Assembly: GCF_005239225.2 (NCBI RefSeq)
Contig: NC_133299.1
Coordinates: forward strand, 14,991,154-15,055,153
Origin: Populus alba
Taxonomy: Eukaryota; Streptophyta; Magnoliopsida; Malpighiales; Salicaceae
Direction: 5' to 3'
DNA length: 64,000 bases
The position numbers were made by a program, and so were the translations under genes. Below, piece after piece: positions 1-64,000 of this stretch. Each line of letters begins with the position of its first letter. Position 1 is the stretch's first letter. Below the pieces are notes generated by a model. It made no database searches and was not told the origin of the DNA. It saw only the letters and a program-made list of their open reading frames with translations.

Positions 1-1079
1 TGAACTTTAACATTTAGGGGTTTTCCTTACACCCGTGGGAGAAGAAATCAGCCTGTCTTTGTTTTTTTATTTTTATATAGTGATTTCTCCTAGTTTTTTT
101 TATTTATGGCTATCTGCGCATTAAGTTGGCTTTGAATTTTTTTATTGCTTTAAGCTTATTATAAATCTTAGAATATATATGACGGCTTTTAGCTTTTTTT
201 ATTGCGATTTTTCTTTTGTGTTTAATTGCGTTGCTTGTGTTTTCGATAAAAAAAAAAGTTTTCTTGTGTTGCATACGGCCAATACCCTAACATGTTTTTT
301 TTAATGTCTTAAAAAAAATGAATATTTAAACTTTCAAAAATGTGTTTTCGCATGGATTTCTTAAGCACAATAAAAAATTATTTTCTTGCATTTTCTGGAT
401 TTTAAAACATGTTTGTAAAACTCCAAAGGGTATTGGCCAATATTCCAAAAAATATAAAAATCTTATTTTTTAGGGGGGATTCATCTATTATTCACCGCTA
501 ATGTTTGGATAAAGAAATCCTTAAAGGATGAATATCCAAAATATTATTGGGAGTAATAAATCTGCACACATCCTTGAAAGAAGCCTTGATTATAATCGAG
601 GACATTTCAAAAAAAAATTTACTCCACGGTTTACGAGCCGTGAGAGTATAAAATACTATAAAAAATAGGTTTTTTTTAGCACCCTAGATTTCATTTTTTT
701 TTCCCTTCTTGCGATTTACGAGTCGCAAACTCTTGAAATACTAAGGGAAAAATGAGCTTTCAAAGCACATGGAATCTTCTTGGATTTTAATCCTAATAAA
801 TTTTATTTGAATCAAACCTAGGAAGAACTGATGGGATTAGAAAACACCAACATCATAGCAATTATAGAGCAAACCAAACACCAAGCAGCTTACCTTAGGT
901 AGGGCGTATTATGGGTGCTAATACCTTCCATTTACACAACCAGTCCCTTGCCTTAGAATCTCTGAAAGACCAATTAGGGTTCCTAGTGACCATAATACTA
1001 GGTGGCGACTCCCTTATTCACAAGAAAAAAAACTTGAAATTCAATCGATTGGTCGTCGCTCCGCCGCGAGGGTGCGACA
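1..1079 (+). repeat. Right-hand part of a Tat-like Ty3/gypsy LTR, truncated by the window edge
   Basis: The segment ends in the terminal GGGTGCGACA that also ends the LTRs at 7480, 14920 and 52338. From about 890 to 1020 it carries the same R/U5 block as those LTRs, containing CTTACCTTAGGTAGGGCG and then CCTAGTGACCATAATACTAG. Upstream it is AT-rich, with short repeated phrases around 'tttacgagccgtgag'. No coding frame is visible. The left end lies outside the window, so whether it is a 3' LTR or a solo LTR cannot be decided. Confidence 0.75.
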
Positions 1080-2261
1080 CATATGACTGAGAAATACATA
1101 TGGCTAATTAATCCAACAACTAACAATTTTCTTTTCATTTCAGCATGCAAACCTAGTAATGGTTGTGGTTAATTAACATAAATGACAACAACATATGGTC
1201 ACAGTATTGCAAACAAGAACAATAAACAACACCCAAAGTTTTATTCAAGCACCAACAAACAGACAAGTAGTTACGTGATTGTAAAAAATAGAAACACATA
1301 CTCGATTTTACAGCACCTTCTCTTTTTGGTGATAGACAAGTTTGTAGGAGTAAAATATTATTGTGCCTCCTACACCAACACAAAACTGAACACAAATTCA
1401 TTAACAATAAATACGTAATTGTGAGAAATAATTGAACAAACAAGCAGCCATTTACGATTGTGGAGTTGAAACAAGTTCACAAGGCTGCTTGATACATCCC
1501 AGTAAAGAAGTTGCAGAATCATTGTACAGTCCAACTTTGAAATGGTTGTAGGAAGCAGTGTGAAGTAAGGAAAAATTGATTATTGACAAGTTGAATACTT
1601 GCTGAAATTTGTAATCATAACTCACTTTAGATTTTATATGAATTTCAGATCAAACTCAACGTTGACCTAGGATTGGTAAAATTATTAAGCATAAACTGCA
1701 TATTTCTTCGCTAGATCACGGGAACCATAGCAAACAACCTAAAAATTAACAAATTATTGTCACCAAATTTATTCTTATTTTAGCAACTACAACACAAGGA
1801 GAAGCCCGGATACTGTATTAATTTTGAACAATAGATAGACAAAATTATTCACTATGAAAACAACTGCAAAAATGAGAAAAATACCTTTTTAACAGATCTA
1901 CAAGATCAACAAACATGGAATCGCATCTCGAGTATAAAAAGAAAGGAAAATTAGTTTCCACAACAGAGGAGAGAAGATGGTCGGAGGAGATAGATCTTCA
2001 ATTTTCTTCAAATAGGGTCTTGCGTAAATTATTCAGATTATTGGAATATTGTAAAAATTACTTTAAAATTAATTAAATGATTTTATGAATTTATTGGATA
2101 ATTCTGGTTAAAAAGATTTTAAAAAAAGGCTGGATTGGATTTTTTGGTCTAAATTAAACATTTTGAAAGCTTATCCTTCTTAGTACTGATTTTTTTTATG
2201 TTTATATGCATGATTTCTTCATGTGATACAAATTTTTGTAAATATTCTTTATATTAATATA
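1080..2261. other. AT-rich stretch without a recognisable gene
   Basis: Short open frames on both strands around 1150-1440 have no recognisable motif and no coding-like composition. The part at 1890-2010 read on the minus strand has a pyrimidine-rich look like a 5' UTR, but no start or exon could be tied to it. It ends at the 8-bp target duplication of the hAT element. Confidence 0.5.
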
Positions 2262-2603
2262 GATATGGACAGCAACGGAACCAAGGGGAGGCCAGCAGGG
2301 GCCCGAGCCCCTGCAAAATTTTTTTTTTAATATAATAAATAATAGACTTTTAATACTAAATTATTATTTTATTAGTTATGTTTGATTTTAAAGTTATATC
2401 TCCGTATCTCTATGTAAAAGGCCAAATAAGCTTTTTAATTTTATTCCCTTCCTTTACTGTCTCTCTTTCTTTCTTCTCTGCAACCCTAACCAAAAATATT
2501 AATAATACAAAGCATAAAAGTTAAAGCAAAGCTGCTACCAATTAATTCTTCATCAAGGTAATTAGTAATTTAATTTAATTTTTTTATGTTTGTTAAGAAT
2601 TTG

Positions 2604-2629
2604 ATATATATATATATATATATATATAT
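2604..2629. repeat. (TA)n microsatellite
   Basis: An uninterrupted TA dinucleotide run in the 5' untranslated part of the hAT element. Confidence 0.9.
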
Positions 2630-5249
2630 TTCAGATCTACTAATTTTACCATTTTTTATTTCTTGTTATAGTGAATATTATTTTTCTAATTAATTTGATA
2701 TATTTTTATGGTTTTGTTTTTTTCAAATATGCTTTGATTTTTTTTATGTTTTGTTTTTAGCAGAGCCACCAAAATTTATTTTTTTCTCACATGTACCTTA
2801 CTATCACCAGGTCCAATATACAATTAGACACGATCTTTCTAGCCAAATTGAGTTATTTGAAGAGTGTATACCCAACTTTGATTCAGTGTAAGTTTTCTTA
2901 TTTAGGAACCAGTAATCCCATTTTTTATGTTAGATATGCTTTTATATATCAATTTTTTTTTTAATATGTTAATTTTTACTTTCATATGTCAGTGTTGTTT
3001 ACATGTAAAAATTTATTTTTGGTTTTGATTATTGCTTCAACACATCGTTATTTGTATTTATTTTTTAAATAGGAAACAATAAAAATTTATGATGTTTTGA
3101 TTTTAGGTTGAACCATGAACAAAATAAGAAGAATTGATTTCTTTTTTGAGAAAAAGAGAAAAAATATTGATAACTCACAGCCTAATGAATCAACTCCAAT
3201 GTGTAATGTTGAAGTTATGGTTGAACAACCCCAATGTGCTTCAGTTTATGAAGAACCTGCATTGATTAAATGAGTAGCCTCCAACTAGAATCGACACTGC
3301 TCATCTGATTAGAGATGCAAGCAATCGTCTTTAAATTTGGGAATACCCGCTTAATCAACAAGATGAAATTAGAAGGGCATACATTAATTTGGGGCCATAT
3401 CAACCTTTGATGTCTGAATATCCGCTGACTGATAAAAAACATCTTCATCGATTTTAGTTTCATTGGTTCAAAAGTTATCAATGGATTGAATATTCAGAGA
3501 AAAATACTGCATTTTGTTTCCCTTGCTATCTATTTTCAAGTAAGTCATCTGGAAAGCTAGGATCAGACACATTTACTGTTCAAGGATTCAATTGTTGGAA
3601 GAAAGTTAATGATAGGGAATGATGTGCTTTTTAACTCATATGGAAAAAGTTCAAATTCAGCTCATAGATTTGTACCAAGTGCTTGGAAAATTTGAAAAAT
3701 CAGTCATATCATATTGAGAAGGTAGTTAAGAGGCAAACTACTCTAGAAATTTTAAATAATCAATTGTGTATTAAAGCTTCAATAGATATTGTTCGTTGAC
3801 TCACATTTCAAGCATGTGCTTTTAAAGGACACAATGAACGTCTAGAATTAAAAAACTGAGGTAATTTTCTTGAAATGTTAGAACTTTTAGCATCATACAA
3901 TGAATAAGTAGGTGCTCTTGTTTTGGATAATGCTTCATAAAATGTTAAATACACCTCGCATCAAATTCAAAAAGAAATTTTGCATATCTTTGCTAGAAAT
4001 GTTTAGTCTTCAATTCATCATGAGATTGGTGATGTAAGATTTTGCTTAATTGTTGATGAAGCTCAAGATGAATCCAGAAGAGAGCAAATGGCCCTTGTTA
4101 TAAGGTTTATTGATAGAAATGGATTTATACAAGAATGATTTTTGGATATAGTTCATGTCAAAGATACAATTGATTCAACTCTTAAGAAAGAGATTTCCTT
4201 TGTTTTATCTCATCACAATCTTGATGTTCAAACTATTAGGGGCTAAGGGCATGATGGTGCTAGTAATATGCGTGGAGAGTGGAATGGATTGCAAGCTTTA
4301 TTCATTAATGATTGCCCTTATGCATATTATGTACATTGCTTAGCTCATCAATTATAATTGGCTCTTATTGTTGCAGCTAGAGAAATATCTGATGTTCACA
4401 CTTTCTTTCAGAACTTGATTTTTATTATTAACATTGTTAGTGCTTCTTGCAAGCGTAATGATGAATTACGGGCTTTTCAAGCAACTACAATTGAACATTT
4501 AGTTGATATTGGTGAGATTGAAATGGGTAAAGGAGTTAATCAAGTAGGTGGTTTGCAACGACTTGGAGATAGCAGATGGAGTTCGCACTTCAAATCAATT
4601 TGCAGTTTAATAAAAATATATAGGGCAACTTGCTTGGTTCTTGAAAACATCGCTTTAGATGGATCTACTTATTCTCAACGTGGTGATGCGGCATTTTCAT
4701 TTAAGTTGCTAATGTTATTTGATTTTGCATTCATCTTGCATATAATGAAGAATGTTGTGGGAATTACTGATGTGTTTTGCCAAGCTTTGCAACAGAAACC
4801 TCAAGACATTTTAAATGCTATGCATTTGGTGACTACCACAAAGACTTTAATTCAGAAGTTAAGAGATGATAGATGGGAAACTCTTTTAGAAGAAGTGACA
4901 TCATTTTGTAAGCATCAAGACATTGAAGTTCCTGATATGGATGCTTGTTTCTCTAGTGTGGGACTATCTCGCCATAAAACAAAATCAATAACAGTTGAGC
5001 ATCACTATCGAGTTGATATATTTACAGCTATCATTGATCAACAGTTGCAAAGCTAAATAATAGATTCAATTGAGCAGGCGATCGAGCTTCTTTAAGTTGA
5101 GCATAACTTTAGATCCTAAAAATAACTATAAATTATTCAATGTTGAAGATATATGCTTACTTGTTAACAATTTCTATCCTGAAGACTTTTCTGACCAAGA
5201 AAAAACTCATTTGAGATTTCAGTTGCAGCATTATGAGCTTGATGTACCC

Positions 5250-7480
5250 TGTTGTAACCCATTTTTGGGTCCCCATGAAAAATAAAATAAATAGCCAAAA
5301 GAGTTTAGAAAAAATAACAGAAGGCAGAAGCGCTCAGGAAACAATCAGAAAATTGGTCAAGAAATTCAAAAATACAAGGATTAAATTTTTGACAGTATAT
5401 TCTTGAAGGATAAAAAGCCCTATTGAGAAGAAAATTTGAATTTTGAGGAGAAAAGCCCAATTTGGATTTTTATGGACTTAATTGGATTTTTAGGGACTTA
5501 ATTGGATTTTTATTGCAAGAAAAATTAATTTTTAAAGTCAATTTGGGCTTTAATTTGAAGAAATTTAAGTTCTGGGGCCAAAATATATTTTTTAGGAATT
5601 TATTGGGTCAAATCAAGGGCTCAATTGCATAAATATTGAAGTTTAAGGGCCAATTAGGGATTTAATTAAGAAAATCCGAAACCAGGGACCAAATTGGAAG
5701 AGGCGCGTAAATGGAGGGGCTGCAATTTTTCGGTTCAGGGGCTTATTTAAGAAATTGAAAGTTTTATTGATCAATTAGGGGCTCAATTGCATAAATCAGA
5801 GGCCAAACAACCAAAGTGAAAAAGGCGGCCAACAAGAGGGGCGGGGACCGAATTTGGGGGACTGGTTTGAAGTTTAACCATTTAAATGAAACGACACGTT
5901 TTACCCAAAACGACGCCGTTTCATATATATAAAAAAAAAAAGAGGAAGATCAGAACGGTGTCGTTTTGAACGACACTGTTCATCTTCCTCCTTCCCCCCG
6001 TTTAACAGAACAGAAGAAGAGAAAAATTCGAAAATCTTCCTCCGCCTCTCTCTCTCCTCGCCCCCACCACCTTTAGATATTGGCCGACCAGCCGTTACAC
6101 CCCATGGTCCCCCACCGGTTCTGCCCCTCATAAATAGGAAGAAAACCGAAAAGAAAAAGAAAAAGAGACCCCGAGAGGAATAGAGAGAGAGAGACCCGAA
6201 GGGAGGAGAAGAGAGAGAGAAAAACCTGCGTTTTTTTATTTCCTCTAGGCCAGACAACGTCCAGAGAGATCTGGCCCGGTCCGGCGGCCTGGGCCGGGTC
6301 CGGCCCAGACCGAGGTTAATTATTTTTTGGGCCGAGTTCGGCCCAGTACATGTTGGGCCGAGTTCGGCCCAGTATCTGTTGGGCTGGTCCGGCCCAGTTT
6401 AGTTTGGGCCGGCCCAGCCCTTTTAATATATAAATATATTATAATTAAATTATTATTATTATTATTATTATATATTATTATTATATATGTGTATATATGC
6501 TATATATATAAAAAATGTATATATATATAAAAAAATATTTCGAAAAAATCTAAAAAAAATATTGTTGATTTTTCTGCATATTTTTGTCAAAAAATGTTTT
6601 AATTCTGGTTTGTATTTTTATACTGTAAAGATACAAAACCAGTATTAAAATACCCGGTTTTCGTCAAAACATCAAAGATTTTCAGAATAAAAAATGTTTT
6701 GCTTTCAAAAAATTTCTAAAAAGTCCCCTAAAAATGTTGTTGATTTTTCTGCATATTTTTATCAAAATGGATTAATATTGGGTTGTATTTTCTATACCGT
6801 AAGGATACAAGCTCAGTATTAAAATACCTGATTTTCGCCAAAGCATAAAAAAAATAATATTTTTTCCAAAAATTGTTTTTGTTTTAAAATACGGCCTAGT
6901 CTCTCCAATATATATACATAAATATTATAACATCATATTTTCACACAACAAAGAAAATTTTCAAAACAATATATGTATTAACATTCATTTTGGCTTTAAT
7001 AACCAGTTTATTCAAAGCCATGAGAAAACTAGGCCAATATTTCAAAAATTCTAAAAAATCTTTCTGTTTTATTTTAGTATTTGGGATTACGAATTTAGAC
7101 GTAAAACTTATTCCTAAGTATTATTAATAAAATTTTGGTATGGACGTTAGAACGGTTAGGATTTTTACCCGATAAGATAAAAGACCTTCTTACTGAGGAG
7201 ATTTTTCTTGAACCATAGACAGATCAACGACTAGGGAAACACAACAACACTTTAGTTTTTTATCAGACAATAAAACAATGCAGCTTACCTTAGGTAGGGC
7301 GTATTTGGGGTGCTAATACCTTCCCTTTACGCAACCAGTCTCCGTACCCGATCTCTGAGACCAGTTAGGTTCCTAGTGACCAAAATACTAGGTGGCGACT
7401 CCAAAGAACCAAAAATAATAAAAATTTTCGCCAGTCGAACCCGCAAATTGAAATATTTGATTTTTTTTTTGGGTGCGACA
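5250..7480 (+). repeat. 5' LTR of the gag-only retrotransposon
   Basis: It is 2231 bp and begins TGTTG and ends GCGACA. A TATA-like CATAAATAGG lies at 6128-6137, followed by the purine-rich GAGAGA tract. A cluster of GGCCCA/TGGGCC motifs lies at 6280-6421 and the conserved Tat R/U5 block at 7270-7410. Compared with the 3' LTR it lacks about 190 bp at position 6225, corresponding to 13478-13670. A (TTA)n run lies at 6445-6475. Confidence 0.9.
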
Positions 7481-7483
7481 GAA

Positions 7484-7501
7484 TGGCGACTCCACTGGGG
7501 A
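7484..7501 (+). other. Primer binding site, complementary to tRNA-Arg
   Basis: The sequence TGGCGACTCCACTGGGGA starts three bases after the 5' LTR. From memory it is complementary to the 3' end of plant tRNA-Arg(ACG), the primer reported for Tat/Ogre elements. It marks where minus-strand DNA synthesis would begin. Confidence 0.8.
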
Positions 7502-8040
7502 CCTTGTAGACTAAGCTTTGTTTTTGTCTGATTTATTTGTGTTTGCCTGTGCTTATTTTTTATATGCCTTTCCTTTTATTTAATCGTGTATTTGTTTTTA
7601 TTTTTACGCGCATTTATTCATGCATTATATACAATTGTCTCATGCATCACTTGCCTTAATTTTTTGAAAAAGCACACACAAGCCTTAAGTTAAGTGGGAA
7701 TTAGCGATTTACCCTAAGACTATTGGTCAGGGTTTAAATGCGTGAAACACCCAACTCATATCTGAGTGCCTGCTTGGTAATGGTGGACATACGTGTCTTA
7801 ACTGTTCCTTGCAACGCCCCCATACTGTCTTTACGAAGAACGTCACTGGGCAGATATGAGACCCTTCAAGACCAGATAGAAAAACTACCCACTCTAACTT
7901 AATAAATAGAGCTTGTCCTTAGGTTATGTATCTTTTTGCAATATTATACTCATCGCGCATCACTTATGCATCACATGCATTCCAGATCGTGAAACATAGG
8001 TCCCATATCCAGAGTCCACCAAACCCGGTCCAGATCAAGA
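7502..8040 (+). other. 5' leader of the gag-only retrotransposon
   Basis: Non-coding leader between the primer site and gag. It is recognisably related to the reverse-strand leader at 34200-34740: both share the phrase AGACTAAGCTTTG just after the primer site, a central 'tgtctttacga' phrase, and 'ataggtccca' near the end. It should hold the packaging signal, but no specific structure was resolved. Confidence 0.6.
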
Positions 8041-9477
8041 ATGGAAAACGAAGAAAGAGCTCAATTAGAGTCGCACTACCAGACCGAGTTGGAATCTGTG
8101 AAAAATGAAGTTTCTCGACTGACCAATCTGCTTGAGCAACTTTTAAGAGTCAAGAACGGGGAGGGAACGTCTACCCAACCACCTATATGAGCACCATCAG
8201 TTCATGTTCCGGGGGCAGAATCAGAACTTGGGGGCAGAATCAGTGACAGGGCAGCACTTTGCGCCTACCATTCTCATTCAGCCCGCTCAAGCTCACATCA
8301 TTGTGGAAGGGCCTCCCGATAATAGGTCCACCGGATTTATGAACAATGACAAGATATCAGCCTTGGAAGAAAGGTTAAGAGCAGTCGAGGGAAATGACTG
8401 GTTTGACCCCATGCGAGCGTCTGAAATATGCTTGGTACCAAACATCACGGTACCAAAAAAAAAATTTAGGATACCGGAGTTTATAAAGTACACTGGGTTG
8501 GAATGCCCAAACACTCACCTTCGATCTTATTGCAATAAGATGGCTGAGGTGATTCATGACGATAAGTTACTGATCTACTTTTTCCAAGATAGTCTATCGG
8601 GGTCGGCGCTAAGTTGGTACATGAGGTTGGATAATGCCAAGATCAAGAAATGGAAGGATTTAGTTGAGGCTTTCCTTAAGCAATACAAGTTCAATTTGGA
8701 AATTGCTTCAGATCGAATGAGCCTTATGTCAATGGAAAAGAGAAGCCAAGAATCTGTAAAGGCTTATGCGCAAAGGTGGAGGGACGAGGCCATGCATGTG
8801 CAACCCCCTTTGATAGAAACGGAGATGGTGACTTTGTTCGCCAACACATTCAAGGCACCCTACTATGAGCATTTAATGGGTAGCTCATCTCAACATTTCT
8901 ATGATGTTGTACGCATAGCGGAAAGAATAAAGCAAGGGATTAAAGCTGGACGCATAATTGAACCATCAGAGACAAAGGGTTTTTTCAGAAGAAAATTGAA
9001 AGGTCCCGTTAACAACTTCGAAGGTGGGTCCAGTGACAAGATAACGGATTCATATAACCCACAAATACCTACCTCCCATGTGGCCCACATAAACTTTAAC
9101 AAACCTTTTTCCCCTAATCGAGCAAATAGCCAGTCAAACACCCAAAACAACCACCAAAGACCAAACACAAGATACATTTCAGAACAATTACCGCCATTAC
9201 CCATGCCTCTAAAGGACATAGATGCCAAACTACTGAGCATTGGACAAATAGCTCCTATCCCTACATTACCACTACAGCCACCATTTCCCATTTGGTATAA
9301 GCCCGAGTTGAATTGCGAATGTACCATGCTGGTATTCCCGGGCATTGTCTTAAAAACTTGCTATGTTTCAGGAACAAGTTGTTGAAGCTCATCAAGATAG
9401 GATGGGTGTCGTTTGAAGACACACCCAATATCAGTTCAAATCCATTGCCTGGTCATGACAAAAGTGATAGGGGATAA
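8041..9477 (+). pseudogene. Gag polyprotein of a Tat-type retrotransposon, with stop and frameshifts
   Basis: The frame opens at ATG 8041 with an acidic, coiled-coil-like start (MENEERAQLESHYQTELES), then hits TGA at 8188-8190. The body is open from about 8204 to 9385 in the next frame. The frame change coincides with a tandem copy of GGGGGCAGAATCAG (8211-8224 and 8230-8243), a 19-bp insertion. The central retrotransposon Gag domain is clear: WYMRLDNAKIKKWKDLVEAF, then YAQRWRDEA and MVTLFANTFKAPYYEHLMG. Near 9319 the frame shifts again into a Tat-like Gag tail, YHAGIPGH followed by LLKLIKIGWVSFEDTPNIS and NPLPGH, ending at 9477. Gag forms the particle that packages the RNA. At least three lesions block this copy. 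Confidence 0.85.
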
Positions 9478-10574
9478 AGGTTGGAAAACCTTGGTCAAGA
9501 GTCGTCAATAATGAAGAAGGCGAGATCGAAGGCGAGATCGAAGGAAACACAAGTGGGGAAGGAAGATGAAGCATTGCCTCGGTTGACTTTCCACACACTA
9601 GAAGAAGTTTTAGAACGGGTTGACCCAAGAACTTCTCGTAGTTTTCAAAATGTAAAACAACTTTATTTGCCTTAGCATGCTTTTGTCTTTGCTTTTATTT
9701 TCTCTAGTAAGCATTCAGAGCTCATTTTATCAGCCAGATTTTTATGTTTATCTTTGAGCCTACCTTTTCTTTAAATAAATGATGAGATTTTGCACTTTTG
9801 GAACAAGTTGAGTGGTTACAAACAAAGTATCATAAAATGGTTTAATATGAAATTTAAGAAAAGCTACCCTTGAAATACAACCTCACCTCTGGATAACATA
9901 ATGAATTGATACATCACCTGTAAATTTTCTTTCAAGATAAAAATAGAGTTTATCAATCCTAAACAATGTGCATTTTTGAAAAAATACATCATTTGTCCTT
10001 TCACTCTCTAAAGAGTTTTTTGGTTGGTGGTTTTGTTTTGAGTCGGAATGGATTTCTTCTTTATATAAAAGCCCAGACTAATATCGCACCCCTGCACTGG
10101 GGGCAAGACGAGATGTTTTATGAAAAGTTTTACGAAAGCCTATAGATTTGAAAACCAAGCTAAAGCATTTGACAAAAGCATGACAAAGAGGCAAATACAA
10201 GTCATACATTTTGAGAAAAAGACTACTTAAAGAAAGTCAAAGACTTCTTCTCCAAGAATATAATAGGCAACACGAGAGATAAATCTAGCATAGGACTTCG
10301 AAAGTAAGTTCATGTTAAGAGGGAGTCTCATGAACTAGAAGAAGAGGTTGGGACCTATGTTTCAAAACCAGGTATAAATGCATGCATTGCATCTAATCAT
10401 AAATCATTGCATATATGTTTTTTTGGATCGTTACAGGAGGAGATCTTAGCGTATTCCAACAAGATTATAGACGAAGAAAGAATCATTGAGTTGTTTCTAG
10501 AACAACAAGAAGAGAAGATAATGGTTTTCAAACCCTGCCAGCAGGAAAAACGACATCGATAGCATTCGGTAAAA
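9478..10574 (+). other. Non-coding 3' region of the gag-only element where pol would be expected
   Basis: No protease, reverse transcriptase or integrase motif is visible on either strand. A short open frame at 9481-9675 has no known motif. The phrase 'ctgcactgggggcaag' near 10095-10110 and 'gggacctatgtttcaaaacc' near 10350 recur in altered form in the Tat-like sequence at 31606-32700, so this is the 3' untranslated part of the family. Confidence 0.65.
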
Positions 10575-11110
10575 AGGAATCGCCAAATGGGATTCCAAGT
10601 TGTTGAGATCGACAGAAGGGATCTCGTATTTCGATAGAGGTCACTAGAAGGGACCTCAAATTTCAGCTTTTGTATAAAAAGAATCGCCAGATGTGATTCC
10701 AAGTTGTTGAGATCGCCAGAAGGGATCTCGTATTTCGATGGAGGTCGCCAGAAGGGACCTCATATTTCAGCTTTGAATAAAAGGAATCACCAGATGGGAT
10801 TCCAAGTTGTTTGAGATCGCCAGAAGGGGTCTCGTTTTTGATATTCATCAATGGAGGTCGCCAGAAGGGACCTCAAATTTCAGTTTTGGTATAAAATGAA
10901 TCGCCAGATGGGATTCCAAGTTGTTTGGCTAAAGGAGATCGCCAGAAGGGATCTCATATTTCAATGAAAGTCGCGAGAAGGGACCTAATATTTCAGCTTT
11001 GAATAAAAAGAATCGCCAGATGGGATTCCAAGTTATTTGAGATCGCCAGAAGGGATCTCGTACTTCGACATTCATCAAGGAAGGTCGCCAGAAGGGACCT
11101 CATATTGAAA
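10575..11110 (+). repeat. Tandem repeat array A in the retrotransposon 3' UTR
   Basis: About five degenerate units of roughly 105-110 bp. Each is built of three similar sub-blocks ('gaatcgccagatgggattcc', 'gagatcgccagaagggatct', 'gaggtcgccagaagggacct'). All share the core ATCGCCAGA or GTCGCCAGA, so the array probably grew from a shorter ancestor. A divergent trace reappears at 12230-12340. Confidence 0.85.
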
Positions 11111-11144
11111 CCATTTCTTAGAAAAGCATGGAGTTTACAGAATT

Positions 11145-12205
11145 CTTCCCCCTGGGTAGGTCACCCATACAATGAGACCATCATTTTTCTTGGGTTCGTC
11201 ACCCATACAATGAGACCATCTTTTTTCTTGGGTTCGTCACCCATACAATGAGACCATCATTTTTCCTGGGTAGGTCACTCATACAATGAGACCATTATTT
11301 TTCTCGGGTAGGTCACCCATACAATGAGACCATCATTTTTCTTGGGTAGGTCACCCATACAATGAGACCATTATTTTTCTGGGTAGGTCACCCATACAAT
11401 GAGACCATTCTTCATTTTTTTACCTGGGTAGGTCACCCATAAGAATGAGGTCATTCCTTCCCCTGGGTAGGTCACCCAAAGAATGAGACCACCCTTTCTT
11501 TTCCCTTGGGTCGGTCACCCATACAATGAGACCAGCATTTTTCTTGGGTTCGTCACCCATACAATGAGACCAATGAGACCATTCTCCATTTTTTGTTTAG
11601 CTGGGTAGGTTACCCATAAGAATGAGGCCATTCCTTCCCCTGGGTAGGTCACCCAAAGAATGAGACCACTCTTCCTTTTTCTGGGTAGGTCACCCATCAC
11701 AATGAGACCATACTTTTCTGGGTAGGTCACCCATAAGAATGAGACCATTCTCCATTTTTTGTTTATCTGGGTAGGTCACCCATAAGAATGAGGCCATTCC
11801 TTCCCCTGGGTAGGTCACCCAAAGAATGAGACCACTCTTCCTTTTTCTGGGTAGGTCACCCATCACAATGAGACCATATTTTCTGGGTAGGTCACCCATA
11901 AGAATGAGGCCATTCCTTCCCCTGGGTAGGTCACCCAAAGAATGAGACCACTCTTCCTTTTTCTGGGTTCGTCACCCATACAATGAGACCATCATTTTTC
12001 CTAGGTAGGTCACCCATACAATGAGACCATCATTTTTCCTGGGTAGGTCACCCATAAGAATGAGACCATTCTCCATTTTTTTACCTGGGTAGGTCACCCA
12101 TAATAATGAGGCCATTCTTCCCCCTAGGTAGGTCACCCAAAGAATGAGACCATTCTTTCTCTTTTCCACTCGGGCAGGTCACCCATCATAATGAGACCAC
12201 ACACA
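11145..12205 (+). repeat. Tandem repeat array B in the retrotransposon 3' UTR
   Basis: More than twenty units of about 38-55 bp, each carrying 'ctgggtaggtcacccat' followed by an 'aatgagaccat' phrase and a T-rich spacer. The core GGGTAGGTCACCC is an imperfect palindrome. Higher-order blocks of about 190 bp are duplicated inside it (for example 11600-11760 against 11770-11940). Open frames on the minus strand here only reflect the repeat. Confidence 0.88.
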
Positions 12206-12509
12206 CATTTTTTGTATTGGTTATGAGTAAAGGGATCGCCGGAGGGGATTCCAGGTTAAAGGAGATCACCAGATAGGATCTCGGATGGATTTCCATATTG
12301 ATCAAACTAAAGTAAGAATTTAGAGGATCGCTGGATAAGGATCTCGAGATGACTAAGTTTAGATCATGGTTTTTTGGGCTAAGGAGGATTGTTATAAAGG
12401 ACAAAGTTTCAGATCAATTAAGCTTCAACCAGATCAGTTTCGGGAGTTCCGTTTTGGGTTTATCTTTATAACACTTACTGCGCAAAACCCATGCTCCGTA
12501 AGTATTATA

Positions 12510-12520
12510 AAGAGGGGGCA
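12510..12520 (+). other. Polypurine tract before the 3' LTR
   Basis: AAGAGGGGGCA lies two bases before the first base of the 3' LTR (12523). It is the expected primer site for plus-strand DNA synthesis. Confidence 0.8.
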
Positions 12521-12522
12521 TC

Positions 12523-13896
12523 TGTTGTAACCCATTTTTGGGTCCCCATGAAAAATAAAATAAATAGCCAAAAGAGTTTAGAAAAAATAACAGAAGGCAG
12601 AAGCGCTCAGGAAACAGTCAGAAAATTGGTCAAGAAATTCAAAAATACAAGGATTAAATTTTTGACAGTATATTCTTGAAGGATGAAAGCCCTATTAAGA
12701 AGGAAAATTTGAATTTTGAGGAGAAAAGCCCAAATTTGGATTTTTAGGGACTTAATTGGATTTTTATTGCAAGAAAAATTAATTTTTAAAGTCAATTTGG
12801 GTTTTAATTTGAAGAAATTTAAGTTCTGGGGCCAAAATATAGTTTTTAGGAATTTATTGGGTCAAATCAAGGGCTCAATTGCATAAATATTGAAGTTTAA
12901 GGGCCAATTAGGGATTTAATTAAGAAAATCCGAAACCAGGGACCAAATTGGAAGAGGCGCGTAAATGGAGGGGCTGCAATTTTTCGGTTCAGGGGCTTAA
13001 TTAAAGAAATTGAAAGTTTATTGATCAATTAGGGGCTCAATTGCATAAATCAAAGGCCAAGGACCAAAGTGAAAAAGGTGGCCAACAAGAGGGGCGGGGA
13101 CCGAATTTGGGGGACTGGTTTGAAGTTTAACCATTTAAATGAAACGGCGCGTTTTACCCAAAACGACGCCATTTCTTATATAAAAAAAAAAAAAGAAGAG
13201 GAAGATCAAAACGGTGTCGTTTTGAAGGACACTGTTCATCTTCCTCCTTCCCCCCGTTTAACAGAATAGAAGAAGAGAAAAATTCGAAAATCTTCCTGCG
13301 CCTCTCTCTCTCCTCGCCCCCACCACCTTTAGATATTGGCCGACCAGCCGTTACACCCCATGGTCCCCCACGGTTCTGCCCCTATAAATAGGGAAGAAAA
13401 CCGAAAAGAAAAGAAGAAAAAGAGACCCCGAGAGGAATAGAGAGAGAGAGAGACCCGAAGGGAGGAGAGAGAGAGAAAACCGCCTGACCCGCCGTCCGTA
13501 AGCCAAGCTGCCACCGTCTCCGCAGCAGCACCGCCAGCAAGTCGTCGTCTTCGCCGTGCCAGGTACGCTTCCCTCCCCCCTGCACATTTTTTTTTCTTTT
13601 TGTTTCTTAAATTTCATCTCCTGCATGCAGAGGCGTTCTGCATGCAGGGGACGGGGGGGGAATAATCCCCCCCCTGCGTTTTTTATTTCCTCTGGGCCAG
13701 ACGTTGTCTGGCCCAGAACTATGTGGACCGGGCCAGAGAGATCTGGCCCGGTCCGGCGGCCTGGGCCGGGTCCGGCCCAGACCGAGGTTAATTATTTTTT
13801 GGGCCGAGTTCGGCCCAGTACATGTTGGGCTGGGTCCGGCCCAGTTTTAGTTTGGGTCGGCCCAGCCCTTTTAATATATAAATATATTATAATTAA

Positions 13897-13929
<33 letters not shown>

Positions 13930-14920
13930 GTGTATATATGCTATATATATAAAAAATGTATTTATATATATAAAAAAATATTTCGAAAAAAAATCTAAAA
14001 AAATATTGTTGATTTTTTCTGCATATTTTTGTCAAAAATGTTTTAATTCTGGTTTGTATTTTTATACTGTAAAGATACAAAACCAATATTAAAATACCCG
14101 GTTTTCGTCAAAACATCAAAGATTTTCAGAATAAAAAATGTTTTTGCTTTCAAAAAATTTCTAAAAAGTCCCTAAAAATGTTGTTGATTTTTCTGCATAT
14201 TTTTATCAAAATGGATTAATATTGGGTTGTATTTTTATACCGTAAGGATACAAGCTCAGTATTAAAATACCTGATTTTCGCCAAAGCATAAAAAAAAATA
14301 ATATTTTCCAAAAATTGTTTTTGTTTTAAAATACGGCCTAGTCTCTCCAATATATATACATAAATATTATAACATCATATTTTCACACAACAAAGAAAAT
14401 TTTCAAAACAATATATGTATTAACATTCATTTTGGCTTTAATAACCAGTTTATTCAAGCCATGAGAACTAGGCCAATATTTCAAAAATTCTAAAAAATCT
14501 TTTTGTTTTATTTTAGTATTTGGGATTACGAATTTATACGTAAAACGTATTCCTAAGTATTATTAATAAAATTTTGGTATGGACGTTAGAACGGTTAGGA
14601 TTTTTACCCGATAAGATAAAAGACCTTCTTATTGAGGAGGATTTTTCTTGAACCATAGACAGATCAACGACTAGGAAAACACAACAACACTTTAGTTTTT
14701 TATCAGACAATAAAACAATGCAGCTTACCTTAGGTAGGGCGTATTTAGGGTGCTAATACCTTCCATTTACGCAACCAGTCTCCGTACCCGATCTCTGAGA
14801 CCAGTTAGGTTCCTAGTGACCAAAATACTAGGTGGTGACTCCAAAGAACCAAAAATAATAAAAAATTTTGCCAGTCGAACCCGCAAATTGAAATATTTGA
14901 TTTTTTTTTTGGGTGCGACA
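12523..14920 (+). repeat. 3' LTR of the gag-only retrotransposon
   Basis: It is 2398 bp with the same TGTTGTAACCC start and GGGTGCGACA end as the 5' LTR. TATAAATAGG lies at 13383-13392. It keeps the 13478-13670 segment that the 5' LTR has lost, including the donor-like GCCAG/GTACGC near 13560 and a G-run followed by a C-run at 13650-13675 that could pair. Confidence 0.9.
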
Positions 14921-15616
14921 TACCCAATCATCCAAAGTTAAAGAATATGTCATTAAGTGCTGAATTATGTCAAGGATTGGTTGAAACAGAAAAATCAACA
15001 ATTTATCCACTCGTTAACAGGTTGATTCGGCTTATTTTGATTTTTCCTGTTTCGACAGCAACTACTGAACGAGCTTTTTCAGCGATGAAGATTGTTAAAA
15101 CAAGACTTCGCAATCAGATGGAGGATGATTTTCTTGCAAATTATTTGATTGTCTATATAGAAAAAGAAATTGCTGAAAGATTCACAAGTGATATGATAAT
15201 CGGTGATTTCTACTCTATGAAAGAACGATGAGCACAATTAAAATAAATATGTAAGAATCATTCTTTATTATTTTTTTACTTTATTTCAAAGTTTTATCAA
15301 ACATAAATAATGCATCGCTTTAGCTAATGTTTCTTATATATTTTGTATGTTTATATTTGATAGGTACAAAGACCAACAAAAATCAAAGTGATGAATACAT
15401 TATAAAAAGCTTTAACTCAATTTGGTATTGTTTTAAACCTCTTATCTTATACAAAGATTGTCATATGTTTGTAGTTACTTCTTTGAATAAAACTAAATCA
15501 TGCAATTTTTTTTTATTTTTACAATTCATGTACAGTAAATTAAAAAAATATATTATATTTTTATATTATTTTGGTCCCTCTTATCAAATAATTCTAGCTC
15601 TGCCCTTGGATATAGA

Positions 15617-17774
15617 GAAACGCAATGCACTTATGTCATGAAGTTTAAAGTATTTTTATAAATAAGATATGTTCAATAATACAAATATGTTGTTTTTTGA
15701 GAAATCGATGATGAAACTTGAATTCAAACCAAGAGTGCGTTTGTAATATATCATACAAAAATGTTTTTATTTATTTATCTTTATAATTAATTTTTAAAAC
15801 TTAATTTATTTAATAAAAAATATTTTACAGACAATAATCCATTTACAAAAAACATGTAAGAATTTTAACTATCACCACTATCATCATTGCCGCCGTTACC
15901 TCTTTCATCACCTTATCATTATATTTTTCACATCACATGTAAACGCCTGCAAAATAAATCTTCTTTTATATCGTTTTGAACCACTTAAATAAGGTTGTTT
16001 TGCGACAAAATATATCACATGGCCATCGAAGGGGCCATCGAAGGGTCAATTTCTATGATGACGAAAGGGCTCGGTGCTAGCTAAGATTTAGCGTGCAATT
16101 TGCGTCTTAGATATGAACACAGATTGGTATTTATTTATTTTTGTTTGTTTGATAAATATTACTGTGTTGTCACAGGAAACATGACCAGGTCTCCCCACTC
16201 AACGAGTCAGAGCTTCACTCCGAGGAACAATACTGCTTGAAAAGTCAACAAAACTGCCATGCATGGTAACCTTCCCATATGAGAGGTCACTGTGCATGGC
16301 CATTGTTGTCGCCTCTCCATTCTCTGGCTGGCTGGCTGTTCCATTCTGTAATCGGTGGATGGGTGGTTGGCAAACGGAGGAAAAAAGGGTTCCAAATATG
16401 TCAATCAAGTCCACCGGGAGACGAACCCAGGTGCTGGCCACCACCGCATCATGGAACCTTCATGCTTTGGTGTTGGTGGATTTATCTAGAAAACGTAGTT
16501 GTTTTTATTTTTTAAAATATTTTTTATTTAAAAAAATATTAAAATAATTTTTTTTATTTTTAAAAATTATTTTTGATATTAATACATCAAAATAAACTAA
16601 AAATACTAAAAAAATTATTAATTTGAAATAAAAAAATAAAAATATGAAAAATATTTTTAAAATGTAAAAATAACCAGAAAAAATTTATAATAAATTTATA
16701 GAGGCTTAAATTTTCTATAAATTTATTGGGGAACATTATCTACTTTTAAGTCAGTTAATTAAAGCTTAGTTTCTCAAAAATAATTAATTGGCCTTACACA
16801 GTGTCAGAAATAATTAGATAGTCTCTTGACTAATATTGATCGTCTTTAACTTAGTTTTTTTCTCTCTCTCAAAAATCCCTCCTTTTGTAGACAAGTCTCC
16901 TCATTTTACCTTATTCTTTTTTATTTACTCTGTTTTTCAAGATGCAAAAGGAAAAAAGGAGCACTAAAGGACTCAATTATAAACAAATATAAAAATATCG
17001 AGATTAAATATATATAGTTTCTAAGTACAAGGACTAAATTATAATGTATTATATTATACCATTCCATGCACGCAGCAGGTCAAAGGAGAAATGGTCAGAC
17101 TTGATGCCTCAACAGTGAATATCGGCCAGCTCACAGCTTCACTGGCTTTTGGAGAGTAAATTATTATTTGAAGGTTCTTTTCTTCGTGGGGAAAAAGTTT
17201 TGGAGTTCTTTAGTCCATCCTATTAATTTATTCGTGACATGCATGAAGAAAATTAAGCTTCAAATAAATTATTATTGTTAGGGGAAAAAATTAAATATAA
17301 AAAAATTAATTTAATCACAATAACTAGCTAGATCAATAAAATTTATTAATTACTAAAAAAACTATCATTAAATATTATAATTTTAAATCAAGATTGAGTT
17401 TTTAGACTTGAGAATTGAGTGTGTTGAGTGAAATTAGTTCTAGTTTTTGAGATAATGAGAAATTAAGTCGTGATTCCAAGTCTTAACATAATTTTTAAAC
17501 AAATTTAAAGTAAATTTTAGCATGATTTTATGTTTTTTTATATATCATTTTACGAGATTATAACTAACAATTAAGATAATTAAATCATTAATGTTTGTAA
17601 TAATTGAAATTTAGGTGATTTATTAATTGAAATTATACTGAATAATGACAGTTTACTTGTTTTTCTCTAATTGTCTATATATTAACTCATAGTAATTTAA
17701 AAAGAAAATATGGTAATGCCATGTTTACTTATGAGGGTTAGTTTTGTTCTAAAATAAACTTGGTGGATTTTTCA

Positions 17775-17813
<39 letters not shown>

Positions 17814-18380
17814 ACTAAGGATTAGTAAACATGGAAGCATGATCCATATGTTCCTAATATTTGACAACTCATCCTAATATTAGGTTTTAAATCTCTTTCC
17901 CAAATCAATACTCAACATCATTTCATCTTATTTATTTACATATACAGTAAAGCTCTATAAATTAATACTATTAAAATCATGAAAATTAATCAATTAGTTA
18001 TTTAAAATTTAAAATTAAATCAATACCGAATAAAAATATTATTTAATTAAGGTTATTAATGTTTCAATGTTAGAATACAAAAATAAAAATAAAAATAAAA
18101 AGAAAGAGAATTACTTTGCTAGATTTATTTTTTTGACAAATCATACCTTGCAATTCCCACATACCCTGATCATACCCACTCCTTAGATTTGTAGCTTGCT
18201 GAAATGTCATAAAATAAAATTCAGGAGATTTATGTTAATTCCAAATTGGAATAGCACCAAGAAAAAAACATTTCCTGCAAAAGGTTCCCTTCTAAACCAT
18301 CCAAAGCATGGATCATAGAGCTATAGATTGAGCAAATCAGAGGCAAGACAGATGGCTAACCATGGAGCCTCCCCTCGGCT
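15617..18380. other. Intergenic DNA with AT-rich dispersed repeats, no recognisable gene
   Basis: The segment 16497-16690 is an AT-rich dispersed repeat carrying 'gatattaatacatcaaaat', a phrase recurring in altered form elsewhere in the window. A tandem 'ggccatcgaagg' pair lies at 16021-16046. The more balanced 16150-16480 has short open frames on both strands but no motif. An (AT)n run lies at 17777-17811. The right end is the distal upstream region of the WRKY gene. Confidence 0.55.
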
Positions 18381-18441
18381 AGTGATTGATCACTGATGAA
18401 GCTGAGTTGTTAAGCCGCCATTTTCGAAATGGGACAAGTCC

Positions 18442-18486
18442 AGTCAAAGCTTGTGGCTTTGACCAAAAAACATTTTCCACAGTCAA
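18442..18486 (+). promoter_or_regulatory. Cluster of three W-boxes upstream of the WRKY33-type gene
   Basis: Three TTGAC(C/T) cores lie within 45 bp: TTGACT on the minus strand at 18442-18447, TTGACC on the plus strand at 18459-18464, and TTGACT on the minus strand at 18481-18486. They are 130-180 bp before the start codon. W-boxes are the binding sites of WRKY proteins, and Arabidopsis WRKY33 is known to control its own promoter through such sites, so feedback control is likely here. Confidence 0.75.
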
Positions 18487-18566
18487 ACTTTGCTTAGCTT
18501 CTCAGAAGAAGCATAGAGAGAGACCTCCGTGCTTCAAACCTCACGAAAAACATAAGCATCCAACCC

Positions 18567-18575
18567 TTTATATAT
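18567..18575 (+). promoter_or_regulatory. Candidate TATA box of the WRKY33-type gene
   Basis: TTTATATAT lies about 45 bp before the start codon. If used, the 5' UTR would be only about 15-20 nt, which is short for this family, so the true start site may be upstream. Confidence 0.4.
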
Positions 18576-18618
18576 TCTCTTACAAAACTCATTAACCTCT
18601 CTAAGACTTTCAAACTTC

Positions 18619-20952
18619 ATGGCATCCTCGGCTTCTGCGAGCATATCAAATTCTATGAATTCTCCATCTAACTTTTCTTTCTCGACCCAGTTCATGACTT
18701 CTTCTTCCTCTCCTTCTTCTTTTACTAATCTTCTTTCTGGTAATAACAAAGACATGGACAACCTTAGCTGGGGACTTTATGACCATGGAACGAGTGACAG
18801 ATTTGGTATTGAAATCCCAAACTATAAGTCATTTCAACCCTTGTCTCCTCCCCCGGTTTCTCCTTCTTCTTACTTTGCCATTCCTCCTGGTTTAAGCCCA
18901 ACTGAGCTCTTGGACTCACCCGTGCTTTTCCCTACTTCCAATGTAAGTTCATGGACTGAGTCGTGCTTGTATGGACATGGTTTTTTATGGTGATAAATGG
19001 GTTTGCTTTTTTTGTTTTTTTTTTAGTTTCTTATTTGTGTCATGTTTTTTCAGGGGCTTGCATCTCCTACAACTGGGGCTTTTGCTGGTCAAACCTTCAA
19101 CTGGAGGGGTAATTCTAATGACAATCAGCAAGGTGTTAGTGGAGAAGAGAAAAACTACAGTGATTTCTCTTTCCCAACCCAGACAAGGCCTCCTGCAATT
19201 TCATCGTCCTTCTTTCAATCTTCTTCAAACAGTGTTACAGTGGTACTTTTCTTTCCATAACATTTTACTACAGTTTTATATTGTCAAGAGCTTGGAGCTT
19301 TTGAAAAGTCACTGTTCACCATTTGACCCTTTTAATTTTAGTTGATAATTTATGATGCAATTGTAAAATTCGAGATAACTATACTGATTTTGTAACAAAT
19401 AAATGGAAAAACTGGACTGGTTTTTGTAAAATTCACATCGCTTTTTAGGATCCTGGGAAAATTGTAGTCTAGTTCAAGTCTAGAATTGTTTCCATAACCT
19501 GCTGTGGTTCCACTTGACAGGAGAAATCCCTGAAAAGGAAACAAGAAGAATGGAACTTTGACCAATTAAAGCAAACTGACTTTTCATCAGATCAGAAAAC
19601 AGGAGTAAAATCAGAATTTGCACCAGAGCAGAGTTTCTCCTCGGAGTTGGTGCCACTCCAAGCTAACATGAAAAGTGTTAACACTGCTGCTCAACCAAGT
19701 TTCAACCAATACAATCAATCAGCTCATTATATGAGAGAGAATAAAAAGTCTGATGATGGATACAACTGGAGAAAATATGGACAAAAGCAAGTGAAAGGGA
19801 GTGAGAATCCTAGGAGTTATTACAAGTGCACATATCCGAATTGCCCGACAAAGAAAAAGGTGGAGAGATCTTTGGATGGACAGATTACTGAAATAGTTTA
19901 TAAAGGAAGTCACAACCATCCCAAGCTTCAATCCAGCAGAAGATCATCCTCTCAATTAGTTCAGCCTTCTGGAGGTGCCAGCTCAGAAATCTCTGATCAA
20001 TCAGTAGCACCAGTAGAGTCTAGCATGATGCAGGAGGACTCTTCGATTTCGCTTGGGGAGGATGAATTTGACCAAAGTTCATCAATGAATTCAGGAGAAG
20101 AGGACAATGCAAATGAACCCGATGCCAAAAGATGGTAAGCCAAGACAAGATCGTCTCTCATGGCCTTACCCATGTTTTTGTACTGAAATTGCATGAGCTT
20201 AATTAAACATGTTCTTTTGTGATTTTGCAGGCAAGGACAGAACGAAAACGATAGTATTTTAGGTGCTGGGAGCAGGACTGTTAGAGAACCTAGAATTGTG
20301 GTTCAAACAACAAGTGACATTGACATACTTGATGATGGCTATAGGTGGCGAAAATATGGGCAGAAAGTCGTCAAGGGAAATCCGAATCCAAGGTAATTAG
20401 TGATTTCCATTCATCATAATTCTGGCCTAAAAGGATCATTGTTGTCATTGAAGGTGGTTATCCGCTTGGTTTCTTAATAGTCACAATCTTGTGATTTGCA
20501 GGAGCTACTACAAATGCACATCTGTTGGTTGTCCTGTGAGGAAACATGTAGAGCGAGCATCACAGGATTTGAGAGCTGTGATTACAACTTATGAAGGAAA
20601 ACACAACCATGATGTTCCAGCCGCCCGCGGCAGCGGCTACATGAACAAAGCTCCATCCATTACTAACATTACTGCCAATGCACCGATCCCTATAAGGCCT
20701 TCCGTCATGGCCAATCATTCTAACCAGACAAGTTATCCAAACTCCCTTCACGGCACAAGATCATTACCAGCATCAGGAAGTCATGCACCATTTACCCTCG
20801 AAATGTTACAGAGTCAAGGGAGTTTTGAATACTCAAGTTTTGGAAAGCAGAATGGCACCTACATGAACCAAACACAATACTCCGAGGGTGTCTTCCCTAG
20901 AGCCAAGGAAGAGCCAAAGAATGACTCATTTTTTGATCCCTTCCTTAACTAA
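18619..20952 (+). CDS. WRKY33: WRKY33-type transcription factor (group I, two WRKY domains)
   Basis: Five exons are inferred from GT-AG sites and reading phase: 18619-18942, 19054-19242, 19521-20134, 20231-20392 and 20502-20952, giving 579 residues (Arabidopsis WRKY33 is 519). The N-terminus carries the Ser-Pro cluster typical of MAP-kinase targets in this class (Ser76, 81, 93, 100, 112). The first WRKYGQK is at residues 254-260, followed by a C-x4-C...HNH zinc site; the second is at 415-421, split after the PR of NPNPR by the conserved intron of C-terminal WRKY domains. Near the end, RAKEEP matches WRKY33 proteins. It should be a nuclear activator of defence and phytoalexin genes that binds TTGAC boxes. 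All splice sites look normal and no lesion is seen. Confidence 0.95.
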
Positions 20953-21480
20953 AAATCACTTAACACTTGGAAAAAGATAGGATCAGAAAAAACATTTTCA
21001 ATTAGATATGTCTGTGTTGTTGTATATTGTTATACATCTGGTGCAATTTTTTAATTTGTTTTTGGGGCCATTTGAAACTCAAGAGACAAGGCCTCCATGA
21101 ATCAATGTTTAAGGTTACTTAGAAGAAAGCGAAATGTTAATTTTTTGTATGCAGTCATATTTGACCAATGGACTGAATAAGACTTTGGAAGTTTCTTTGC
21201 TACTGCATTATCCTCTCCCCCCTTTTCTTCTCCGAAGCCCTGTAAATCTTTGGTCCAATTCTTTCTTCACTTGCTATAATTGTGGAATTGTTCCCGTGAT
21301 AATTAATATTGTGGAATTGTTCCTGTGATAATTAATCAGTAATTTTTCATTTGGTAATGATGGGAGAAGGACTTGAAAACAAGAAATGCCATTTTCTTTA
21401 TACATCTATGCCAGAACAGAACCATGAACGCTGATCCAAAAATAATACGTACTAAGGAAAATTTGACAGATTCCTCTCTC
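20953..21480 (+). other. 3' UTR of the WRKY gene and short convergent intergenic region
   Basis: AT-rich sequence after the WRKY stop codon. A candidate polyadenylation signal AATAAG lies near 21176. A short 'gtggaattgttcc' direct repeat occurs at 21281-21293 and 21311-21323. The CASP-like gene converges from the other side. Confidence 0.5.
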
Positions 21481-21599
21481 GTTTTGAATACAATTCAATG
21501 CCAAATTACAGTCAAAGCAAGGGCTTTCTATTCAACACGGAAATTTGTTTACAGTAAATTAAGTAGATGACAGATGAAACAATCAACAGATACAAAGAA

Positions 21600-21725
21600 T
21601 CACAGACCAGAAGTAGAGTCACTGTTGTGCTGCTCATAACCCGAGAGCAAGGGCGTCGTGCTAGGAGAGTGGCTCCACGCAGTTGTTGATGAACCAAAGT
21701 CACCCCAATTGTCGTGTAGGTCCAT
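21600..21725 (-). CDS. Unassigned 41-residue ORF, possible last exon or 3'-UTR ORF
   Basis: On the minus strand a frame starts MDLHDNWGDFGSSTTAW and ends YEQHNSDSTSGL with TGA at 21602-21600. It is polar, rich in Ser and Thr, and more protein-like than the surrounding DNA. It is preceded by an acceptor-like TTAG and lies about 75 bp downstream of the CASP-like stop codon. It may be the terminal exon of an otherwise lost gene, an alternative 3' exon, or a chance frame in the 3' UTR. I do not recognise the family. Confidence 0.3.
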   Translation of the reverse strand: MDLHDNWGDFGSSTTAWSHSPSTTPLLSGYEQHNSDSTSGL

Positions 21726-21799
21726 ATCCTAACCAACCATTTTAATGTCCCGTTTGGTTACAAGACAGCAACTACTTAGACTCACCGAAAGACAGAAAT

Positions 21800-23603
21800 T
21801 TAAATGTAAGATTGAGTTGATAGTTTATATCCTGAAATAAGAGCTGATAATGCCAATGATATGAACGCGAAGAACCCCATGCTAATGGCTGCTGCTGAGG
21901 AATCAGTAAATATGTTATCCGCTCCTTCTCTCATCCTGTTTGTCAAGGGAACTGCTGTAGAAGCTGAAGATACCAACAGGTAGGCCACAATCTGCAAATT
22001 CAGGAACAAGGAAAGGAAAGTTGTATCAATCTAAAACCTTCACACAAAATGCACCAACAAATCAAAGCCAGTTGCCAAAAGAAAAGGTCTACACCAAACC
22101 TACTAGCTAGGTTATGCTCTCAGATTCACCGACTTGTTGGGTCAAAGGAATCAAGTTCCCCTTATTGGTGGCAGTAGAGTGATGTTTTATCACCTAGCTT
22201 AATTGACAGGATACAAAGTAGGTTAAACTACATGGAGTTGCAGTTTCCAGTTCAGGATACAACAGATTGAGAAGTTTCTCCCCTGTCAGATGAAATAGAG
22301 CCTCCTCTACACAACCAATAATTAGATCTTACCGGGTCGAATGTTGGTCCCTCCATCCATGGGCACACCAATGAATATCTTTGAAGGAGGTGCAAAAGGG
22401 CTTAAAAAAGGGCAGGGATCGATCTATAACAGATGAATAACTGGAGGGTTTGATACAATTCAGATTGGAAACTTCTCCAAAGTTATAATCAAATAATTTG
22501 ATAGTGTAATGAAAATCAATGAAAAGTGACACTAATGTTCTCTCAACAAAATCATCCCTGTCCATCAGGTGTTACCACTTGCTGCAGAAAGAGTTGAGGA
22601 CTTGCAAATGCATCTATAATTTCAAAGTTGGATATAAGAAACAAATTAATCCATACATTACAAATAATGTTCTAGATGTAGAAAAATCTAGGTAATAAGA
22701 CAACTGCGATAAACTAAACGTCGACAAACATATGGAAAATCCTTCCTTGGTTTGACTGCAGAGCTTTGTTAGAAAATAGTAGTTAATGACAAATTTCCTC
22801 TAATTTCCTCGAGTTTTGGTTAAACATTGTTGTCAGCTTCAAAGAAAAAAAAATGTATTCTTAATAATTGAATATTTATGAATACATGCAAAACACCCCC
22901 GGTCACAAGGCCTAGATACAGAAACATTGGCTGTCAAGGAGACTGGTAGAATGGAACTTGGGGTATGTCTGCCCTACTTCAGAAAATTCAACAAATCTTA
23001 ACCATCAATCAAATTAAACCCATTAAAGTCCAAATCAAAGATCAAATTCAATACTTTAACCATTTCTTAGAAACTAAAAAATCACAGAAATGTATTGCAA
23101 CAAAAAAGGACTTAGAGAGTCAAAACCTGATCCCAAAGAAATCAAACCATGGCAGAAGTCCTCTTTTCTAACATTTGTTTCCCCGTCGAAAGCTCTTGAA
23201 CATGTCTTAACACTTGCCCGGCCGTATAAAAAGTCGAAAGTATTGCTATTGCCAGCAAATACCTATAATTCATCACAATAAAATCAATAAAAAATATTAA
23301 ATGACTCCCAAATTAAAACCCCAATTCCAGTTCCATTGTTAATTACCTGTACTCTTCATATTTATCAAAATCTTTCCAATCTCCATGTTTGTTACTGGCC
23401 ATGATGATAAAGGCAAGCAAAGAAAATAAAAAAGCCAATCCTCTCAATGCTAATGACCCTCTCTTTAACATGTCCTCTCTTCTCCATCTCCTTGTAATCG
23501 GCGCCACACCAAGCCCAGTTCCTGTCTCCGCCGCCGGTGCGGTATTGTCAGTCGCCGGCGATTCTAAGTCCTTCTTCGGTGGTGTATGCTCTGAATTTGA
23601 CAT
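21800..23603 (-). CDS. CASP-like protein (CASPL4D-type, UPF0497), with an in-frame stop in exon 2
   Basis: Three exons on the minus strand: 23603-23347, 23262-23127 and 21991-21800, all with GT-AG borders, for a 194-residue product if the stop is ignored. A polar N-terminus with the basic RRWRRED leads into helix 1 (about 51-69, with the conserved Arg54). Helix 2 starts YLLAIAIL, helix 3 IVAYLLVSS and helix 4 FFAFISLALSALISGYKLS. CASP-like proteins are plasma-membrane proteins related to the Casparian strip scaffold. Exon 2 reads GTT TGA at 23147-23142, a stop at residue 126, exactly where the family usually has VDFFGDQ. An extra T and a missing G about a dozen bases apart would explain it, so the gene is either recently inactivated or contains two small sequence errors. 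Confidence 0.85.
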
Positions 23604-23772
23604 CTTCAGCTTAATGTCTTAAATTTCAAGAAAACAGAACAACGTGAAAATAAGAAACAGTATTTTATTAAGACAAGCAGGGAAGGAGTTCTGCTCGGGG
23701 GGTTTTTGCACAGTACGCATTTATTGTAGTGCCGATGCTTGTTTACTAGTTAGTTAGCAAATAGAAGCTGGA

Positions 23773-23846
23773 CACGTGTGACATGAATATGATTTTGATG
23801 GCGTGGCGGGAAGCTATTGGATGAAAGAGAACACGAGATTCACGTG
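23773..23846 (-). promoter_or_regulatory. Two G-box/ABRE-like sites upstream of the CASP-like gene
   Basis: CACGTG cores lie at 23773-23778 (in GACACGTGTGAC) and 23841-23846 (in TTCACGTGGAA), about 170-245 bp before the start codon. They are the usual sites for bZIP and bHLH factors, including those acting in abscisic-acid responses. Confidence 0.5.
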
Positions 23847-23899
23847 GAATGTAGTGGGAACTTGGAGATGGTAACTAACAACGGTAGATACGGTCCAGC

Positions 23900-26740
23900 G
23901 AAGCAAAAGGCTGTCCAAGCCAAAAGTGGGAGAAAAAACTATGGATGCGGCAGAAAGGATGTTCTTTTCATAGCTTGACTTTTTTTTTTCCCGGTAAATA
24001 TCAAAATAAATGATGCGTTTTTGTTGATAGGATGCTTCATTTGAAATGCAAATTAGAAAAAAAAATTAAGAAATTGAATACTATATTGATGAAATCAATA
24101 TCTTTTATAATATATTAAAATCATAGTTGTTTAAATTCAATTATACCCGTTAATTTTTAATGTAAAAAACTTGTGTTAAACATCTAATTCATACTGAATT
24201 TAAAATTGAATTGAAAAATATATTTATTCAATAAAACTCTGATAATTTAATTTAGTTTTTTAATAATTTGGTTGATCTAGTTAAACCTAATCTAAATTTA
24301 ACCAAATTATTACCAAGAATTTAAAAAATAGAAATAATATCTTTTAATAAAAAATAATTGACCTGATGATTTCAATAATTTAATAACTTAGGCTTTTTTT
24401 AAATTAGTCCTGGGCCAGATCTCATAACTAAAACTTAGGATGGCACTTTGTGTTTGCCTTTGTGTACCCTCCTGGGTTGGTGAAATGAGCTTATAAAGTT
24501 AAAAAAAAAAAATTAATGTAGGTGTCCGGACCAGCTTGTGTGTACCTTGACTAATCCCACGAGTCCTAAAGTTAACAACCATATAAGCCTCTAGTAGCCC
24601 TGAGGTTTGTGGGATTCAAACTGAAAATCTCTAGGGAGCAAACCTAAAACCTGATCAGTTAAGCTATACTTCTCATGATTAAACTTACAAAGTTATTTGT
24701 ATAGCTTTGGTTAGACCATAGTCTGGACACAACAAGGGTGGTTATATATTAGTTTTTGGAGAAACTACAAATTAGTCCCCCATCTATACAAGGGATTTAA
24801 ATTTAATGTTGTTCTTCATCCAAAGCAATTAATAAAAAGTTGTGAAATCAACTGAAGAAGTTTTGTTAATTGCTTACGAGGAAGAACAATGATTATTGTT
24901 AGTGATGAGGTTGATGGAGAATCCTAGGAAATCAATATCTTTTCAAGGTTTCATCGATGGAATATTGGGATTTAAGAAAGAGGGCTATGAAATTGAGATT
25001 GTTGAAATTGGACTCCATGGTTTTCTTTGGTAGGATCTTCCATACTTAAATTGGTGAATATTTGAGAACGCGGTTAAAATTGTGGTTTTTTTAAATTTTA
25101 ATTTTTTTTATTAAAAAATAATTTTTTTATATTTTAGATCATTTTGATATATTTGTAAACAAAAGGCACTTTAAAACTATTATCATTACTATAATCCCAA
25201 ACAGATTTAGGTGTAGGAGGAAAGAAATCTTTGAGATTGTGTAGTGTATGATTGGATATAAGATATAAAAGATTATAAGAAGTAAAATATATATATATAT
25301 ATATATATGTGGCTTTTTGATGATTTATGAGAGTTTATATATTCATGATTCACTTTCTATTTGCACGGAGCATAAATGGCAAATATTAGAATAGATTATG
25401 CAGTCTATTATATAGTAATTATATGAGATAATAATTCTTGATAGTGCATGATTATACTATTGAGTATGAAATAGATTTTCTTAGTGGATTAGATTCTGAT
25501 ATTTGGTTTTATGAGTTTATGGATAGTAATAAAATTATGATAACATTAATTATTATCAAACATGTTAGGTATTATAGTAATGATTATTTTTTAAAAAATA
25601 ATTATTTAAAAAATAAATTAAAAATAATTTTTTATTTTTAATATCGACACATTAACACAATTTAAAAAAAAAAAATGATGAAATATCTAAAATAAACCTA
25701 AAATAAGCAGATTCATGTTGGATTTGGGCATGGTTTGCTCAAACCCAACTAGAAGGAAAAGGTCAACTAGAACCATGTCCCATGCAATGCGACCTATAAT
25801 GGTGGGATACCTAAACCCAATCCTTGATCCAATTCTTTATTTCGGATACCTGTAAAATGATAAATTTAGGCAACTGCTTCTTGTAAACTTCGGAAAGTCA
25901 ACTAAATCGATGTGGCTTTTTTTTTTATGAATTCATAAAATAAAATAAAATAAAAAAACACGGTATTTATAATGGAAATAAAGTGAGTTTATACAGAAGA
26001 TCTACGTAATCTTTTCTTAATCAATTTTCATTTTAAGTACATGGATATTAAAAAAAAAAAAAAAAACTATGTAAATTATTTATGTTATATTAGACTAAAA
26101 AAGGTCATCTTCCTGGGAATCCTTACGTAGTTAACTGATAATCCTTATCATAAGCTTTTTGTTTGTCTGATATTAACATTTCTTAGCACGTGACTGGCAT
26201 CGATTAATTGACTAATATAAGAATGTCTAAAGCCCCGCCTGCCCTGCTGCCCCCTCCTTCCACTCCATCTCAAACGCCACGATAACATAGGATGTCGTTT
26301 TCCGGCGGTGTTTTTTAAAAGTTTTTTTTATTTAATAATGTGTTAAATTTTATTTTTAACATTATACAATAAAAAAATTAAGAATAATTCATAATTAATT
26401 TTTTAAAAAATAACTTTTTTTATAAAAAAAAAAAAAACAGGTTATCATCAAAATTCCTCCGAGCCTCGAAGATGCAACACCCTACTCTTGTAGCGTCCGC
26501 CACAAGGAAAAAGGAAGGCTTGGCCTTTGGCGGAGAAGTAGAGAGCTTTTCGACTTATTAAAGAAAAGTCTCCTGGTTACTTCCCGTGTCAGCAAAGATA
26601 TCTTTAACAATTTTGTGCCTACCCCCCTCGGCGCGTGCTAGATACTAACTAACTATAAAACTAGTTGATGAAGGGGATTTTACTATAACTTTTTTTATAA
26701 AATATTATTTATTAAATATTGCTTCTTCTTTTTTTTTCTA
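23900..26740. other. AT-rich intergenic DNA
   Basis: No gene recognised. It holds a SINE (24502-24683), AT-rich dispersed repeats near 25080-25180, 25575-25690 and 26310-26440, and an (AT)n run near 25289-25308. A less AT-rich patch at 26440-26640 has no frame or motif I can name. Confidence 0.5.
24502..24683 (-). mobile_element. tRNA-derived SINE, copy 1
   Basis: Read on the minus strand it starts near a degenerate pol III A box (TAGCTTAACTGA) and B box (AGTTTGAATCC), continues with 'acaagctggtccggacacc', and ends in a T-run. Flanking CTTATAAAGTTA (24490-24501) and CTTACAAAGTTA (24684-24695) form a 12-bp target duplication with one mismatch. It shares its 3' part with the SINE at 30501-30703. 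Confidence 0.75.
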
Positions 26741-27790
26741 TTAACTTTTTTTTAGTATTTTTTTTTGTGAGTTATCATATGAATCGTGGCCTCGTGGGTT
26801 TGAAGATTTAACCTGGTTAATTAAAAAAAATTTAATTACTTTTTTTTCAATTACATCCTTTAATATTGGGTTTGAATGAAAATTAAACTTCGTGATTTAT
26901 TTTGTTTATTTTTTTATTATGTTATTTTGACCTCATTTACCTGGGAATAATGTTTAATAAGTTAATCCAAGTTCACTCATATTGTTTTTTGTGTTCTTTT
27001 TTAATTGATTTTTTTTTAAATTTTATCATTTAACACTGAGTCGTGTTGAGAATTGAGTTTTCATAATCTATTTGGAATTTTTTATATGGTGATATCTTGA
27101 TCCCACAATCAAGGTCGCATGTTTAGTACAATTAACTTTGGTTTAAATCAAGTTATTTTTTTATTTTATTTCTAAAGAGAGTATCTCTTTCTATTGACTT
27201 GGGTCACGAGTCCTTTAACATTTGGCTTTTTTTTTTCAATTAAACTTCATAATTTGTTTTTGATTTGCTCTATAATAAAGTTATCTTAATCTTATGATCA
27301 AAAGTCGTGGATTCGATAAGTTAATATAGGTTAAATCAAAATCTTTTTTTTGTATATTTTCTTTTCTATTAGGTTATCTCGGTCCAATAAATCAGGTCAT
27401 GAGTTTGACAGATTGACTCGATTTGTTTTTATATTTTTTTTTTTAATTTGATTTTGGTTTCAATCTCATCCTTCAATATTAGACTGATTAGGGATTGAAA
27501 TCCATAATTTGTTTCAATTCTATTTCCCATAAAGATTATCTCGGTCATGTAACCTTAGATCATAAGTTTAGCAGGTTAACCTGGATCATAGACTGATTGA
27601 TATTGAAGGATGAGATTGAAACCAAATCAATTAAAAAAATCTAAATTCTTAATTTCAGGTTAATTGATTTTTTTTCATTTTCATATTTGAAACATTGGGT
27701 TGATTAAGAATTAGATTTCATAATTTATTTTAATTTATTTTCTATAGAGTTATCTTGAAATTATTTTTAGTTAAATTATGTTTTTAATGT
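26740..27790. repeat. Degenerate tandem repeat, units of about 170-250 bp
   Basis: A recurring phrase of the type 'cctttaacattggg...aattgaacttcataattt' followed by a 'gttatctcggtc' phrase occurs near 26860, 27030, 27212, 27470 and 27690. The copies are highly diverged and separated by T-rich linkers. An inverted copy lies at 27596-27635. Confidence 0.65.
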
Positions 27791-28825
27791 TGTATGGGTT
27801 GTTTTTGGACTCACAAAAGTTAACCATATTATATCAGATCAATTCTCATATAATTAAAATTATTTTTTCTTTATTAGAAAAAAAAACATTAACAATATCT
27901 AAATTTTTCTTACATTCAAAAAAAATTTAATTCGATCCAAGCATAGGTAATCAACTTCATTTCTGTAAAAAGCAAAGGAGAAATACCTCTTGATATATAG
28001 AAACCCATCATTCGCATGTCAAAAAAGGCCCATGGGGCTGAGATTATGTACCGATGCTATTCACTAGCCCAAAAGCCTTTGTAACCATCCAAGTTTTAAT
28101 GTATATCTTTCTAATGTGTTTGCTCCCTCAGCACTATAAATAGGATGGATGAGTAGTTATCAATATTCGATTTATTTTATATATTTTATTTCATTGCGAG
28201 AGCAACAGGACCGAGGTTGTTTTTGGGTTGTCTTTTATCACTTATATGATAACAATTTTCTTTTAATCATTAGGTTAAAAAAAAAACATTTATCTGATCC
28301 AAAATTTCAAAGCCCATCTAATTCTCATACTAACTTAATCATTAGGGTTGTTCACGTTCCTGGTGGCCCTAAGTTTAAATTAGATGGGCTGCAAGGCCCG
28401 GACCCTAAAAAAAAATCTCCAGGTCTCTTCGAACAATCTATAGTTTTGGGCCCTAAGACTAGAAAAGTTATATTTTATCCCTCTCTTGGAAAGATTTTCT
28501 TAATTTGCCCCCCTAACTAAATTTACTGGCTATGCTCCAAAGAGTATATTTATTTAATTTATTATAAGAATTATTGGTTAATATATTTAGCATCGTAAAA
28601 AAAAAACTCGGAGAATAAATATAAATATAGTGAAAACCTCTTCTTATTAATAAGACATGTGGAAATGAAAACTATAGTTTTTTTTTAATTTACAAGATGA
28701 GTGAGTCCATTTGTACATTATTATATGGTTAGAGAATTAAATATGATGGCGTGAAAGGCTGGACATCTCATTCAAATTTCCCCATAAAGAAACTACAAAA
28801 ATTAATTTTTTTTTGTCCCAAATTC

Positions 28826-28858
<33 letters not shown>

Positions 28859-31105
28859 ATTTATATTTAAGAGGGCAAGTGTAGGCAAGTCCTGGCCAGA
28901 TACGACTAGCCATCTCAAGAAGACCGCACTTGAGGGCCATGCTGGGCTGATTGGGCCAACTTTGCCATTTATGGTTCCCATTTTTCATTTCATCCATTCT
29001 GAATTGGCCGGTCAAAAATTTATTTATTTTTTTAAAATTATTTTTTTTATATAATTTTTAAAATTATTTTAATATATTAGTGTAAAAAAATAATATTAAA
29101 AAAATATAAAAAAAATATATTATTTAATATATTTTTAAATCATCTTTCAAAACATTCCCGGCCGGTTCGACACATCCGTCTCTCTCAGGTGACAAACATC
29201 CCACTACTCTATCATGGAGACACTTCACTAAAGGGGCGACGGCCACATGCATATGCTTCTTTGCTATCCTGTCGAGGGCTGCTGGCTCATCATTGCCTTG
29301 ACGAGGGTCCCTTCTTTTTTGTTTTGTTCTGATATTTGGCCATTCAAGCCATCTCATCCGATCTTGAAAAAGGAATGGGTGGTTATATACAGGTGAAATA
29401 ACAGCGACAGCAGCAGGTGCTCATCTGAGGACGGTGCCAACGGGCCTCCACTCCTCCGTGGCTTGGCGGCACTCGTCGAGCTTTAAACCTTCTCTATTCC
29501 TTGACATGCCATTTTAATAGATAAGGGTTAAATCCTTCAACCACTTCAAGAAATCTCTCATTGTGCATATACGATTGAATCTGGAGGATTGGTTTTGGAT
29601 GGTTGTTCCTGTTTCGAATTATATGAATAACTGTTTTATTTAAAGTTATTTTATTTAAAATATATTAAAATAATATGTTTTTTATTTTTAAAATTATTTT
29701 TAAGATTTAATATATTACAACAATTTAAAAAATATAAAAAATTACTAATTTTTTTTAAAAAATTTCGAGGGACACGATTTGCACCGTGTTTTTTGTCAAA
29801 TAAACCATCTCAATTTAAATAGCAGATAAGATCCTATAGGATTTGATTTATATTATTTTCTAACACACCCTCGCACTTAATGAAAGCTCTTTGCGCTTGA
29901 AACTTGCACATGCCCACATTACATTGTGTTTAATTTTTATCAAATAAATGGAATGGTGAAATTCAAACTCGTGACCGTTTAGTTATCAAAACTTCTAATA
30001 ACCATATCATAAAACCATTTCAACCCAATAAGTTTAAATTATTAATAAAATTTTTAAAATATAATTTATATTATTTCTTTAATATTTCCAAACAAAACCC
30101 ACGTAATATTCATGCTAGAAGTGGAATCTAGCATTGTGTTTTGATGACGTCCTTAAACTTTTTGGTTGGAGAGATGGAGGACGGAGATAAAAATAAGATC
30201 TAAAATGAATCATTATGAAGATGAAATCATTATGAAGATTGACAAATCCTTATATATCAATTATTATTAATTTTTTATTTTGAAACAGTAGCGTAAAGGC
30301 TTTACTTCATTTAACACGGCGAAGATAATGGTTAAAATTAGAACTTTTGCGAAAGGAGGATGAGCCCTTTAGATTATTGTAAATTGTGCAAATTATGGAG
30401 CATTTATAATGCAATGGGTCCATGTCCAATAATTTAAAATATCTTTAAGAAAAGATTATTTCCCCGGCCAGTATTCTCAAAACTCTTGATTCTGATTCTT
30501 TTTTTTTTTTTATAACCGGGGTGTTCGGGGCCAGCTTGCGCGCACCATAACTAAATCCCCAGGTCCACTGAACATTCCTGCAAGCCCAATAAACACAGGT
30601 AAGACACCACGGGGGTGACAGGGGTTACTCTTTGAGGTTTGAACCCGGGACGTTCGCAAAGATTGAACTTACAGTTTACCACATCAGCTAAGCTCTCAAG
30701 TGTCTCTTGATTCTGATTCTTTATAGTTTGTTATCATGGCCAACCACTGTTTTGGTGTTATCCAAAAAAAGCCCTACCATTCCCATCGGAATATAATGAA
30801 TTGAATATGTTTATTTGCTTAATTGGATTTTCCTGTTTTGTTTTTGTGTCAGTAGTTTTTATAAAAAATTAAATTTTTTTATTATTTAAATAACTTTTTT
30901 TTTTGTTTGACTGATAATTATTGTGATGTACTTAAATATCAAAAATACTTTTTAAAAAATAAAAAAATATTATCACACTCCCAAACATTATGACATATAA
31001 AAAAAATGTGTGTGTATATGTTATTTATTTTTTGTGCAATGTTATAAAACTTTGTTTTTTAACATAACTATAATAGTGTTTGGTAATTTTAGTAGCAATT
31101 TTTTT
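27790..31105. other. AT-rich intergenic DNA up to the assembly gap
   Basis: No gene recognised. The open frames at 28149-28520 (+) and 29124-29357 (-) show no motif or splice context. There is a 29-base A-run at 28826-28854, AT-rich dispersed repeats at 29015-29150 and 29630-29770, a moderately GC-rich patch at 29150-29500 with no identified function, and a SINE at 30501-30703. Confidence 0.5.
30501..30703 (-). mobile_element. tRNA-derived SINE, copy 2
   Basis: On the minus strand the body runs from a TAGCTGATGTGG A-box-like site through a GGTTCAAACC B-box-like site to 'gcaagctggccccgaacacc' and a poly(A) tail. It is flanked by a perfect 18-bp target duplication, CTCTTGATTCTGATTCTT, at 30483-30500 and 30704-30721. 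The perfect duplication suggests a younger insertion than the copy at 24502. Confidence 0.88.
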
Positions 31106-31605
31106 NNNNNNNNNNNNNNNNNNNNNNNNNNNNNNNNNNNNNNNNNNNNNNNNNNNNNNNNNNNNNNNNNNNNNNNNNNNNNNNNNNNNNNNNNNNNNNN
31201 NNNNNNNNNNNNNNNNNNNNNNNNNNNNNNNNNNNNNNNNNNNNNNNNNNNNNNNNNNNNNNNNNNNNNNNNNNNNNNNNNNNNNNNNNNNNNNNNNNNN
31301 NNNNNNNNNNNNNNNNNNNNNNNNNNNNNNNNNNNNNNNNNNNNNNNNNNNNNNNNNNNNNNNNNNNNNNNNNNNNNNNNNNNNNNNNNNNNNNNNNNNN
31401 NNNNNNNNNNNNNNNNNNNNNNNNNNNNNNNNNNNNNNNNNNNNNNNNNNNNNNNNNNNNNNNNNNNNNNNNNNNNNNNNNNNNNNNNNNNNNNNNNNNN
31501 NNNNNNNNNNNNNNNNNNNNNNNNNNNNNNNNNNNNNNNNNNNNNNNNNNNNNNNNNNNNNNNNNNNNNNNNNNNNNNNNNNNNNNNNNNNNNNNNNNNN
31601 NNNNN
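31106..31605. other. Assembly gap of 500 N
   Basis: Exactly 500 undetermined bases, probably a placeholder of arbitrary size. AT-rich intergenic DNA lies to its left and Tat-like retrotransposon sequence to its right, so a retrotransposon body may be collapsed in it. Confidence 0.98.
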
Positions 31606-32702
31606 AAAAGTCTTCACAATGAAAGTGCTCAAACAATACTGGGGGGGCATAAAGAAAATTCTCAATCATCAAAAGGTGCCATACAAAGCTAGGGGGCATG
31701 AAGAAAAATCCAAAGGATCCAAAAATTTGAGCAAAAATTACAAGGCCAATGCAATGATGCTCAAAATCAAATGAAGAAAACAAAAACAAAGAGAAAGAGC
31801 CCAAGCCCAACACTGGGGGGGCACCGTGGACCATTTTACAAATCAATTCTGAGGTAAAAAAAATGTATGAACAAAAGAGTTTGGGATATAAGCACTTGTG
31901 ATCCTTAGTCTTAAAGTCCCTTAAACACCTTTTGAGCCTACATATATCATTTTCTTCATAGCCAAAAGCCCAAGCCTACATTACGTGCCTAATCAAGCCC
32001 TTTCTGATCAAAGGCAAGCAATCTGGATAGGTAGGCAGTGCTTTCTCGTGCGGGTCAAATCATTATTCATGCAAATAAAATAAATGCTTTGAATCAATTC
32101 GGTTCTCAATAACCCTCAAATTGACATTTAAACCTTTTGTGACCAACCAGATGTCACTTCATCTTTAACCAAAACAAAAATCTTTCATCACTTTAAGAAA
32201 CTATCCATAGGAATCACTTGAATTTTTGAGAACAAGTTTATTTTGAACCAATGTCAAAATAATTTTGTGATTTGGAATAACTTGAAAAGTTCCAAAAATT
32301 TTGCATGAAAAACATTTCATTGTACCAAAAAAACCAAATTACTTTCACATATCCTCACCCCACACTAAACCCAAGTTGAACACTTGGGGGGCATGATCAA
32401 GCTGGGGGCAATCAAAAAACACATGGTAGGGCTGGCTCATGATTCCTTTTCTAAGGAAAATGTCGGGCAAAATTGGTAACTTTTAAGATAAAGGGTGAAG
32501 GACAAAGATGTATGATGACATCAAACCCTTCTCAGAGGTCAAGATCACAAGATGTAATATGAGTAAGCAGAACTGGAAAAGCCATCGAAGTTACTACCAA
32601 CACTACAACTTTTGAGAGAAAAAAAGACACCATGAAGAAATGGGGGCCTATATTTCACAGGTAAGTATACATGCATATCAATCATAATGCATTTGCTTTT
32701 CA
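31606..32702 (+). repeat. 3' untranslated part of a Tat-like retrotransposon, plus orientation
   Basis: Non-coding sequence with repeated G-rich phrases of the type 'ctgggggggcat' (near 31640, 31690, 31815, 32385 and 32402) and a 'gggggcctatatttcac' phrase near 32643. The latter resembles 'gggacctatgtttcaaaacc' in the gag-only element at 10350. This places it downstream of pol in a plus-strand Tat element whose coding part is missing or lies in the gap. Confidence 0.6.
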
Positions 32703-34140
32703 ACATTGACAAATCATCCCTCACCTCCATTTTGAGTTCGCCTTTGAGCCCTCATCCATTCGGTAGTGCGTTTTCTAACCCTACCTCCTTTTGAGTGCGC
32801 CTTTGAGCCCTCACCTCCATTTTGAGTGCGCCTTTGAGCCCTCATCCCTTCGGTAGTGCGTTTTCTAACCCTACCTCCTTTTGAGTGCGCCTTTGAGCCC
32901 TCACCTCCATTTTGATTGCGCCTTTGAGCCCTCATCCCTTCGGTAGTGCGTTTTCTAACCCTACCTCCTTTTGAGTGCGCCTTTGAGCCCTCACCTCCAT
33001 TTTGAGTGCGCCTTTGAGCCCTCATCCCTTCGGTAGTGCGTTTTCTAACCCTACCTCCTTTTGAGTGCGCCTGCGAGCCCTCACCTCCATTTTGAGTGCC
33101 CCTTTGAGCCCTCATCCCTTTGGTAGTGCGTTTTCTAACCCTACCTCCTTTTGAGTGCGCCTTTGAGCCCTCACCTCCATTTTGAGTGCGCCTTTGAGCC
33201 CTCATCCCTTCGGTAGTGCGTTTTTCTAAACCTACCTCCTTTTAAGTGTGCTTTGAGCCCTCACCTCCATTTTGAGTGCGCCTTTGAGCCCTCATCCCTT
33301 CGGTAGTGCGTTTTCTAACCCTACCTCCTTTTGAGTGCGCCTTTGAGCCCTCACCTCTATTTTGAGTGCGCCTTTGAGCCCTCATCCCTTTGGTAGTGCG
33401 TTTTCTAACCCTACCTCCTTTTGAGTGCGTCTTTGAGCCCTCACCTCCATTTTGAGTGCGCCTTTGAGCCCTCATCCCTTCGGTAGTGCGTTTTCTAACC
33501 CTACCTCCTTTTGAGTGCGCCTTTGAGCCCTCACCTCCATTTTGAGTGCGCCTTTGAGCCCTCATCCCTTCGGTAGTGCGTTTTCTAACCCTACCTCCTT
33601 TTGAGTGCGCCTTTGAGCCCTCACCTCCATTTTGAGTGCGCCTTTAAGCCCCCATCCCTTTGGTAGTGCGTTTTCTAACCCTACCTCCTTTTGAGTGCGC
33701 CTGCGAGCCCTCACCTCCATTTTGAGTGCGCCTTTGAGCCCTCATCCCTTTGGTAGTGCGTTTTCTAACCCTACCTCCTTTTGAGTGCGCCTTTGAGCCC
33801 TCACCTCCATTTTGAGTGCGCCTTTGAGCCCTCATCCCTTTGGTAGTGCGTTTTCTAACCCTACCTCCTTTTGAGTGCGCCTTTGAGCCCTCACCTCCAT
33901 TTTGAGTGCGCCTTTGAGCCCTCATCCCTTTGGTAGTGCGTTTTCTAACCCTACCTCCTTTTGAGTGCGCCTGCGAGCCCTCACCTCCATTTTGAGTGCG
34001 CCTTTGAGCCCTCATCCCTTTGGTAGTGCGTTTTCTAACCCTACCTCCGTTTGAGTGCGCGTTTGAGCCCTCACCTCCATTATTGAGTGCGCCTTTGAGC
34101 CCTCATCCCTTAGGTAGTGCGTTTTCTAACCCAACTTTTC
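32703..34140 (-). repeat. 90-bp tandem repeat array, about 16 copies
   Basis: Units of 90 bp with the anchor 'cggtagtgcgttttctaacc' recur with few substitutions. Each unit contains two related sub-blocks, 'gagtgcgcctttgagccctc' twice, so it arose by duplication of a shorter motif. Because 90 is divisible by 3, the minus strand reads as a 30-residue repeat (starting MRAQRRTQNGGEGSKAHSKG) over long stretches. I treat these frames as repeat artefacts: they are split by unit-length slips at 33220-33240 and 33560-33640 and have no start context. Confidence 0.92.
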
Positions 34141-34739
34141 TTGAAAATAGGCATCACGATGAGCGCGCTTATCATCTTCCATGTTTCTCGCTTGACGTCG
34201 GGTGTTGTAAACTCTTTGGGACCTATATTTCAACCTAATGCATGTATGTATGTTATTTACAATGAATGGATGTATGTGTATGATGCAAATGTATGTATAT
34301 GCGTATTAGGGAGTTCATACTCTAAGTATAGGTTTGGGCCATTACATGATGGGTGGTTTTCTACCTAGTCTCAAAAGGGTCTCTTGTTGTCCTAGTGATC
34401 ACTCTCGTAAAGACAATTTGGGGGCTCAGTAGGTAGTGGGATGGCATATGCATCAATCATTACCAGTCTATGCACTCAATGAAGAGTTAGGGTTTGCACA
34501 AACTTAAACCTTGACTAAAAGTCGTAAGATAAGCTGCTAGTCCCCCACTTAACCTAAAGCTTTTCATTATAAATTCCTTAAAAATATGAATGATGCATGA
34601 ATCAATTTTATACAGTGCATGAAAAAATATGTGCAAAATTAAAGCGTATGAGAAACTGAGGAAATGCATATTAACAATAACACCCAAACCAAACAATATA
34701 ATACAATTATCAGACAAAAACAAAGCTTAGTCCACAAGG
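34141..34739 (-). other. 5' leader of a reverse-strand Tat-like retrotransposon
   Basis: Read on the minus strand, 34739 down to about 34200 follows the leader of the element at 7502-8040, with the same order of short phrases ('gactaagctttgtttttgtc', 'tgtctttacga', 'ataggtccca'). It then runs directly into the 90-bp array; no gag is present. Confidence 0.7.
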
Positions 34740-34757
34740 TCCCTAGTGGAGTTGCCA
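34740..34757 (-). other. Primer binding site of the reverse-strand Tat-like element
   Basis: The minus strand reads TGGCAACTCCACTAGGGA, differing at two positions from the tRNA-Arg site at 7484-7501, three bases from the LTR end. Confidence 0.75.
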
Positions 34758-34760
34758 TTC

Positions 34761-36385
34761 TGTCGCACATGTGCGGCGTCACGACGATCGTCCTCCACAC
34801 TCATGTGTGGTTCTATCTGAAAAATATAAGGAAACAAGGAATTCTTGTCTCTTATCAGTGGAAAAATGGAATGGGAGTCACCACCTAGTATTTTGGTCAC
34901 TAAAAAACCCTAACTGGTCTTAGAGATCGGGTACGGAGACTGGTTGCGTAAAGGGAAGGTATTAGCACCCCAAATACGCCCCACCTAAGGTAAGCTGCAT
35001 TGTTTAATTGTCTGATAAATGCTAAGGTTTCATTGTATTTCTAATTATTGGTATGTCTACGGTTTAAGAAAAGTCCTTCTTGGTAAGGAGGTCCTTATCT
35101 TATCGGGTAAAGCCTAACCGTTCTAATGTCTATAAAAGAACTATTATTTTAATATCGGGAATACGTTTTACGTGTAAATTCATAATCCTTGATATAAAAA
35201 GAAAAACAAAATAATTTTTTGGATTTTTTTGAAATATTGGCCAAGTTCTCGTGACTTTAATAAACTGGTTATTAAAGCCAAAATGCATGCTAAAACATTT
35301 TTTTTTTTTTTTAGTTTTCTTTATTGTATGACAATACAACATGATTTTTTTTTTAGCTTTGAGAGACTTGGTCGTATGCATGAAAACAAAAATATTTTTT
35401 TTTTGAAAATCGAGTATTTTAATACCGAATTTGTATGTTTACAATATAAAAATACAGATCGATATTAATCAAAATGGCATAGAAAAATACACTAGAAAAT
35501 CACACATTTTTAAAAATGATTTTTGAATATATATATTTTTGTCAACAGGGTCGACCCGACCCAAAAAAGAGGCTGTGCCAAAATCAACCTAAAAAATGAA
35601 ATCGGGCCAGGACCGGCCCAAAAAAGAACCTACTTGTGGCTGGACTCAACCCTGCCACGTGGGCTAGGCTGATGTTCCCGCCCAAAAAAAACCAGCAGCT
35701 AATTATTTTCCACTTTGTTTGTAGAACGTGAATTGCTCACGTTCTGCATGCAATAGTGAACACAGCAGAGAGGAGCCAGAAAAGGGGAGGAGATCACTTG
35801 GAGTGAGGGAGCGTGGTTGCTGTCTCCGGTGGTGGTGGAGGGTCACGGCTGAGGACGGTGGTTGTTCCTCTTCTCCTGCGTGCTTCCTTTTCACGCCTCT
35901 GTGTTTCCTTTCTCTTCTCCTCTTCGTCTACCTCAGCTTCCCCCTGTTTTTTTGTTCTTCTTTTATTATCTGCTGGTGGCAGTGGCGGTGGCAGAGACTG
36001 GAACTGCTGACGGTGGCTAGGAAATTAGGTGGCAGCTGTTGTGATGGTGGTTCTGTGGCGGTTCTTCTTCTCTATTATGTGTTCCTCCCTTTATCTATCT
36101 TTGTTTTTTTGCTTTTTCTTCCATTTCTCACGGTGCAGGTGCTGTTATCAACGATTGGGAGGATGGTGGCAACTGGCGATGGCTCTGGTGGTGGCGCTAA
36201 TGTGCTGATCCTCCTTCTATGTAAAGATATCAGCCCCTATGTCTTCTCTTTTGTTGTTTTTTTTTGTTTGTTTCCCTTCTCTATTCAGTTCCGTTTCCTC
36301 CCTCTCTGTCACTGCTCTTCTCCTCTCTTCTTCCCCCCTTCTCTTCCTTTTTCTTCTGTTTTGCCCGAGCTTCTCTCCTCTTAAA
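34761..36385 (-). repeat. Tat-like LTR on the minus strand
   Basis: Its minus-strand end is GTGCGACA at 34761. The conserved Tat R/U5 block lies at 34870-35000. Farther along are GGCCCA-rich sequence (35540-35690) and a purine/pyrimidine-biased region up to about 36385. The 218-residue plus-strand frame at 35728-36384 has no motif and is taken as chance. The U3 end was not resolved; the boundary given is approximate. Confidence 0.65.
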
Positions 36386-37958
36386 ATTTATTTTTAACAT
36401 TGGCGCATTAAAATGATAAAAAAAACTAAACTAAACAAAACTAAATTTTTCAAAAGCATGGTTTGAGCGCAGTCTCAAACACATCCTTGGACCTCGTTAG
36501 GGACTAGGTTTGCATTAGAGTTTCAACAAAATTTAAATTTTTATTTGCTTAAAATTATATATATATATATATATATATATTTAGTCATTTCGATGTGTTG
36601 ATGTATATAATTTTTTTTAAATAAAAAATTATTATTTAAAAAAATAATTGTTACAACACTTAGAAACACCCCTTAACCATATATATATATATATATAAGA
36701 AAGAAAGAAAACGAAATTTCCGGGAAGAGAAGGGCTGGAAAAAAAGGGGAAAGAGAAAAATCAGCGAGTCAAAATAAAACAAAATGCAAAGAAAAGTCAA
36801 GGAGAGGTGAGGTGAGAGATCCTCGAGATCAATGCGGATCGTAGTGGCGAAGATTAAATACAACTCTTGGAGTGGTTCTTGATTACATCAATTAATGCAG
36901 ATCGCAGGGGCGAAGACTGTTTTTATTACGAGTGATGCTCTCAAGTTTAATTGTTCTTTCATTGTAAAATTAAATGCAATTCATGTTTTATTGCTTTAGT
37001 TTTCCTCAATGTAAAAATGTTTGCCTTGTGGGTGACATAAAGAGTAAAATACATTATTTATTTTTGTTAGTTTTTATACTGTGTTTTGAATTCTGATCAA
37101 ACTTTATGATTTGGAATAAATGATCATTCAATAAAACTTAATTAGTTGAATAACTTAAGTAAAATTTGTTAATTTGGAGTATTTAATTGCAAGAGGATAA
37201 ATGAATTGGATCATCTGATTCTCAAGATGAAAAACTCAATATTAATATCTTAATTATTTCAAAATGAAATCTCTATTTTTATTATTATTGACTTTAAAGT
37301 TAAGCATTGAAATTAAACTTCCTTTTCATTAAAATTGTAGATATAATTTAATTTGATATCAATTTATTATCGGGTGTTTAATTTATCATTTTCTTCGTAC
37401 GTATATGGTCCATGCATCGAAGATGGGAGGCTTTTAGAGGAGAAAGATTTTTATTATTACCTTTTAGAGAAACAACTTTGCAAATAGAAAAATAGAGACT
37501 CGTTGACCATATATTAATCACCGGCTTTTAAAGAAACAACAGTCCAAAAATTGAACATGAAATTAAGCTCTTAATAATATTCTTGTGTGAATGAATGACT
37601 TGTTGATTGTGTTATAAACAATAGATTTATTGTCATGAGAAGACACGACTCATTTTATCAACGATATTGTTTGGTTTTGCCAACACCATTAAAATTAAAA
37701 TTAAGGCATGATTTTCCACACATTATGTTATACACAATAGACTTGAAGGAATTAATTAGTGGGTTGGAAAAACGTCTTTTGCTCTAATAATTTCTTCAAT
37801 TGTATATAGTCTTACATTATTATTATTATCAGAAAGTGATATATACTTCTTCTGTTATCCTTCAAGTTTTCAATTGAAAAAGGAGGGTCGTAAAAATATT
37901 TAATTTTAATAAATATACAATTAACTTTGGATGTGGATAATTAAAAATTAAAAGAATA
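36386..37958. other. Intergenic DNA between the LTR and the CACTA element
   Basis: Contains an AT-rich dispersed repeat (36536-36660), (AT)n runs near 36558-36580 and 36680-36697, an imperfect direct repeat of 'gcggatcgtagtggcgaaga' (near 36834 and 36898), and the LOR relic at 37355-37446. No intact gene is visible. Confidence 0.5.
37355..37446 (+). pseudogene. Relic of a third LOR gene (end of intron 1 and start of exon 2)
   Basis: About 92 bp align with the LOR copies at 46700-46790 and 53650-53740. They share the intron phrase 'gtgtttaatttatcatttt' and the exon phrases 'ccatgcat' and 'gggaggcttttagaggagaa'. The acceptor CCAG of the intact genes is replaced by TTCGTACG. Because intron sequence is kept, the relic came from DNA-level duplication and not from a retrocopy. 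It lies 0.5 kb from a CACTA element end. Confidence 0.8.
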
Positions 37959-38778
37959 CACTACAACATTTAACAGTTTTACCGACGGAATTTTTTCGTC
38001 GGCGTAAGACACATAGTCCATCGGTAATTAATTTACTAACGAAATCACCGACGGAAATACTCTGTCTGTAAATCTTTCATCGGTAATTTTTTGTCCGTTG
38101 GTAAATTTGTTGGTAATAAAAAAATATTATTACCGATGGATTTACTGTCGGAACATTTGTGTAAAAAAAAAATTACCTCCTTCATTCCATCGGTATATCC
38201 CTCGGTAATAATATTTTTTTATTACCAACTGATTTACCGAGGGTAATTTCGTTGGTAATTATTTAAAAAAATTCATTTCATAAAATTATAAAATAATTAA
38301 ATTAACATAAATCAAGACTCTATAATATATACTCAAGATGCTTGGAAAAAAGAATAAGAAAATCAACTCAAACAAATTTGCAACAAATAAATAAAAAGAA
38401 GAAATAAATTCAACTAAAAAAATTCATATGAAAAAAATGAAGTGGCAATTGCTAAAAATTTAAAAAATCCTATAAATAAATCAACTAAAAATTGATCTCA
38501 TATGAAAAAAAATCTCACAACAACATTTATACAATTATTAAGAACAAAAACAATTAAAAATAAAATAAAATAAAAAACAAATATAGTGAAAAAAATTATA
38601 AAAAGAAAAAAGAAAAAAGAAAAATCTTACCTTAATGTAGTTGCAAGTGAAGCTAAGGAGAGAAAACAAATTTCGTAAAGCATATTAAATACAAAAAAAC
38701 TAAGAGGATAAAAGAAGAAAGAAAAGGAAGACCCGAGCATGGAGGAGAAGAGAAGGAGATGAAGAGAGAAAAGATGAG

Positions 38779-40533
38779 TGACACGACCAAAAGCTTGATG
38801 TCTTCTCCCAAGTGCAGGAGTGTCGAAGTAATAAATAACCCGGCAAGACCGGGGCGAACCACAGAGAGGTTAATTGTATAAATTATAAATAACAAGACAA
38901 CAACAATAACAACAATAACAATAATAGTAATAATAATAATACTCAGTACGTGGCGTTGTTACACCTGAGAATGATCTAAAACATCGAGTCACAGGTTTCC
39001 AGCCTATATACTGAGTTTATGAAAAGATCAAAGAGATATATTATATAATATAAACAGAATGTAAATAATAATAATAATAACAATAATAATAATAGTAGTA
39101 GTAGTAGTAGTAAAAGAAGAAGAAGATGAAGAAATTAATGAGAACTTTGAGATGAAAGATTAATGTAAGGATTAAACAACGATAAAAATAAATGTCAAGG
39201 TTAGAGGATCCACTAATGGTACTTCAAACAAGTATAATATAAACTCTTATTACTCAATTGGAAACCACACATAAAGGAGGTTCCAATCAGATTATAAATT
39301 GTTAACATGATTACATTAGTTATCTTATTCGAATAAAGCTAATACTTGTAAATGTTGGCAGGCATTCATGATTATAACTTATGTTAACAACAAATCAAGT
39401 CCCTTTCATAGCTCAAGTGTCGGTTATACCATACAGTATGGGCTATGAAAGTACCAAGTATTTGTTGTACCAAGTGTTATACAACATAAATCTAGATTAA
39501 CCATTTAACAAGCAAAGTATTAAAAGTGAACAAGATAACAAATATAAAACATGTTAGTATCCAACGTTAAGGTCCATGTTAAGTTTATACTATACTTATT
39601 CTTACACCATTAGCGTACCCTTTTCACCTTGACATAACTAACTTAGCTAAACATAATGAAAGAAAGAAAGAAACATAAATGAACAAGATAAGAACATAAA
39701 TGAGAAAGAAGTTAACTAAGTAAAGGAAAGGAAATGAAGTGCATAAACTTGATATTAATGAAAGCAAAACGTAAGCAATACAAAGAGAGAAAGCAAGAGC
39801 ATGATCTTGATCTGGAAACCAAGATGCCTCAATACATGGTAAGTGCCTCCTTTTATAGGCCAAAATTTAGAACTATTGATTTGTTAATTAATTGATGAGT
39901 GGGTGGCCACATTTTGACTTGGTGACAATCCTTATCTTTTTGTCTGAACAAGACGTCATTGCTAACATCATAATTTGCCCAGAATCCTCAGGAATGTTCT
40001 AGGAAATTGTCTCAGCTTTCCAACAAAAAAAAGATGAGGTCATTTGGACTTCTAGAACTCAAGATATGGGCTGAACACTAAATAGTGTCTGGGCTGCAAG
40101 ACAGCTTCGGACTTCTTCGTTGTTCCTTCAGTTTGGACTTCAAAATGGCTTTTTTAAATTTGGGATCCACATGAAAGTTGTAGGCCTTTGTCTTATCTTT
40201 CCATCCATATAAAATGGACCCAAATCCGAGATCTAGAGCTCCAGATATGATCCAATTACCGAGCAATGTTCCGGTTTGGACTGCACGGGCATCTCTTTTC
40301 TAAGTTTGGCCATCTCTTTGTCCTTTCACTTTCAATACTTAAACTCATCAATAAATCCTTTTATTTATGTGATAGGCCTGCATTTAAGATGAGCATTTAC
40401 CATAAATTAAGGTATCTTATAGTATCAAACTTGTTATTATAAAACATGCTTTAGTTAAGGAGTTATTGATACTTCAAGTGCAAAATGATGATATAAAACC
40501 TTGATAAACATGCACTTTTAAGTACTAATTACA
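38779..40533 (-). repeat. 3' LTR (minus-strand sense) of the LOG-carrying retrotransposon
   Basis: It is 1755 bp and nearly identical to 42670-44446. Contains (TAA)n/(TAG)n runs near 39066-39112 and a TATAAAA box on the minus strand at 39857-39851. A 79-residue minus-strand frame (39624-39863) exists in both LTRs but has no recognisable motif. Confidence 0.85.
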
Positions 40534-41769
40534 CCCCCCAACCAGCTTATTACTAGTCCCTAGTAATCTAAAGCGTTAAAATAGAGAAACAATTTGCAAG
40601 TATTACAAAGCAAGGCATTCATCATTCAACTTCTATTAATCTATCTAGATAAACAAACTCTCATTAAATTTATATTACTGCTTCATACTTCTTAAACAAG
40701 ATATTAATAAACCTTCTTTTATGTGCTCAATATATGAAAACATAGATGATGGGGCTTTTGTTGGAAGAAAACAATATTATGTTCAAATGTTTAAGGTGAA
40801 CTTCCTTGGGTTGGGATTATTATTATTATTACTTTTTTTTTCTCTTTTTTTTTTATTTATATACACATACAACTTAAAACACAATGTATCTTTAACCCAT
40901 ATAACGAGTTTTAGGCTAATGACTCCCAGACCAGTTGGTCTTAGGGCATTAGGTGTTGAGACACCCTTACGAGCTTAACAACTCGGGTTGTAGATACTGA
41001 TACGTAGATAGTGCAATGTTTGATTCCCTTAAGCTTTTCTCCTTAACCCATGTAACAAGCTTTGGGCCAATAGCTCCCAAGTCAGTTGACTTTAGGGTAT
41101 TAGGTGTTAAAACACCCCTTCGGGCTTAATTGCTTAGGTTAGGGAGGCTACGAAACCAAACTTATCTACGTTTTTATTATCATCAATATTATCATTATTT
41201 TTTTTATTTTTTTGCAAATTATATACTATCCCTTACCCTTAGTTGTTACCTTCAACAAAAGAACATAAATAATGTAATAATCCAATGTGCAACCCAAAAT
41301 CATATGTTAAAGTGTGTGTGTGAAAATGAAGGTTTAATAATACTTGTTAAATGAGTATAGGAGCAGAATTAAGTGATAACAATGCGAGAGTTTGTAAACC
41401 TGAATATTTCAAGAAGTATTCTAATAGGCCTTGTTATGAATATTGCAAATAACCATTAGAAAATTTTTACTAAGATGCCTCTCAAGAATAATTCCTCTTT
41501 ACTCTGCCATCCTAGTAATAACAGTTTTGCCAAATGGTTTTTTAAAAACAACAACAGTTAGTTGGTTAGTTTTTTTTTTTTTTAAACTACTACCCTTTCC
41601 CCCCAACCAAAACGAGACATTGTCCTCAATGTCCTAAGGTAGAAAGATAGAGTATAGAAGACATCACCGGAAACAACGAACAATGATAAACCTAAAACAC
41701 ACTTAAACAAATATAAGAAGTAACAGAACAAAATAATATGTTATTAATAAAACCAAAAGACACAAGGTT
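40534..41769 (-). other. Non-coding interior of the LOG-carrying retrotransposon
   Basis: On the minus strand this follows the LOG stop codon. It holds the phrase 'cattgaggacaatg' with a G-rich tract near 41600-41630, two diverged copies of a block containing 'ccagttggtcttagggcatt' or a variant (near 40920-40980 and 41060-41130), T-rich stretches, and finally the purine tract next to the LTR. No reading frame with retroviral motifs is present. Confidence 0.65.
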
Positions 41770-42423
41770 TCACAGATGAAGGCTCAAATCTAATCTAAGC
41801 TTTTTACGGCTTTCCTTAGCTGACCAATCTAGGCGACTCATGCAAGGATCAATGACAGGGATGAAAGATTGTAGTTGGTCAATCAATTGTTCAGCAGTAG
41901 CAGCAGAGATTATGATTTGTCGTGCTGAAGATGTTAGAAATTCCTGTTCCACAGCTTGATCAAGGAAAGACAGCAACTTATCATAAAAATCATTAACATT
42001 TAACAAACCTATAGGTTTATGGTGAATGTGCAGTTGGGCCCAAGATGAAATATGAAAGATCTCTTCCAATGTGCCCAGACCACCTGGTAAGGCAATGAAG
42101 GCATCAGCATGGCTAAACATGGAATTCAGTCGATCAGACATTGTTGGGACCTGTAATTCCTCTCCAATTGTTTTTCCAATGATGTCTCCATTTGCTAAAG
42201 CTTTGGGGACAACCCCCAAAACTTGACTGCCTCCTAAAAATGCAGTCATTGACACACCTCCCATTAACCTAAGGCTGCCTCCCTCATACACTAAATGAAT
42301 CTTTCTCTCAGCTAGTACTTGACCAAGATGATTTGCTGATTCTAAAAACTCTTTTTCTTTCCCAGGGCTGGATCCACCGAAAACACAAATATTTCTTATA
42401 TGATGACTTGAGGAACCTGCCAT
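41770..42423 (-). CDS. LOG-like cytokinin riboside 5'-monophosphate phosphoribohydrolase, intronless, inside a retrotransposon
   Basis: One uninterrupted 217-residue frame covers the whole lysine-decarboxylase-like (LOG) fold. LOG enzymes release active free-base cytokinins from their riboside monophosphates. Visible are the N-terminal ICVFGGSSPG, the signature LPGGLGTLEEIF near residues 114-125, and the tail phrases PIGLLNVNDFYD and SARQIIISA. Length is normal for the family. Two usually conserved glycines differ: YGGG is YEGG, and LGLMG is LRLMG, near residues 46-54, so activity may be reduced. Plant LOG genes normally have several introns; none is present here. The ORF lies in sense inside the retrotransposon, with a TATA-like site 65 bp upstream. 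No stop or shift is seen, so it could be expressed. Confidence 0.88.
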   Translation of the reverse strand: MAGSSSHHIRNICVFGGSSPGKEKEFLESANHLGQVLAERKIHLVYEGGSLRLMGGVSMTAFLGGSQVLGVVPKALANGDIIGKTIGEELQVPTMSDRLNSMFSHADAFIALPGGLGTLEEIFHISSWAQLHIHHKPIGLLNVNDFYDKLLSFLDQAVEQEFLTSSARQIIISAATAEQLIDQLQSFIPVIDPCMSRLDWSAKESRKKLRLDLSLHL

Positions 42424-42488
42424 TTCTACACACTTCTATATTTGATGAATGTACAGGATGAGTAGAAATGAAGGGAAGGAAGAGAAGA

Positions 42489-42496
42489 ATTTATAG
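42489..42496 (-). promoter_or_regulatory. TATA-like site upstream of the LOG ORF
   Basis: The minus strand reads CTATAAAT, followed by a pyrimidine-rich stretch and the ATG 65 bp later, as in a plant promoter. If it belongs to the captured gene, the captured segment includes promoter DNA. Confidence 0.5.
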
Positions 42497-42669
42497 ATGA
42501 AAAAGTAGAAATGCAATCATACCACCTATATGTAGGCCAGCTGTAGCCTCACACTCTCTCTCTTTTTATTAATTATTTATTTTGAAAAAGCATGTATGTA
42601 CAGGTAGTTGTGATTGTGGCTCATATCTTCCCTTGGTTTTACGTCCAAGAACGGCTTAAACGCCCTCTA

Positions 42670-42792
42670 TGGGTCGCATTGACCAAAAGCTTGATGTCTT
42701 CTCCCAAGTGCGGAGTGTCGAAGTAATAAATAACCCGGCAAGACCGGGGTCGAACCACAGAGAGGTTAATTGTATAAATTATACATAACAAG

Positions 42793-42827
<35 letters not shown>

Positions 42828-44446
42828 AACAATAATAGTAATAATAATAATACTCAGTACGTGGCGTTGTTACACCTGAGAATGATCTAAAAGATCGGGT
42901 CACAGGTTTCCAGCCTATATATTGAGTTTATGAAAAGATCAAAGAGATATATTATATAATATAAACAGAATGTAAATAATAATAATAATAACAATAATAA
43001 TAATAGTAGTAGTAGTAGTAGTAGTAAAAGAAGAAGAAGATGAAGAAATTAATGAGAACTTTGAGATGAAAGATTAATGTAAGGATTAAACAATGATAAA
43101 AATAAATGTCAAGGTTAGAGGATCCACTAATGGTACTTCAAACAAGTATAGTATAAACTCTTATTACTCAATTGGAAACCACACATAAAGGAGGTTCCAA
43201 TCAGATTATAAATTGTTAACATGATTACATTAGTTATCTTATTCGAATAAAGCTAATACTTGTAAATGTTGGCAGGCATTCATGATTATAACTTTTGTTA
43301 ACAACAAATCAAGTCCCTTTCATAGCTCAAGTGTCGGTTATACCATACAGTATGGGCTATGAAAGTACCAAGTATTTTTTGTACCAAGTGTTATACAACA
43401 TAAATCTAGATTAACCATTTAACAAGCAAAGTATTAAAAGTGAACAAGATAACAAATATAAAACATGTTAGTATCCAACGTTAAGGTCCATGTTAAGTTT
43501 ATACTATACTTATTCTTACACCATTAGCGTACCCTTTTCACCTTGACATAACTAACTTAGCTAAACATAATGAAAGAAAGAAAGAAACATAAATGAACAA
43601 GATAAGAACATAAATGAGAAAGAAGTTAACTAAGTAAAGGAAAGGAAATGAAGTGCATAAACTTGATATTAATGAAAGCAAAATGTAAGCAATACAAAGA
43701 GAGAAAGCAAGAGCATGATCTTGATCTGGAAACCAAGATGCCTCAATACATGGTAAGCGCCTCCTTTTATAGGCCAAAATTTAGAACTATTGATTTGTTA
43801 ATTAATTGATGAGTGGGTGGCCACATCTTGACTTGGTAACAATCCTTATATTTTTGTCTGAACAAGACATCATTGCTAACATCATAATTTGCCCAAAATC
43901 CTCAGGAATGTTCTAGGAAATTGTCTCAGCTTTCCAACAAAAAAAAAGATGAGGTCATTTGGACTTCTAGAACTCAAGATATGGGCTGAACACTAAATAG
44001 TGTCTGGGCTGCAGGACAGCTTCGGACTTCTTCGTTGTTCCTTCAGTTTGGACTTCAAAATGGCCTTTTTAAATCTTGGGCCCCTCAAAAAGTTGTAGGC
44101 CTTTGTCTTATCTTTCCATCCATATAAAATGGACCTAAATCCGAGATCTAGAGCTCCAGATATGATCCAATTACCGAGAAATGTTCCGGTTTGGACTGCA
44201 CGGGCATCTCTTTTCTAAGTTTGGCCATCTCTTTGTCCTTTCACTTTCAATACTTAAACTCATCAATCAATCCTTTTATTTATGTGATAGGCCTGCATTT
44301 AAGATGAGCATTTACCATAAATTAAGGTATCTTATAGTATCAAACTTGTTATTATAAAACATGCTTTAGTTAAGAAGTTATTGATACTTCAAGTGCAAAA
44401 TGATGATATAAAACCTTGATAAACATGCACTTTTTAGTACTAATCA
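42670..44446 (-). repeat. 5' LTR (minus-strand sense) of the LOG-carrying retrotransposon
   Basis: It is 1777 bp and nearly identical to 38779-40533, with small differences in the CAA/TAA microsatellite near 42790-42850. Its minus-strand start TGATTAGTACT borders the ATGAG duplication. No clear primer binding site was recognised after its end at 42670. Confidence 0.83.
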
Positions 44447-45174
44447 ATGAGAAAGAAATAAATATTGATGTTTTTTACATATAGTGAAAAAGAAGAATAC
44501 GAAAAAGAAGAAATGAGTTTGTCTCTTGTGAAATAAGAGGATTCAGGCTTTTTATTTTGGCGTGTTAACAACAAATTTACAGAAGAATAATTAAATATGA
44601 ATATTTTTTAATTATTCCGTTGATAATTCCATCGGTAATATTTAATTTAAATTTTGAAAAAACTTTTCAGAAACCGTCAACAATCACCAACGATTTTTTT
44701 ATTTGTCGGTGATTCCGTCTGTAATATTTAAATAAAAATTTTGAATTAATTGAATTTTTTCAGAAAACCGCCAAATAACACCGATGACTTTTCAATCTGT
44801 CAGTATTTTTATCCATAAAGAACAATAATTAACAGTGCATTTGGAAAGTGAACAGTTCTGGAGCTCTCTGTAAAATACCGACGGAAAATTCCACCAGTGA
44901 TTCCCTTTGTAATTGACAAAAAAGAATAGTGTTCAGAGTTTACCAACGAATTTACCGACGGATTTTACCAACATAATTTATTCCGTCGGTAATTCTTTTG
45001 GTAAAAATAACACGTCATCATTTTTTTTTTGCTTTGTTTTATTTTTTTGCCCACTGTAATTCCCTCGGTATATACCGAGGGAATATTTCCATCGGTAAAA
45101 TCCCTTGAAAATTTATCGACAGAAATATTCTCTTAGTATTTTCGTTTGTATTTATCGATTTTCTGGTAGTGATA

Positions 45175-46312
45175 TGGACTAAAATTGAAATACAAAAAAC
45201 AAACTGACCTTTACTTTTTAGTGACGTCCATGAGTGAAAAATTGTTCATCTTTGCTGTTAGGTGCCACTTCGAGAGGAAACGTATGCAGCTTTGTTTATG
45301 AAAGGGTAGGTATGTCTAGTGAGAGGCGTCGCATGCCGCACAAAAAGTGCATACGCCTCTCATATATTGGCACAGTGTGAGCATGTGATAGCATCTTTTT
45401 TAATTAAAAAATCATTAATTCAACATAAAAAAAAATGCCCTCTAATAATCTGGAATTAAAAAAAATTATGTAAAAGGATGAAATTGTATCTGCACACATG
45501 CCTTATTTGTTTATGATTTAAAAGGCAAAACTATCTTTTTAATGTGTTCTAAAGATAACAAATAAAAATACTTTCGGTCAACGGTTCTAATTTTTTTTTA
45601 CTTGGAGGGTAAATTAGTTATTTTATTATTTTTAAAATGCACAAAGACACTTGTACCCCTATCAATTCTTTAATGACTTGACAACAGATGGAAATGACTG
45701 TATTATCCCATTAACTCACCTCATTTTTCTTTAAAGAGCAAAATCATAATATTACTATAGCAATGATTAGTTTTTTGTGTTTGAGGCACATTTTTAATGT
45801 TAATTATTTTGAAAGTAAATAGGTCGGCTGCCTTGTTTGAAACTAGAGACATTGGCTGCTAAATAGAAAAAACCATGTCCTTGGTCAGGTCAACATGGAA
45901 AAGGGATAGCTTAATAATTAATTAACACCATATTGCAACGGGAAGCTGTCCACTGCAACTGGAAATTGTGTTGCCATTGTTGACTTGTTTAGCAATTATT
46001 TAGCAAATCCAGCGAAAGTAATCTTGTGACTCTCCCAGTGACAAGTGAATTTAACTTATAAAAGTTGATAAAGGTAGTTAAAAGCATAAACTCGTACCAA
46101 TAATTGTTGGGGGGGGGGGGCGGCGGCAAGTGGATATATATGGTTATATTTTATATTCATAGCTCACAGTATGAAATGCAAAAGATGCTCCAAGTTGCAT
46201 TATTTAAGAATAAAATTGTGTTGCCATTGTTGACTTGTTTCTTGAAATGATGTCCAGTTGCCTGTTTTTTTTTATTTAAAGACACGACATGCCATCAAGA
46301 CCTGCATAATAT
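45175..46312 (+). other. Upstream region of LOR copy 1
   Basis: No gene is visible. It holds a 27-bp perfect direct repeat starting 'aattgtgttgccattg' (45964-45990 and 46214-46240), each copy containing TTGACT, a W-box core. A 12-base G-run lies at 46109-46120. These sit 130-410 bp before the LOR start codon. Confidence 0.55.
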
Positions 46313-46372
46313 AGAAATTTAGCTATTTTTCTTTCGGTTTATTTCTTCGAGTAATATTTTGTTTCTGTGATT

Positions 46373-47357
46373 ATGGCTACTGGGCAAGCACCAGGCAACC
46401 CCATTCCAGCTATGAGAACATACCCGCCGGTGGAGCATCCAGTGGTGGTAATAGGGCCACAGTACCTGGCACAGTACCCTGTTGACCTCGCCGTCAACAG
46501 TGATTTTAAGGTGTCTGACATTAATGGCACCCTCATGTTCCAGGTCAAGAGTAAACTATTAAGCCTACGTCGTCGTTTTCTGAAAGATGCAGCCGGAAAC
46601 ACCCTTGTCAATCTCAGGCATATGGTATGCTTAATTGCTCTCTGTCTTTTGTTCTCTTCTTTTTCAATCTAACCATCACAACAACGATAAGAGTCAATCC
46701 GATATCAATTTCTTACCGCGTGTTTAATTTATCATTTTCTCCAGATAAGGACCATGCATGGGAGGTGGGAGGCTTTTAGAGGAGAAAGCGAGGAGCAGAG
46801 TGATTTGATTTTCACAGCCAAGAAATCAAAGCTGTTCCAATTCAAGACTGAGTTAGATGTATTCTTGGGTAATAACAAAGGAGAGGTCCCTGATTTCAAG
46901 GTCAAAGAAGGCAACAGCGAGAGTTCCTGCTCTATACTTCTTGGAGATTCCAATACCATGCTTGCACAGGTAACATTAACAAAACTTATTTCTGAAATAT
47001 ATCAATATTGAATAAATTTAACCAACATCATCTTCTCATATAGAACTATATGTCTGTGGCTGAGGCTGTCGTAGAAATACCCCAGATTTCATTACATCAT
47101 TTACATTAAAACCAATTATTGTTTTAATCAAGAAAGTTGTCTTCATAATATCTCATGCCAGTATCTTTCTTATTATGTGAACGCAGGTGCATGGAAGACA
47201 CACTCTCGCGATTATGCCTAATGTTGATTATGCCTTCATAGTGGCTCTTGTGGTGGTGATTCTCAACGGGAACAATGCGGATGATCATGGGGACTCGGCC
47301 CTTACTGGCCTTAAGGTTGTTGACGGTGTTATCGAAGGAATTGGTTCGTCGGCGTAA
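46373..47357 (+). CDS. LURP-one-related (LOR/tubby-like C-terminal fold) protein, copy 1
   Basis: Three exons, 46373-46624, 46745-46969 and 47187-47357, with GT-AG borders in phase, give 215 residues. The N-terminus (PQYLAQYPVDLAV, DFKVSDINGTLMFQV) and the middle (LIFTAKKSKLFQFKTELDVF) match the LOR family, related to Arabidopsis LURP1, whose members have a tubby-like barrel and include defence-responsive genes. Compared with the family, about 15 residues are missing after the exon 2-3 junction: MLAQ is followed by VHGRHTLAIMPNVDYAF, without the usual strand between. The C-terminus is longer and ends GIGSSA. Its last codons and stop, TTCGTCGGCGTAA, equal the subterminal sequence of the CACTA element at 37994-38010. 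The gene appears intact but rearranged at its end. Confidence 0.88.
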
Positions 47358-49978
47358 AAAACACACTCCATAGGTATTTCATCAACAGAAACTGTTTGTC
47401 GGCATTTAGATAGTTGGTAATTTCTCTTTTTGTTGCTAATTCTGTCTGTTAAAAAAAATAAACACTGACAGTCATATAGACAGAAAAAACGCGTAAAAAA
47501 AAATTTCCACAGAGGGAATAATCTAGTCTCTATTTCCAACGGTAACTCACAGACGTAAAAGTTTTGTAAATACGGCATAGGCAGTAAATATTTTGCAACT
47601 TTATAAAATACCGATGGTCTTTGGCCGTTAGTGTAGATACCGATTATAGTGACATATATAGTAAATATTTTTTAATTCTCTGTAAAATACCAATTATACA
47701 AATAAAATTGTATAAATTATATAGCAATTAACTCTCCGTAAAATAGCATTTATGCAAATAAAATTGTATGAAACGTCAAAAATATAAAAATAAAGTTAAA
47801 TAATATTAATCCAAATATTCATTATAAATTTAAAGTGTTTCCAAAAAAACATTAAACTAGAACAATGACGTAGCTGGAGGAGGAGGAGGAGGATGTTTGT
47901 TTCCAGGATCAAATGGCCAAAAAAGGGGCGCACATATATCATGGATACCCATCTGTGATCTAATGTCCATGACCATTTGGTGGAGTTGTTCATAGTCCAT
48001 CGAGAGTCGCTCGTATTGTTGTTTCAAGGCCATGAACTCCTCAGACTGGGTGCTTGATACTAATTGGGAACTCCCAACGGTTGAGACACTATGGGCGCCC
48101 GCAAGTTCTCGGCCGTAGTGTTGGAGAGCTCGTACACCCGATTTTTATCGGGTCCACCAAACGATCCTACCTCCATCCACAAATCTGGATTGAAATTCGG
48201 ATGGGTCGAAGGATCATCCTTCTATCTCTCCCTCAACCGGCTATTATAGGTCTCCTGAAAATTAAAAAAGAAATCATCTTATTCAATTCAAGAAAATAAT
48301 AACTTAAAAAATAAAATGGTTGAACGAACATACCATAAAGTGTTGAGCGCAGTTGTCCTCAAACTGTTGCACCCCCTTTTGGCGGTCTTCCTTTCACACG
48401 TGCGTCTCTACAAACAGTTTCATTACAAATGTTGCAAGTTAAATATATTTATAAGTAACAATAAATTAATTAACGATATATTTCATTTAAATTAATCTTA
48501 CCATTCGCTTCATATCTGCACTATACGAAACGGAGCTGCCGGTGTGCGTGGTCACCAAACCATGAATTTCCGGTTCTGGTTGTCGGCATTAGACTGTAAG
48601 CGTCGTGTGAACCGCTCAAACGTCACGTGCTCAATATATTGTGGCCATATATCCCTTGGGATGTATGGTGGTTTGAAATCCCTCCAAACCATCATGTCAT
48701 TTCAGCCTTATAGATTGTTATCTCTCGTATATTTTTTGGCTTTTTTTGTGTGTCATACCAAAAATTATGCAACCTACTTCCATAATGATAAATTAAATTT
48801 TAAAACAAAAAATTATATTATTTTTTATGTTACCTATATGCCACGTGATTCTCCAACACCTTCTTCGCAACATTGTCATGCGCGCTATCCCACTCAAACT
48901 TGTGTTGTGTATAATTAATTTATTTAAAATAAAAATAGTATGAGATATAAAATTATAAAAATAATTTATTAAAGATAAGCTGGAAATTAGAAGTTGACAC
49001 CTACTTGTAATCTTCGAAACCATGCATCGATATAAGGTCTCCAATCAGGATGTTTGGAAAGCTGACTCCATTGAAATAATAGAATCTCCATCAACAATTT
49101 AAACACCGATGTTATTACTCGGGCGGTCTCAATGTTTGTGAACCTAAAAATAAATAAAAATAATAAAATATTAATTACTTGTTCATAAATTATGTTATAA
49201 GTATTAAAAAAAACCTAAAACCAAAACAAACTTACATTGAAAGGTTGTCCTTCCCATGTGCCTAGTACTTGTGGGTGAATTGACCCCGCTGTGAAGGCAC
49301 ACCGCCTCTGCGTTGTAAAACCACGCTGGAAGAGGTAGCATTGCGAGTGGGTGCAGGTGCATCTTCTTGATCGCCACTTAAGGATAAGTCATCATCGTTG
49401 CTAAAAGAACTAGCTACAACCATTTGATGACGACGTATTGTTGATTTCATTCTATGTATTTACACAAATTTATACGAATAATTACATAATTAAATTTGAT
49501 TATTTTAAATTCAGCGGCACCTCCCCTATACTGGAGACTATCCAAAGTTTTCAAACCTGCAAATATTGACAATAGCCACAAACCAATTGACTCTTTTGAA
49601 AAATATTATATATAACCTAGCATCTATACAAATTTAACAATAAAATAAAGAAAAAAAATAACATTTAATTTTATATATTCAACTAACATCCATAGAAATT
49701 CATCATTAATAATTAAAATTAATGGAAGTAATCAAACACATATCAAGCAATAATAGAGTAAAATTAAGATAAAATAATTAAATTTAATCCTATATTTTCA
49801 ATTACTATTTACAAGTAAATTCAAGAATAACAATTAAAATTCAACAAGATAATAAATTATTATAGCAATAAGAACAATAAAATAGGCAACAAATTAAAAA
49901 AAAAAAAATATAGGCTTTAGGAATGAAAAATGCTTATCTTAATAATGTATTTATTTCTAGACTTTATCTACATACAAT

Positions 49979-49985
<7 letters not shown>
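47345..49985 (-). mobile_element. CACTA element fragment fused to LOR copy 1
   Basis: It starts with CACTA-type subterminal repeats (TTCGTCGGCG, later CGTCGGCATT-like phrases to about 47640) but lacks the CACTAC terminus on the left. It contains a decayed minus-strand PF03004 gene. The right side ends in an (AT)n run, beyond which Tat-like LTR sequence begins. Confidence 0.75.
47857..49450 (-). pseudogene. Ptta/En/Spm-type CACTA accessory protein (PF03004-like), decayed copy 1
   Basis: On the minus strand, a start MKSTIRRHQ at 49450 is followed by a Ser/Asp-rich N-terminus, then exon-like pieces with WRPYIDAWF-type phrases near 49000-49060 and the RFTRRLQSNADNQNRKF motif near 48560-48620. 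Further pieces are HVxKEDRQKGVQQFEDN near 48350-48410, RLRERYKDDPSTHPNFNPDLW near 48160-48240, and EFMALKQQYERLS near 47990-48035. The stop is at 47857. Frame changes and stops (for example TAG/TGA within the RLRERY and MVW parts) prevent a full product. Such proteins are found with TNP2 transposases in plant CACTA elements and are thought to bind their subterminal repeats. Confidence 0.78.

Positions 49986-50027
<42 letters not shown>
49983..50027. repeat. (AT)n microsatellite
   Basis: About 45 bp of alternating A and T at the right edge of the left duplication copy. In the right copy the matching position (about 57200) has an A-run instead. Confidence 0.9.
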
Positions 50028-50030
<3 letters not shown>

Positions 50031-50124
50031 ATTTTTATATTTTTATATCATTTTGATATGGTGATATCAAAAATATATATTTTTTAAATATTATTTTAAT
50101 ATATTTATACATTAAAAATATTTA

Positions 50125-52338
50125 AAAAACAATTATTATCTCAGACAAAATATCCCAAGCGACAATCTCAATATAAGAGAGCAAAAATTCAAAATGTCAA
50201 GATCAAAACGCAAATGTCCATTAACATTAACACTGTTCATCTTCTTCACCCGAAAAAAGAAGAAAACGGATGCCTTTATTGCATTAAAATCCATGCGACT
50301 GCATGGCATTCTCTGGTTATAAAAACCAGAGAAGGAGAACCGGCAGGAGAAGGAGAAAAAAGGGCAGAATCGAGGGGCCAATAGGGAGCATGAACGAAAA
50401 CAGAGAGGGGACCTAAAAACAGAGAAATAGGGAGAGAGCAAAAGGACAGCAGGCCTGCTTTGCCTTTGTTCTCAAAACTCAAGTGAAGTGCAGGGAAACT
50501 GCAAGCGTTGGTCAGCCTAATTATTCGTCTCCAGCTACACACTCCAAACCATCGGAAGAGAGAACTGAGAAAAACAGGAGAAAAGGAGGAGCAGAACCGA
50601 GGAACACAAACAACCAGAGAAGAAAAAGCCACGAACGGGAGAAAAGGAAAAACTGTGGAAACTGGGGGGAAGACGAAAACAAAACCAGGGGAGCCGAGAG
50701 AGAGAAGACTGGAGAGACAAAAACAGTGAGGCACATTGGCCAGCCAACACAGGAGCGCCAACCTCGTCTCCGGTTGCGCCAGCCCCTTCCCCCTCCGAAC
50801 AGACATAATACAGAGACGAGAAGAGAGCCATGAGCAGACTTTCGTTCCTCTGTTTCTTCTCAAAGAAACAGAGGAGGCTAAAGAAAAAGAGCCACGAGCA
50901 GGGGACGAAGAAAAGAGGCAGGAGACGCAGGACACCGAGAGAAAACAGTGAGGCACATTGGCCAGCCAACACAGGAGCGCCAACCTCGTCTCCGGTTGCG
51001 CCAGCCCCTTCCCCCTCCAAACAGACATAATACAGAGACGAGAAGAGAGCCACGAGCAGACTTTCGTTCCTCTGTTTCTTCTCAAAGAAACAGAGGAGGC
51101 TAAAGAAAAAGAGCCACGAGCAGAGGACGAAGAAAAGAGGCAGGAGACGCAGGACACCGAGAGAAAACAGTGAGGCACATTGGCCAGCCAACACAGGATC
51201 GCCAACCTCGTCTCCGGTTGCGCCAGCCCCTTCCCCCTCCAAACAGACATAATACCGAGACGAGAAGAGAGCCACGAGCAGACTTTCGTTCCTCTGTTTC
51301 TTCTCAAAGAAACAGAGGAGGCTAAAGAAAAAGAGCCACGAGCAGAGGACGAAGAAAAGAGGCAGGAGACGCAGGACACCAAGAGAAAACAGTAAGCATA
51401 AAAGGCAGGAGGAGACAAGCAGAAGGGAAGAACCTAAGCAGAGGAAAGCCACCATGACCAGAACCAACATTGCTGCTGCCTTCGGTGTTTCCAGAACCAG
51501 GTAAGTAGGCTTCACTTCCCCCACTTTTCATTTTAATTCACTCCCTTCATCTGCACATGCACGCGTGATTTAATTCACGCGTGCTTTATGTTGCCCAGCT
51601 GGGTCACTGGCTTGGGCCAGTGACCGGGCCGGGCTGGCTGGATCCAGCCCAGTCCATGTGGGCTGAGGGGGGCCCAGTCCAAAAAATAAAAATATAGAAA
51701 AATAGAAAAATAAAAAGTAGGAAAAATAAAAAATAATAAAAAATGTGTATGCATAAATAAAAATAATATAAATTTATTGGTTTATTCACTGACGCTAGAG
51801 TCAGGAATAAAAATAGCGGTTTAAACTTATATTGTTTTTATTCAATGTATTTTATTTTATTTAGCTAAAAAATAAAAAATATGTGCATGCGTAAAAATAA
51901 ATTTATTTTATTTGTTTATTCACTAGCATTAGAGATAGAATAAAAATATTGATCTGAATTTATTTTATAGCTACGTAATATTTACCAATGCCAGAGTTGG
52001 AAGTATCCGTAGTCGAATATTCCCTAGCGCCAGATTTAGGAATATTATAAACAAACCATCAGAGCATAAACTAATAAATATTTAGCAATTTAAGACAAAA
52101 TCATCCATGCAGTCTGCCGCAGGCAGAACGTTTAAAGGGTGATAATATCTTTCCTTTTACGTAACCAGTCCCGTACCATAGAATCTCTATTGACCAGTTA
52201 GGGTTCCTAGTGACCATAATACTAGGTGACAACTCCTTAAATAAGATCTTTTTTCTAAAAGAATAAGATGTCAGAAATCTATTCTTTTTCCATAACAAAG
52301 ATAAATATTTTAAGGCTACTATGATGTCGGGTGCGACA
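50125..52338 (+). repeat. Tat-like solo LTR with internal tandem repeats (left border uncertain)
   Basis: The right end has the conserved Tat R/U5 block (52135-52235) and the terminal GGGTGCGACA ending at 52338; no primer binding site follows, so it looks like a solo LTR. It holds three 222-bp tandem units, a GGCCCA-rich part (51600-51680) and a donor-like CCAG/GTAAGT at 51500/51501. The left border is not clear because a related 45-bp segment containing 'agacaaaa(t/c)atccc' occurs both at 50142 and after the right end at 52362. Long minus-strand frames (50276-51524) follow the tandem units and are not genes. Confidence 0.65.
50720..51394. repeat. Three tandem 222-bp units inside the solo LTR
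   Basis: Units start at 50720, 50942 and 51164 with 'acagtgaggcacattggcca' and differ by only a few substitutions. Each contains an inverted pair, 'cctctgtttcttctc' and 'aaagaaacagagg', able to form a hairpin. The unit length is divisible by 3, which explains the long repeated frames on both strands. Confidence 0.92.
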
Positions 52339-53263
52339 ATATTAATATAAAAAATAATTATTTTAGACAAAACATCCCGAGTGACAAAGGAACAAAGGTT
52401 ATATAAGAACTTGGTCCACGCTTACTTTATATAATGTAAATTAAAAAATTGTTCTAAATTGTGTCTTAGATTTCCTCTCATCCACTAAAAAAAACACAAG
52501 GAAATCAGCGCCTATGCGCAGGCTTAAGGTGAACATGGGTTTAGATAAAATTATAAATGGAATTTTTTTAAAATAAAATTAAGAAATATTTTTTTATTTT
52601 TATATGTATATATAAAAAGTGGAGTCTTGAGCAATTTTTATTTTGTATTTGAAATTTTTTTATTAAGTTATGAAAATTTTTATTTTTTTTATTAAGTAAT
52701 GACCCTGAGTCATTGTTCAAATTACTCATATGTTCTAACCGGCTCTGCATCAGTGTCATATTCTCAGTCATGCATAATATCAGTTTTTTTTAAGCAACTA
52801 ACTGCCAAAGAAAGCTACCTACGTAATTTTGAAAAATTGGAGTTTTATTATATATTATCATTTTCAAAGTTATTAAACCTAATTTATATCAGTTGACCTC
52901 AATCAATTAAAACAATATTATTTAAAAAAAAAACAGCGAAGTTAACATTGTTCACCTACCGAAAAGTTAATTTTATATTTTTTTTAATTAAGAAGATTTT
53001 CTTTTCTTAAGGTCTTTAATTTAACTACCTTTTACTTAAAAGTAATTAAAGATATTTTAAGCACAAAAAGAATTCTTATAGTATTTTTTTAAACGTAAAA
53101 GTGGTTTTTAACTGATTTTCAAATTTGAATAAAATTTATAATTTCAAGGATAACTTATGAAATTATTATATTCAGTCCATAACGAATTTTGTTAAGCTTG
53201 GAGAAGGAGGGGAGTAGGGGCCATTGCTAATAAATCAATCCACAACTATTTTATTAGTGTCAA
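52339..53263. other. AT-rich intergenic DNA upstream of LOR copy 2
   Basis: No gene recognised. It begins with the 45-bp segment related to 50125-50165. The remainder is AT-rich, with short frames lacking motifs. It does not resemble the region upstream of LOR copy 1 except for the last few bases. Confidence 0.5.
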
Positions 53264-53323
53264 GCAAATTTAGCTATTTTTCTTTCTGTTTATTTCTTGG
53301 AGTAATATTTTGTTTCTGTGATT

Positions 53324-54508
53324 ATGGCTACTGGGCAAGCACTATTCAACCCCGTTCCAGCTATGAGAACATACCCGCCTATGGAGCATCCAGTGGTGGT
53401 AATAGGGCCACAGTACCTGGCACAGTACCCTGTTGACCTCGCCGTCAACAGTGATTTTAAGGTGTCTGACATTAATGGCACCCTCATCTTCCAGGTCAAT
53501 AGTAAACTATTAAGCCTACATGATCGTCGTTTTCTGAAAGATGCAGCCGGTAACACCCTTGTCCATCTCAGGCAGAAGGTATGTTTAATTGCTCTCTGTC
53601 ATTTGTTATCTTCTTTTTCAATCTAACCATCACAACAACGATAAGAGTCAATCCGATATCAATTTCTTACCGCGTGTTTAATTTATAATCTTCTCCAGAT
53701 AAGGACCATGCATGACAGGTGCGAGGCTTTTAGAGGAGAAAGCAAGGAGGAGACTGATTTGCTTTTCACAGCCAAGAAATCAAAGCTGTTCCAATTCAAG
53801 ACTGAGTTGGCGTATTCTTGGGTAATAACAAAGGAGAGGTCCCTGATTTCAAGGTCAAAGAAGGCTACAGCGAGAGTTCCTGCTCTATACTTTTTGGAGA
53901 TTCCAATACCATGCTTGCACAAGTAACGTTAACAAAACTTATTTATGAAATATGGCAATATTTAATAAATTTAACCAACATCATCTTCTCATCCATGACT
54001 AGTTATACGAGGGCGAAGTTAGGATTATTTATTAAGAGGATTAAAATTAATATAATAAGATATAATATTTTTTTAATTTATTGTACATGAATTATAAAAA
54101 AATTACAAACATATAATAACATTTATATAAAATAAAAGATTTTGAACAATACTAAACTAAATTAAAATGATAAAATTAATTTCATCTTTACAAGTATCTA
54201 TCATTTTAATATATTCTATGTCTGTGGCTGTGGCTGAGGCTGTTGTAGAAATACCCCAGATTGCATTACATCATTTACATTAAAACCGATTATTGTTTTA
54301 ATCAAGAAAGTTGTCTTCATAATTAATATCTCATGCCAGTATTTTTCTTATTATGTGAACGCAGGTGCATGGAAGACACACTCTCGCCATTATACCTAAT
54401 ATTGATTATGCCTTCATAATGGCTCTTGTGGTGGTGATTCTCGACGCGATCAATGCGAAGGACGCGGTCGTTAACAGTTTTATCAAAGGATTTAGTTCGT
54501 CGGTGTAA
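53324..54508 (+). pseudogene. LURP-one-related (LOR) gene, copy 2, frameshifted in exon 2
   Basis: Exons correspond to copy 1: 53324-53578, 53699-53922 and 54365-54508, with GT-AG borders. Exon 1 encodes 85 residues (MATGQALFNPVPAMRTYP...), and retains the family phrase LHDRRFLKDAAGN, which is shortened in copy 1. Near 53805-53812 one base is missing relative to copy 1 (GAGTTGGCGTATTC against GAGTTAGATGTATTC), shifting the frame; translation would stop at 53926 after about 75 altered or native residues of exon 2. Beyond the shift the original frame is preserved and exon 3 ends GFSSSV with the stop again in CACTA-derived sequence. The loss is a single lesion, so it is recent or a sequence error. 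Confidence 0.82.
54008..54214 (-). mobile_element. hAT-derived MITE or terminal fragment in LOR copy 2 intron 2
   Basis: The segment begins CGAGGGCGAAGTTAGGATTA and follows, for about 100 bp, the reverse complement of the right end of the hAT element at 15500-15608, including 'ttttttaatttattgtacatg'. LOR copy 1 lacks it at the same intron position. The far end shows no clear inverted repeat, so it may be a truncated piece. Confidence 0.75.
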
Positions 54509-55078
54509 AAAACACACTCCGTCTGTAAAAGTCACTGACATAAATTATCTGTTGGCATATAGATCATCAATAATTTATCTTTTTATTGCTAATTCTGTCC
54601 GTAAAAAAAAATAAACATTGATGGTCATATAGATAGAAAAAAACACGCCAAAACAAATATTTACTAGAAATATACTGACGGAATAATTCAGTCTATATTT
54701 CCAGTGGTAACTCACCGAAGGAAAAGTTCTGTCGGTGAATATGGCATAGACAATAAATATTTTGCAATTCTCTGTAAAATACTGATGGTCTTTGGCCATT
54801 GGTGTAAACGTCGGTGATAGTGGTATATGCAGTAAATATTTTTCAACTTTCTGTAAAATATCAACGGACTACGTCCGTCTGGAAATCCGTCGGTTGTGAT
54901 TTAAAAAAAAAATAAAAAATTATATAGAATAAATAATATAAAATTATATAAATTAATAGTAAAAAAACCAATTATGCAAATAAAATTGTATGAGACATTA
55001 AAAATATAAAAATAAAGTTAAATAATATTCATCCAAATATTCATTACAAATTTAATGTGTTTCCAAAAAAAAATTAAA

Positions 55079-56658
55079 CTAGAATAATGACGGAACTAGA
55101 GGAGGAGGAGGTTGGTTGTTCTCAGGACCAAATGGCCAAAAAGAGAGCGCACATGTATCACTCATCTATGATCTAATGTCCATGATCATTTGGCGGAGTT
55201 GTTCAAATCCGCTGAAAGTCGCTCATATTGTTGTTTCAAGGCCATGAACTCCTCAAAATGGGTGCTCAATATTGATTGAGAGCTCCCAATAGTTGAGACA
55301 CTACAGCCGGCCCGCCCGCAAGTTCTCGACCATAGTGTTGGAAAGCTCGTACACCTGATTTTTATTGAGTCCACCAGATGATCCTACCTCCATCCACAAA
55401 TCCGGATGGGTTGAAGGATCGTCCTCATATATCTCCCTCAACCGGCTATTAGAGGTCTCTTGAAAATTATAAAATAAATCATCATATTCAATTCAAGAAA
55501 ATAATAACTTATGAAATAAAATGGTTGAACGAACATACCATGAAGTGTTGAGTGCAGTTGATAACGAACTGTTACACCCCCTTTTGGCAATCTGCACTCC
55601 GCACGTGCGTCTCTATAAACAGCTCTATTGGGCTTGGCTCACGTTTAAGAGACGTAGCCTATAAGAAAAAAAATGTTGCAAGTTAAATATATTTATAAGT
55701 AACAACAAATTAATTAATGATATATTTTATTTAAATTAATCATACCATCCATTTTGCATGTGCACTTAACGGAACGGAGCCGCCGGTGTGCTTGGTCATT
55801 GAACCATGAATTTGCCGGTTCCGATTGTCGGAACCAAACTGTGAGCGTCGTGTGAATCGCTTAGACGTCACGTGTTCAATATATTGCAGCCATGTATCCC
55901 CCAGGATGTATGGTAGTTTGAAATCTCTCCAAACTGTCATGTCATTCCAGCCCTGTAGACCGTTACCTCTCACATATTTTTTGGCTTTTTTTTTGTGTCA
56001 TACCAAAAATCACACAACCTACTTCCATAGTGACAAATTTGATTTTAAAATATAAAATTATAAAACAAAAAATTATATTGTTTTCGATGTTACCTAGTTG
56101 TCGGGTGACCCTCCCACACCCTCCTCGCAACATTGTCATGCGCGCTATCCCGCTCAAATTTATATTATGTATAAATAATTTATTTAAAATAAACTGGAAA
56201 TTAGAAGTTAACACCTACCTGAAATCTTCGAAACCATGCATTGATATAAGGTCTCCAATCAAGATGTCTGGAAAGCTGACTCCATTGAAATAATGGAATC
56301 TCCATCAACGATTTAAATGCCGATGTTATTAGTCGGGCGGCCTTAATGTTTGTGAACTTGAAAATAAATAAAAATAATAAAATATTAATTAGTTGTTCAT
56401 AAATTATGTTATAAGTATACAAAAAACTAAAATCGAAACAAACTTACATTGAAATGTTGTCCTTTCAATGTGTCTGGTACTTGCGGGTGAATTGACCCCA
56501 TTTTGAAGGCACACTGCCTCTGTGCTGTGAAATTGCGCTGGAAGAGACAACATCACGAGTAGGCGGAAGTGCCTCTTCTTGATCGACACTTAAGGATAAG
56601 TCATCCTCTCTGCTAGAAGAACTAGCTGCAACCGTATGCTAATGATGTGTTGTTGATT
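55079..56658 (-). pseudogene. Ptta/En/Spm-type CACTA accessory protein (PF03004-like), decayed copy 2
   Basis: Same pieces as copy 1 on the minus strand. The clearest is 55973-55740: MRGNGLQGWNDMTVWRDFK, then YIEHVTSKRFTRRSQFGSDN and GGSVPLSAHAKWM, the conserved core of this family. EFMALKQQYERLS lies near 55205-55250. The start codon position is changed to AAG and stops occur between pieces, so no complete protein can be made. Confidence 0.8.
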
Positions 56659-57399
56659 TCTTTCTACACATCTACATAAATTTATACGAATACTTACATA
56701 ATTAAATTTCAATATTTAAAAAAAAAATCAGCAACACCTCCCTTATACTGAAGACTACCTAAAGTTTTCAAACCTGCAAATATTGACAATAGCCACAAAC
56801 CAATTGACTCCATTGAAAAATCTTATATATAACATAACATCTATACAAATTTAACAAAAAAATAAAGCAAAAAAAAAATTTAATTTTATATATTCAACCA
56901 ACATCTATAGAAATTCATCAATAATAATTAAAATTAATGGAAATAATCAAACACATATCAAGCAATAATTTAGTAAAATTGAGATAAAATAATTAAATTT
57001 AATCCTATATTTTCAATTACTATTACAAGGTAAATTCAAGAATAACAATTAAAATTCAACAAGATAATCAATTATTATGGCAATAAAAACAATAAAATAG
57101 GCAAAAAATTAAAAAAAAAAAAAACTATAGGCTTTAGGAATGAAAAATGCTTACCTTAATAGTGTGTTTATTTCTAGACTTTATCTACATACAATACAAA
57201 AAAAAAATATATTGTTAATAAAATCATTACATATATTGAATCACAATACATACCTTTTAATTTGTTGAAGATAAAAATAGAACCATAAATAGAGATTAAA
57301 GGATAAGAAAATAGAGAGAATTAGAGATTGAAAGCTGAAGAAATGAAGAAGAGGAAAATGAACTGAAGGGGCGGTCGCTGAGATTTATACTGTATTTTT

Positions 57400-57860
57400 A
57401 CCGACAACATATTTAAATAATATTATTTTTAATTATTTCGTCGATGAATTTTCAAATGTCCATCGGTAAATTTTGAATTTCACACTAAAATTTTTAAATG
57501 ACCCTCTAGAATTTTCACAATTCGTCAGTATATACACGCGGTTACAGAGCCATTAATGCCCATGCTTTGAAATTTGCACAGTCCGTCGGTGAGTCTATCG
57601 GTTTGTGTCAATTGCACCAACATAGAACTCTAACTGTCACACCTCTGTAACATACCAACAGACGATATCTGTCTGTATAGACATTGGTGATTGTGGCTAA
57701 TGCAGTAAATATTTTGCAACTCTTTGTAAAATACCGACAAATTTTGTCTGTCTGTATAGACATCAGTGATAATGGCAAATGCAGTAACTCTTTGTAAAAT
57801 ACCAACTGACGGTATCCGTCTATATGAACATTGGTGATGACGCATTATGCGTAACAAATT
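57400..57860. repeat. CACTA subterminal repeat cluster
   Basis: Several copies of ACCGACGG/CGTCGGT-like motifs in both orientations, plus a longer unit with 'ctctttgtaaaataccgac' repeated near 57650, 57720 and 57790. Such clusters normally lie just inside a CACTA end. Confidence 0.7.
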
Positions 57861-58024
57861 ATATTTGTATTGCCTATTAATCCTCCTACAAATGCTTAAT
57901 TTACAAACTTCAGCACAACACAATAACAACAGTGAACAATTATAAAATAAATATTTCGTATTACAAAATATCATCCATAATATTACATTATAAGAAAATG
58001 TTTTACACTCTCGTGTTCTAATAG

Positions 58025-58919
58025 TTAGTCAGAATTTTCTTCTTCTTCATCGTCAATTGAATCTTCATCATCTCTATCGCACTCTTCAATGTGGATATCA
58101 TCATCATCTTCACCAACATTTGCTTGTCCGCTAGAGCTCATAACAACATTCAACTCCTCTGCGTCAACATCAACAAAATTATCATTGAAAACATGAAAAT
58201 TTAAATTTTCTTATAAGTCAATCGAAGGAGCAACTCGATATGGCAATTCACTAACTTGAAAGACTTCATCTCGCATACTTGTGTCTTCGTTCTCATCCTG
58301 AACAACCTCGACATCACCCCTGGATTTTGTTTTTAAAATGGACTACCAATCAACTCTTGATCAGTCCTTTCTAAATGAAGGGGTGTATGTGTAATAAACT
58401 TGGTGGCATTGTTTTGCAAAAACAAAGACATTGTTTACATTGCATAGTCTAGCTTTTGAGATGATTTCAAGCACACCATAATGAGGATCTACTTTGATTC
58501 CTCTGTCAGTGGTGTCATACCAGTAATATTTGAATAAAAACACTCTATTCTGCTCGTTATGTTATTGTAATTCGACGATCTTTTCTAATTTACTATAATA
58601 GTCAACTTCAAACTCACTACAACTCAATCCCTTAACACAAACAGCATTGTTGTATATCTTTCTTCCATACCCGTATTCTTTAATATGAAACACATATCCA
58701 TTGACAAATTGTAACACTTAACTTTTCTTTTAGGACCCAAGCTTAGTAAAGATAATGAAATACCAACACTTCCTCCCATTTAATGAACCTTGTCTATCAA
58801 GTACAACAATAATCAATAAACAAGAATTATGTAATATTAAAGTATAGTAACCTTGCAAGAGATAATGAGTTTATAATTGTACTTACATGTGCTTTGAACC
58901 ACGTGGCAAATTGTTCATC
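58025..58919 (-). pseudogene. TNP2-type CACTA transposase, C-terminal fragment (DUF4216 region)
   Basis: Minus-strand frames show VNGYVFHIKEYGYGRKIYNN, VCVKGLSCSEFEVDYYSKL, and VFLFKYYWYDTTDRGIKVD then VFVFAKQCHQVYY, the DUF4216 pattern at the end of TNP2-like transposases. An acidic tail (DDDDIHIEECDRDDEDSID) ends with TAA at 58027-58025. A few stops interrupt the frame. The exon phrase DEQFATWFKAH at 58890-58919 is cut by the gypsy element; it continues in frame at 63983-64000 once the insertion and one TTGTA are discounted. Confidence 0.8.
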
Positions 58920-58924
58920 TTGTA

Positions 58925-59215
58925 TGACACAACAAGAAAATTAACAGAGGGATTCTCACGTTCACCCTCAAAAGTTTATCTGGAATCCACCAGAAATATG
59001 AGAGAAGTCTCAAAAACTGTATTGAATATTTTGGAATACCAAGTGCTTGTAAGGCAATGCTTACGTTGTCTATTTATTCTACTTGTAACATGCATGATTA
59101 ATTATACCTATTGAATGCTATTTAAATCTTAGCGTACAATACTCATGACCTTTTTGTCTTCACTATGCACCTATCAATTTGTGCTTTAAATTCCCCTACC
59201 AAACATTCTGCATCA
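58925..59215 (-). repeat. 3' LTR of the Ty3/gypsy element
   Basis: Begins TGATGCAGAATG on the minus strand and matches 63689-63977. The purine-rich AAAGTGGAAGAATT lies just before it (59216-59229) and is a likely polypurine tract. The pol frame continues into this LTR and stops at 59143. Confidence 0.88.
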
Positions 59216-62200
59216 AATTCTTCCACTTTGAAAGAACTCGCCTCTGAGTTATCTTCAGAATAAAGAGCTTCATCTTCATGATACTCATACAAATCTATAA
59301 CATTAAAAGTGCTTGAAATTCCCATAGATGCAGGCAGTTCAATAACATAGGCATTATCATTAATCTTCCTCAAAATCTTATAAGGTCCATACTTGTACGA
59401 CCTCAGCTTGTTGTAGGTTCCAACAGGGAATCGCTCCTTTCTGAGAAAAATCCATCACATAATCTCCTTCATTGAAAACTTTAGCATGCCTATGCTTGTC
59501 TGCAACAACTTTATACCTAGCATTGGTTTTTTCCAGCTTATCTCACACTTCTTCTTTAACCTCAATAACGTCTTTAGCCATATGTTGAGCTCCTATGCTA
59601 ACTTCATGAGCTTTGGGAAGTTTTACCAAGTCAACGACATGGTTAGGAACTGAAGTATATACCAAAGAGAAAGGAGACTTTCATGTGGCACTATGAACCA
59701 TGTTATTGTAAGCAAACTCCACTTGCGACAAGGTATTATCCCACTTCTTTGGTTTATTAATACAAACACTTTGAACCATATTGCCAAGCGTTCTATTAGT
59801 CACCTCTGTCTGGCCATCTGTTTGTAGATGTGTTGTACTGCTACGCTTTAATGTAGTACAAAAGAGCTTCCATAGAGTAATCCAGAAGTGACTCAGAAAT
59901 TTGGTGTCACGATTAGATGTAATAGTTTTGGGTACACCATGCAAATGCACCACCTCCCTGAAAAACAGTTTAGCTATGCGAGTAGCGTCAGAAGTCTTTC
60001 TACAAGCTATATAATGTGCCATCTTAGAGAATCTATCAACCATAACAAACACAAAATCAACCCCACTTTGGGTTCGAGGAAGCCCCAACACAAAATCCAT
60101 GGACAAGTCTTGCCAAATATCGCTAGGAACCGGTAAAGGCATATAAAAACCAGTATTTTAAGCTTGACCCTTTGACACCTAACAAACATAGCAGTTTCTC
60201 ATAATTTTGCCAACATCCTTCTTCAACTAAGGCAAAAAATAACATTCCTCAACTCCTACAATAGTTTTGTTTCTTCCTAGGTGCCCGCTAAATCCACCTC
60301 TATGAATATCTTGAATAAGCTTCTCTCGTAAGGATGAGCTGGGAATGCATAACCTGTTGCCTTTAAACAAATATCCTTCTCTCATATGGTAGTCTGAAAC
60401 AGGTTGACTCTGAGCACACTTCACCCAAACTTCTTTGAAATCAAGATTAGCTTTATATAACTCCTTTAAAAATTCAAATCCCAGAATCTCTTGTGCTAAA
60501 GTAATCAACAAGTCTGCTCTCTGACTCAAAGCATTAACAACAGATTGAGAGATTGAGATTTATGGTTAATCACAAAAGGAAACTTCTGAAGGAAAGTGGC
60601 CCATTTGACATGCATTTTACTCACACTCTTCTAGCTGTTGATGAACTTCATGGCTTTATGGTCAGTGTAAAGAACAAATTCTCGTTGCACTAGATTATGC
60701 TCCCATTGCTTCAACGCACGCACAACTACATAAAATTCCTAATCATAAGTACTCCACTTTTGACGGGCTTCACTTAATTTTTCATTGAAGAATGCCACTG
60801 GTCTTTTCTTTTGAGACAACATAGCTCCCACTCCCAATCCACTTGCATCACATTTGACTTCGAATATCTTTTCAAAATTGGGAAGGGCCAAAACTAGTGC
60901 AGTGCTAAGCTTTTCTTTAGTCAACGCAAAACTTTTATCATATGCTTCACCCTAATGAAACTTCCATTGCTTGAGACATTCAGTAATAGGGGTTGCAAGG
61001 GTACTAGAGTTTCGTACAAAACGCCTATAAAAAGTATCAAGGCAATGGAAACTATGGAACTTACTTATAGTCTTTGGAGTTGGTCATTCTCTGATTGCAC
61101 GTACTTTGTCCTGATCCATATGAATTCCATCTTCGCTAACAATATACCCCAAAAATAGTAATTTATTTATGAAGAATGTGCACTTCTTCAAAATAATATA
61201 AAGCTTTTTCTATTTCAAAACATCCAGAACCTGTCTTAAATGCACCAAATGTTCTTCTTTGTTTTTACTGTAAATTAGAATATCATCAAAATACATAACT
61301 ACAAATGACCTAGTAAAAGGACGTAAAACCTGGTTCATGAGTCACATGAAAGAACTTGGTGCATTCATACAGACCTTCATTGCTCTTAAATATCGTCTTC
61401 CATTCATCCCCTAGTTTAATTCGATTCTGATGATAGCTACTACACAAATCAATTTTCGAAAACACCTTGGAACCCTCGAGGACATCCAACATATCCTCCA
61501 ACCGCGGAATTGAAAATCTATATTTGATGGTGATTTTATTAATGGCTCTACTGTCAACACACATACTCCAAGTGTTTTATTTTTTTGGCACTAGCAAGAC
61601 AGGAACTACACAAGGACTCATGCTCTCACGAATAAATCCTTTTTTCAGTAGCTCTTCGATCTTCTTCTTCAAGATCACATTTTCCTTCAAACTCATCCGA
61701 TAATAGGGAAGATTAGGTAGGCTTGCTCCAGGGACTAAATCAATCTGATGTTGAATATCTCGCATAGGAGGAAGTTGTGCTGGTAAATCTTTAGAAACCA
61801 GATCTTCATACTCGCTCAAAATTTCCTGCACTTCTTTTTGAACGTGACTTGAAACAACATTTGTCATCATAAGCCCTTTAAGTACAATTGGATACATGAA
61901 TCCAACTTCTTTAATAATGTCTTCAAACTCGTGGCCATTCTTGGAGATACCTAGAAAATTTGAACTCCTAGCTTATGGTTTTTCTAATTTTCCAGATTGA
62001 TCAACAGGAGCAAGTGCAATTTTATGAGAACCCCACTCAAAGATAAACACATTATCACGCCCTTTATGGGTAGCATCAATATCAAACTGTCAAGGCCTTC
62101 CTAGTAATACATGGCTAGCATCCATATCAATTACATCACACTAAATCTCATGTTTGTAATGCTTACCAATAGAAAGAGGAACCCTGCATGCTTCTGTCGC

Positions 62201-63658
62201 CTTTACTAATGGTTCTCTCTTCACCCACCCTAACATATAAGGATTCTTATGCTTCCCTGTTGTAAGTTTTAAATAATCAACCAGCTTTTGTGACACAAAA
62301 TTCTCACAGCTGCCACCATCTACAATCAATGTGCACACCTTGTTTTCAATAGAACATAAGGAACGAAATATGTGATTCCTCTATCCTTCTTGTTTAGGCA
62401 AAAAGAGAGCTCGTTGTAGCACTATGCTGAGCACTTCGTCTTCTTTAATAGCAGTACAATTCATCATCAAATTTACAACCTCATTATTATCTTCATATGC
62501 AAACTCAGCCCCATCATAATCATCATCATAATTTCCACTATGATCATTAGCTTCTTTGGTTCCTTCTACAAGGTTGGCTTGCTTCCACTTGGGACAATTA
62601 TTGGATCAATGGCCAGGCTGGAAACACCTATAGCAAACATCACCAGTTGCTCTAGCGTATGGTCCATGGTTTGGTCTCTGATTTCGATTCTGATTTATGT
62701 CATTGTTCTAACTGCTCTATCCTCTGTAATTTTGCCCTTTATAATTATTTCTTTGGATCGGCTGGACCATTTTCTTCTCTTTGTTAGGAACATAAGAATA
62801 TGCTGCCTTCCTTGGGTAATTATTGTTGTTACAATAATTCATTTTTTTCTCCTTTAGTTCACGTTCTTTCAGGTTTTTCTCTAACTGTTGTGCCTTCATA
62901 GCCATATTTTGAGCCTCATGGATGTCCTAGAAAACCCGATTTTATCCTGTATTGACATAATTAATCCATTAACTCATCTTGATACCATCTGCCCTTGAGT
63001 CTCATTCAACGAATTTCTCTCTGCCAACCATAGGAACTCGTCAGTATAATCTTCTACTGCCTTGCTTCCCTGGGTACAATTATGGTAGAGGTGATAGAGA
63101 TGCTGGTCATAATCTACTGGAAGGAAACGGTCCATCATCAATTGTTTCATCCTACACCATGTCTTGACTGATTGTTTGGCCTGCCTTTGCCGTGACTTCT
63201 GCAAATTATCCCACTATATAGCTGCACTCCCCTTTAAATGAAAAGTTGATATCTTAGTCATCCTCTCCTCTGGTACCAATATAATCTTAAAACATCTCTC
63301 TACCTCCACAAGCCAATCTAAAAATCCTTCAATGGATAGATGGCCATTAAAATAAAAGATGTCGGTCTTTATCCGATAATCTTCAATGGGTTGTTGATTA
63401 TTTAGATTAGCAGCAAATGGGTTCTCGGGACGTTCCATCTCCTCCTCAGAATTCGATTCAATCTCCTCCCGTTGACGACGACCATTGTGGTTGCCTCAGT
63501 CGCCACCATGTCGGTTATCTTGTTCATTGTTGTTGTTTCCCATGTTAAGAAGCAATTGCCGAATCTCTTCAACGCTCGTAGCAAGAGCGTCAAACTCTCT
63601 CCTGGAAACTAGTTCCCCACCAGGAAGGGGTCGATTATTGTTCGGGTCATTCGCCATC
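59143..63658 (-). pseudogene. Gag-Pol of the Ty3/gypsy element, interrupted by many stops
   Basis: The start MANDPNNNRPLPGG is at 63658. Gag core: RIKTDIFYFNGHLSIEGFLD near 63300-63380; CCHC knuckle CYRC...NNCPKW near 62590-62640. Protease: [12 protein letters not shown] near 62300-62330. Reverse transcriptase: 61897-61250, with YFDD at 61293-61282. RNase [17 protein letters not shown] near 60820-60870. Integrase: [14 protein letters not shown] near 60270-60310, then [11 protein letters not shown] and [10 protein letters not shown] (60142-59681). The frame ends at 59143 with [16 protein letters not shown]. Many stops look like C-to-T changes, such as the one inside the knuckle. The usual SDRD of integrase reads SNRD, which removes a catalytic Asp. 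It would have copied the element through RNA; it cannot now. Confidence 0.88.
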
Positions 63659-63674
63659 GAGCCAAGGCAAACCT

Positions 63675-63686
63675 GCTCTGATACCA
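63675..63686 (-). other. Primer binding site, initiator tRNA-Met
   Basis: The minus strand reads TGGTATCAGAGC two bases after the LTR end, the standard plant retrotransposon site complementary to initiator tRNA-Met. Confidence 0.92.
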
Positions 63687-63688
63687 AT

Positions 63689-63977
63689 TGAAGCAAAGAA
63701 AATTAATAGAGGGATCCTTACATTTACCCTCAAAAGTTTGTCTAGAATCAACCAAAAATATGAGAAAAGTCTCAAAGACTATATTGAATATTTTGGAATA
63801 CCAAGTGCTTGTAAGGCAATGCTTACGTTGTCTATTTATTCTACTTGTAACATGCATGATTAATTATACCTATTGTATGTTATTTAAATCTTAGCGTACA
63901 ATACTCATGACCTTTTCTTCTTCACTATGCATCTATCAATTTGTGCTTCAAATTCCCCTGCCAAGCGTTCTGCATCA
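63689..63977 (-). repeat. 5' LTR of the Ty3/gypsy element
   Basis: Starts TGATGCAGAACG and ends TTTGCTTCA on the minus strand; pairs with 58925-59215. Confidence 0.88.
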
Positions 63978-64000
63978 TTGTAATTGAAAGATTTGGGATT

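Follow-up and report, generated by a model that had tools for sequence, protein, structure and literature searches.

Transposons are usually thought to need gag and pol only. Athila elements display env-like extra ORFs between pol and the 3' LTR, and Steinbauerova et al. reportedly described, in 2011, extra ORFs resembling LOGL4 in two Athila-like elements. The aORFs located between pol and the 3' LTR have been reviewed, and maize Bs1 is described as carrying transduced pieces of host genes between its LTRs (PMC7264820, sections used here). LOG-type ('YgdH') domains were attributed in one sentence to Ty3/gypsy elements of Citrus and P. trichocarpa, the P. trichocarpa case appearing only with the filter of at least five consensuses switched off; an m6A-demethylase domain was found in orchid Ty3/gypsy elements of two Phalaenopsis species (PMC9289625, sections used here).

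The poplar element analysed here shares a LOG-family domain and one genus with the Citrus and Populus elements; copy number, selection, tail, pocket, neighbouring ORF and non-autonomous derivatives are absent from the sections of that account used here (PMC9289625). An earlier note on this DNA had regarded a LOG-bearing element as a non-standard example; this could not be upheld, since LOG-type domains in Ty3/gypsy elements were already in print, and it is the cassette, selection, tail and pocket that look new. In the orchid elements, too, a Ty3/gypsy lineage carries an enzyme domain of host type, but the enzyme is another one and a second virus-like ORF is not mentioned in those sections. Maize Bs1, proposed as a parallel in the same note, also carries a host gene between LTRs (PMC7264820, sections used here). 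It fits poorly because LOG is under purifying selection (variants in at least five copies at 0.31 of neutral amino-acid change, unlike a captured gene free of constraint) and belongs to a transposon clade also found in Sapindaceae; in addition, the poplar element carries a whole gene, and carries it beside gag-pol in fuller copies. Like the env-like ORFs of Athila, the extra ORFs lie between pol and the 3' LTR in sense orientation, but their products are an enzyme and a nucleic-acid-binding protein of flexivirus type instead of an env-like protein. No title or abstract opening listed in the literature searches linked a retrotransposon to a protein of flexivirus type.

The window copy

The window, i.e. 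the whole stretch of 64,000 nucleotides of Populus alba DNA that was analysed, harbored on its minus strand an LTR element at 38779-44446, read to the base. Re-reading of target site duplication (TSD) and LTR termini showed that the coordinates proposed previously were exact at both ends; the proposed TSD corresponded to CTCAT in element orientation on both flanks (44447..44451 on the 5' side, 38774..38778 on the 3' side). The LTR pair, the TSD and a polypurine tract agreed with the proposed LTR retrotransposon identity. All features of the retrotransposon given below were on the minus strand. The 5' LTR (42681..44446), starting with TGATTAGTACT at 44446 and delimited by LTR-LTR alignment and by the LTR ends of other copies, lacked the final six bases GTGTCA present in the 3' LTR and in other copies. 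The 3' LTR (38779..40531), delimited by LTR comparison, displayed this end at 38779 and was directly preceded by the polypurine tract GGTTGGGGGGTG (40532..40543); its first dinucleotide was TA, versus TG in the 5' LTR. Both LTRs differed by 32 substitutions over 1701 compared bases (K2P 0.019).

The primer binding site (PBS) was absent. Sequence comparison placed a deletion junction at 42661..42680, composed of four extra bases AATG followed by CGACCCATAG..., the latter matching the final codons of ORFX, with its stop, in a fuller copy (L025). It was followed by a non-coding stretch with 84-95% identity to other copies (42424..42660), by the LOG ORF (41770..42423) and by a 3' internal non-coding region (40544..41769), recognized by comparison with other copies. 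As previously claimed, LOG was intronless, in sense orientation relative to the element and the sole protein-like frame between the LTRs. It spanned 217 aa, displayed G47E, G52R and G145D compared to the family, and ended in a tail with a basic cluster and LxLxLxLxL (RKKLRLDLSLHL; 41773..41808). The junction is read as one deletion that removed the 5' LTR end, PBS, gag, pol and ORFX, and the copy is a deletion derivative that is probably dead.

The retrotransposon was enclosed in a CACTA-like element (37959..45171), whose termini were ATA followed by CACTACAACA at 37959 and GGTAGTG, ending at 45171, followed by ATA. The nesting and flanking ATA duplication noticed earlier were readable, the ends being consistent with CACTA as a class read from the termini alone. 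Inverted subrepeats (38095-38243) were located near one end.

Fuller elements and their ORFX protein

The proposed genome search for other copies with the same LTRs and LOG yielded many and supported the claim that the family had moved and spread LOG copies: at least 150 LOG matches were scored, the best of 1248 first-look candidates. Fuller relatives were Ty3/gypsy elements of ~12 kb with gag, PR-RT-RH-INT, an ORFX of ~182 aa, LOG and 3' LTR. Domain PF03732 of gag was found in both upstream flanks tested. The pol ORF of L025 (1238-3619) displayed RVT_1 (7-123), RNase H (187-315), H2C2 (416-472) and rve (495-587), in the RT-RH-INT order of Ty3/gypsy. Comparison of copies thus showed the gene order gag, pol, ORFX, LOG, 3' LTR. 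LOG in place of gag-pol, as stated in the earlier note, held for the window copy but not for the family, whose fuller copies display gag, RT, RH, INT, ORFX and LOG. No LTR was found directly upstream of LOG among 20 large loci examined.

Features of LTR retrotransposons comprised TG..CA LTRs, TSD and polypurine tract in the window, and a PBS in the family: TGGCGCCGTTGCCGGGGA was exact in 11 of 23 loci larger than 5 kb, and L010 and L013 additionally matched it with a single change. This PBS is of a type that we take to be that of Athila; together with the 3' position of the extra ORFs and the Athila-like elements reportedly described in 2011, it makes the family look Athila-like. A tandem duplication instead of LTRs was ruled out because the LTRs recurred around the genome and bound elements with TSDs. 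LTR pairs of the family displayed K2P values of 0.0012-0.0191 and TSDs matched in two of three copies tested (AGTTG in L025, ATACT in L015); recent movement, as judged from sequence, was shown. Seven of 20 copies displayed an identical double pol deletion (630 to 2204 and 2652 to 3382, L025 coordinates), the second one ending at 3384 in L016. In all seven, the LOG frame spanned 217 aa and ORFX was nearly complete, three of them carrying a stop or frameshift in ORFX. Several copies hence share deletion junctions, through which much of pol was lost and LOG kept. All 23 copies retrieved independently of LOG, with part of the 3' internal non-coding region (40540-41740) as probe, displayed LOG, whole or partial, next to this region.

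ORFX of L025 (202 codons) matched PF05515 with 30.3 bits (cut-off 23) and PF01623 with 24 bits (cut-off 20.9). Among its relatives, 45 and 44 out of 63 matched these families at E <= 0.001, with a best E of 1.1e-8. The leading 20 or 21 matches of two fold/sequence searches were flexivirus proteins, except for unnamed entries (three in one search, one in the other), and were mostly named silencing suppressor or nucleic-acid-binding. The basic cluster and Cys motif of such proteins were thus matched above both cut-offs, while ORFX differs from them by an N-terminal part beyond the Pfam match and by its retrotransposon setting. The putative homology depends on a moderate Pfam match over a short stretch, about 31-85 residues around a single basic and Cys cluster. 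Fold matches are only supporting because both models were of low confidence (mean pLDDT 58.5 and 56.9): no viral match reached E 0.001, the best viral ones for these models being of the flexivirus family at E > 0.03, and the best E against solved structures was 0.55. No relative was confirmed in viral_contigs. The short match, the weak models and the viral_contigs result would suit a zinc-finger protein of the transposon's own, with flexiviruses having taken theirs from such an element or merely sharing a zinc-finger pattern. Against this stand the many members matched by two curated flexivirus families, the L025 scores and the leading search matches, so that a non-viral ORFX is a possibility to be reckoned with but not the favoured one.

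The LOG protein and its relatives

LOG of the window matched PF03641 (E 1.5e-37) and exceeded the subfamily cut-off of TIGR00730 (157 versus 96), but stayed below the equivalog cut-off of NF058542 (107 versus 300 bits). Its best sequence match among solved structures was Arabidopsis LOG3, 2a33 (named so in PMC4979012, sections used here). Of 62 other copies, 59 retained the glycine G47, 60 retained G52 and all 62 retained G145; as all three are changed in the window, its ORF, although open, may be inactive. Residue roles follow the CgLOG numbering, with Arg99 and Glu122 catalytic (PMC4979012, sections used here); of the 179 rows aligned, which combined LOGs of transposon and host, 173 displayed Arg99 and 175 displayed Glu122. 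Among 131 tailed rows, Lys100 was kept in two, Glu125 in one and His97 in 12, while all three were kept in eight out of eight Sapindaceae transposon rows checked and in 17 out of 17 host-type rows. The tailed transposon LOGs thus lack the prenyl/adenine pocket signature formed by these residues. The transposon protein is predicted to be a LOG-family enzyme, whose cytokinin specificity is uncertain because most of these pocket residues are changed.

EAR motifs are LxLxL or DLNxxP sequences near a terminus that bind TOPLESS. An EAR-type motif was present and conserved near the LOG C terminus, TOPLESS recruitment being read from the motif alone: leucines 209, 211, 213, 215 and 217 were kept in 62-63 of 63 copies, residue 216 being variable. 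The basic cluster and LxLxL tail were found in 104 of the 120 best relatives listed and in none of 15 rows that we labelled host-type; the LxLxL part was absent from Sapindaceae transposon LOGs. Mostly, then, transposon LOGs combine this tail with a changed base pocket and an intact catalytic Arg/Glu.

Transposon LOGs formed one clade (support 100/100), separate from host LOGs and including copies from Acer and Xanthoceras (Sapindaceae); two P. trichocarpa proteins in it carry the database name LOGL10. Host LOG exons, located with a 52-aa query, occupied 19 host-type places in P. alba, and 17 of 17 tested ended in a splice donor; a 100-aa LOG3 query gave only transposon-type sequences among the matches listed. 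The suggested comparison with intron-bearing paralogs yielded no recent donor: the 17 host-type exons fell outside the transposon clade (50 columns only), and recent capture from a poplar LOG was not supported.

Selection and competing explanations

Variants of 83 LOG copies, most of them best-scoring copies sampled through LOG, were divided according to the number of copies sharing them. Private variants displayed N96:S40 (expected N 105.4) and 12 stops (5.8 expected); those in two to four copies were near neutral (53:23, expected 60.9). Variants in at least five copies displayed N32:S43 (expected N ~102) and no stops (5.3 expected), differing from private ones (Fisher p 1.1e-4). In the LOG-independent sample alone (n=23, found via the region adjoining LOG), the private-versus-shared contrast was not significant (p 0.12), variants in two copies went in the opposite direction (18:3) and only eight copies displayed a full LOG frame. 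Mean dN/dS was 0.26 for LOG, 0.19 for ORFX, 0.24 for PR-RT and 0.15 for RT-INT. These patterns show that LOG decays almost neutrally once inserted, and that shared variants of LOG and ORFX are under constraint about as strong as in pol. Selection seems to have preserved the function of both genes during element spread. Because variants in at least five copies are strongly depleted of amino-acid changes, with constraint close to pol, LOG most likely serves the transposon as a working accessory gene and is neither passenger nor host gene.

A captured host gene merely copied along, as in maize Bs1, would agree with the gene capture well known from plant LTR elements (PMC7264820, sections used here) and with the near-neutral behaviour of single copies and of variants in two to four copies. 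It is nevertheless improbable in view of the reduction to about one third of neutral amino-acid change and absence of stops among widely shared variants, the similarity of LOG and PR-RT dN/dS, the frames persisting in pol-deleted derivatives (copies sampled through LOG) and a fully supported clade spanning Populus and Sapindaceae. That the tree itself kept the insertions as extra cytokinin-activating genes might be suggested by many open frames of ~217 aa (best-scoring copies) and by the LOGL10 names, but the near-neutral private variants with stops at or above expectation, the scarcity of full frames in the LOG-independent sample and the host-type LOGs already available make this extremely unlikely. 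The earlier note took the window for the mobile form of an element in which LOG had replaced gag-pol, and a TSD-flanked copy with LOG alone between its LTRs could give this impression. Since the PBS and 5' LTR end needed for normal reverse transcription are missing, none of 20 large loci displays the corresponding arrangement and fuller copies carry gag-pol plus LOG, it is highly improbable.

The explanation favoured here, and considered likely, is that the window harbors a dead, deleted copy from a young family, very abundant in Populus alba, whose fuller form is an Athila-like Ty3/gypsy element with two accessory genes, ORFX and LOG. These would occupy the position of retroviral env, ORFX as a nucleic-acid-binding protein related to flexivirus silencing suppressors and LOG as a LOG-family nucleotide 5'-monophosphate phosphoribohydrolase. 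LOG would be translated from element RNA and act for the element. Motif recognition suggests that it is probably nuclear through its basic cluster and that its tail (LxLxL/DLNxxP) probably contacts TOPLESS-type co-repressors. With an apparently intact catalytic pair and a changed base/prenyl pocket, it may alter a cytokinin or related adenine-nucleotide signal where the element is active, presumably in meristem and germ-line precursors, while ORFX may counter silencing or bind the element's RNA. An argument against an accessory role is that an enzyme working in trans is not expected to shield its own non-autonomous copies from decay, except where its effect is in cis or within a cell lineage. 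More tentatively, and rather doubtfully, both genes could form a host-manipulation module, in which a flexivirus-type suppressor and a neofunctionalised, nuclear, TOPLESS-recruiting LOG of new nucleotide specificity would be selected for rendering meristem or germ-line cells more permissive or proliferative where the element is active, and kept even by pol-poor derivatives.

Some database poplar 'LOG' genes, e.g. LOGL10 of P. trichocarpa, are probably transposon genes, and transposon-borne LOG outnumbers host LOG many times (at least 150 scored matches versus 19 host-type places). Selection appears to maintain both a virus-like protein and an enzyme of a hormone pathway in an abundant and recently active tree transposon, and manipulation of hormone signalling and silencing by a retrotransposon, as by plant viruses, becomes testable.

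The window copy and its CACTA-like host

The retrotransposon copy of the window was located on the minus strand, from 44446 to 38779, and was bounded by two CTCAT duplications. Its insertion within a CACTA-like element, proposed in the earlier note, was confirmed by readable ends, namely ATA followed by CACTACAACA at 37959 and GGTAGTG followed by ATA, ending at 45171. The LTRs differed by 32 substitutions over 1701 compared bases of the LTR-LTR alignment (K2P 0.019). Between them were found a LOG ORF of 217 aa (41770-42423, minus strand), a non-coding stretch of ~1.2 kb and a polypurine tract. The 5' LTR was six bases short at its end and the primer-binding site was missing; at the deletion junction, four extra bases were followed by CGACCCATAG, which corresponds to the final codons of ORFX with its stop, ORFX being the ~182-aa accessory ORF of fuller copies. 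A single deletion of ~6 kb, as measured on the fuller copy L025, would explain this structure. It probably took place after insertion, since the lost pieces are needed for normal reverse transcription. The LOG of the window also displayed three glycine changes at positions conserved in 59, 60 and 62 of the 62 other copies.

Direct repeats (37340-37446 and 46686-46788), 84-89% identical and ~9.3 kb apart, flanked the CACTA-like element; they perhaps mark a larger, older host element. Tandem arrays were encountered in the window at 32718-34132 (90-bp unit, 15.7 copies, 96% matches) and at 10570-12199 together with 50720-51393 (periods of 38-226 bp, and 222 bp x 3.0 at 98%).

Gene order and movement of the family

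The earlier note had called for a search of the genome for further copies, and LTR and LOG matches indeed recurred: first-look candidates, which are not confirmed copies, amounted to 4364 for the LTR (40 scored), 1248 for the LOG Pfam model and 1497 for the 3' non-coding region between LOG and the 3' LTR (40 scored). The 150 LOG matches that were scored were the best-ranked of the 1248, not a random sample, and 149 of them displayed no stop in the matched stretch. Gene order was examined in 20 copies of 9.6 kb each, drawn from the best LOG matches. None of these 20 had an LTR directly upstream of LOG; ORFX was found upstream of LOG, nearly full in 16 and as C-terminal pieces only in four, and nine copies displayed at least half of RT-INT upstream of LOG. 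RT, RNase H, integrase zinc finger and integrase core were all contained within one ORF of L025, followed by ORFX (3830-4378), LOG (4650-5303) and the 3' LTR (from 6519). Upstream flanks of L069-L071 (n=3) displayed the 5' LTR end, then TGGCGCCGTTGCCGGGGA, and gag (PF03732) was present in both flanks tested (L069 and L071). Judged by positions, the internal part of such copies was ~8.4 kb long and the whole element ~12 kb. At locus L021, tandemly repeated reading frames (1014-1994, minus strand) preceded an intact transposon LOG, and the locus had no pol match.

LTR pairs of six other copies (L023, L011, L025, L015, L028 and L010), some of them partial, diverged by K2P 0.0012 to 0.0156; L020 and L027 contained too little LTR for such a comparison. 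Target site duplications matched in L025 and L015, not in L028. At 8250-9016 of L028, the 3' LTR was followed without a break by sequence resembling gag/protease of this transposon type (by eye), an arrangement which, with the unmatched duplications, is that of a nested or recombined insertion. Two pol deletions with the same ends were shared by seven of the 20 copies (L009, L010, L011, L014, L016, L020 and L027), one end in L016 being two bases off from the other six. All seven kept the 217-aa LOG frame and a nearly full-length ORFX, which in three of them carried a stop or frameshift. Another near-identical junction (2670-2672/4186-4193), common to L023, L012, L017 and a second copy in L014, removed most of ORFX and spared LOG. 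Retention of LOG in deletion derivatives is partly a sampling effect, because the copies were found through LOG. Judged from these sequences, the family has been mobile in recent times, even in copies whose pol is incomplete.

ORFX matched Pfam families Viral_NABP and Carla_C4 in 45 and 44 of 63 relatives, respectively. It had 538 relatives, the best 120 of which included Populus, Xanthoceras and Acer. Foldseek searches with two poor structure models of ORFX gave no match at E 0.001; flexivirus proteins led both lists, most of them bearing the name silencing suppressor or nucleic-acid-binding, at ranks 1-21 in one search (one unnamed) and 1-20 in the other (three unnamed). LOG and ORFX of Xanthoceras bore consecutive gene numbers (ACOSQ2_032186 and _032187) on contigs of equal length, and the Acer gene model P0140 seemed, as read from its sequence, to be ORFX-like and then LOG, Pfam matching LOG only. 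In Acer P0169 and P0184 and in Xanthoceras P0117, LOG was joined to sequence resembling gag/protease of this transposon type (by eye). Gene models P0110 and P0117 of Xanthoceras sorbifolium each contained two LOG stretches in tandem, separated in P0117 by a transposon gag/protease-like stretch (by eye).

Descent and conserved residues of the transposon LOG

Steinbauerova et al. reportedly described, in 2011, two Athila-like elements with LOGL4-like ORFs. PMC9289625 recorded a YgdH/LOG domain among the LTR-element consensuses of two Citrus species and, once a filter was switched off, of P. trichocarpa, in agreement with Steinbauerova et al. 2011. A word count on parts of PMC7264820 and PMC6317226 returned no word starting with LOG, and the portions of literature searched contained no account of the copy number, selection, tail, pocket or ORFX neighbour of the transposon LOG.

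Of the 52 rows placed in a tree, 35 labelled transposon were separated from 17 host-type rows by one branch (100/100 support), the labels having been assigned by us without genomic context for metagenome rows, Reevesia and Parasponia (transposon-borne) and for three metagenome rows (host-type). The transposon side included Xanthoceras, Acer, Reevesia and Parasponia. In P. alba, 19 host-type places matched the LOG3 exon stretch at 65-96%, followed by transposon-type places at 50-56%. Two near-duplicates were omitted and one transposon-type place was added, resulting in 18 stretches. The earlier note had proposed to seek the donor among intron-containing paralogs; 17 of the 18 stretches, all host-type, ended in the splice donor GAG/GT and fell outside the transposon clade (100/99, 50 columns), and the eighteenth read through and fell inside it. 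Because the host-type stretches fall outside this clade, capture of LOG looks old and its donor does not look like a recent poplar gene. The transposon LOG clade also took in the database 'LOGL10' genes P0089 and P0150 (P. trichocarpa) and P0146 (P. nigra); these annotated hormone genes are therefore probably ORFs of transposons.

Arg99 and Glu122 (CgLOG numbering), whose catalytic roles are described in PMC4979012, were present in 173 and 175 of 179 aligned LOG rows. Among rows with the C-terminal tail, the adenine/prenyl pocket residue Lys100 was found in two of 131 (P0139 and P0160), being otherwise Leu (78), Met (37), Ile (13) or His (1); Glu125 was found in one of 131 (P0139), being otherwise mostly His (111) or Gln (16). 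His97, Lys100 and Glu125 were all present in the 17 host-type and eight Sapindaceae transposon rows checked. The tail, a basic cluster with LxLxL, was displayed by 104 of the best 120 relatives and by none of 15 host-type rows, whose status was assigned by us. Its five leucines were conserved in 62 or 63 of 63 P. alba copies, and residue 216 was variable. By its motifs, we read this tail as a putative EAR motif with a nuclear signal. The metagenome protein P0139 combined the LxLxL tail with a canonical pocket, which suggests a possible intermediate that acquired the tail before the pocket changed.

Selection on LOG and its possible role

Variants were scored against the commonest codon, first in 63 copies (62 and the window). 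Private variants comprised 77 amino-acid changes and 35 silent ones (95.8 amino-acid changes expected under neutrality; stops 4 vs 5.3 expected), those in two to four copies 33:20 (49.5 expected; stops 1 vs 2.6) and those in at least five copies 29:40 (96.1 expected; stops 0 vs 4.9), with Fisher p 5.9e-4 for private vs at least five. A LOG-independent set was taken to escape the LOG sampling bias, consisting of 20 of the 39 other scored 3'-non-coding-region places, from the top of the list, and L028, L054 and L063. LOG was at least partly there in all 23, at full length by blastn in 19; three of the remaining copies had fragments of 53-246 bases, and eight of the 23 retained the full frame. 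Private variants of this set were 59:30 (stops 8 vs 3.9 expected) and those in at least three copies 9:11 (22.3 changing expected); those in exactly two copies showed the opposite trend (18:3), and private vs shared gave p 0.12. For all 83 copies, the figures were 96:40 for private variants (105.4 changing expected; stops 12 vs 5.8), 53:23 in two to four copies (60.9 expected) and 32:43 in at least five (102 expected; stops 0 vs 5.3; p 1.1e-4).

Mean pairwise dN/dS was 0.26 for LOG (20 copies), 0.19 for ORFX (16), 0.24 for PR-RT (8) and 0.15 for RT-INT (9). The RNase H remnant of the pol-deleted group displayed a pN/pS of 0.46 vs 0.12 in pol-bearing copies, and the PR remnant a small rise (0.25 vs 0.20), whereas no rise was seen for LOG (0.24 vs 0.26) or ORFX (0.19 vs 0.23). 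Our reading is that an inserted copy would decay freely and that what gets copied onward would contain a working LOG.

The element may transcribe gag-pol and, by some route, ORFX and LOG. LOG would then enter the nucleus and, at sites of element expression, might alter active cytokinin or else a different adenine base; alternatively, it might hold co-repressors through its fold and tail. ORFX would protect or bind the RNA of the element. That selection on LOG was seen even in derivatives without whole pol suggests that the benefit of LOG may be tied to the copy encoding it, for instance via the cell lineage in which LOG is expressed.
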